Shown one piece after another: positions 1 to 35,785 of a stretch of DNA of 35,785 bases. This DNA is from a virus, in the IMG/VR virus record IMGVR_UViG_3300021964_000219, positions 1 to 35,785 of that record; one strand, 5' to 3'. The notes under the pieces were generated by a model, which had not been told where the DNA came from, did no database searches, and saw only the letters and a list, made by a program, of their open reading frames with translations. Position numbers and translations under genes: made by a program. The stretch's first letter is position 1; each line of letters starts with the position of its first letter.

Positions 1-1746
1 AACACAAAAGATAAAATTTTAGGTCCAGGTGGGGACCGAAGAATGCATCCAGTCAACGCTGAGCATACTTACACTTCAGTCTTACTAGGGGGAGCTTCAC
101 TTGCTGCTGGTGTTCCTGCAAAAAAAATCTGGCAGTCTAGTCGTAATTCAGATGAAGTATTTTGGACTGCGGGATATGATGGATATGATAGTGGTCGTTG
201 GTCACAAAGCTGGTATTATACTCATCGTTATACTTATTATTATAAATACAATTTAGCTAATGACAGTTTAGATAGACAGCACGAATTTAATGCTAACCAT
301 CAAGATACTTATTGGTATCATGAAGATGATACTTATTTATACGGAATGGCTAAATCTGTTTATCCATATTATTGGTATCATAGGCATTTCAGGATGCGAA
401 AAAGTGACATGAGTAGACATTATTGGGGCCATAGTAATAGAAGTCATGAATATCATCTTCTATATAAACATCCAACTGCTGACTATATATTAGTTTTCAC
501 TAATAATTATATGAATAATGGTACTTCTACTCATTATGCAGGCATAAATAAAATTGATTTAAATAGTGTTGGTGTCGTAGGCGATAGCACTACTAGTTGG
601 TATTATATGACTCAAAGAGGTAATATAGCTAGTGGCAATCCAAGTAAATCTTTTCTTGCGGTAGCTAGTGATAGTAGCGATGATTATAATCATCATTTTG
701 GATATCATGGACATCTTTATTCAGATGGAACAGTAATAAGTGGAAAAAGCAATTTTCACTGTTACAACAATCCAGCCCTCGTTGCAAATAGCACTTTAAT
801 TAATAACGGATCTGGATTAATTAGAACATACTATGCAAGATTCGATAGAAATGATGATTTAGTTATCGATAGAATTAATACTCCTTTAGATAATAATCCA
901 AATACAAATACTGCATCTCACAATAAAAAATGTGTTATTACTCAAGGAAGTGGAACCACAAAATTAACTTTTAATAACTATGTCGGAGCTAGTGGAACTG
1001 CATGGGGTGGAAGCAGCAGTCATGCATATCAAGGAATTAAATTGCAATGGTTTGAGACTGGAACATCTACCAAAAAAGGCTATTTAATTTTTAGTGGAGC
1101 TTATGAAGCTCCAAGTGACAGTGCTAATGCTCATGCATTACATGTATTTAAAATAACAAATTATAATGCATCTATTTCAACTGGCAACAAAGGGGAAACT
1201 GACTCTATTGCATTGGAACATATTCAAACAATGGATTTAGGTGATCAGATCCTATGTCACTTTGCTCCTGGAAACGATTACACAAAACACATTTGTTTGT
1301 TAAGGGGTAATCCACAGCATCCATTTTTGAAATGGAATGAGAGTACAGAACAATTTGAAATTAGTCATTACATCAATCAAAATATTGTAAAAATAGCAAC
1401 CCTTGATAGTGGAGAGGTTGTTAGTTACCATATGGATGGCGGATCAGGGTCTTCTTTACACATGGAAAGTTTGACTTTACCAAATAAGGTTGAGGTTGTT
1501 TTATCCGAAGATAAATATACATTTACAGGATCACCAGTTTCTGCAAGTGCTGATGTTAGTGTTAAGAATTTTGAAAATGCTCTAATAGCTAAAACAGTAA
1601 ACTTAACCCTTATTGGAGATGGTGTAGAGTTTACCAGTGGAGGTAAAACAAAAACTATCACAACAAGCTCTTCTGCCGCAACAACTGTTAATTTCACGAT
1701 CTCAAAATCAACCGTTGTAAGAATTAAAGCTACCGTTAGTGCATAA
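1..1746 (+). CDS. Partial virion/fibre-like protein, rich in aromatic residues and His, C-terminal Ig-like domain
   Basis: The frame is open to the left edge. Codons 1-42 read N-T-K-D-K-I-L-G-P-G-G-D-R-R with no stop, so the ATG at 43 is probably internal and the true start lies outside the window. I do not recognise the family. Residues counted from 43: about 30-140 are extremely rich in Tyr, Trp and His (runs such as W-Y-Y-T-H-R-Y-T-Y-Y-Y). About 150-460 look like beta-rich repeats, perhaps a propeller or fibre. About 480-567 resemble a bacterial Ig-like domain, with alternating Val/Thr strands and a T-I-T-T-S-S-S-A-A-T-T-V stretch. It overlaps the next gene by one base (TAATG), so the two are probably translationally coupled. 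A structural or adhesion role in the virion is inferred from composition and location only. Confidence 0.55.
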   Translation, partial: NTKDKILGPGGDRRMHPVNAEHTYTSVLLGGASLAAGVPAKKIWQSSRNSDEVFWTAGYDGYDSGRWSQSWYYTHRYTYYYKYNLANDSLDRQHEFNANHQDTYWYHEDDTYLYGMAKSVYPYYWYHRHFRMRKSDMSRHYWGHSNRSHEYHLLYKHPTADYILVFTNNYMNNGTSTHYAGINKIDLNSVGVVGDSTTSWYYMTQRGNIASGNPSKSFLAVASDSSDDYNHHFGYHGHLYSDGTVISGKSNFHCYNNPALVANSTLINNGSGLIRTYYARFDRNDDLVIDRINTPLDNNPNTNTASHNKKCVITQGSGTTKLTFNNYVGASGTAWGGSSSHAYQGIKLQWFETGTSTKKGYLIFSGAYEAPSDSANAHALHVFKITNYNASISTGNKGETDSIALEHIQTMDLGDQILCHFAPGNDYTKHICLLRGNPQHPFLKWNESTEQFEISHYINQNIVKIATLDSGEVVSYHMDGGSGSSLHMESLTLPNKVEVVLSEDKYTFTGSPVSASADVSVKNFENALIAKTVNLTLIGDGVEFTSGGKTKTITTSSSAATTVNFTISKSTVVRIKATVSA

Positions 1747-2291
1747 TGGCCTTTACATCTATAGTAGTCTTTGATGAGGCTATAGTAGATAATGCTATTG
1801 ACGTAATTGGCATAGGTTTTTCGGGCGAAGATAGTTGGTCAAGTTTATCTGAAGAGCAAATTATAGTCAATCCTAGTGGCGATTATAATATTTCAGGAAA
1901 TGGCATTTTAATATCTGACACTGAAGTCGCTAATATTTTTTCTTTTGGCGATTCAATACCTAAAAACAATCCAATCAGTGATAATAGCACCAATGTAGTT
2001 GGAATAATTGATACTACTCCATTTACTGAAACTGGCAATGGATATCTTAGTGTTGACTATGATTTAACATCAAACTTTGAGGCTGCAGTGATTTTCTCAA
2101 AAGAAAATACTGCATTTGCTGAAGAAGGTGGAATTCAATATAGCGTAACACAAATTAATGCAGGTTGCGATACTAGCTTTTCACCAATTAATGTTTTTGA
2201 ATCTGGTTTTAAATGTAGTGGTAGTGGCCCATCTTATCCTCCTAAAAATGTATATGATATAAGATATAAAAGAAACAGAATAAGATTATAA
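1746..2291 (+). CDS. Hypothetical beta-rich protein, companion of upstream virion-like gene
   Basis: 181 aa, family not recognised. It starts inside the TAATG junction with the preceding gene and ends in another TAATG junction with the next, so the three genes look co-translated. Residues 1-120 are rich in Val, Ile, Ser, Gly and Asn with short alternating hydrophobic stretches, as in beta-structured fibre or tip proteins (for example V-I-G-I-G-F-S-G-E and T-E-T-G-N-G-Y-L-S-V-D-Y). Two cysteines lie near the C-terminus (about 144 and 160). The last 20 residues are basic and Tyr-rich. No signal peptide or membrane segment is visible. A minor virion or fibre-accessory role is a guess from context. 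Confidence 0.55.
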   Translation: MAFTSIVVFDEAIVDNAIDVIGIGFSGEDSWSSLSEEQIIVNPSGDYNISGNGILISDTEVANIFSFGDSIPKNNPISDNSTNVVGIIDTTPFTETGNGYLSVDYDLTSNFEAAVIFSKENTAFAEEGGIQYSVTQINAGCDTSFSPINVFESGFKCSGSGPSYPPKNVYDIRYKRNRIRL

Positions 2292-2875
2292 TGGACATTT
2301 CAATAATACTATCATCCTGTATTGTAGCATTTACAACAATTGCAAGTATATTTGTTAAGGAATACTTACAAAATAAAAAAAATGAAAAGAAAAATTGTAT
2401 AATAGAATATACTAGGCAAAATGAAAATGTTGAAAAAGCTTTAGAATATACATTAGATGAACTGAATGCAGATAGAGTTTATATTTTTGAATTTCATAAT
2501 GGCGAACATTTTTATAGCGGCAATCATCAACAAAAATTCAGCGCTACTTATGAGTCTGTTGCGGCTGGAATAAGTTCTGAATCTTTAAATTTACAAAATT
2601 TAAGAGTTAGTACATTCAATCATTTTATAAAAGATATTATAGATTATAAAATGCACATTTTTAATAGCGATTATAAAAACAAAAAATCTTTATGTTATAA
2701 TTGGTTTAAGCAAAGAGGTATACATAACTCGTATGCCTTTCCTGTAAAAACTTTAAATAAAAAAATTATAGGAATTATCTGTATAGATTTTAATAAAAAT
2801 CAAAAAAAATTAACTTCAGAAAATATTAAATTTATTAAAAATCAAAGCAACATTATTAGTGGTTATTTAATTTGA
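2291..2875 (+). CDS. Membrane-anchored GAF-like domain protein
   Basis: 194 aa. Residues about 4-22 form one hydrophobic N-terminal segment (S-I-I-L-S-S-C-I-V-A-F-T-T-I-A-S-I-F-V), followed by Lys/Asn-rich residues, consistent with a single-pass membrane anchor and a cytoplasmic C-terminal part. Residues about 40-190 have a GAF-like layout: a helix with E-K-A-L-E-Y-T-L-D-E-L, then A-D-R-V-Y-I-F-E-F-H-N-G, a middle helix pair, and P-V-K-T-L-N-K-K-I-I-G-I-I-C-I-D-F as the closing strands. It ends with TGA. Some phages carry similar one-TM plus GAF-like proteins of unknown role. A holin or host-signal sensor is possible, but neither is shown by the sequence. The start is fixed by the TAATG overlap. 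Confidence 0.55.
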   Translation: MDISIILSSCIVAFTTIASIFVKEYLQNKKNEKKNCIIEYTRQNENVEKALEYTLDELNADRVYIFEFHNGEHFYSGNHQQKFSATYESVAAGISSESLNLQNLRVSTFNHFIKDIIDYKMHIFNSDYKNKKSLCYNWFKQRGIHNSYAFPVKTLNKKIIGIICIDFNKNQKKLTSENIKFIKNQSNIISGYLI

Positions 2876-2900
2876 ATTAGATTTTTTTAAAATTAAATAG

Positions 2901-2906
2901 TATAAT
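2901..2906 (+). promoter_or_regulatory. Candidate -10 element close to the zinc-ribbon gene start
   Basis: A perfect TATAAT lies in the 36-base gap before the gene at 2912, with only five bases between it and the ATG. If used, transcription would start at or just inside the start codon, giving a leaderless or nearly leaderless mRNA. No clear -35 box or Shine-Dalgarno sequence is visible. In such AT-rich DNA a chance match is possible. Confidence 0.35.
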
Positions 2907-2911
2907 GTAAT

Positions 2912-3253
2912 ATGTTATCAACATATTGTCAGAGTTGTGGGAGTAAAATTGAATATAGATTTGATAAGCCAAAATTTTGTTCTAATTGTGGAAATCCATT
3001 AGACCCCTCCGTTAAAATAGAGCAAAAAACATCTAAAAAAGTACAAAAAAATAAAGCTGAAATTGAAGAAGATGAGGAAGGTTTAGATATTTATGAAGTT
3101 CCAGAGATTGAAAATCTGGATGTCGAAATAGATATGAGTGACACAAATTCCTTTACTTTAGGGTCTTTGTTTAAAAACGAAAGTCAAACATTTGACGCTC
3201 CGAAAATAAAAAGAAAGCGGGGCAGACCCAGAAAAAATAATGGGAAGACCTAG
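2912..3253 (+). CDS. Zinc-ribbon protein with acidic middle and C-terminal AT-hook
   Basis: 113 aa. Residues 6-26 hold a C-x2-C ... C-x2-C zinc ribbon (Cys 6, 9, 23, 26) of the type Y-C-Q-S-C-G ... F-C-S-N-C-G. Residues about 50-75 are strongly acidic (E-I-E-E-D-E-E-G-L-D). The end, about 99-110, is K-R-K-R-G-R-P-R-K, a classic AT-hook that binds the minor groove of AT-rich DNA. The gene ends with TAG and overlaps the sigma-like gene by 14 bases in another frame. A DNA-binding or transcription accessory role alongside the next gene is inferred. A zinc-finger co-activator of late transcription would fit but is not demonstrated. Confidence 0.6.
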   Translation: MLSTYCQSCGSKIEYRFDKPKFCSNCGNPLDPSVKIEQKTSKKVQKNKAEIEEDEEGLDIYEVPEIENLDVEIDMSDTNSFTLGSLFKNESQTFDAPKIKRKRGRPRKNNGKT

Positions 3254-3260
3254 AAAAATT
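3220..3260 (+). repeat. Tandem near-repeat encoding an AT-hook twice, in two frames
   Basis: GGGCAGACCCAGAAAAAAT (3220-3238) and GGGAAGACCTAGAAAAATT (3242-3260) match at 16 of 19 bases with an offset of 22 bases. The first copy encodes G-R-P-R-K at the end of the zinc-ribbon protein. The second encodes M-G-R-P-R-K at the start of the sigma-like protein in the +1 frame. The TAG ending the first gene lies inside the second copy. Confidence 0.7.
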
Positions 3261-3938
3261 AGATATGAGGATAAGATTGATGTTATAAATCAAGAGATCA
3301 GGAAACGAAAAAATAAATGGTTTCTAGACTCTATGCCTTGGATCGCTTTTGAAGATGTAGAGCAAATAATTAGGGTTCACATTTATCAGAAGTGGAGTCA
3401 ATGGGATCAAAAGAGGGACTTAAAGCCTTGGATCAATAAAATTATAACTAATCAATTTAAAAACATATTAAGAAATTATTATTTAAATTTCGCAAAACCA
3501 TGTTCAAGCTGTCCATTCGACAGTTCTATTGGTGGAGAAAATTTATGTTCTTTTACTAAATCTGGAGTACAGGATGCATCTTGTCCATTATATGCTAAAT
3601 GGAGAAAAGGAAAAAAGAATGCTCATGACGTAAAGATTCCATTAAGCTTAGACGCTAAGCAATATGAATCCAATATATTTATAGGAGAGTCTTTTAATAT
3701 TGATAAAGCTATAATTGCAGTTCAAAAATTATTAAAGCAAGAATTATCAGAAAAGCATTATAAAATTTATGTAATGTTATTTCTCCAAAATAAAACTGAT
3801 GATGAAGTGGCTAAATTTTTAGGTTATAAAAGTAACGAAACTGGACGTTCTGCTGGATACAAGCAAATAAAAAATATGAAAAAGTTTTTTAAGGAAAAGG
3901 TTATTAAATTACTTAAGAATAGAGATATTATTTATTAA
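3240..3938 (+). CDS. Sigma-70-like RNA polymerase factor with Cys4 insert
   Basis: 232 aa. Residues 35-82 resemble sigma region 2 (F-E-D-V-E-Q-I-I ... L-K-P-W-I-N-K-I-I-T-N-Q-F-K-N-I-L-R-N), as in ECF-type factors. Residues 88-115 hold four cysteines (88, 91, 103, 115), a likely zinc site not typical of bacterial sigma factors. Residues 165-225 resemble region 4: L-S-E-K-H-Y-K-I-Y-V-M-L-F-L ... T-D-D-E-V-A-K-F-L-G-Y, a helix-turn-helix for promoter recognition, followed by a basic helix. Residues 2-6 are a small AT-hook (G-R-P-R-K). Its position before the packaging genes and the repeated promoter-like elements upstream of late genes suggest a late-transcription factor. It could also be a diverged DNA-binding protein without sigma activity. 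Confidence 0.6.
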   Translation: MGRPRKIRYEDKIDVINQEIRKRKNKWFLDSMPWIAFEDVEQIIRVHIYQKWSQWDQKRDLKPWINKIITNQFKNILRNYYLNFAKPCSSCPFDSSIGGENLCSFTKSGVQDASCPLYAKWRKGKKNAHDVKIPLSLDAKQYESNIFIGESFNIDKAIIAVQKLLKQELSEKHYKIYVMLFLQNKTDDEVAKFLGYKSNETGRSAGYKQIKNMKKFFKEKVIKLLKNRDIIY

Positions 3939-4984
3939 TGAAATTAGAGGAAGAACATAAAAAATTCATTGATGAGAATTTTCATAAAATTCCCGATTTA
4001 ATTGAATTAACTAGAGCAACTTTTAAGGATGGTACAATTGATGGTAGGTCTAAGCAAGGTAGAGCAGTTAGGGAGTATCTAGCGTCAAAAGATATTAAAT
4101 ACGGAACTACTAAAGTTGAAAAAGTAAAACCTATTGTTTTAACTGAAGAACAAAAAGATTTTATTAAACAATACTCCCAAGACGGAATGTCGAGCTTTCA
4201 AATTGCTCAATTGTTATTTTCAGAAACAGAAGTTAAAAAATTAGGTAGAGAACAACGAACTGTAGGCAGCTATTTAGATGTTTTAAAACAGAAACAAAAA
4301 GAAGAAAGGCGAGAAGACAAGAATACATATCGACCTCCTGAAACTTTTGCAGAATGTATTGATTTGGTTAATGCATATGCTAATCATGAATTTTCTGAAA
4401 AAGAGTTAAAGGTAGTGGAAAGAAAATCTTTAGAATCTGTTTTTAAATTTTTAAAATCTCCAAGATTTATTCAAATTATTAATACATATAATAAAAAAGA
4501 AGATCAGCAATTATTTGAAGCTGAATTTATAAGAGCTACATGGGACAAGCCAGATTTATCTGCAGATGAAATTAATTTATATGTTAATGTATGTGTTGAT
4601 TATATTAATTTAAAAAATATTCAAAATCACATGGAAAAGCTCAACCTGATGTTCGAAGAGGCCGACGAACAACAAGAGTTAACTGTAAGACTTTCAGAAT
4701 TATTAAAAACAAAAAGCGAAGAATACAATCAGTGCGAAAAGCGTCAAGAATCCCTTATCCAGAGACTTGCTGGGGACAGAGCTAAAAGGATCTCCCAAAG
4801 GCAAGATCAGAATGCATCTATACTATCTTTGGTGGAAAGCTTTCAAAACGAGGAGGAAAGAAAATTGATGGTTAAGATGGCTGAAATGCAAAAACAAGCA
4901 ATATCCGAGGAAGCTAATAAATTAGAATCCATGAATGAATGGAAGGCTAGAGTTCTAGGAATATCTAAAAACGATGCAATCTAA
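3938..4984 (+). CDS. HTH and coiled-coil protein, candidate small terminase subunit
   Basis: 348 aa, joined to the sigma-like gene by TAATG and overlapping the next gene by 11 bases. Residues about 1-50 and 68-115 look like two helix-turn-helix-type DNA-binding units (I-P-D-L-I-E-L-T-R-A-T-F and M-S-S-F-Q-I-A-Q-L-L-F). Residues about 135-225 are helical. About 225-335 are long charged helices (M-E-K-L-N-L-M-F-E-E-A-D, then Q/E/K-rich heptads), a probable coiled coil for oligomerisation. DNA-binding N-terminus, oligomerising C-terminus and a place upstream of the large terminase fit a small terminase, which selects the packaging site. It is larger than most small terminases, and I recognise no signature, so the role is inferred. 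Confidence 0.45.
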   Translation: MKLEEEHKKFIDENFHKIPDLIELTRATFKDGTIDGRSKQGRAVREYLASKDIKYGTTKVEKVKPIVLTEEQKDFIKQYSQDGMSSFQIAQLLFSETEVKKLGREQRTVGSYLDVLKQKQKEERREDKNTYRPPETFAECIDLVNAYANHEFSEKELKVVERKSLESVFKFLKSPRFIQIINTYNKKEDQQLFEAEFIRATWDKPDLSADEINLYVNVCVDYINLKNIQNHMEKLNLMFEEADEQQELTVRLSELLKTKSEEYNQCEKRQESLIQRLAGDRAKRISQRQDQNASILSLVESFQNEEERKLMVKMAEMQKQAISEEANKLESMNEWKARVLGISKNDAI

Positions 4985-5897
4985 ATTTAAATGTAAAATT
5001 TGTGATCAAGAATTTGACACAGAAAAAGGTCTGCATATTCATTTAAAGAAGCATAAAATAGATCTAGCTACATATTATACAACTTATTATCCAAGGTTAA
5101 ATTTATTAACAAAAGAACCCTTACCCTTTAAGAATAAAAAAGATTATTTTTCAAAAGATTTTACAACAATAAGTCAATTGATAAAATGGTGCGAAAAAGA
5201 AGATGAAGTTAAGGTTAAAAAATACATAACTGAAAAATTAAAAGCTAGGATTGAAGATAAAAAACTAAAAAGAGCCCCAAATCACTTAGAGATAAAAATA
5301 TCTAAATTACCACCAATAGATATTTATAAAAAAATATTTGGATCATATGGGAAAGCCTGTAAGACTCTAAACATAGAACCTTTATATGGATCGGGAATAG
5401 ATCCTGTTTTCTTGGATAAAAACTTTGATTGTTCTGACTTAAAAATATTAATTGATACTAGGGAGCAAAAACCTTTAAAGTTTAAAGTATCAGAAAGTTT
5501 AAAATTAGATTTTGGCGATTACACCGTTGGTGGCAAAGATTATAATTATACATATATAGACAGAAAATCAGAGCAAGACTTTAAAGGAACATTGTCTGGC
5601 GGATTTGAAAGATTTAAAAGAGAACTAGATAGAGTAAAAGAGTTTGAATCATATTTATTTATTGTTGTTGAAAGTGATTTAAAAAAATTATATAAAAACA
5701 ACCTTTTCGGCCCACATAAATCTAATTTAGAATTTGTGTATCACAATATGAGATTATTGACTCATGAATATGCGAATTATTGTCAATTTGTTTTTACTGG
5801 AAGTAGGAAACAATCAGAGTATATTATTCCTAGAATTTTAAAAATGGGAAAAAAATTGTGGAATGTAGATTTACAATATTATTTAGATAAAGAATAA
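4974..5897 (+). CDS. C2H2 zinc-finger ERCC4/XPF-type nuclease
   Basis: 307 aa. Residues 7-27 form a C2H2 finger (C7-x2-C10-x12-H23-x3-H27), likely binding DNA. Residues about 116-138 (I-Y-K-K-I-F-G-S-Y-G-K-A-C-K-T-L-N-I-E-P) resemble the small DNA-binding repeat seen with homing endonucleases. Residues 157-290 carry the ERCC4 nuclease signature: D161-T-R-E164, G181-D182-Y183, D196-R-K198-S and D202. The usual E-R-K is D-R-K here. ERCC4 enzymes (XPF, MUS81) cut branched DNA. Lying between the candidate small and the large terminase, it could trim recombination branches before packaging, the job of endonuclease VII in T4. The domain call is firm; the role is inferred. Confidence 0.75.
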   Translation: MQSKFKCKICDQEFDTEKGLHIHLKKHKIDLATYYTTYYPRLNLLTKEPLPFKNKKDYFSKDFTTISQLIKWCEKEDEVKVKKYITEKLKARIEDKKLKRAPNHLEIKISKLPPIDIYKKIFGSYGKACKTLNIEPLYGSGIDPVFLDKNFDCSDLKILIDTREQKPLKFKVSESLKLDFGDYTVGGKDYNYTYIDRKSEQDFKGTLSGGFERFKRELDRVKEFESYLFIVVESDLKKLYKNNLFGPHKSNLEFVYHNMRLLTHEYANYCQFVFTGSRKQSEYIIPRILKMGKKLWNVDLQYYLDKE

Positions 5898-5898
5898 A

Positions 5899-7758
5899 AT
5901 GGCTTGGCATACTGGAAAACAAAAAAGAAAACAAAAAAGTAATATTAATAGTGATATTGCAAGCATTGAAGGATTCTTAGAAGAAGATGTTGCCAAGGAA
6001 CATTTATTTAAATTTTTAAAAGAAAATATAACTTTTACTACTAATTTAGTTTCTGGAGTTGATCTTTTTCCATTTCAACACATGGCAATCAAAGCGATGT
6101 TTGAAACAGATTATTTTATGGGGGTATGGTCTCGTGGTATGTCGAAATCTTTTACTACAGGCATTTATGCTTTTTTAGACGCTATATTACATCAAGGTGT
6201 AGAGATAGGGATTCTAGCGGCCTCCTTCAGGCAGTCTAAGCAAATTTTCAAAAAGATAGAGGATATCACAACTAAGCCTGAAGCTAAAATGCTAGCAAAC
6301 TGCATAACTAAAAAATCCAAAAGTAATGATGAATGGCTTATGGAAATTGGCAGAAGTAGAATAAGAGCGTTGCCCCTTGGCGATGGATCAAAGCTTCGTG
6401 GTTTTAGGTTCCATAGGATTATTATTGATGAGTTTTTATTGATGCCAGAAAGAATCTATAATGAGGTTATTGTGCCATTTCTTTCTGTGGTAGAAAATCC
6501 TACTCAAAGGGAAGATTTATACAATCTAGAAACTAAACTTATAGAGCAGGGCAAAATGAAAGAAGAAGATAGATATGTTTGGCCTAACAATAAATTAATT
6601 ATGCTATCTTCCGCTAGTTATAAGTTCGAATACATGTATAAACTGTATAGTCAATTTGAACAGCTAATTGAAAGTCAAGCTGATAATGCAACTAGATGCA
6701 TTATGCAATTTTCTTATGACTGTGCGCCGAAGCAGTTGTACGATCAAAACTTAATCAATCAAGCTAAAGCTACCATGAGTCAATCTCAGTTCGAGAGGGA
6801 GTTTGGAGCTTTGTTTACAGATGATAGTTCTGGATATTTTAAAACTTCTAGAATGGCAGCCTGTACTGTGATAGACGGAGAAGATCCGCATGTTGAAATT
6901 AAGGGGTCACCTGAAGATGAGTATATACTAGCATTTGACCCATCTTGGTCTGAAAGTGAAAGTAGTGATGATTTTGCAATGCAGGTATTAAAGTATCATA
7001 AGCATAATGGAACATCAACATTAGTTCATTCGTACGCTATGTCTGGAACTCCATTAAGAGAGCATATTTTTTATTTTTATTATTTAATTAAAAACTTTAA
7101 TATAGTAGCAATAGTTGGAGATTATAATGGAGGAGTTCAATTTATTAATGCCGTCAATGAATCTCAATTGTTTAAAAGTCAAAATATAAAAATTAAAACA
7201 CTTGATGGAGACTTTGATAAAATGGATACATATAATCAAGAACTTAGGACTGCTAAACTACAGTATAACAAAAAAGATTATAAATATTTAATTTTAAGAA
7301 AACCTACATCAGATTGGATTAGGAGAGCAAATGAACTACTTCAGTCAAACTTTGATCACAAAAGAATATGGTTTGGCTCTAGAGCTGTCGATGAATCATA
7401 TAACAAGCAAAGGTTAAAAAAGATTCCAATTAAAAAATTAAAATTCTTAAGGTTGTCTGATGAAGAGCAGAAGCAAACAGATTCAGCTAAAATGATTGAC
7501 TTTATCGAGCATCAGTATGATATGATTACTATGACAAAGAATCAATGTGCTTTAATTCAAATTACTACTTCTCCGCAAGGAACACAAACTTTTGGCCTGC
7601 CACCAGAACTACGCAGGCAGTCGGGGCCAGATAAAGCTAGAAAAGACTCATACTCCGCATTAATCTTAGGCAGCTGGATGACAAAGATTTTTTATGATAT
7701 GAATAACGCTAAAGAACAACAAGTATCAAGTACATTTGTTCCGATGTTTATTAATTGA
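5899..7758 (+). CDS. terL: Terminase large subunit (packaging ATPase and nuclease)
   Basis: 619 aa, the motor that drives DNA into the prohead. The ATPase domain is N-terminal: an adenine-binding motif F-P-F-Q around 57-60, Walker A W-S-R-G-M-S-K-S-F at 77-85, Walker B I-I-I-D-E-F at 174-179 with E178 catalytic, and a coupling motif L-S-S-A-S at 236-240. The C-terminal RNase H-like nuclease shows the acidic triad D347 (A-F-D-P-S-W), D408 (V-G-D-Y-N-G-G) and D583 (R-K-D-S-Y-S-A-L-I-L-G). Length and motif order match full-size phage terminases. The ATG at 5899 follows the preceding stop by one base, with no good Shine-Dalgarno sequence. It is followed by a palindrome-rich gap and then the portal gene. 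Confidence 0.93.
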   Translation: MAWHTGKQKRKQKSNINSDIASIEGFLEEDVAKEHLFKFLKENITFTTNLVSGVDLFPFQHMAIKAMFETDYFMGVWSRGMSKSFTTGIYAFLDAILHQGVEIGILAASFRQSKQIFKKIEDITTKPEAKMLANCITKKSKSNDEWLMEIGRSRIRALPLGDGSKLRGFRFHRIIIDEFLLMPERIYNEVIVPFLSVVENPTQREDLYNLETKLIEQGKMKEEDRYVWPNNKLIMLSSASYKFEYMYKLYSQFEQLIESQADNATRCIMQFSYDCAPKQLYDQNLINQAKATMSQSQFEREFGALFTDDSSGYFKTSRMAACTVIDGEDPHVEIKGSPEDEYILAFDPSWSESESSDDFAMQVLKYHKHNGTSTLVHSYAMSGTPLREHIFYFYYLIKNFNIVAIVGDYNGGVQFINAVNESQLFKSQNIKIKTLDGDFDKMDTYNQELRTAKLQYNKKDYKYLILRKPTSDWIRRANELLQSNFDHKRIWFGSRAVDESYNKQRLKKIPIKKLKFLRLSDEEQKQTDSAKMIDFIEHQYDMITMTKNQCALIQITTSPQGTQTFGLPPELRRQSGPDKARKDSYSALILGSWMTKIFYDMNNAKEQQVSSTFVPMFIN

Positions 7759-7801
7759 TAAAAGTTAACTTTTAACTTTTATAGACTTTTACTTTAACTT
7801 T
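7759..7801 (+). promoter_or_regulatory. Palindrome and iterated ACTTTTA units before portal gene
   Basis: TAAAAGTTAACTTTTA at 7759-7774 is a perfect 16-base palindrome starting just after the terminase stop. The half-unit AACTTTTA recurs at 7767-7774 and 7774-7781, with GACTTTTA at 7784-7791 and ACTTTAACTTT at 7792-7801. Stacked short repeats in front of a gene look like an operator for a regulator. A weak hairpin is also possible, but no GC-rich terminator stem is present. Confidence 0.4.
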
Positions 7802-7812
7802 GTGTAATATCA
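7801..7812 (+). promoter_or_regulatory. Candidate late promoter element before portal gene
   Basis: TGTGTAATATCA ends four bases before the GTG start. It resembles TGTGTATATAACA before the protease gene and TGTGTATAAGCA after the capsid terminator. There is no Shine-Dalgarno sequence between it and the start codon. Confidence 0.35.
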
Positions 7813-7815
7813 ACT

Positions 7816-9834
7816 GTGAAAGAAAAACGTAAATATACCAAAAGATCTGACTATTGGAATCAGTTCAACCAACCAAAACCAATTGAAGATATCTTAAACA
7901 TGTCATCATTAGGTCAAACTTTGCCTGAGACAGCGGGTGAAAGTTTTTATATTCAAGAATCTACAGCCAGCACAAGAAAGCAAGCTTACGATAGTGGAGG
8001 AGGTAGACGTAGAAATGCCATTCACATGGCTAACAAAAAAAATAAATATAATAATATAAGAGCAGGCTTACTCCCTTACGATTATGGTGTCGATGGAGTT
8101 AATGTTAGAGAAGCTATAGAGTTATGTCAAAAAGCTTATGCCAATGTTGCAATCTTTCGCAATGCTATTGACATTATGGCTGAGTTTTCAAACTCACCAA
8201 TTTATTTAGAGGGAGAAAATGAAAAATCCAAAAAGTTTATCGAGAATTGGATGAAAAAGATAAATATTTGGAAAGTTAAAGATCAATACTTTAGGGAATA
8301 TTATCGCTCTGGTAACATTTTTATTTATAGAATAGATGGTAAGTTTAGTAGTGATGATTTATTAAAATTAAATTATGTTTACGCTTCACAAAGTTTAAAA
8401 CCAGGTGAGATACCTTTAAAATATATTTTACTTAATCCTTTTGATATAGTAGTAGAAAGATCTACCGCATTTAAAGATGGCATTTATAAAAAGATTTTAT
8501 CTGATTATGAGTTAGAGAGATTAAGAACTCCAAAAACGGAAGACGATAAAAAAGTATTTGAATCTTTAGATCCAGAAACTCAAAAGAAAATTAAGGATGG
8601 ATCTTTTGTTGATGATGGTTTGAAAATAAAATTAGATCCTGAAAAATTAATATATTCATTTTATAAAAAACAAGACTATGAACCATTTGCTGTGCCTTTT
8701 GGGTTTTCGGTTTTAGAAGATATTAATTGGAAATTAGAATTAAAGAAAATTGATCAAGCTATATGTAGGACTGTTGAAAACGTAATTCTATTAATTACAA
8801 TGGGTGCTGAGCCTGATAAGGGTGGAGTTAATCCTCAAAATTTAAAAGCCATGCAAGAGTTATTTAAAAACGAAAGTGTGGGTCGAGCCTTAATTGCAGA
8901 TTATACAACTAAGGCTCAATTTGTAATTCCAGACCTTAACAAAGTTTTAGGTTCTGAAAAATATAAAATTGTAAATGAGGATATTAAAGAAGGTTTGCAA
9001 AATGTGATTGTTGGTAGTGAGAAATTTTCTAACACACAAATAAAAGCTGAAATCTTCTTAGAAAGGCTAAAGGAGTCTCGCAATGCATTTTTAAATGATT
9101 TCCTTCAACCTCAAATAAAAGAGATATGTAAGAATATGGGATTAAAAACTTATCCCACTGCAAAATTTGAAGAAATTGATATCAAGGATGAAGTTCAATT
9201 TCAGAGAGTAATAACTCGATTGCTTGAAATTGGAATATTAACTCCAGAGCAGGGAATCAAATCTATGCAAACTGGAATATATCCAGATATTAAAGATTTT
9301 GACAGTATGCAGGAAAAATATGTTGACAGTAGGGAAAAGGGTCATTACAATCCATTAGTTGGAGGAATACCAATGATTGAAAGTCTACAGTCAGAGAAAG
9401 ATAGGGAGTTGAAGCAAGATTTGTCGGAGGAAAAGCAAAGTCAACAACCAACGCAAAATCAAACTCCAAAATCTGCTGGTAGACCTAATGGTACAAGTCA
9501 AATACCTTTAGCTGCTTCAGAAAAATATAACACAAATGATATTAAAAAAATTGTTTATAAAATTGAAGATTTGCAAACATATGCTGAAGCTAAATTTAAA
9601 GAGCATAACAATATAGAAAAATTATCTGATCAACAAAAAGGATTAATATTAAATCTTTGTGAATCTATTGTTTGTGCTAAAGAAAAAAATCAATGGAAAA
9701 AATCAATTTTATCCTGCGTAAAAAATAACGATAAGATAACTGAACTAAACACTAAAACTGAAATACTTGAGATTGCATCCGAGTTTAATTTAAAGGATTA
9801 TCCTTCTGCTATATTATATCATAGTAAAAATTAA
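7816..9834 (+). CDS. Portal protein
   Basis: 672 aa with a GTG start. This is the first possible start after an in-frame TAA at 7795; an internal ATG at 7900 is the alternative. The portal forms the ring at one capsid vertex through which the terminase drives DNA. Portal-type features are the helical start of the core (V-N-V-R-E-A-I-E-L-C-Q-K-A-Y-A-N-V-A-I-F-R-N), a strand segment F-R-E-Y-Y-R-S-G-N-I-F-I-Y-R near 158-172, and long helices around 310-420. The place between large terminase and prohead protease supports this. After about residue 530 there is a Gln/Ser/Pro-rich linker and a charged helical tail of roughly 95 residues, longer than typical portals. The identification relies on context plus core pattern. 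Confidence 0.8.
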   Translation: MKEKRKYTKRSDYWNQFNQPKPIEDILNMSSLGQTLPETAGESFYIQESTASTRKQAYDSGGGRRRNAIHMANKKNKYNNIRAGLLPYDYGVDGVNVREAIELCQKAYANVAIFRNAIDIMAEFSNSPIYLEGENEKSKKFIENWMKKINIWKVKDQYFREYYRSGNIFIYRIDGKFSSDDLLKLNYVYASQSLKPGEIPLKYILLNPFDIVVERSTAFKDGIYKKILSDYELERLRTPKTEDDKKVFESLDPETQKKIKDGSFVDDGLKIKLDPEKLIYSFYKKQDYEPFAVPFGFSVLEDINWKLELKKIDQAICRTVENVILLITMGAEPDKGGVNPQNLKAMQELFKNESVGRALIADYTTKAQFVIPDLNKVLGSEKYKIVNEDIKEGLQNVIVGSEKFSNTQIKAEIFLERLKESRNAFLNDFLQPQIKEICKNMGLKTYPTAKFEEIDIKDEVQFQRVITRLLEIGILTPEQGIKSMQTGIYPDIKDFDSMQEKYVDSREKGHYNPLVGGIPMIESLQSEKDRELKQDLSEEKQSQQPTQNQTPKSAGRPNGTSQIPLAASEKYNTNDIKKIVYKIEDLQTYAEAKFKEHNNIEKLSDQQKGLILNLCESIVCAKEKNQWKKSILSCVKNNDKITELNTKTEILEIASEFNLKDYPSAILYHSKN

Positions 9835-9841
9835 GTTTTTT

Positions 9842-9853
9842 TGTGTATATAAC
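9842..9853 (+). promoter_or_regulatory. Candidate late promoter element before protease-scaffold gene
   Basis: TGTGTATATAAC follows a T run in the short gap after the portal stop and ends four bases before the ATG at 9858. The in-frame GTG at 9843 lies inside this element, which argues against it being the start codon. Confidence 0.4.
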
Positions 9854-9857
9854 ATTG

Positions 9858-11390
9858 ATGTCTAAAAAATATAAATATACCACAACCTTTTCTAACATCA
9901 TTAATGCATCAGGTTCGATTGAGTCAGATGGTATTGAAATTAGTCAAGCGTCAATAGATTCTTTAAAAGAAATCATACCAGCGGGCATAGATCTTTCTAA
10001 GAATGTAGATTTATTAGCGGTAGCATTCAATGCTGCAGTAGTAAACAAATTTAATAGAAACGGAGACGGTATAAGTTCAGAATCTGCTGTAGAAATTATA
10101 GATCAGTTTAAGCATAAACCCGCAAACATAGAACATCAAAAACAAAAAATTGTTGGACACATTATTTCTTCTTCTTTTTCTGATTTCAATACAAATGAAA
10201 TTATAAGTAAAGAAGAAGCTATTAATTTAAATAAACCATACAACATAGCATTATCTTCAGTAATATATAAAACTGTAAATCCTGAATTTGCGAAATTAAT
10301 AATAAATTCAGTTGAAGAAGATAGCGATTTATATCATAAAGTTTCAGCAAGCTGGGAAATTGGTTTCAATAGTTTTAAATTGGCAGTAGGTAGCGAAGAC
10401 TTAAGTCAAGCTAGAATCATAGAAGACGAAGATGAGATTGAGTCTATGAAACACTTTTTAAAAGCTTTTGGTGGAGAAGGAGTCACAGAAGAAGGTGATC
10501 CAATTAATAGATTAATTGTTGGAGAAATATACCCACTAGGCATTGGTTTTACGGCAAATCCAGCTGCAGATGTAAAAGGATTAACGATGCAAACTGAGCA
10601 GGAATCAATAGAGAAAAATCAAAAAATCAAAAAAAATATTTCACAAATGAAAAAAAATGATGTAATTATAAAAAAACATACTTTAACTATGGACAATAAC
10701 GAAATTCTAAACAACTTAGTGTCAGCACTTGAAGAAAAAGTTTCAAACAAAAAGTTTTCTCAAGAAGCTGTAGCGACTGTTTCTAAAATTATAAACGATG
10801 CAATCCTTGAAAGGAATGATTCTTTTGTAAAAGAAAAGGAGCAACTGGAAAACGAGAAAGCTGAACTTTCTAAGGCTGCCGAAGAGAGCGCTGAAGAACT
10901 TAAGAAGCTTAGAGATGAACTTAATCAAGCTACCGATAGGGTAACTGAGCTTGAACAAGATCGCAAGCAACAAGAAGCAATTGCTCGATTTGATTCGAGA
11001 ATGTCCGTTGTTGAAGAAATTTATGAGCTTGATGATGAAAGTCGTAAAGTTGTAGCTCATGAGTTAAAAGATGTTGAGCACACTGAAGAAGCTTTTGCTA
11101 AATTCCAAGAAAAGCTCGAAGTTGTTTTAAAACATCAAAATAAAGAATTTATCGCTAAGCAGCAAGAAGAGTTTAACTCCAAACTTGCTGAAGCAGTAGA
11201 AAAACGCATCGCAGAACTTAAAAGTGAATCTTCTTCCGAAGAAGAAGCTGTAGAAGATGCTATCGAAAATGCTGAAGTTGAAGAAGAGGTTGTTGCTAAT
11301 AACAATGCTTCTTCATCTCAAGAAGAGCAATCTTTAAGAGATAAATTCAAACAAGCATTTTCCGAAGAAAATTTAACAATTAAATATTAA
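9858..11390 (+). CDS. Prohead protease fused to scaffold domain
   Basis: 510 aa from the ATG at 9858. I prefer this to the GTG at 9843, which sits in the promoter-like element and would add only M-Y-I-T-L. Residues about 1-245 resemble an S78/U9-type capsid maturation protease: I-E-H93-Q-K and H101 provide the histidine, and S-A-S-W around 163-166 the serine. Residues about 275-400 are a long charged coiled coil (E-K-E-Q-L-E-N-E-K-A-E-L-S-K-A-A), and 440-490 are very acidic, as in scaffold proteins that fill the prohead and are then digested. An internal ATG at 10689 (M-D-N-N-E-I-L-N-N-L) or 10647 could start a separate scaffold, as in lambda C/Nu3, but no good ribosome site is seen. Confidence 0.8.
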   Translation: MSKKYKYTTTFSNIINASGSIESDGIEISQASIDSLKEIIPAGIDLSKNVDLLAVAFNAAVVNKFNRNGDGISSESAVEIIDQFKHKPANIEHQKQKIVGHIISSSFSDFNTNEIISKEEAINLNKPYNIALSSVIYKTVNPEFAKLIINSVEEDSDLYHKVSASWEIGFNSFKLAVGSEDLSQARIIEDEDEIESMKHFLKAFGGEGVTEEGDPINRLIVGEIYPLGIGFTANPAADVKGLTMQTEQESIEKNQKIKKNISQMKKNDVIIKKHTLTMDNNEILNNLVSALEEKVSNKKFSQEAVATVSKIINDAILERNDSFVKEKEQLENEKAELSKAAEESAEELKKLRDELNQATDRVTELEQDRKQQEAIARFDSRMSVVEEIYELDDESRKVVAHELKDVEHTEEAFAKFQEKLEVVLKHQNKEFIAKQQEEFNSKLAEAVEKRIAELKSESSSEEEAVEDAIENAEVEEEVVANNNASSSQEEQSLRDKFKQAFSEENLTIKY

Positions 11391-11394
11391 AGGA
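11389..11394 (+). promoter_or_regulatory. Ribosome binding site of the decoration gene
   Basis: AAAGGA lies nine bases before the ATG at 11404 and overlaps the stop of the protease-scaffold gene. It is one of the few clear Shine-Dalgarno sequences in the window, fitting a highly expressed head protein. Confidence 0.6.
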
Positions 11395-11403
11395 TAAAAT
11401 AAA

Positions 11404-12123
11404 ATGGCTATTAGATTATTACCGTTTCGTGATTACAGCGAGCATGACGTCGTAAATATTTATCGTATGGATGGTGTTAAAGGAGATTTTATTGATCTCT
11501 CCGATAGCAACAAACAATCGACAGATAAAGGTGATGCTGGTGTATTCGTCAAAGTGCAAAATGGAATTCTTAACTCCGCTGGCGGAGATTGGGATCCAGT
11601 AGATGTTGATTCAAATCTTTCTAATTTATTAGGTAAGACTGATTACCCACATGTTGGTAGAAACAACTACCCACAAGCTAGCTTAACAGTAACTCCAGTT
11701 ACTGGTGAAGCAGACCCTTGTATCGGAATTACTCTTCGTCAAACTGTAGAGCGTGACGAAAATGGAGAAAACTTACTTTACAACCCACTCAAGAAGGATG
11801 AGCTTTTCGGAGTTCTTCCTGGTGAAGCTGTCCCAGTTCTTTCTCGTGGAATGATTTCTATTACTGATCTTGCAGTAGCTGGATCTGTTGCAGTTGGAGA
11901 TTGTTTAGTTCCTCATGCAGGAGGGCAAGTAAGTGGTGTTAATGCTGGTGTTGTAGCTGCTACCCAAAATAAAATCGGTACTGTTTTAGCAAAAGGTCAT
12001 CGTGATGACGTTGCAGTTGTTCAGGGAACTGGTGCAGCCTCTAATATCGTTGGATCTAACGTTTTTGGAGATAAAGCTTATCAATCTGGAGACTATTACA
12101 TCGTTAAGTTGGATTGCGCATAA
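11404..12123 (+). CDS. Head decoration/stabilisation-type protein
   Basis: 239 aa, directly before the major capsid gene, where lambda gpD and other capsid cement proteins are usually encoded. The sequence is rich in Gly, Val, Asp and Ala, and beta-like: D-A-G-V-F-V-K-V-Q-N-G, S-L-T-V-T-P-V-T-G-E, and a Val/Ala/Gly-rich core at about 155-205 (A-V-A-G-S-V-A-V-G-D-C-L-V-P). The late part (G-T-V-L-A-K-G-H-R-D-D-V-A-V-V) is typical of beta-tulip decoration proteins. Codon use is visibly less AT-rich than in neighbours, with CGT, GAC and CTT common, as expected for abundant protein. No membrane or signal segment is visible. The role is inferred from position and composition. Confidence 0.65.
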   Translation: MAIRLLPFRDYSEHDVVNIYRMDGVKGDFIDLSDSNKQSTDKGDAGVFVKVQNGILNSAGGDWDPVDVDSNLSNLLGKTDYPHVGRNNYPQASLTVTPVTGEADPCIGITLRQTVERDENGENLLYNPLKKDELFGVLPGEAVPVLSRGMISITDLAVAGSVAVGDCLVPHAGGQVSGVNAGVVAATQNKIGTVLAKGHRDDVAVVQGTGAASNIVGSNVFGDKAYQSGDYYIVKLDCA

Positions 12124-12146
12124 TTTAAAGAAAGGTAACATTTAAA

Positions 12147-13268
12147 ATGAAAATTACATTAAAGAGAACTGAAGAACAAGTCGAACTTGTTAAAGCTATG
12201 GCTTCTAAAAACAGAGATGTTGCATATGAAGCTCAAGTAGCATTAGCTGAATTCATTGGTCCTGTATTGCAAAAAGTTGTAAATCAAGCTCCTACTATGA
12301 GTAACTTGTTTTCAAACTTCCAATTCAATGCCGAGGAGAGTCCCAGCATCCCGATGGATCTTTATTACGATATCACTGATGAAGATTACATTACAGTTTG
12401 GAGTCAAGCAGTTCCTGGTGGCTTGCCAAGCAACACTGTAACTCCAATTGGTGGCGAAATGAAATTCACAACCTATCGTCTTGATAGTGCTGTTGATTTC
12501 GATAAGCGTTATGCTCAACGCTCCCGCATGGATGTTGTTAGTAAAACTTTTACTAGACTTGCTCAAGAAATTTTGCTTAAGCAAGAAAGAAATTCTGCAA
12601 CCCTTATCTTAGGAGCTCTTGCAGAAGCTGTTACTAAAGGTAGGCATCACGTTGCAGTAAGTAGTAATGCTGGAAGACTTCTTTTGGACGACTTCAACAA
12701 ACTCTTGACTCTTGGAAAGAGAATTAATACTTCTTGGAATGGTGGAACACCAGAGGGCGGTATTAATGGTCGTGGAGTTACTGATTTGATGGTTTCTCCT
12801 GAAGTTGTACAAAGTCTTCGTGAAATTGCCTACAACCCAATTAACACCCGTCAGGCTCAATCTGGAACCACTTCTATTCCTGCTACAGATGAGATGCGTA
12901 ATGCTATCTATAATAATGGTGGAATTCCTGAGTTCTATGGAATCAATATTATTGAAATTCAAGAACTTGGTTCAGGTCAGCGTTACAACAAGCTTTATGA
13001 TAGTCTTGTTAACGGTAAAGTTAATGACAATCAAACTGTTGGTGGAGGAGCTTTCGCAGATGGTACAGATGAAATCTGTGTAGGTCTTGACCGCAGAGTT
13101 GATGCATTGCTTCGTGCAGTTGCTACCGATTCCGAAACTGGATCTGAGTTCAGTCTTGTTGCTGACGATCAGTATACTACTCGTCAGTCCAAGATCGGAT
13201 ACTATGGATCGATTGAAGAAGGTCGTATGATCCTCGACAATCGTGCATTGTTCGGTATCGCAGTGTAA
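12147..13268 (+). CDS. Major capsid protein (HK97-fold type)
   Basis: 373 aa, preceded by AAAGG at 12131-12135. It follows the protease-scaffold and decoration genes and is ended by a strong terminator, the expected place for the capsid subunit. The N-terminal helices (residues 1-45) lead to the region T-M-S-N-L-F-S-N-F-Q-F and a beta segment Y-D-I-T-D-E-D-Y-I-T-V-W. A long helix like the HK97 spine is suggested at about 125-165 (R-M-D-V-V-S-K-T-F-T-R-L-A-Q-E-I-L-L). Later Gly-rich loops precede the C-terminal Y-Y-G-S-I-E-E-G-R-M-I-L-D-N. Codon use is enriched for C/G-ending and CGT codons, a sign of high expression. No N-terminal pro-domain is obvious, in line with a separate scaffold. Confidence 0.85.
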   Translation: MKITLKRTEEQVELVKAMASKNRDVAYEAQVALAEFIGPVLQKVVNQAPTMSNLFSNFQFNAEESPSIPMDLYYDITDEDYITVWSQAVPGGLPSNTVTPIGGEMKFTTYRLDSAVDFDKRYAQRSRMDVVSKTFTRLAQEILLKQERNSATLILGALAEAVTKGRHHVAVSSNAGRLLLDDFNKLLTLGKRINTSWNGGTPEGGINGRGVTDLMVSPEVVQSLREIAYNPINTRQAQSGTTSIPATDEMRNAIYNNGGIPEFYGINIIEIQELGSGQRYNKLYDSLVNGKVNDNQTVGGGAFADGTDEICVGLDRRVDALLRAVATDSETGSEFSLVADDQYTTRQSKIGYYGSIEEGRMILDNRALFGIAV

Positions 13269-13290
13269 GGTTTTAGTAACTAACCTTTTC

Positions 13291-13321
13291 AAAAAAATCC
13301 ACCATTGCGGTGGATTTTTTT
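13291..13321 (+). terminator. Rho-independent terminator after capsid gene
   Basis: AAAAAAATCCACC, loop ATTGC, GGTGGATTTTTTT make a perfect 13-base-pair stem with a GC-containing core and a T run. It works in both orientations in principle. A weaker AAGGTT/AACCTT hairpin (13267-13286) overlaps the capsid stop just upstream. Confidence 0.9.
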
Positions 13322-13361
13322 GTATATAAAGTTATTATATGTGTATAAGCATTAAAAGGAG
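13322..13361 (+). promoter_or_regulatory. Candidate promoter plus Shine-Dalgarno for the SAP-domain gene
   Basis: Just past the terminator come GTATATAAAG and then TGTGTATAAGCATT (13340-13353), the same element type as before the portal and protease genes. AAGGAG at 13356-13361 is a good ribosome site eight bases before the ATG at 13370. Transcription probably restarts here. Confidence 0.5.
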
Positions 13362-13369
13362 TTAAAATT

Positions 13370-13747
13370 ATGCCAAGAAAAAAAACAAATTCACCTAAAA
13401 AAACATCAAAAAAAATAACCCAATATTCTGACGGTAGAGAAGATAGAAAAGATCTTGCAAAGACCGTAGAAGATCTTATGTCTGTAAAAAAGAGAGATCC
13501 ATTTGTAGTTGCTAGTGGGGAAAGTTTTGATGAAGCTGTTCATTCTATGAATTTATCTCAATTGCAAGAAATTGCAGTAAGTGCTGGAGTATTTCCGTCA
13601 GGAACAAAAACAACACTAAAGAATAAATTACTTAAAGAGTATGACAATAGAGTGAGCAATAGATATGGATCAACTACTACAGCTAAGCCTATCGTAGATC
13701 CTAAATCAAAAGAAGCTGCTGATATTTTAAAATTAATCAATGACTAA
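13370..13747 (+). CDS. SAP-domain-like small protein
   Basis: 125 aa. The first 25 residues are Lys/Arg/Thr-rich. Residues about 61-92 (M-N-L-S-Q-L-Q-E-I-A-V-S-A-G-V-F-P-S-G-T-K-T-T-L-K) match the SAP pattern: a helix, a Gly-containing turn with S-G-T-K, then a second helix. SAP motifs bind DNA, and similar motifs are also found in small phage head proteins near capsid genes. The gene starts after a terminator and promoter-like region with a good Shine-Dalgarno sequence, and ends by TAATG overlap with the next gene. Its role may be a head-tail connection or DNA-contact protein; this is inferred. Confidence 0.6.
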   Translation: MPRKKTNSPKKTSKKITQYSDGREDRKDLAKTVEDLMSVKKRDPFVVASGESFDEAVHSMNLSQLQEIAVSAGVFPSGTKTTLKNKLLKEYDNRVSNRYGSTTTAKPIVDPKSKEAADILKLIND

Positions 13748-14247
13748 TGAATCAGTTCGGAGAACTTGGTTACACTATATGGGATATTGAGTTTGGAGAT
13801 CATTCTTCAGCTTTAGAAAGAGAACGGAATGCTTTATTGATATCTGGATATCTCGAAGCTAATTTAGGTCAATTAAATACTTTAATTAATACTGACTTTA
13901 CATATAATGCTTCGGGAGATATGGTTGAGCCAGCTTTACAGCAAGAAGAAAAAGCTATCTTCACTCAATTGTACCTAAAGGACTACTTACAGAAACAGTC
14001 TAGAAATATATTAAGAAATGCCAGCAATACTTCCCCTATCACTGATAATCAAGATTGGAGTGAATTAAGAGAAGGAGACAGCTACATAAAGCGTAATGTA
14101 GCTTCTCCAGCTTCTAAAAACACATCAGCAAAATTATTACAGGAATTAGCTAAAGAAGCCAATGAAATCTTAACTAAGATGATTCATTCATATAATATGT
14201 ATGGATCAGTTCCTACTCAAATAGCAGGCAAAGATGCGGCCCTTTAA
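13747..14247 (+). CDS. Probable head-tail connector/adaptor protein
   Basis: 166 aa, starting in the TAATG junction. It is mostly helical: residues about 18-45 (S-A-L-E-R-E-R-N-A-L-L-I-S-G-Y-L-E-A-N-L-G-Q-L), 65-95 and 125-155. A helical bundle of this size after the capsid gene is typical of gp6-type connectors that extend the portal. I recognise no exact family. The segment D-W-S-E-L-R-E-G-D-S-Y-I-K-R and the helix A-K-L-L-Q-E-L-A-K-E-A-N-E-I-L-T-K are notable. It is the last plus-strand gene; its stop overlaps the stop of the opposing minus-strand gene. Confidence 0.5.
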   Translation: MNQFGELGYTIWDIEFGDHSSALERERNALLISGYLEANLGQLNTLINTDFTYNASGDMVEPALQQEEKAIFTQLYLKDYLQKQSRNILRNASNTSPITDNQDWSELREGDSYIKRNVASPASKNTSAKLLQELAKEANEILTKMIHSYNMYGSVPTQIAGKDAAL

Positions 14248-14612
14248 AAGTTATTAATATCTTCAGATTCTTTATGTTCTTTAAACTTTTGTTTTGCTAA
14301 ATTCATAAAATCTTTAGTTTTTGAAAAATCAACCTTAAATCCGTCGTAGGAAAAAGTCTGAAATGCAGACAATACATCAACTACATTATCTATCATATCT
14401 ATAGGTTCTATATTGTTTTCTTTACATAAAGCTTCCATTTGTTCATAAGTAATTTCGTTTTGGCTAGAATTTATATTATATAAATTTTTAGATACTTCAG
14501 AAGAAATGTCTGATTGAATTTTTTCGATAGCAGCTTTCATTTTGGGATCCTCTATATTTGACTTATAGTTAAGTAAGCCTTTAATAAATTCTTTTTGTTG
14601 ATATTTGTCCAT
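14244..14612 (-). CDS. Small hypothetical protein at the end of the tail operon
   Basis: 122 aa, not recognised. It is helical and charged: residues 1-50 (M-D-K-Y-Q-Q-K-E-F-I-K-G-L-L-N-Y), a middle acidic-hydrophobic part (I-D-M-I-D-N-V-V-D-V-L-S-A-F), and a basic C-terminal helix (M-N-L-A-K-Q-K-F-K-E-H-K). No cysteine pairs or membrane segments. It is the last gene of the leftward tail operon, eight bases after the fibre gene. TATAAT lies two bases before its ATG, too close to act as a normal promoter for this start unless the mRNA begins inside the gene. A fibre chaperone or assembly factor is conceivable from position, without direct support. Confidence 0.5.
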   Translation of the reverse strand: MDKYQQKEFIKGLLNYKSNIEDPKMKAAIEKIQSDISSEVSKNLYNINSSQNEITYEQMEALCKENNIEPIDMIDNVVDVLSAFQTFSYDGFKVDFSKTKDFMNLAKQKFKEHKESEDINNF

Positions 14613-14620
14613 AAATTATA

Positions 14621-17476
14621 TTAAGTTGAATATACAGTTGTTTCAAGTATAGCTGAGGCATCTTCAAACTCAACATCATAAGCACTGGTACGAGCCAAAA
14701 CTGTGATTCTATCTAAACCTGAAAAATAAACTGGAGTGCCCAAATTTACTTTTGATCCAGTATTACCTATATGAGATAAATTGTGAACATTAACTTGCCT
14801 TTGAGAAACATCATTGACATAGATTCTAAGCCATAAATTAGCAGAATGAAGGCTGCTATTTCCTGTGGCTGAAATTCTACCTTGGTGAGTAAAACTGTTA
14901 ATTTTGCCACTAAAAGGCATTAACCAGCCACCTCCTTGAGAGCCGTTAACAGTTGTATAAGTAGTAAAATTGTTTGTAAAAATCGCATTATGACCAAAAA
15001 ATAAAAATTGAGTACTGCCTTCTCCACCTCCGCAGCCATTACAGTCACCTAAAACATTTAAGTCTCCGCTAACAATCAAATTTTCTTTGAAATAACCAGT
15101 TTTGTTAACAAGAACTGCATCTTCTTTGATTTCAAATATGCTAGAACCTGTTCCAACAGTTAAATCTCCAGTTACATTTAAATCTTTTTCAAAATAACCT
15201 GTATTATAACCATATATACCTTGATTATTTATTTCAAATAAAGTTTCTCCCGTTCCTATTGTGGCACTCCCAGTAACTTCAATGTCTTTTTCGAAATATC
15301 CAGTATGGTAACTATATATCCCTTGGTTGTTGACTTCAAATAAAGTTTGTCCAGTTCCAATTGTAGCATCTCCAGTAACTTCCAAGTCTTCACCAATATA
15401 ACCTGTATGATTAATATGAAAATTGTTATCAATGTGTTTTAATCCTACAATAGTTTGATCTCCAGTAATAAAGACAACTCCCGTTTGTGGATCAAAAAAA
15501 CTAGTAATTGTATTTGTATTCTCGTTGGTGTCTGCAAGATTATTAGAAAACGAAGTAGTTAATGGAAAATTAGAATAAGAGACGGCACTAACTTTGTTAG
15601 ATTTCCCATATGCATTAGAGGGAAGGGCTCTATACATGAAGTATCTACCACTTTCATAAGCTCCAGAAAAACCAACTCCAGTAACTTCATATCTACTATT
15701 CGTTAAAGGTAGATCATCTGGCTCAGGATCAGCTTGAAAACCCAAAAAACCTGTAGATAAAACATAATTTTCATAATCTTCAAAATCAAGGATTCCAGAA
15801 AAACTACTAGGTAAACCTCCAGAACCAGGTTGGAGAGGATCGTAATCAACCTCAACATAAGAAGGTTTTCTGTAAATATCAACTGATTCAACTGGAACAT
15901 CTGATTTTAAAGATGTAATAATCAAACTTATATTTCCATCAGTCCTAGTATTATTTTCTGCAGAAATAGCAACTTCCGCTTGACTGCCGCTTTCCTGAAT
16001 GATAATTTCATCAAATAAAAAATTATCAGAAATTCTTTTTAATTTTAATCCTAATTTTACATCAATATCTCCAGAGGAATAAATGTTTCCAGAAAAATCT
16101 GAAAATCCAGTTGAACCCTCACCTGATATATCTATGTTAATTCCAGTATATGAAAAAGAAGGATTGGTGTTAAAAATTATATTTGTTGAACCATTTACAT
16201 AATCAAAGTTAACCCCAGAAGATATAAAGGAAGGTTTTGGTATTAATGTTTCTATTTGCTTACTATCTTCTAATATATTGGTTCCACTTTGTAAAAGATT
16301 TAAATTAATGTAAAAAGATTCATGAAGACCAGTTCTAGTTGAAAAATAATCAAAATGAATACCTGTACTTAAACTGCCCGTTGTACCTGTTAAATATGAA
16401 TTCGAATTAAATGAACTATCAGAATTAGAATCTATTGAAAAATTAAAGTAACTACCTGATGTTGTGTTTTCTGTATATTTTGCGAAAATAGATAAGTGCT
16501 GATCAAAAACAAGATCTATTTGATGATTAAAATTCTTAATTTTATTAAAATCAAGAAAATCTTTTGGGTCAAAAAATATTGGAGAAGGCGCATTATACTT
16601 ATGACCAGATCCAAAAAAATCATAAGGAATTAACTGAAGGAATCCAGTTGTAGATAAAGGAAAATCAAAAGATAAACTATCAGCGTTGGTGGAGCTGCCA
16701 CTTATATAATAATTAGTTCGATCTAAACCACTAAAAACTACATAGTCTAAACCAGTAGCTGAATCTGAATAATTAGGTAAAATACTAGTTCTAACTCCAG
16801 TCTTTAAGCTTGAAGATAAATTTGAAAAAGATTTAACAGAAATAGGTTCATTATTTAAATCTATATTTCCAGTAATACCTGAACCGTAAGCATCATTAGC
16901 TATAATTTGTAATCTTACATCTCTAGTTGGAGTATCATTATTAAATGTATAATTAAAAGAATTTAAATTTTCAGTAGAATATAATTGATTTCCGCTATAA
17001 ATTTTTTTAAATTGTATTGAACTTAAAAAAGGTTCAACTCCAAAACTATCAATTACTCCAGAATTCCTTGGGTTAATTAATGAAAAATCTATATTAGCTT
17101 TACCGTCTAAATAATTTCCTGTAAGATAATATCCACTTTGAGTTTTTGAAAAACTAGTGTTTTGATTATTAATTTTAATTTGATTGAATTCAAATAACAA
17201 TCCACTGTTATGAAAGTTTGTAATATCAATAGATTCATTAGGTATAGATATTCCAGTTTGATATATATTTTCTCCCGTAAATGGATAAGCTATACCCCCA
17301 ACAGAGTCTCCCTCAATAAATCCAGAAATTTGAAAACTTGTGTCACTTGGATATTGATTGACAACCGTATAGTTTTGAAAAAATAAATTATTTCTATTTA
17401 CCTTAAATTGATAACCTTCAACTCCAGAAACAGAGCTCCAGCTAAAATCAACAATACCTGTAGGTTTTAAAGACAT
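14621..17476 (-). CDS. Tail fibre / receptor-binding protein with FN3-like start and repeat shaft
   Basis: 951 aa, two bases after the J-like gene. Residues about 1-35 (F-S-W-S-S-V-S-G-V-E-G-Y-Q-F-K-V) look like a fibronectin-III strand pattern, and similar beta sandwiches with S-G and T-G turns seem to fill about 40-640. Residues about 690-812 hold three full 34-residue repeats plus a partial one (x-T-G-Y-F-E-K-D-L-x-V-T-G-D-x-T-I-G-T-G), a beta-helical shaft type. A C-N-G-C-G-G-G hinge follows, then a C-terminal head of about 130 residues (G-G-W-L-M-P-F-S-G-K-I-N-S-F), probably the receptor-binding tip. In lambda the equivalent FN3 and receptor-binding region is the C-terminal part of J; here it is a separate gene. 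Confidence 0.75.
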   Translation of the reverse strand: MSLKPTGIVDFSWSSVSGVEGYQFKVNRNNLFFQNYTVVNQYPSDTSFQISGFIEGDSVGGIAYPFTGENIYQTGISIPNESIDITNFHNSGLLFEFNQIKINNQNTSFSKTQSGYYLTGNYLDGKANIDFSLINPRNSGVIDSFGVEPFLSSIQFKKIYSGNQLYSTENLNSFNYTFNNDTPTRDVRLQIIANDAYGSGITGNIDLNNEPISVKSFSNLSSSLKTGVRTSILPNYSDSATGLDYVVFSGLDRTNYYISGSSTNADSLSFDFPLSTTGFLQLIPYDFFGSGHKYNAPSPIFFDPKDFLDFNKIKNFNHQIDLVFDQHLSIFAKYTENTTSGSYFNFSIDSNSDSSFNSNSYLTGTTGSLSTGIHFDYFSTRTGLHESFYINLNLLQSGTNILEDSKQIETLIPKPSFISSGVNFDYVNGSTNIIFNTNPSFSYTGINIDISGEGSTGFSDFSGNIYSSGDIDVKLGLKLKRISDNFLFDEIIIQESGSQAEVAISAENNTRTDGNISLIITSLKSDVPVESVDIYRKPSYVEVDYDPLQPGSGGLPSSFSGILDFEDYENYVLSTGFLGFQADPEPDDLPLTNSRYEVTGVGFSGAYESGRYFMYRALPSNAYGKSNKVSAVSYSNFPLTTSFSNNLADTNENTNTITSFFDPQTGVVFITGDQTIVGLKHIDNNFHINHTGYIGEDLEVTGDATIGTGQTLFEVNNQGIYSYHTGYFEKDIEVTGSATIGTGETLFEINNQGIYGYNTGYFEKDLNVTGDLTVGTGSSIFEIKEDAVLVNKTGYFKENLIVSGDLNVLGDCNGCGGGEGSTQFLFFGHNAIFTNNFTTYTTVNGSQGGGWLMPFSGKINSFTHQGRISATGNSSLHSANLWLRIYVNDVSQRQVNVHNLSHIGNTGSKVNLGTPVYFSGLDRITVLARTSAYDVEFEDASAILETTVYST
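15041..15409 (-). repeat. Fibre shaft repeats, 102-base period
   Basis: Units 15308-15409, 15206-15307 and 15104-15205 are each exactly 102 bases (34 codons), and a partial unit occupies 15041-15103. Units one and two are closest; both end F-E-[VI]-N-N-Q-G-I-Y-[SG]-Y. Exact phase suggests duplication of a structural turn. Confidence 0.85.
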
Positions 17477-17478
17477 AA

Positions 17479-20400
17479 TTAAACAGTAATATCGTGACCG
17501 TAGTACTCCCTTTCTTCTATATAAATACCATCTTTAGATGATGTGCTATTGTCAACTTGCTCATATTTATCTTCAATATATTGCTTTGCAATAATTTCAA
17601 ATTGCATCGGATTATTTTCTGATATTTTAACAATTTTATATGTTCTAGGTTTAATTTTATCAGTTGTATTATCGTCAGCTATCCAACTATAACCTTGTTT
17701 GATAGAAGCGTCCAGAGTAGAGTTGAGAGTAATTTCAAAACCATTTCTTGCCGTTATAGTATAGCTTTCAAATTGTTTATCTCTTTGAATTTCATCGCTA
17801 GACCATTTAGTGGAATCTTTTGATGGTGCTAGATTGGCAGCATTTGCTCCTACATTAGCTACAATTAAACGATAATACTTTCCGTCATTAACATCAAGAA
17901 CTATGTCTCCTAAAGTATAAGCCACATTAGCTCCGTCCCAATTATCGTGTTGTTGAACATTGGATTCAATAAGAATATCCGTAACATTACTTAATGCAGA
18001 TGCGGGAATATCAATTTCAACAGTGGTAGAGTTTATTACCCTAACTATTCTTCCTCCTGCATGTTTTGCAATTTTATTGTTATCCATGACTTCAATAACG
18101 TCTCCAATTCTTGCGTAAGATGCTATAAGTCCAGTTTTAAATTGAACAAGTTCTTTTTCTAATTGTTTAGTTAAAATTTTGTGCCATGCCAGCCTATGAG
18201 CTTCACCCCTTCTAGTAATACCTATACCTGCTATTTTTATGTGCTTATATCCATGCTCTTCAATACCTTCAGTATCTTCTACATATTCTGTTTTCTGTAA
18301 ATAATTATCTCGTTCATCTAAAAAGTCTACAGTAACAGCTGTAATTCTATCTGTTTCTGGGGTACTTGAATATGCAAATCCTTCTTCAGTTACATTTGCA
18401 TTATTAAATAGTAATGTTGATTGAATAGTCCCCCCTTCTTTCTTGGAGGAATCTACTTCTATATAAATTTTACCTCCCGTAAAGTTGATTGAAGAATTGT
18501 ATATATACATCAAATCTTTTATGTATTGATAAGCTTCAACTTCAGTATCTATATATAAGTTACACATATGACGCCTCTCGGTAGTTGCAGACCCCTCTAT
18601 TACAACATCAACTCTTTCATCACAGAATTGAGCAAATTCATAAAAAGACCATTTATCAATATTATCTTCATTAATATCATATTTACCTAACCCATATCTT
18701 CTATTAATTAATAAATCATATATAATCCATGCAGGATTACTTGTCCATTCTGAAGATGTAAACTGACCATTCCAAGTGCCAACATATGTTCCATTTTCAG
18801 CATTGTAATTACTTGGAATATCTAACAATCTTCCTTTCAGTAAATATTCTCTATTAGGTATATCAGCTTGATCTTTAGAATTTACTCTACATCCTATAAT
18901 TGCGGTATTGGGATAAGAAAAGAATCCTTCTACATATTCTGTAACGGCATGAACTGAGGCGTCTATCTTATACCTTGCTTCAGTAATGCCATTGACAACA
19001 GGATCCATCTCTCTGTTTAATCTATAAACCTTTACGATTCTGTTTTTATAATTATTATTAATAGATTTTGCTTTTGGTAAATTTTCAATTAATATATCTT
19101 TCACATATGGATTTGTAGCGCATCCATTAAATTCAATTACATCTTTTAATAAATCTTCGCCTTCTATCCCGTACTCTATCGCTAAAGATGTTTTGGCGGG
19201 CCAAATTTCTCCACTATTTTTTATAATTTCTCCAACCTTAAAACATAACCAAGGAACGTCGCTGCATTTTATTAAACTATTTGCAATTTCAGAAATTAAC
19301 CAACCTCCTACAGCTCCTATTAATGCTCCAAAAGCAGCTAAAATTGCTGCTTCTTTTGCAAGTTCTCCTGTCTTCATTGCAGTCCAACCTGTACCACCTA
19401 AATTATCAACTGTTGGAACCCCACCTGGTGCTCCACAGAAAGGAATAGGTAAAGTCATGCCATTTCCATAAGAACTCAAATATATTGGATCTGGTATAAG
19501 AGCCTTGGCAATTCCGTCGGCAATAAATTTACCCAACATTAGACCTAATACGGCTGCTAATAAAGGAATTAAATTTACATACAATGCACTTTCGTCGCCT
19601 TCATAAATATAATGTAATTCATTTAACCTAATAGATATTGAAATGTTGGATACATCAGGATTTTTAATTGTAAAAGAAAAATAGTAATCTTTTTCCCCAT
19701 CATTTCTTGGGCCAAAAAGAGGGTAATCAAAGGTGTGGGTGTATGATGGAATTTTAAATTCATCCGAAATAATTCTAGGTCTTGTTTCTGCAGTGAGTCT
19801 AGTGTTATCTAAAATATTGCTTTCCCCTATGCCATTTTTAGTGTGTCCAATACGCATGTCAAAATGGAACTTTGAAACATTAAATCTATCATCTCTATCA
19901 CGTATGGGAATATCATTTAAATAAATTGATCTGGCCCAAGCGTTAGGATCTAATGTAGGATCGTTTGTTCCTCGACCTGGCATTGCAGTTGGAAAACCTA
20001 CAGTTAATCCAATTCGATTATCTTTAGATGAATATCCCTTGGTAGTATGAGTTTGATTAATTGCAACTGATTGAAATGAACCGTTCGCTATTGTTACATC
20101 AAATGCTGGATATATAATTGAACTTGCTGCTAGTGGATCTAACATTAATTGATTCCAAACGAAACCTTTGCCAATTTGTTTAATATAAAATTTTAGAATT
20201 TTACCCTCGAATCCAGCTTGATTTAAATAATTGTCATCAACTTTTAAAATTAAATCTTGTTTTGGAAAATGTATATTTGGAAAAGTTTTATTTACATCGT
20301 TAATTGCCGTAATAATAGATTGATTTTGAGCTATAATATATATTATTTGATTAGCCCTAACATTAGGAGTTGAAGATCCAATATCACGCTCAGCTATAAC

Positions 20401-23400
20401 TAAATCATCTTTATCTAGTAAATTATCAAAACCTATACCCCCATCAATAATTGATACTTTTGAAATTGCTCCAAGATTATTAGTGGTAACCCTTGCCTTA
20501 AATTGATAATAAGCTTGATTAGCGCTAGAAACTACATTTTGTTTCGTGCTACTTATTCCGTGAATATAAAAAACATCATCAGGCTTGTAACCTCTGTTAT
20601 TAGTTTGAGTATCGATTAAATTAAGAGCTGTTACAGTAAAAGTGTCCTGATAAATATCTTTTGACAAAGTCGTTCCGTTTACATCAGAATCCTTACCAGT
20701 ATAACCATTTCCATTATTAAACATAGCTATACCTATAGGTCTGCCTGTATGTAAAAATGAATGAGAAACATTAGAGGTTAGATTTGTTAATGCTCCTATT
20801 TTAAAGTTGCCATTAGATAAAGGTATAAATTCGGAAGAAGTTATAACTTGAGCTTCAGTTGTGGGAGTGTTAATATGATCGGGTACTTCGCTAACGCTTG
20901 TTATTCTAGTTTGTGGAGAAGCTTGATTAAAAGTTCCTATATTTATGCTTTCTTGAAATACTCCAGCTCCACGTGTATAATTCACAAGAGATATTTCGTT
21001 TAGTCTGATATGATCTTCCCAACTAGGCTCACCTTTGAAACTTTTTCGTCTTGTTGCATTTGTAAAAAGCCTGCCATTAACAATGTCTAGACTTGCAGTT
21101 TCGTAATCATTACTTGGATCAATTTTACAAGCTATAGCTAAATCTGTGTAAGATGTAGATGGACTTCCGTTATTTATAATAAAGGGAATTCTTCTACCGT
21201 TAGCATCGCTTGGAGTAGGCATAATAGGAGTGTAGGAATTAGATAATCTATCGTAAACTGGATTATCAGGAACTCTCAATAATACTATATCTGCTATAGT
21301 CCCTTGCGGGCTAACTCTAGCTACCGCATCTATTTTCGTGGGAGCCCATTCATATCTATCAAATATTTGAGTATTTGCAATTGTATATAACCTTCGTAAT
21401 ACAAAGACAGTTACTCTTGGATAAATATATGGAAAATAATAACCCTTAGGAACACTAGAATCATCGATGTCAATACTACCATTGTCTTGAATATTAACAC
21501 TGGTAAAATTATCATTATTTCCCAAAGTTACATAGGAAGGTAAATTATTTGAACCATTTCCTCCTTGCACTTTAACACCTGGAGCTGTTGCCCCACCAGA
21601 CCCAACTCCATACTTTATGTACAAGCCTCCCCCGTGTAATACTTCACCTCCTTGTGGGCCAAACATAGCTGATGGAGTTGTAAAAGTGTTGAAGTCTACT
21701 CCAGCATTCCTAAAAGCAGTTACAACTTCATTTGCAAAAGTTCTATTTAATAATAAATTAGAAAGAGGCATTCCATTAGTCCATGCACCATTTGTTCTAC
21801 TGGTAGGATTAAAAATATCTATTGGATTAGATGTATTGGCTGGGCTCGTTGGTTGAATATAGTATGTCGTACCAAAAATACGAGCTTGGCTTCGCACTCC
21901 ACAATTACCACAAACTCTAGGATTTAAAAAAACTCTATTTAAATTTAAATAATCACGCAAAGTAAAGCTGACTGTTTCATTTCGAGTGCCCCCAGTACCA
22001 TTACAAAAAGGTGGATTTGTTCTACATCGATATGTAAATACTCTAACAGTTATAGTTGTATTTAGATTGTTTTGAACTTCAGTACCACCGTCATAATAAA
22101 TTCTAGCCGACTCATCCCATGTTTTATTTGTACCAAAAATAGTGCTGTCTGTTCTGTTTACATATTCTCTGTAAAAAACTTCCGTAAAAGTCGGATCATT
22201 TGGAGATGAATATCTAAGTGATCCATCTAATGCTATTGCTTGAGAAATTCTGTCATTAAAACTTGCTTTTTGAATATCAACATAATATTCAAATTTATCA
22301 TTATCTGGGGACACAGTGAGTTCTATTGGTTCGGAGCCATAACTTGAACCAATAGAAAACACATTACGCTGAAAAGTATTTTGATCTAAAATATCCCTAT
22401 CTGCCTCCAAGGTAGATAACTGATATACTCCAGTCGTACCAGCATCATCTGTAACTTCTGAAGTTAAATATTTTGAGTCTATAAAATTTGGAATAGTATT
22501 ATCTGAATTTGTGTTCGGATGTATGGCTCCATCTCCAGAGTTTAAAAGAAACAACCCATTTAATGACACAAATTTAGGTTCAGTTGGGGTAGGTTGATTA
22601 TGAATATGGTAAACAGTTCTTGGGTTATTAAATGAAGGATTTTGAAAGTCAATGGATGCAATTCTTGCACTATTAGTTTCTATTGGATCATCAGCCTTAA
22701 TAGAAATTCCGTTATTTACCGTTCCGTCTCCACTAATTAAATAAGTACCATCTCTATAAAAACTACCCCCCCGAACAATGCCCACACTATTGTCATTGTC
22801 TAAAGAAATTATCCTATTATTTGTGAAGTCATATTTAACATCTTCAAGAGTAGCTAAAGACTCTGGAGGGGCAACACTTTGAGCGTCATACGGATAATTT
22901 ATAAATCCATTATCTCTTGCTGTTCCAGTAATTGGATTCGCTAAACCTGCAATAGGGCCTTCAGATAAAACTTCTAAACTTTTATAAACTCCTATAGATT
23001 CTAATTTTTGATAACTCCCTCTCGCTCCAACTAACAAAGGTTTATTTGAATCTCTCCAACCTAGAACCGCATCTTGAATTTTTGTAGGGGGAGAATTACT
23101 CTGAATTATTCTTTTGATGCAAAATTCTTCTGCAGATTTAGGCCTCATATTGTAGTCAATATGACCTTCTTTAGGAAAAATGAAAGGTCTAGCCTGTTTA
23201 TTATATCGAGCAAAATCCCACCATCCAGCATTAGCTCGAACATATTTAGGGGAACCCTCTGACGGGCCAAATTCTTTTAATTCATTAGAGCCTTTATCAT
23301 TATTTACAAAACTACTATTAAATGCCTCATTTTCATGTGATGCATCATATTTTTTTTCTATCTCACCCTGTCTATTGATGATTGCTTTTAATGAAAGCCT

Positions 23401-24066
23401 TTTAGTTGGGTCTGATTCATTATATCCAGAAAATTGATCTGAGGTTCCATCGCGCCAATCAGTAATGTCAGAAGGATCAATAAAAGAATAGTCTCCACCA
23501 TTTGCTATTTTAGACAGTCTTGTTCTTCGGGGAAAACCTTCATAGATTCTAGCATTATCGTAATCATAATCGTAATTTTGAATACTTGAATGTATTAATT
23601 TAGATCCTACTCTAAGTTGGCCATAAACAACTGGGATCGGCGTCCCTTGCTCAGCTCGATTTTCATTATCGGAATATATAAAAGAATTGGTTGTAATAAT
23701 TTCATATTCTGGAGTGCCATCATCTTGCACTTCTGTAGCATTTGAAAGTTTTTGCATTAAGTAACCCAATCCAAGATTTAAGCCAAAAGTCATTAAGTTT
23801 CCACCTAAAGAACCTTCCACAGAAGGCATTATGTGGTATGTTGACTCCCTAAGTGGCAGGTGGTAGCAATATTGTTCATATTTTAAATTAAAATTATCAA
23901 CAAAAATAAATTGAACACCACTCAGTAGTTTATTTAAATAATATTTTCTAAAACCAGAAAATTGAGAAGATAATGCATTAATAGTTTCCTGCATAGTTTT
24001 AGTGTCAAGTTTAACTTCTTTGCAAAACTTGTCAGCCATATCTCCATGTAAAATGAAAGTCTTCAT
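17479..24066 (-). CDS. J: gpI-gpJ fusion: tail tip (host specificity) protein with large insert
   Basis: 2195 aa, about twice lambda J. Residues 1-115 match the gpI assembly-protein pattern (M-K-T-F-I-L-H-G-D-M-A-D-K-F ... Y-H-I-M-P-S-V-E-G, then a Gly-rich hydrophobic stretch). Residues 138-149 read A-E-Q-G-T-P-I-P-V-V-Y-G, usual in this family. L-S-E-G-P-I-A-G-L near 365 matches the start of lambda J. About 400-1490 have no recognised domain. Hydrophobic segments lie near 1495-1515 and 1570-1590. About 1620-2195 is the J core: Y-P-N-T-A-I-I-G, L-K-G-R-L-L-D-I-P-S-N-Y-N, N-P-A-W-I-I-Y-D-L-L-I-N-R-R-Y-G-L-G, R-R-G-E-A-H-R. A chitin-binding-like module sits near 2040-2090. J forms the tail tip and contacts the host. 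It overlaps K by ATGA. Confidence 0.87.
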   Translation of the reverse strand: MKTFILHGDMADKFCKEVKLDTKTMQETINALSSQFSGFRKYYLNKLLSGVQFIFVDNFNLKYEQYCYHLPLRESTYHIMPSVEGSLGGNLMTFGLNLGLGYLMQKLSNATEVQDDGTPEYEIITTNSFIYSDNENRAEQGTPIPVVYGQLRVGSKLIHSSIQNYDYDYDNARIYEGFPRRTRLSKIANGGDYSFIDPSDITDWRDGTSDQFSGYNESDPTKRLSLKAIINRQGEIEKKYDASHENEAFNSSFVNNDKGSNELKEFGPSEGSPKYVRANAGWWDFARYNKQARPFIFPKEGHIDYNMRPKSAEEFCIKRIIQSNSPPTKIQDAVLGWRDSNKPLLVGARGSYQKLESIGVYKSLEVLSEGPIAGLANPITGTARDNGFINYPYDAQSVAPPESLATLEDVKYDFTNNRIISLDNDNSVGIVRGGSFYRDGTYLISGDGTVNNGISIKADDPIETNSARIASIDFQNPSFNNPRTVYHIHNQPTPTEPKFVSLNGLFLLNSGDGAIHPNTNSDNTIPNFIDSKYLTSEVTDDAGTTGVYQLSTLEADRDILDQNTFQRNVFSIGSSYGSEPIELTVSPDNDKFEYYVDIQKASFNDRISQAIALDGSLRYSSPNDPTFTEVFYREYVNRTDSTIFGTNKTWDESARIYYDGGTEVQNNLNTTITVRVFTYRCRTNPPFCNGTGGTRNETVSFTLRDYLNLNRVFLNPRVCGNCGVRSQARIFGTTYYIQPTSPANTSNPIDIFNPTSRTNGAWTNGMPLSNLLLNRTFANEVVTAFRNAGVDFNTFTTPSAMFGPQGGEVLHGGGLYIKYGVGSGGATAPGVKVQGGNGSNNLPSYVTLGNNDNFTSVNIQDNGSIDIDDSSVPKGYYFPYIYPRVTVFVLRRLYTIANTQIFDRYEWAPTKIDAVARVSPQGTIADIVLLRVPDNPVYDRLSNSYTPIMPTPSDANGRRIPFIINNGSPSTSYTDLAIACKIDPSNDYETASLDIVNGRLFTNATRRKSFKGEPSWEDHIRLNEISLVNYTRGAGVFQESINIGTFNQASPQTRITSVSEVPDHINTPTTEAQVITSSEFIPLSNGNFKIGALTNLTSNVSHSFLHTGRPIGIAMFNNGNGYTGKDSDVNGTTLSKDIYQDTFTVTALNLIDTQTNNRGYKPDDVFYIHGISSTKQNVVSSANQAYYQFKARVTTNNLGAISKVSIIDGGIGFDNLLDKDDLVIAERDIGSSTPNVRANQIIYIIAQNQSIITAINDVNKTFPNIHFPKQDLILKVDDNYLNQAGFEGKILKFYIKQIGKGFVWNQLMLDPLAASSIIYPAFDVTIANGSFQSVAINQTHTTKGYSSKDNRIGLTVGFPTAMPGRGTNDPTLDPNAWARSIYLNDIPIRDRDDRFNVSKFHFDMRIGHTKNGIGESNILDNTRLTAETRPRIISDEFKIPSYTHTFDYPLFGPRNDGEKDYYFSFTIKNPDVSNISISIRLNELHYIYEGDESALYVNLIPLLAAVLGLMLGKFIADGIAKALIPDPIYLSSYGNGMTLPIPFCGAPGGVPTVDNLGGTGWTAMKTGELAKEAAILAAFGALIGAVGGWLISEIANSLIKCSDVPWLCFKVGEIIKNSGEIWPAKTSLAIEYGIEGEDLLKDVIEFNGCATNPYVKDILIENLPKAKSINNNYKNRIVKVYRLNREMDPVVNGITEARYKIDASVHAVTEYVEGFFSYPNTAIIGCRVNSKDQADIPNREYLLKGRLLDIPSNYNAENGTYVGTWNGQFTSSEWTSNPAWIIYDLLINRRYGLGKYDINEDNIDKWSFYEFAQFCDERVDVVIEGSATTERRHMCNLYIDTEVEAYQYIKDLMYIYNSSINFTGGKIYIEVDSSKKEGGTIQSTLLFNNANVTEEGFAYSSTPETDRITAVTVDFLDERDNYLQKTEYVEDTEGIEEHGYKHIKIAGIGITRRGEAHRLAWHKILTKQLEKELVQFKTGLIASYARIGDVIEVMDNNKIAKHAGGRIVRVINSTTVEIDIPASALSNVTDILIESNVQQHDNWDGANVAYTLGDIVLDVNDGKYYRLIVANVGANAANLAPSKDSTKWSSDEIQRDKQFESYTITARNGFEITLNSTLDASIKQGYSWIADDNTTDKIKPRTYKIVKISENNPMQFEIIAKQYIEDKYEQVDNSTSSKDGIYIEEREYYGHDITV
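17795..17950 (-). other. CBM5/12-like module near the C-terminus of the I-J fusion
   Basis: N-W-D-G-A-N-V-A-Y-T-L-G-D-I-V ... K-Y-Y-R-L ... P-S-K-D-S-T-K-W resembles the chitin-binding module in gpL in order and spacing of Trp, Gly-Asp, Tyr and the final Trp. It lies after the gpJ core. Confidence 0.5.
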
Positions 24067-24812
24067 AAATCCTTATACCTATAACATTTATACACTTTAT
24101 TCGACATCTTGTCGTTAAATAAATTCTTTGTAGGCTTTGATCCTATTGGATGGTGTGATAGTAGATTATCTTGATCAATTACCCCAAGATGATATAAGTT
24201 TGATATTTCGGGTTTAAATAAAATTAAATCTCCATATTTCAAGTAATTTTTATCTACTTCATTAAAGTGATTAATTATGGAATTAATTAATTTATCATTG
24301 GAATTAATCCTACTTCTACTCCAATCTTTCACTAAAGTATTAAAATTTAATTTAAAATTTAAAAAGTAAAAATCTTTAACAAAAGAAACACAGTCTTGAA
24401 AAAATGGTATAAATATGCGATCATATAAATCAACAGGTTTGTAATTTTCGGGATAGTATAAAAAACTTTCTTTATTTTTAGTAGAAAATATGTAGGAAGG
24501 TAAACCTAAAGATTCAGCAATAGCTATGTCTTGTTTGCTTGGATTAACATCAGTTTCTATATGTGTATGAAATAGAGATATAATTTTTTTATTTAAATAG
24601 AATTTTAAAAATTTAGAATTATCAACGGTAAAGTGATTTGGGTTTTTTTTATCTAAATTGTCAAAAGGAATAAAATCATAATCGTAATTATTATCACTAA
24701 AAACAAAAATTCCAAACCTTTCTCTAGTTACATCAGTTAATGCATGCTTGAAAGATTTTTTTACAGGTTTAGTAATTCCAAGATCCAGGAAATCCTCCAA
24801 AAGGTAATCCAT
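24063..24812 (-). CDS. K: gpK-like tail protein with JAMM and NlpC/P60 domains
   Basis: 249 aa. Residues about 30-115 form a JAB/MPN domain: L-F-H82-T-H84 followed by S92 and D95 in N-P-S-K-Q-D, the zinc-peptidase signature. Residues about 135-230 are NlpC/P60-like, with catalytic Cys141 in Q-D-C-V-S-F-V, His208 in Y-H-L-G-V-I and a second His at 220. Lambda gpK has the same pair. It is thought to act at the tail tip, with the papain-like half able to cut peptidoglycan cross-peptides during entry. It lies between L and I-J as in lambda. The ATG gives a 44-base overlap with L; there is no other Met nearby, so I keep it. Confidence 0.85.
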   Translation of the reverse strand: MDYLLEDFLDLGITKPVKKSFKHALTDVTRERFGIFVFSDNNYDYDFIPFDNLDKKNPNHFTVDNSKFLKFYLNKKIISLFHTHIETDVNPSKQDIAIAESLGLPSYIFSTKNKESFLYYPENYKPVDLYDRIFIPFFQDCVSFVKDFYFLNFKLNFNTLVKDWSRSRINSNDKLINSIINHFNEVDKNYLKYGDLILFKPEISNLYHLGVIDQDNLLSHHPIGSKPTKNLFNDKMSNKVYKCYRYKDL

Positions 24813-25659
24813 ATATTTTTTCGCCCCACGCGTTAGCTACATCTTGTTCTCCAAACCTGCACCTGCATCCACTAATATTTTTTGCACAATTATCTAATAT
24901 CCAAGAGGCTTTATCGTTGCTTGGTTTTTTGTCTACAGTTCCATTTTGAAGGCAAACATAAACTTTTTCAGGAGCATTAGAATCTGGAGCAGGAACAACC
25001 TTTACAAAATCTCCAGAATTATATGTAGTAGTACTTGAGTATATTCCACGATTTGATGCTGAATTAAAATTTAAAAAATTACCCTTACCATCAGTAACAG
25101 GTAATCCCGTATACCCACATCCTATGCCATCACGATACTGCCATTGACAAGTATTGTATATTAATTTTCTGTTTGGAATAAAAGCTTGTTCACTTTCCAT
25201 TGGCGTGGCAAGCTCAAATTGAATAATGCTAGGATTTTCTGCAATTTTTCTATTAATAACATACTTCTCAACAGGAAATGAAACTTCGGTAGCTGAACCG
25301 AAAGGATTTGTGTTGTTAGGAAAATTACTGCCGTGTAAAAATTTAACAAAAGTCCGCGTTCTTTTTACGGTATAACCAATAAAATCTTTAAAAAATCTTG
25401 TCTTTAAGCTAAAGAATGAATCTGTATTATCTATAGTTAATGTTGGTCTTGCTAGAGTGGATTCTGTATTTTCGAATCCTTCAGTTTTAATAGGTATATA
25501 ATAATAGTTATTTCCTTTAAAATTAATTTCTGTATTTAATCCGTTTTCTCCAGCATGAAATCTGTAACTAGCAGCATGGTCTTTTAATACTAATTCATAT
25601 AAAACAATTAGAGTTGAGGGCTCTAGTTCATGTATTTCCTTGATTAAACTTTGTTCCAT
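24769..25659 (-). CDS. L: gpL-like minor tail protein with inserted chitin-binding-like module
   Basis: 296 aa. The N-terminal part (residues 1-160) is the beta-rich gpL domain. Cys171, Cys181, Cys258, Cys265 and Cys267 (C-Q-W-Q-Y-R-D-G-I-G-C-G-Y-T-G and N-I-S-G-C-R-C-R-F-G) match the iron-sulphur ligand region of lambda gpL. Between Cys181 and Cys258 sits an extra module at about 204-256: G-I-Y-S-S-T-T-T-Y-N-S-G-D-F-V, V-Y-V-C-L-Q-N-G-T and A-S-W, like family 5/12 carbohydrate-binding modules. It would be part of the tail-tip complex with K and J. The ending P-F-G-G-F-P-G-S is also typical of L. Confidence 0.85.
   Translation of the reverse strand: MEQSLIKEIHELEPSTLIVLYELVLKDHAASYRFHAGENGLNTEINFKGNNYYYIPIKTEGFENTESTLARPTLTIDNTDSFFSLKTRFFKDFIGYTVKRTRTFVKFLHGSNFPNNTNPFGSATEVSFPVEKYVINRKIAENPSIIQFELATPMESEQAFIPNRKLIYNTCQWQYRDGIGCGYTGLPVTDGKGNFLNFNSASNRGIYSSTTTYNSGDFVKVVPAPDSNAPEKVYVCLQNGTVDKKPSNDKASWILDNCAKNISGCRCRFGEQDVANAWGEKIYGLPFGGFPGSWNY
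24888..25047 (-). other. CBM5/12-like module within gpL
   Basis: The coding pattern Y-x9-G-D-F-V ... V-Y-V-C ... G-T ... P-S ... W fits the small chitin-binding fold of ChiA-type enzymes. It lies between the two cysteine clusters of gpL. Binding to glycans is inferred, not shown. Confidence 0.5.
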
Positions 25660-25677
25660 TTTAAATATATTTTAACT

Positions 25678-27219
25678 TTAATAATCTAGACATTCAATAA
25701 AATTTACGCTTATGTTATGATTGTCTTTATAAATATAATTATGACTCCAAGTAGGACAATAAAAGAAACCTAAAGGACTTTTTCTAGAATTAATAATACT
25801 ACTACCATCATCTGCATCAGCAAAGTAATCTTTAGATAAATGAAAACCAAATTTTTTATAACCTAAATGACTTTCTAAAAATAATAAAATTCTTTTAGCC
25901 TCAATGTCTGATCGGGAATTGAATTGTAAATTTAAACTTAATAAATCTTCATTAAAGCCGTATTTATTATTTTTTTTATAAAAATCATTAATATTTGATT
26001 GTCTAGTTTTTGGAGAGTTGTTGATTGTTATTGATTGTGAAGCTCTAAAATCAAACATTCTGACATCTAATGTTCCGTGTTTATATATTGGATTATATGG
26101 ATAATAAAAACATTCGTTTGGATTATTGATAAATATTGAATGTCTTTTTGATGTTTGATTACTTGAAATATTTTGATCTACAAAATTAAATTCAGAAGTT
26201 ATTAATAAGTCATCTGGGCCAGAATCAGGGATAGCTGTAAACGCATCTGTAAGTTTAGCGTTAACATAATTTCCCGACTGATATATTAAATCTCCAGATG
26301 ATAGTTGAGCTGCATTATGCTGAGCTGTAGATGCAGATCCAATATTTGCATTAATTAAGCAGTCTATATTAGAGTTGTGCCCAGCAAAAGATTCTATGCT
26401 CGATAAAATACTAGGTACAGCACATTCGAGAGTCGCATTAATATTATTGATATTATAGTGAGGTTTTTCGTGAGAAAAATTTAAACAATAAAATTTATTT
26501 TTCTTATAAGGATAAAAAGGCTGATAATCAAAAGCCTCTATTCTTTTGTTATCAAATTTACCAGCACTATCATAGTTTTGTATTGAGTACTTAGAAATAT
26601 TTTTTAAATAATTAATTAGCTCTTTAGCTTCATCATCTTTTAATTCATTAAACTGTAAGCTTAAAGACATCTTTAATGCGTTAATTCCTTTTAAACTTCT
26701 TTGGGTGTGATTATCCCCAAAAGTCACTTGATTTGGTAATGCTGAAAAAGAAGCTGTTGCCCCAAATGCTGGGCAATGCTTTTGTATAGCAGAAAGAATA
26801 GTTGATGCTCCACTCGATGATTCAGCTTCTTCTTCAAATACTAAATTAAATGCTGTCACGTTTCCTGACGATATAAAGATAGTTGAAAAACTAAAACCGT
26901 TATGTAAAGTTGCCGTACTTGTTGCAGGGTCCCAATCTGCAAAACTTTCAGCGAGACCTGGGAGCGCCCCACTTTCTTTTTCTGTATTGTTTACATGAAG
27001 GCCAAATGGTGGATTACTTGGATCAAAAAAGTTACTACCCAATGAATATTGCCTTACGCCAAGCACGGCATCTATTGGAGAAAATGCTAAAATTGGAAAG
27101 TTTACTAATTGACTAGAAGAAATCCCCTCAACATTAGCAAACTTTAGATTAGTACGACTAAGGGTGATCCATGAACTGTCATAGACCATACTTGTGATTG
27201 AATTTACTGGTGATGCCAT
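25678..27219 (-). CDS. M: Minor tail protein with two gpM-like domains
   Basis: 513 aa. The C-terminal part (about 400-513) has the gpM pattern: L-L-S-L-N-L-Q-F, then E-A-K-R-I-L-L-F-L-E-S-H-L-G-Y-K-K-F, then F-Y-C-P-T-W-S-H and a closing strand I-S-V-N-F-I-E. A similar series occurs at about 175-270: L-K-M-S-L-S-L-Q-F, E-A-K-E-L-I-N-Y-L-K-N, K-F-Y-C-L-N-F, N-A-T-L-E-C-A-V. Lambda gpM is about 109 residues, so this looks like two M-type units with extra beta domains before and between them. It would sit at the tail tip around the tape measure. Position between tape measure and L agrees with lambda. No Shine-Dalgarno sequence precedes the ATG. Confidence 0.65.
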   Translation of the reverse strand: MASPVNSITSMVYDSSWITLSRTNLKFANVEGISSSQLVNFPILAFSPIDAVLGVRQYSLGSNFFDPSNPPFGLHVNNTEKESGALPGLAESFADWDPATSTATLHNGFSFSTIFISSGNVTAFNLVFEEEAESSSGASTILSAIQKHCPAFGATASFSALPNQVTFGDNHTQRSLKGINALKMSLSLQFNELKDDEAKELINYLKNISKYSIQNYDSAGKFDNKRIEAFDYQPFYPYKKNKFYCLNFSHEKPHYNINNINATLECAVPSILSSIESFAGHNSNIDCLINANIGSASTAQHNAAQLSSGDLIYQSGNYVNAKLTDAFTAIPDSGPDDLLITSEFNFVDQNISSNQTSKRHSIFINNPNECFYYPYNPIYKHGTLDVRMFDFRASQSITINNSPKTRQSNINDFYKKNNKYGFNEDLLSLNLQFNSRSDIEAKRILLFLESHLGYKKFGFHLSKDYFADADDGSSIINSRKSPLGFFYCPTWSHNYIYKDNHNISVNFIECLDY

Positions 27220-27221
27220 GT

Positions 27222-28406
27222 TTATCTAAATAGTTGATTAATTTTTACTGACCCATTTAAATATCCAGCCGAATTTACTGATAGGCTCTGCTCTGTAATT
27301 ACACCACTAGAATTAAAAGCATGCAAGAATCCATTAGAATTATCTTCGAAACTTTGATAATTTAAATCTCTAAGATGAATATCAATATTGGCTCTTTTTC
27401 CGTTTAAACCTTCAGATAATATGTTTGGATCTATGTTTTCTCCAGCAATAGATGTAGTTATGCTTACTGATTTTTTTGAAACTCTTTTTGGCAAATCTCC
27501 AGTCGGATTATATGTGCCATCACTTCTAAGATACTTTCCAGTAGGGGTGCAGTATGTTGGAGTTCTATCGACACTTATATTATAGGAAAATGAAACGGGG
27601 TGATCTATGCCAACTTGACTAGCTCCAATAACAGAACTATCTTCTCCATGTGGTATAGATTGCTGCTGATATAAATCTGATGAATAGTATGTATCTGTTA
27701 TAGTTGTATCTTCTTCTAATACTCCATACACGGCGAATGTGGCTTTTGCTTGGGATATGGAATTTGGGGATAAGGAAAAGTCTAAAGAGTTTAAGTGGGC
27801 GCAAGAAAACTTAAAATTACCAAAAAATCCAGTTAACTTTTGTTCATCTATAGGTGGAAATGAAGAGCTTAAACCTGTAATATTAAAAAAACTTTTTAAG
27901 TTTCCAGTATTAATATAAAAATTAACATCTAAAGTTCCTTGTACTGGGCCATCAGCAACATAGTTATACACTGGATCAAAATAACCACTTTGAGCTTCTC
28001 CTTCCGATAAATTCCATGTGGAATCTTTTGATTGTAAATTTACAAGATAATTGTGCCCATCTGGAAAAACATCTCCGCTAAAATATAAATGCTTATCATT
28101 AGGAAATGTAATTTTGGTGCCAGAAGGAATTTTATAAATTGAAGTTGATAGTGGTTGAGGTGGCCCACCACTAGGGCCTAATAGTGCAGTATGAAAAGTG
28201 TCGGAGTTAAATGTTGGGCTTGTATATTCTACTGAGTTTCCATTATTGAAAGCACAGATTTGGAGCACATTATCATCAGCGTATCTTACAGATCTCAATG
28301 GTTGAGATAATGATAAACTTGCTGATTCAGCAAATATGTATTCAGAATCATTTCCATCCTCGGAGCCCAAGAATAAAGGCACATCTTCATATGGTAAAAA
28401 TTTCAT
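27222..28406 (-). CDS. Tail protein, larger member of a paralogous pair
   Basis: 394 aa, not matched to a named family. It resembles its upstream neighbour (28403-29224): both contain a central motif S-F/Y-x-Y-x-x-x-V/I-D-R-x-P-x-Y (here H-P-V-S-F-S-Y-N-I-S-V-D-R-T-P-T-Y), a G-D/K-x-x-x-x-G-H-x-Y segment, and a following P-K-R-V-S-K-K-S-V-S-I-T strand. It is beta-rich with many Ser, Asn and Gly residues. It starts by ATGA overlap with the neighbour. The location between tape measure and M suggests a tail-tip or tail-tube-associated protein; a tube-like fold is possible. Tail completion is inferred from location. Confidence 0.6.
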   Translation of the reverse strand: MKFLPYEDVPLFLGSEDGNDSEYIFAESASLSLSQPLRSVRYADDNVLQICAFNNGNSVEYTSPTFNSDTFHTALLGPSGGPPQPLSTSIYKIPSGTKITFPNDKHLYFSGDVFPDGHNYLVNLQSKDSTWNLSEGEAQSGYFDPVYNYVADGPVQGTLDVNFYINTGNLKSFFNITGLSSSFPPIDEQKLTGFFGNFKFSCAHLNSLDFSLSPNSISQAKATFAVYGVLEEDTTITDTYYSSDLYQQQSIPHGEDSSVIGASQVGIDHPVSFSYNISVDRTPTYCTPTGKYLRSDGTYNPTGDLPKRVSKKSVSITTSIAGENIDPNILSEGLNGKRANIDIHLRDLNYQSFEDNSNGFLHAFNSSGVITEQSLSVNSAGYLNGSVKINQLFR

Positions 28407-29224
28407 TTTTTATTTATGTACCCAATATAACTTAAAGCAACATTAAGCATATTATTATTACTGGAACTCATAGATTGTTCTATTAATCTAGCTTTTTTGA
28501 TTTCAAATGTTTCAATAATAGAAGAATTAATTGGATTTTTAAATGTTAAAGTTATATTTTGTTGTTTAGGCTTAACTAAATATTCTCTGATTTGATTAAT
28601 TTCAAAGTCATGCACTTCCAAGGAAAAACTAGCTTGCTGAGTCATTGGAAATTTTCTTTGAACTTCTACTGGAAATGGAGAGCCAATTTGATAAATTGGA
28701 TCTCTATCTATTCTCATTGTATAAGAAAAATCTACTACTCTATTACTTTGGTATCCCGTTGTGTTGAGAGCGATAGATCCCTGATTGGGTATTTGTATGT
28801 CTGGGTGAGGATTTGAGCCAGATGCATTAATTCCAGAACCTATATCACCATAAACAACTATGGATGCTTTTGATTTTGGAATTGTTCCAATAGACGCAGA
28901 AACACTATATTCAGTTAAATAACCACTATTAAAACCAAAACTTTTGTTAGAGACGCTAGAAAAATCATTGAAATAATTTATACTTCCACTAATTGGATTA
29001 TCTCCAGTATAATTAAGAAATGGCTCTTCTCCTATATAATATTTATTTACCTCAAAATTACCAACTAAAGCTCCTTGTCTAACAGGATACTTGTGCCCTT
29101 TTCCAATAATGTTGATTGGATTTTCTGATATACTGTAACCTCCATTTAAATCAGTAACTCCTGAAACTTGTATGCCAGATAAATAAAACTGTTGATCATA
29201 AGGAGCTATTGCATTCTTAACCAC
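28403..29224 (-). CDS. Tail protein, smaller member of a paralogous pair
   Basis: 273 aa. It has a GTG start chosen because AGGAGG lies exactly eight bases upstream, inside the end of the tape-measure gene, which it overlaps by eight bases. The sequence is beta-rich. It shares V-D-F-S-Y-T-M-R-I-D-R-D-P-I-Y and G-K-G-H-K-Y-P-V with the next gene's equivalent segments. The C-terminal part (about 215-273: E-I-N-Q-I-R-E-Y-L-V ... I-T-L-T-F-K-N-P) has the look of a tail-tube or distal-tail type domain. No named family recognised. It is the first gene after the tape measure, the place of distal tail proteins in many siphophages. Confidence 0.6.
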   Translation of the reverse strand: MVKNAIAPYDQQFYLSGIQVSGVTDLNGGYSISENPINIIGKGHKYPVRQGALVGNFEVNKYYIGEEPFLNYTGDNPISGSINYFNDFSSVSNKSFGFNSGYLTEYSVSASIGTIPKSKASIVVYGDIGSGINASGSNPHPDIQIPNQGSIALNTTGYQSNRVVDFSYTMRIDRDPIYQIGSPFPVEVQRKFPMTQQASFSLEVHDFEINQIREYLVKPKQQNITLTFKNPINSSIIETFEIKKARLIEQSMSSSNNNMLNVALSYIGYINKK

Positions 29225-32200
29225 GCAACATTCCTCCTACTCTTTTTTCTTGACTAATTACTCCAATAACCGCATCTCTTAATCTGCTACCTAATTCTTG
29301 AGGGTAACCATCTCCACCTTCTGTAGAAGTTCCTCCAGATGAAACATTAATGTTAACTGTAATATTACTTGAAGAGCTTGTGTTATTTGTTTCTGAGTTA
29401 TTATTGGTTGTTGTAGTAGAGCTATTACCCTGAGGATCAACTATACCTCCCTGATTCATTTTCATGGAATTTAATTGATCAAAAAAGCCTGGGAATTGTT
29501 TTTCCACACTATTAACGCTAGAAGCCTTAATAACATATTCTCCCCTGTCAAGCATTATTGGCCCAACTTTATCAATACCTGCTGGACCATGCACTTTCCC
29601 TCCTCCGCTCATTCCAATTAAACCTCCTTGATTGCGGAACTGAAATTTATCAAGATCATACATAGATAGATTATCATTTGTATAATAATCATCATTCATG
29701 CTTTCATGAATAGTGCCAGCCCTCATTTCTTGAAAAGTATTGTTGTAATCCGTGGGCTTGTTTAAATAGTCATATGTTTCCCCTATTCTAGCTGTATCTT
29801 GAGAGCTCATAATTCGAGAACCATCTTCCCTGAAGTTAGAAGAGTAATTGTAAGTGTTAGCAGTACTTTCGTCAATTTCTGCGTTCATTCTATTTAAATC
29901 ATTAGTTAGCCTCTGACCAGGCGTAGTGCTTGCATTGTACATCATACGTTGAGCTATCGAATTACCCAAGTACATCATACCCATGCTACCAATGCTATTA
30001 ACAATACCCTGAAGCATGTTTGCTCTTTCCTGAACTTTTTGATTTTTATAATTTACATCGTATTGATACTTAGATAATAAATAGTTTCCATAATCTTTTG
30101 AATATGTATCCGTAGCCCTATACCTAGCGCTCATTTGTCTACCCGTAGGGTCTAAGTCTAAAGTAGATCTAGTATTTAATCTTGTGGGTTTAGTTGGTGC
30201 CGTAGGAGGAGTGTAAGGAGCAGGCTCTCTGTCTTCATATTGAGCAATAGCTGATCCAGCTAGATAACCTCCACCTTGAGCGATTTTTCCATATCCAGAT
30301 TCTTGATATCCAAAATGACGACTAACAAAGCCGCCATCTCTAAACTTAACTAATCCTCCCATAAATTTCATGACACTGTTAGTAAAATCGTTGATTAGTT
30401 GACCATTAACAGTACTTCTTTCGTTTTGAGAAATTCGATTATCATCTAAATTTCTTTTCTTTAAATAACTTTCAATTGATCCACCCTCTTTTAATCCAAC
30501 AATTCCACCTTCGTTATAAGTTGCATTATTTTGACTTCCATGACTATCAACAAGAGTTTCTTCATTAGAGTTTTGTCTTCTTAAAAAGTTTTCTATTAAT
30601 CTAGAGTCTTTTGATTGAACTATTCCACCATTATTATAAGTGGCATTATTTTGACTTCCATAAACATCAAAATCTTCAACGTCGTTAGGTTTATTAAATA
30701 AATCCTCTAAAGATCCAGTTTCATTTATTTTATCTAAATTACTTCTACCAAGTCTATCAACAATTTTTTTCCTAACTACATACTCACCAGAAGTTAACAT
30801 TGCTGGAACAGCTCCAACAGATCCACCTACAGCATATTTAGAAACAATACCCCCTGTTTTATATGTGGCATTATTTGAGCTTCCGCCACCCGAACCACCA
30901 TACAGGTTAACTTGATTTAAACCTGTAACTTCACCAACTCCAGCAATTAATTGATTAACCGCTCTATCTAAAAGCGCATCATGAATTTTAGAGACTATTC
31001 CATGTACAAACTTCAAGGCTGCATCACCTATACTCTTTGTGCTATCACCGATATCTTTAATAAAATCTTTAAGACCATCCCTTAGAGAATCAAATGATAC
31101 ATTAGCTAGGGTTTTATTAAACTCAACTAGTTCTACATTAACTTGAGCAAGGCGAACTGCAATTTGATCTTGAAATCCAGTGCTTGTGCCTCTATTGAAA
31201 TTCATGTCTCTAGCTTGTTCAGCAACAGAAAGTCCTGTGGTAGCCTTCATATTCTGATTGCCTTCTCTTGCAAATATTCTAGCTTTATTTGCGGTAGTAT
31301 TAAATCTTTCGGTATCATCTAGTCTACTATTACCAACTTCACTTTGTGCCTTGGTCATATAAAATCCACCAGCAGCTCTTCTAGTTACCAATTTTCTTCT
31401 TTCATCTAAATCAGCTTCAAGATTACCCATATTAATACCGATTCTTTTTAATTGTATTTCTGCTAATTTTTCATCGTTAGCAAGCAACGCCTTTTTAGCA
31501 ATCAAACTTCTTTCTTCGGCGTCCAGACTTTTCATCTGGCTATTGTAAGACTCCCTCATAAGTTCCATTCGGCCCTCTAAAGTTCTTAAAGCTTCTGTTT
31601 CTACGCTTAATCTAGCAAGCTGTATACTGTTTGTATTATTGGCATTAGTTAAATCTTGAAGAGCTGTAGCTCTAGTTTGGGCGGCATTCTCTCTAACTCT
31701 ATTTAAGGACTCTTGGTATTCGCTAGCTACGCCTTCTTTTATGCCTATTGTTTTTTGGTCTATTGTTATTAATTTATCAGTTAAATCTTTTTGACTTTTG
31801 ACGGCATCTATTTGAATTTTTTCTCTTTTATTTTGCTCGTCAACTTCTCTTAATAACCTATTAGATTGCTCTTTAGTGAGAGTTATATTTCCAAGTTCAA
31901 TTTGCTTCTTTAGGTATGCCAATTTGTCAACTTCAGCAAAATTTCCATTCATCGCTTTTAAAATTGCAGCCATGACATGGTATTGAGTTAGGGCTCCTTC
32001 GGCTTCCTTTAATGTTTGCGTTAAAACTTGCTTCATGCGGTTTCCGACTGGCCCTGAATTTTCAGAAAGAGATGATATCGATTGTTCTTTCAAACCCTTC
32101 TCTTCGTCAAATAAATTTCCAGAGATCTGTGGCCCACCCCTGTTTAATGCATCAGCAATAGTCTTACTGAAAGCTCTATTATATTGATTTCTTATACTTT

Positions 32201-35200
32201 CTTCTTTAGCATCCAGAGATTCTCTTTTTTGTCTATGTGAATCTAAATTATCATTTAAAGCTTTTTGAGCCTTAGTTTCTTCGCCAAATAGTTGCTCTAA
32301 TTCACTAGCTGATTCGCGCTGTTTTCTTCTTAATGCGAGATAGCCTTCCATTTCTAGTGCGGCAGCATCGTCTAATAATTGCTGTCTGTTTATTGCATTT
32401 AGGCTTAACTCTAAAAGATTTTTTCCTTCATTTATAGCATCGCGCATTGCTTCAGCATCTTTATTTGCTTCATCAAATGTCTTTCCAAATTCTCCGACTT
32501 CATCGCTGATCTTATGAAGCATTTCTTTAAATTCTACTAGAGTTATATTCTCTTTTTGCTTAATGAATTCAGAAGCCATTGCTTTAACGCTATCACTAAG
32601 ATTACTCTCAGCTATAATGTTGAGAAATTCGTCTTCTTCTAAAAATTTTGTTCCTCCAGACATCCCTTGAATAGCTTTAGCTGCACTAACGGCATTTTTA
32701 TCTTCTGAATATAGTAAACCTTGGCTCATCTGATTAAGATATGCAGTTAATTCTTTGATGTTAGCTTGAGCTTCTCTAACATTTCTTGTTTCTCCAAATA
32801 ATCCAGCAGCTGCTCCAGTGACAGATCTAGCTCTATCAATAGCATTAGCTTTCTCTCCGCCAAGTCCGAAAATACCTTCTGAAGTGCCCAAACCTTTTAC
32901 GTAGCTTTGAATGTTAGAAATCGCTGACATTGCTTCTTGTGCATCTAATGTTTTTTGTTGAAGTAATTCAAGTCCATCACTTGTTCCACTCATCATTTGA
33001 CGCATTTCTTCGCTAGAGACATTAATATCTCCAGCTAACTTTTGAACTTGTTTAGCTAAATTTTGATTAGATTCTTGAATTGTTTTTTGTAAAGAAATTT
33101 CTTTCATTCTACCTTCAAATGTTCCAGCCATAGCTGATTGTTCTAATTTTCTTAGGTCTTCTTGAGCTTGTGAATTTGTTTGAGCTGCCTGTAAGGCTCC
33201 AGTAAAATTTTCAACTCTTTGAGAGGCAGCATTAAAACTTTTTTCCATTTTTTCAGCACTAGTTGCAACAAGATTAAAAAATCCATCAAAATTTTCTTTA
33301 AGAGAGTTGAAGACTGGAATGGCGAAGGCTGCAATTGCTGCGGCTGGACCCGCAGCCCCCAGCAACATTCCGCCCGCTGACATAGCCGCACCTTTAAAAC
33401 CTCCAGTTGCCTTTCCTTTTTCTCTTAAGTTCGCTCCAGATTGCCTACCGAGCCCAGCAACAAGGCTTGCTTGTGTAGCTCCCATTACTACAGCATTTAC
33501 AGTACTAAGAACTTTTCCAATAGTACCCTCTACTTCCGTTAGTCCTCCGCCAAATGCATAAGTTAAAGTAGTTAATCCTATAAGCTTGCCTGAAATTCCA
33601 TCTACTGCCATTCCAGTATTTTGCATTTCATTTGCCAAATCCTTTTCTGATTTAAGTCTTTTATCGATTGATGCCTGCAAGCCAGTATTAGTTATTGGTA
33701 TATTGCGACCAACATTATAATTAGGAACATAACCTGCAGAATATGTTGCGTTGTTCTGGCTTCCATGTTCAGTTGGGTCCATGCCCATAGCTATAGCTCT
33801 ATTAACCCCCTGATAACCGCCCGCTGGTTCATCTTTAGTGTTAGCAACCAAAAGGCCCATAGGATTTTTTTGATTTTTTAAACGACTATCTTGATCTACA
33901 TAAATTTTACCCCCACTCATTGCAGAGCGTTCTCTATCAATTGCATCTGATAATGGATCAGCAAAATTAGGAATGAAATTAGCAAAATTAGGAATGAAAT
34001 AATTTTTCCCCGCTTTAAGTAATTGTAGTTGATCCCAAATTTCATTTGCCTGTGCATTTTTCTTACTAATAATTGGGCCTGTTTCTATTCTAGGTTTTCC
34101 TGATTGAGCTATCGCCTTCACCTCTGCCATCTTGTCTTGCCACATCTTCAAGAGCCTTTGTCTGTCTGACATTTTATCTCTACTAGAAAGATTTCTTCTG
34201 TTGAGATTAATAAAATTAGGAATAAAACCTGAATAAAGACCTAGAGATAGAGCGTCCTCTAATGTATTACCTTGACCTCTTAAGCTTTGAACTGTGCGTA
34301 AAGCTCTATCTTGCTTTGTCTGAAGCACATCGGCCATATCTACACCTTGAGCTTCTAAAAATCTTTCGACACTTCTATCGGAAGCTTGGTATACACTTTT
34401 TGCTAAAACATTACCTGGTGCAAATCCAGTTTTAGCTTCAATTGGAATTCTACCTTTAGATACAAAATCTACGACACCCATGTGATCGCCTGTGCCACCA
34501 ACTTTTACATACTTGTTTCCAACTTTTTTATACTTTGAAGTATCTGTTCTTTGATAAGCGCTTCTACCAATTTTATTTTTTTTCCATGCTTCATCTAGTT
34601 TTTGTTCATAAATCGTACCTCTAACGTCATTACTAACACCCCCTTTAGGTACTTTTGTGGCTGCATATCTTCTATTTTGTTTAGGCTTAATTCTGGGATC
34701 TCGGTCAGCAAAATAAAAAGGTCGAGATAAATGAGAAATACCCAAGCGCTCCAAAGATTGAAACATTGCAGCTAACCCTGTAGCTCTTGAACTGACATCA
34801 GCTAGTGGAGCTGTTTCTTGGTGCCATCCTGTTTTATCTCCAATGCTCTGTAAAAACATTTTTGCTTTGGGCAAGAAAAGAGTTCCGCCTACTTTTTGAG
34901 GAAAAGTAGTAAATCTAGTTGGCCCAGCAAAATTAGGAATAAATCCTTGATTGTATGTTTTATTATTTTGACTACCTGTCAACCATGCCATTGTATCACT
35001 CATTGGAGCGTTACTTTTTCTAGCTATCGAACTACTAGTTTCCCCAATAACAGGGCCATCAGCCCCTTCTCCAGACATATAATCTCCTAACCTTTTTAAA
35101 GCTAAGGTTATTTCGTTCATTTGAATTTTATGCCGACCTATGGTAACAGTTCCACCAGGATAATCTTTTTCTTTAGTTGCTGAAAGATATCTATTAGATG

Positions 35201-35785
35201 CAAAAGAAATTTGATTTCTATCCCTAGCATTAATTCTAATTCCTCTTTTAGTTAATGCTTTTGTAATAGCTTGAGTAACTTGCCTTTCCGTATATTGTTC
35301 TTTTGCGAAATTAGGAAGAAAGCCCTTGAAATATGTTTCGTTATTCTGGCTACCCTTGTGAGGTCTTTCATACGGATCAAATCCGTTTTGCTGAAGGAAT
35401 GATTTCCTGTAAGCCTTACCTTCTACACTAGCTTCTGCAGGTTCAGCTTTGGAAAAGTTCGGAATAAGCCCCCTAGAGTATGTTTCGTTATTCTTACTAC
35501 CCTGCTTATCTTCATAAGGGTTAAAACCATGTTGAGAAATAAAATTATTTTTATACTCCTGACCAGCGCCACTTAATGCAGGTGGCATTATAGCTGGTTG
35601 AGAAAATCCAGAAAAATATTTTACAGCTTCATTTTTATTATAAATAGCTCTCCCTACAGAAGGGATATTTATGGAAGCAACACTGCCAGCGACATAACCA
35701 CCTTTTAATGCTCCCGCTTTTTCTTTCGCTTCTTGTAATGGAGTTACATTAGATGCATAATTAGGAATAAATCCTGAAGAGTATG
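29217..35785 (-). CDS. H: Partial giant tape-measure protein with PNFA-type repeats and embedded nuclease-like domain
   Basis: The frame continues beyond the Met codon at 35588 to the window edge: bases 35589-35785 read on as Y-S-S-G-F-I-P-N-Y-A and more, so the true start lies outside. At least 2188 residues are visible. The upstream third (33700-35785) carries G-S-Q-N-N-x-T-Y-x-x-G-F-I-P-N-F-A units between compact domains, one nuclease-like. Hydrophobic segments at 33310-33590 and long helices (31000-33300) fit a tape measure. Near the end come G-G-I-V repeats and two ruler-type motifs (V-P-A-M-L-T-S-G-E-Y-V-V and V-G-P-I-M-L-D-R-G-E-Y-V-I). The final stretch N-I-T-V-N-I-N-V ... Q-E-K-R-V-G-G-M-L is usual for these proteins. 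It sets tail length and passes into the host with DNA. Major tail protein and chaperone genes are not in view. Confidence 0.85.
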   Translation of the reverse strand, partial: YSSGFIPNYASNVTPLQEAKEKAGALKGGYVAGSVASINIPSVGRAIYNKNEAVKYFSGFSQPAIMPPALSGAGQEYKNNFISQHGFNPYEDKQGSKNNETYSRGLIPNFSKAEPAEASVEGKAYRKSFLQQNGFDPYERPHKGSQNNETYFKGFLPNFAKEQYTERQVTQAITKALTKRGIRINARDRNQISFASNRYLSATKEKDYPGGTVTIGRHKIQMNEITLALKRLGDYMSGEGADGPVIGETSSSIARKSNAPMSDTMAWLTGSQNNKTYNQGFIPNFAGPTRFTTFPQKVGGTLFLPKAKMFLQSIGDKTGWHQETAPLADVSSRATGLAAMFQSLERLGISHLSRPFYFADRDPRIKPKQNRRYAATKVPKGGVSNDVRGTIYEQKLDEAWKKNKIGRSAYQRTDTSKYKKVGNKYVKVGGTGDHMGVVDFVSKGRIPIEAKTGFAPGNVLAKSVYQASDRSVERFLEAQGVDMADVLQTKQDRALRTVQSLRGQGNTLEDALSLGLYSGFIPNFINLNRRNLSSRDKMSDRQRLLKMWQDKMAEVKAIAQSGKPRIETGPIISKKNAQANEIWDQLQLLKAGKNYFIPNFANFIPNFADPLSDAIDRERSAMSGGKIYVDQDSRLKNQKNPMGLLVANTKDEPAGGYQGVNRAIAMGMDPTEHGSQNNATYSAGYVPNYNVGRNIPITNTGLQASIDKRLKSEKDLANEMQNTGMAVDGISGKLIGLTTLTYAFGGGLTEVEGTIGKVLSTVNAVVMGATQASLVAGLGRQSGANLREKGKATGGFKGAAMSAGGMLLGAAGPAAAIAAFAIPVFNSLKENFDGFFNLVATSAEKMEKSFNAASQRVENFTGALQAAQTNSQAQEDLRKLEQSAMAGTFEGRMKEISLQKTIQESNQNLAKQVQKLAGDINVSSEEMRQMMSGTSDGLELLQQKTLDAQEAMSAISNIQSYVKGLGTSEGIFGLGGEKANAIDRARSVTGAAAGLFGETRNVREAQANIKELTAYLNQMSQGLLYSEDKNAVSAAKAIQGMSGGTKFLEEDEFLNIIAESNLSDSVKAMASEFIKQKENITLVEFKEMLHKISDEVGEFGKTFDEANKDAEAMRDAINEGKNLLELSLNAINRQQLLDDAAALEMEGYLALRRKQRESASELEQLFGEETKAQKALNDNLDSHRQKRESLDAKEESIRNQYNRAFSKTIADALNRGGPQISGNLFDEEKGLKEQSISSLSENSGPVGNRMKQVLTQTLKEAEGALTQYHVMAAILKAMNGNFAEVDKLAYLKKQIELGNITLTKEQSNRLLREVDEQNKREKIQIDAVKSQKDLTDKLITIDQKTIGIKEGVASEYQESLNRVRENAAQTRATALQDLTNANNTNSIQLARLSVETEALRTLEGRMELMRESYNSQMKSLDAEERSLIAKKALLANDEKLAEIQLKRIGINMGNLEADLDERRKLVTRRAAGGFYMTKAQSEVGNSRLDDTERFNTTANKARIFAREGNQNMKATTGLSVAEQARDMNFNRGTSTGFQDQIAVRLAQVNVELVEFNKTLANVSFDSLRDGLKDFIKDIGDSTKSIGDAALKFVHGIVSKIHDALLDRAVNQLIAGVGEVTGLNQVNLYGGSGGGSSNNATYKTGGIVSKYAVGGSVGAVPAMLTSGEYVVRKKIVDRLGRSNLDKINETGSLEDLFNKPNDVEDFDVYGSQNNATYNNGGIVQSKDSRLIENFLRRQNSNEETLVDSHGSQNNATYNEGGIVGLKEGGSIESYLKKRNLDDNRISQNERSTVNGQLINDFTNSVMKFMGGLVKFRDGGFVSRHFGYQESGYGKIAQGGGYLAGSAIAQYEDREPAPYTPPTAPTKPTRLNTRSTLDLDPTGRQMSARYRATDTYSKDYGNYLLSKYQYDVNYKNQKVQERANMLQGIVNSIGSMGMMYLGNSIAQRMMYNASTTPGQRLTNDLNRMNAEIDESTANTYNYSSNFREDGSRIMSSQDTARIGETYDYLNKPTDYNNTFQEMRAGTIHESMNDDYYTNDNLSMYDLDKFQFRNQGGLIGMSGGGKVHGPAGIDKVGPIMLDRGEYVIKASSVNSVEKQFPGFFDQLNSMKMNQGGIVDPQGNSSTTTTNNNSETNNTSSSSNITVNINVSSGGTSTEGGDGYPQELGSRLRDAVIGVISQEKRVGGMLRG
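29233..29238 (-). promoter_or_regulatory. Shine-Dalgarno deciding the GTG start at 29224
   Basis: AGGAGG on the minus strand, eight bases before GTG, within the last codons of the tape-measure gene. It is the strongest ribosome site seen on this strand. Confidence 0.75.
30501..30892 (-). repeat. Second repeat set: NNATY stem with GGIV ending
   Basis: Three units at about 30851-30892, 30621-30659 and 30501-30539 encode G-S-[QS]-N-N-A-T-Y-x-x-G-G-I-V. They share the stem of the PNFA-type units but end in the glycine-rich G-G-I-V. The last two are nearly identical at the base level and about 120 bases apart. Confidence 0.85.
33714..35785 (-). repeat. PNFA-type repeat units in tape-measure N-terminal region
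   Basis: Full units are at 35304-35354 (S-Q-N-N-E-T-Y-F-K-G-F-L-P-N-F-A), 34926-34976 (S-Q-N-N-K-T-Y-N-Q-G-F-I-P-N-F-A) and 33714-33764 (S-Q-N-N-A-T-Y-S-A-G-Y-V-P-N-Y-N). One at about 35453-35503 reads S-K-N-N-E-T-Y-S-R-G-L-I-P-N-F-S, and a truncated one lies at the right edge. Short forms lacking S-Q-N-N are at about 34205-34245 (Y-S-G-F-I-P-N-F) and twice in tandem at 33959-34000 (F-I-P-N-F-A-N-F-I-P-N-F-A). The two units nearest the edge also share a preceding block x-F-L/I-x-Q-x-G-F-D/N-P-Y-E. Confidence 0.9.
34315..34650 (-). other. PD-(D/E)XK nuclease-like domain inside the tape-measure protein
   Basis: The order is a helix with Y-E-Q-K-L-D-E-A-W, then G-T-G-D-H-M-G-V-V-D-F-V, then R-I-P-I-E-A-K-T-G. 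The D codon is at 34467-34469, E at 34437-34439 and K at 34431-34433, giving the D-x9-E-x-K arrangement of this nuclease superfamily. A helix (A-K-S-V-Y-Q-A-S-D-R-S-V-E-R-F) follows. The segment is flanked by PNFA-type units on both sides. Fold assignment by eye only. Confidence 0.5.

What the first reader, a model, noticed from the sequence alone, without database searches (positions are those of the whole stretch)
33714..35785. Tape-measure N-terminus built from domains separated by GSQNNxTYxxGFIPNFA units
At least seven units or partial units with the P-N-F-A/S/Y core punctuate the visible upstream third, and the series continues beyond the window. Segments between them differ in length and content, which suggests a swappable cargo array with fixed joints. 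The joints could be cleavage sites, docking motifs or folding staples. I have an uncertain recollection of similar motifs in other large phage proteins, but I know no described function. A modular payload on a tail ruler would be a delivery system.
Basis: partly seen in the sequence, partly recalled or inferred. Interest (0 to 1): 0.82.

Follow-up and report, generated by a model that had tools for sequence, protein, structure and literature searches.

The report
Phage tail ruler carrying swappable enzyme cassettes
The tail-length "ruler" protein of a widespread group of uncultured phages carries a string of exchangeable modules, many of them predicted nucleases or other enzymes, separated by one short fixed motif, which suggests that the tail delivers a changeable payload into the bacterium at infection.

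Summary
On the minus strand, 33714-35774, the tape-measure ORF carries eight GF[IV]PNFA-type joints (two in tandem); strict cores number seven against 0.006 expected. It is not the N-terminus: full-length relatives show that about 550 residues of tape-measure core lie beyond the window. GSQNNxTY is a lineage-specific leader on only four joints.

The joints are cassette borders. Among 107 related ORFs, 348 inter-joint modules fall into 76 families in 75 arrangements. DNA similarity between relatives starts and stops at the joint. The window's own modules recur elsewhere in other orders. Of 80 tape-measure proteins collected by their core alone, 76 have joints and 54 a recognised nuclease module. 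Modules include PD-(D/E)XK nucleases (one in the window), SNase, HAD, GNAT and P-loop domains, with catalytic residues conserved. The joint is kept as a peptide while its codons are nearly free. Array queries matched nothing in 50,697 cultured-phage records, and I found no description in the papers searched.

Best reading: an injected, exchangeable effector array built into the tail ruler. Array and swapping are shown; delivery, enzyme activity and what reads the joint are inferred. Closest known kind: polyvalent proteins.

The parts
29217..35785 (-). Tape-measure protein ORF, 5' truncated by the window end (2188 aa visible; about 550 aa of core missing)
   Evidence: orthologues L244/L245/L241 begin with a tape-measure core; lambda-type tail genes M, L, K, I/J downstream
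35754..35774 (-). joint 1 GFIPNYA (residue 4), the first joint of the array
   Evidence: aligns with first joint of L245 (residue 554) and L244 (558)
35472..35753 (-). conserved spacer module (residues 11-104; ~75-aa family 2, 'YN..E.VK.F.GM.QPAI.PP..S.AG..Y...F...HGF.PY')
35451..35471 (-). joint 2 GLIPNFS
35325..35450 (-). partial duplicate of the spacer end (G..YRKSFLQQNGFDPY) with GSQNNETY leader
   Evidence: sequence
35304..35324 (-). joint 3 GFLPNFA
34947..35303 (-). cargo module 'win3' (residues 161-279), unknown function, mobile
   Evidence: homologue in L086 residues 1498-1597 after, not before, the nuclease module; also read in L244/L245 and found in L295, L329
34926..34946 (-). joint 4 GFIPNFA
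34230..34925 (-). cargo module 'win4' (residues 287-518), predicted PD-(D/E)XK nuclease: D439, E449-x-K451 of the open frame
   Evidence: D, ExK and a following K invariant in 11 of 11 family members; 24 of 80 core-selected tape-measure proteins carry this family
34209..34229 (-). joint 5 GFIPNFI
34002..34208 (-). small module (residues 526-594), family 31, shared with L250
33960..34001 (-). tandem joints 6a/6b YFIPNFANFIPNFA
33735..33959 (-). terminal module M2 (residues 609-683), usually the last module of the array
   Evidence: in 110 of 122 joint-selected ORFs and 72 of 80 core-selected tape-measure proteins; predicted compact helix-strand-strand-helix domain, pLDDT ~92
33714..33734 (-). 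joint 7 GYVPNYN, end of the array
33309..33365 (-). hydrophobic segment after the array (residues 807-825), candidate membrane segment
29220..33713 (-). rest of tape-measure protein (residues 691-2188): hydrophobic stretch, long region that looks helical, C-terminal GG-I-V repeats
   Evidence: weak match to a Gordonia phage tape-measure protein

Best explanation
This is a tape-measure protein with a built-in, exchangeable cargo array. Order: tape-measure core (~400 aa), hydrophobic stretch, first joint and spacer, one to about nine modules each bounded by an [AS]xGF[IV]PNFA joint, a terminal module (M2), last joint, second hydrophobic stretch, long helical-looking ruler part. Shown: the anatomy, the joint-to-joint swapping and duplication, the nuclease and other enzyme signatures, and selection on the joint peptide. 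Inferred: as with known tape-measure proteins, it is carried in the tail lumen and ejected at infection. The two hydrophobic stretches enter the inner membrane and the soluble array between them is exposed inside the cell, where the enzymes act early (host takeover, counter-defence or exclusion of rivals). Inferred with less confidence: the joint is a short docking motif that a tail partner (tube, assembly chaperone or M2) binds so that each module stays threaded or inactive in the lumen, while its short shared sequence also lets recombination exchange cassettes in frame.
For: Core is a canonical tape-measure domain in a lambda-type tail operon; the next gene is 72% identical to the one after the L245 tape-measure gene. 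Modularity: 348 modules, 76 families, 75 arrangements in 107 ORFs; 71% of protein homology ends fall within 10 aa of a joint versus 16% at random; DNA homology typically starts at joint nt 0 to -2 and ends at +17 to +20; a 507-bp module-plus-joint tandem duplication with two mismatches in L244. Joint-independent sample: 76 of 80 tape-measure proteins have 3-11 joints, 423 observed versus 5 in shuffles, and 54 of 80 carry a recognised nuclease module. Enzymes: in the 65-member family the conserved columns are G..FE, D, F, G, [DE]xK and K; the SNase family keeps D, D, R, D, E, R; the HAD family keeps DWDGT; SNase matches thermonuclease structures; GNAT and nucleotidyltransferase by Pfam. Joint under peptide selection. 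Arrays almost free of hydrophobic segments (2 in 67,049 aa) but often flanked by them (61/80 before, 52/93 after).
Against: No experiment: no isolate, no proteomics, no enzyme assay. Delivery is argued from tape-measure biology only. Nuclease cargo in a protein made in the phage's own host raises a self-damage problem that I cannot explain. The window nuclease model is weak (pLDDT 64) and had no fold match, so PD-(D/E)XK rests on conserved residues. Third codon positions in joints agree slightly more than codon usage predicts (0.59 vs 0.53), so a DNA-level role is not fully excluded. Hydrophobic flanks are missing by my threshold in a quarter (before) to nearly half (after) of cases.
Confidence: 0.7

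Rival explanations
1. Joints are processing sites: a protease (a tail-tip K-like NlpC/JAB protein, a prohead protease or a host protease) cuts the array into free effectors during tail maturation or entry.
For: The joint is a sharply bounded peptide with a small residue two before the glycine (A 54%, S 32%) and near-random sequence right after; joints are predicted unstructured; the same tail operon holds a K-like protein with NlpC and JAB matches; polyvalent proteins are argued to be separated on deployment (PMC5512222).
Against: Seven contiguous conserved residues including invariant P and N are more than most cleavage sites need; no protease was linked to the joint; the motif resembles no cleavage rule that I know.
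Confidence: 0.3
2. Joints are mainly recombination landmarks: short repeated DNA that drives exchange, with no function in the protein.
For: DNA homology ends at joints; third-position identity in swapped pairs falls inside the joint; slight excess of synonymous agreement.
Against: Codons of the joint are nearly as free as elsewhere in the same genes while the peptide is strongly conserved across divergent phages, and 76 of 80 core-selected proteins keep it.
Confidence: 0.08
3. The modules are structural or ruler spacers that set tail length, with enzyme folds reused as inert building blocks.
For: The protein is a tape measure; modules are tolerated in many orders; many modules have no recognised enzyme signature.
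Against: Catalytic residues are the best conserved positions in the PD-(D/E)XK families and are kept in the SNase and HAD families. L244 and L245 share nearly the same core and ruler part but have arrays of 1256 and 715 aa, which would change tail length greatly if modules counted.
Confidence: 0.08
4. Apparent swaps are assembly chimeras or misaligned fast-evolving segments in metagenomic contigs.
For: All arrays come from uncultured contigs; an earlier survey warned that tape-measure mosaicism can be an artefact (PMC10684548).
Against: Breaks fall at joints with near-nucleotide precision in dozens of contig pairs; one family occurs with 15 kinds of left and 20 kinds of right neighbour; frames stay open throughout.
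Confidence: 0.03

Closest known systems
Polyvalent proteins of phages and conjugative elements (Iyer et al. 2017, PMC5512222)
   Same: Large multidomain phage proteins with shuffled effector and enzyme domains, proposed to enter the host with the DNA and to be separated on deployment.
   Different: The paper's text does not mention tape measures; here the cargo sits inside the tape-measure protein between its core and ruler part, and modules are punctuated by one fixed peptide joint.
Tape-measure-related effectors of contractile injection systems, Sle1/Tme (PMC13277306)
   Same: Tape-measure-derived protein loaded in a tail-like particle with a variable functional domain that can be exchanged.
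   Different: Bacterial contractile particles, a C-terminal functional domain, no joint-bounded array described; here phages with lambda-type tail genes and internal arrays of up to about nine modules.
Polymorphic toxins (CDI/Rhs; VENN-type borders; from own knowledge)
   Same: Fixed delivery backbone with exchangeable toxin domains behind a short fixed border motif.
   Different: One C-terminal toxin with an immunity gene; here many internal cassettes with two-sided borders, and I did not look systematically for immunity genes.
Tape-measure proteins of cultured siphophages (e.g. Lysinibacillus LC76P1, Pseudomonas PMBT3)
   Same: Homologous core.
   Different: The two examined have no joints, and array queries matched no cultured phage.
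Phage domain mosaicism survey (PMC10684548)
   Same: Protein-fragment shuffling in phages, with a sequence-level signal in tape-measure proteins.
   Different: That survey could not confirm any genuine recent case in tape-measure proteins; the joint-bounded swaps here look like such cases.

Membership tests
Tail length tape-measure protein | Homology to the tape-measure core domain | tested here: met
   Core of L018, L099, L083, L245, L241 matches many tape-measure PHROGs, best E 1e-39 to 5e-52. The window itself is cut off before the core; met through orthologues.
Tail length tape-measure protein | Position upstream of tail-tip genes in a siphophage tail operon | tested here: met
   M-, L-, K-, I/J-like genes follow on the same strand.
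Tail length tape-measure protein | Determines tail length and fills the tail lumen | not testable with these tools
   No isolate or virion data.
Polyvalent proteins | Many different effector or enzyme domains in one polypeptide, shuffled between relatives | tested here: met
Polyvalent proteins | Injected into the host with the DNA | not testable with these tools
   Inferred from tape-measure biology only.
Polyvalent proteins | Embedded peptidase expected to separate the domains | tested here: inconclusive
   HExxH-like motifs seen by eye in a few arrays (L061, L314), not in the window; no systematic test.
PD-(D/E)XK nuclease superfamily (module win4) | Catalytic D...(D/E)xK with accessory E and K | tested here: met
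   Invariant D, ExK, K and an upstream E in 11 of 11 members.
PD-(D/E)XK nuclease superfamily (module win4) | Restriction-endonuclease-like fold | tested here: inconclusive
   Model pLDDT 64, no significant Foldseek match; no PDB or Pfam sequence match.
Staphylococcal nuclease (module in L245, L241, L004, L085) | Catalytic D, R, D, E, R set and sequence match | tested here: met
   All six members keep them; thermonuclease match E 1e-4 for L245.
Polymorphic toxin | Cognate immunity gene next to the toxin domain | not tested
   Not examined systematically.

The most novel reading that the evidence does not exclude
A widespread class of uncultured phages uses the tail tape measure as a cassette-loaded injection platform. 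A common peptide joint lets very different soluble enzyme modules be loaded in the tail, carried across the envelope and released or displayed at the inner membrane, so that each lineage rapidly re-equips the first protein it delivers to the host.
Probability: 0.6. Interest if true: 0.92.

Novelty: new variant of a known kind. Interest (0 to 1): 0.82.

Why it matters
If the payload is delivered, the tape measure is not only a ruler and DNA conduit but the carrier of an exchangeable early-infection arsenal, in a phage group with at least 572 candidate loci in IMG/VR and no cultured member found. It would make it testable how tail-lumen proteins are loaded and ejected, give a catalogue of enzymes selected to act in the first moments of infection (probable counter-defence and host-takeover functions), and reveal a natural in-frame border at which phage tail proteins accept new domains. 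It also supplies apparent cases of recent domain mosaicism in tape-measure proteins, which an earlier survey could not confirm (PMC10684548).

Tried and rejected
Direct relatives of the window by single-protein scans and an exact leader-plus-joint DNA pattern found nothing; the joint alone found many. Searches failed on frame coordinates. The GTDB scan gave almost only single hits in apparently unrelated genes, with one phage-like contig (L137) in a proteobacterial MAG. Pfam, PHROGs and PADLOC name few modules, which fits fast-evolving cargo. Sequence and fold searches for win4 and M2 gave no significant match. PDB searches for the kinase-like and nucleotidyltransferase modules were weak, so 'kinase-like' is not claimed. 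ART-, ParB- and peptidase-like calls were made by eye (Pfam gives only a weak ParB match) and are left as leads. I considered and rejected: chance repeats, coding tandem-repeat slippage (modules are unrelated in sequence), a pure DNA-site explanation, and one continuous conserved fold. Word searches of the paper library for the motif found nothing relevant.

Full report
Observation. The feature lies on the minus strand in a 2188-codon frame that enters from the window end (29217-35783). It has eight joints of the form G/Y/N-[FLY]-[IVL]-P-N-[FY]-x at residues 4, 105, 154, 280, 519, 595, 602 and 684. Shuffling the first 760 residues gives on average 0.0055 strict cores; the protein has seven. 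The GSQNNxTY leader is present at four joints and before three C-terminal GG-I-V motifs, so it is a linker habit of this lineage, not part of the general unit.

What the protein is. The window record is a 35.8-kb virus contig. Downstream on the same strand are genes matching lambda M, L, K and I/J families. The ORF itself matched nothing in PHROGs or Pfam, as expected if its core is missing. A profile of the win4 module brought in full-length orthologues L241-L245. In L245 the orthologous first joint is at residue 554, after a core with canonical tape-measure matches, and the next gene is 72% identical to the window's next gene. The window therefore most likely holds the entire array and ruler part but lacks about 550 residues of core.

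Distribution. To avoid selecting for joints I searched with the tape-measure core alone. At least 572 loci exist; of the best 80, 76 have 3-11 joints, the first about 145 residues after the core. There are 423 joints in all against 5 in shuffled sequences, and 72 of 80 have the terminal module M2. The exceptions are instructive: L271 and L279 have variant joints (EVPNFGF, NLPNFALP), L314 has other glycine-rich borders yet similar kinds of cargo by eye, and L325 is truncated. Array queries found no match in 50,697 phage records, and two cultured tape-measure proteins with a related core have no joints. Some contigs occur in both samples.

Cassette exchange. Cutting at joints gives 348 modules in 107 ORFs, 76 families (35 with two or more members) and 75 different arrangements; the commonest cargo family has 15 kinds of left and 20 kinds of right neighbour. 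Protein homology between ORFs ends within 10 residues of a joint in 71% of cases against 16% at random. At DNA level, similarity of 80% or more typically begins at joint nucleotide 0 to -2 and ends at +17 to +20. In L085 and L099 the first 1.9 kb is 89% identical, the next module unrelated, and the following module similar again. Since both sequences keep the joint, this places the crossover at or inside it. Third-position identity in swapped pairs falls within the joint, consistent with that. L244 carries an in-frame tandem copy of one module plus its joint (507 bp, two mismatches). The window's own modules take part: win4 recurs in L086, L004 and L241-L246, and win3 lies before win4 in the window but after it in L086.

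Cargo. In the 65-member family 0 the columns conserved above threshold are G..FE, D, F, G, [DE]xK and a later K, the PD-(D/E)XK signature. In the window's family 4 the E, D, ExK and K are invariant in all 11 members. The SNase family keeps its full catalytic set and matches solved thermonucleases. HAD (DWDGT), GNAT, HIGH nucleotidyltransferase and P-loop modules (weak) occur as well. In the joint-independent sample 54 of 80 tape-measure proteins have a recognised nuclease module. Conservation of catalytic residues in otherwise divergent modules argues that they are active enzymes, not inert spacers.

The joint. Across 362 contexts the consensus is [AS]-x-G-[FY]-[IV]-P-N-[FY]-A with a sharp border on the right and a small residue at -2. 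Codons are nearly free: joints in one gene share codons 59% of the time against 53% expected from that gene's usage. The peptide, more than the DNA, is what is kept. Predicted models leave the joints unstructured next to a compact M2 domain (pLDDT ~92 against ~50-70) and at the ends of win4. A short linear docking motif or a processing site fits best; I cannot separate them.

Topology. Arrays contain 2 hydrophobic 19-residue segments in 67,049 residues. Such a segment occurs shortly before the array in 61 of 80 and shortly after it in 52 of 93 testable proteins. Tape-measure proteins contact the inner membrane during DNA entry (lambda gpH is labelled by an inner-membrane ManZ fusion, PMC13190303). 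The array is thus placed where two membrane passes would expose it on one side, most usefully the cytoplasm. This step is inference.

Comparison with the known. It works like polyvalent proteins (PMC5512222; no tape measure mentioned) and like the tape-measure-derived effectors Sle1 and Tme of contractile particles (PMC13277306). It differs by residing in a phage tape measure, by the multi-cassette internal array and by the shared joint. A survey of phage protein mosaicism could not confirm genuine recent cases in tape-measure proteins (PMC10684548). I found no paper describing the joint or array, in an open-access library only.

Limits. Everything is from sequence. Hosts are unknown. The folds of win4 and M2 are unconfirmed. 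Self-protection against the nucleases is unexplained.

Noticed in passing
window 29217-35783 (-), residues 1634, 1709, 1749: The GS.NN.TY leader precedes three GG-I-V motifs near the C-terminus as well as four PNFA joints, suggesting a common linker for both motif types.
   Followed up: partly
L244:4705-5720 (+): Near-perfect 507-bp tandem duplication of a cargo module with its joint (two mismatches), possibly a very recent event.
   Followed up: yes
window 4974-5897 (+): 307-aa ORF with a zinc-finger-like start and an ERCC4/XPF-like nuclease motif (LIDTREQKPLKF..GDYTVGG..YIDRKS), read by eye.
   Followed up: no
window 3240-3938 (+): 232-aa ORF that looks like a sigma-factor-type protein upstream of the terminase; read by eye.
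   Followed up: no
window 17479-24066 (-): 2195-aa central tail protein with a lambda I-like start (below cut-off) and a Phage-tail_3 domain, i.e. an apparent I/J fusion.
   Followed up: no
window 14244-14250: Head genes on the plus strand and tail genes on the minus strand converge here, which I find unusual for a siphophage structural block.
   Followed up: no
L314: Tape-measure protein with the same core but no PNFA joints; cargo with HExxH-, ART- and ParB-like stretches is bordered by AGGYMN/AGGHMP-like motifs, perhaps an alternative joint.
   Followed up: partly
L061:428-1939 (-): One stretch holding GNAT (Pfam), an HExxH (LAHELFHNVY) and a HAD-like (VYDWDGTIIP) motif in a row.
   Followed up: partly
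L137: Joint-bearing 1320-aa ORF on a small contig binned into a proteobacterial MAG; the only clear GTDB case, possibly a host hint or a stray phage contig.
   Followed up: no
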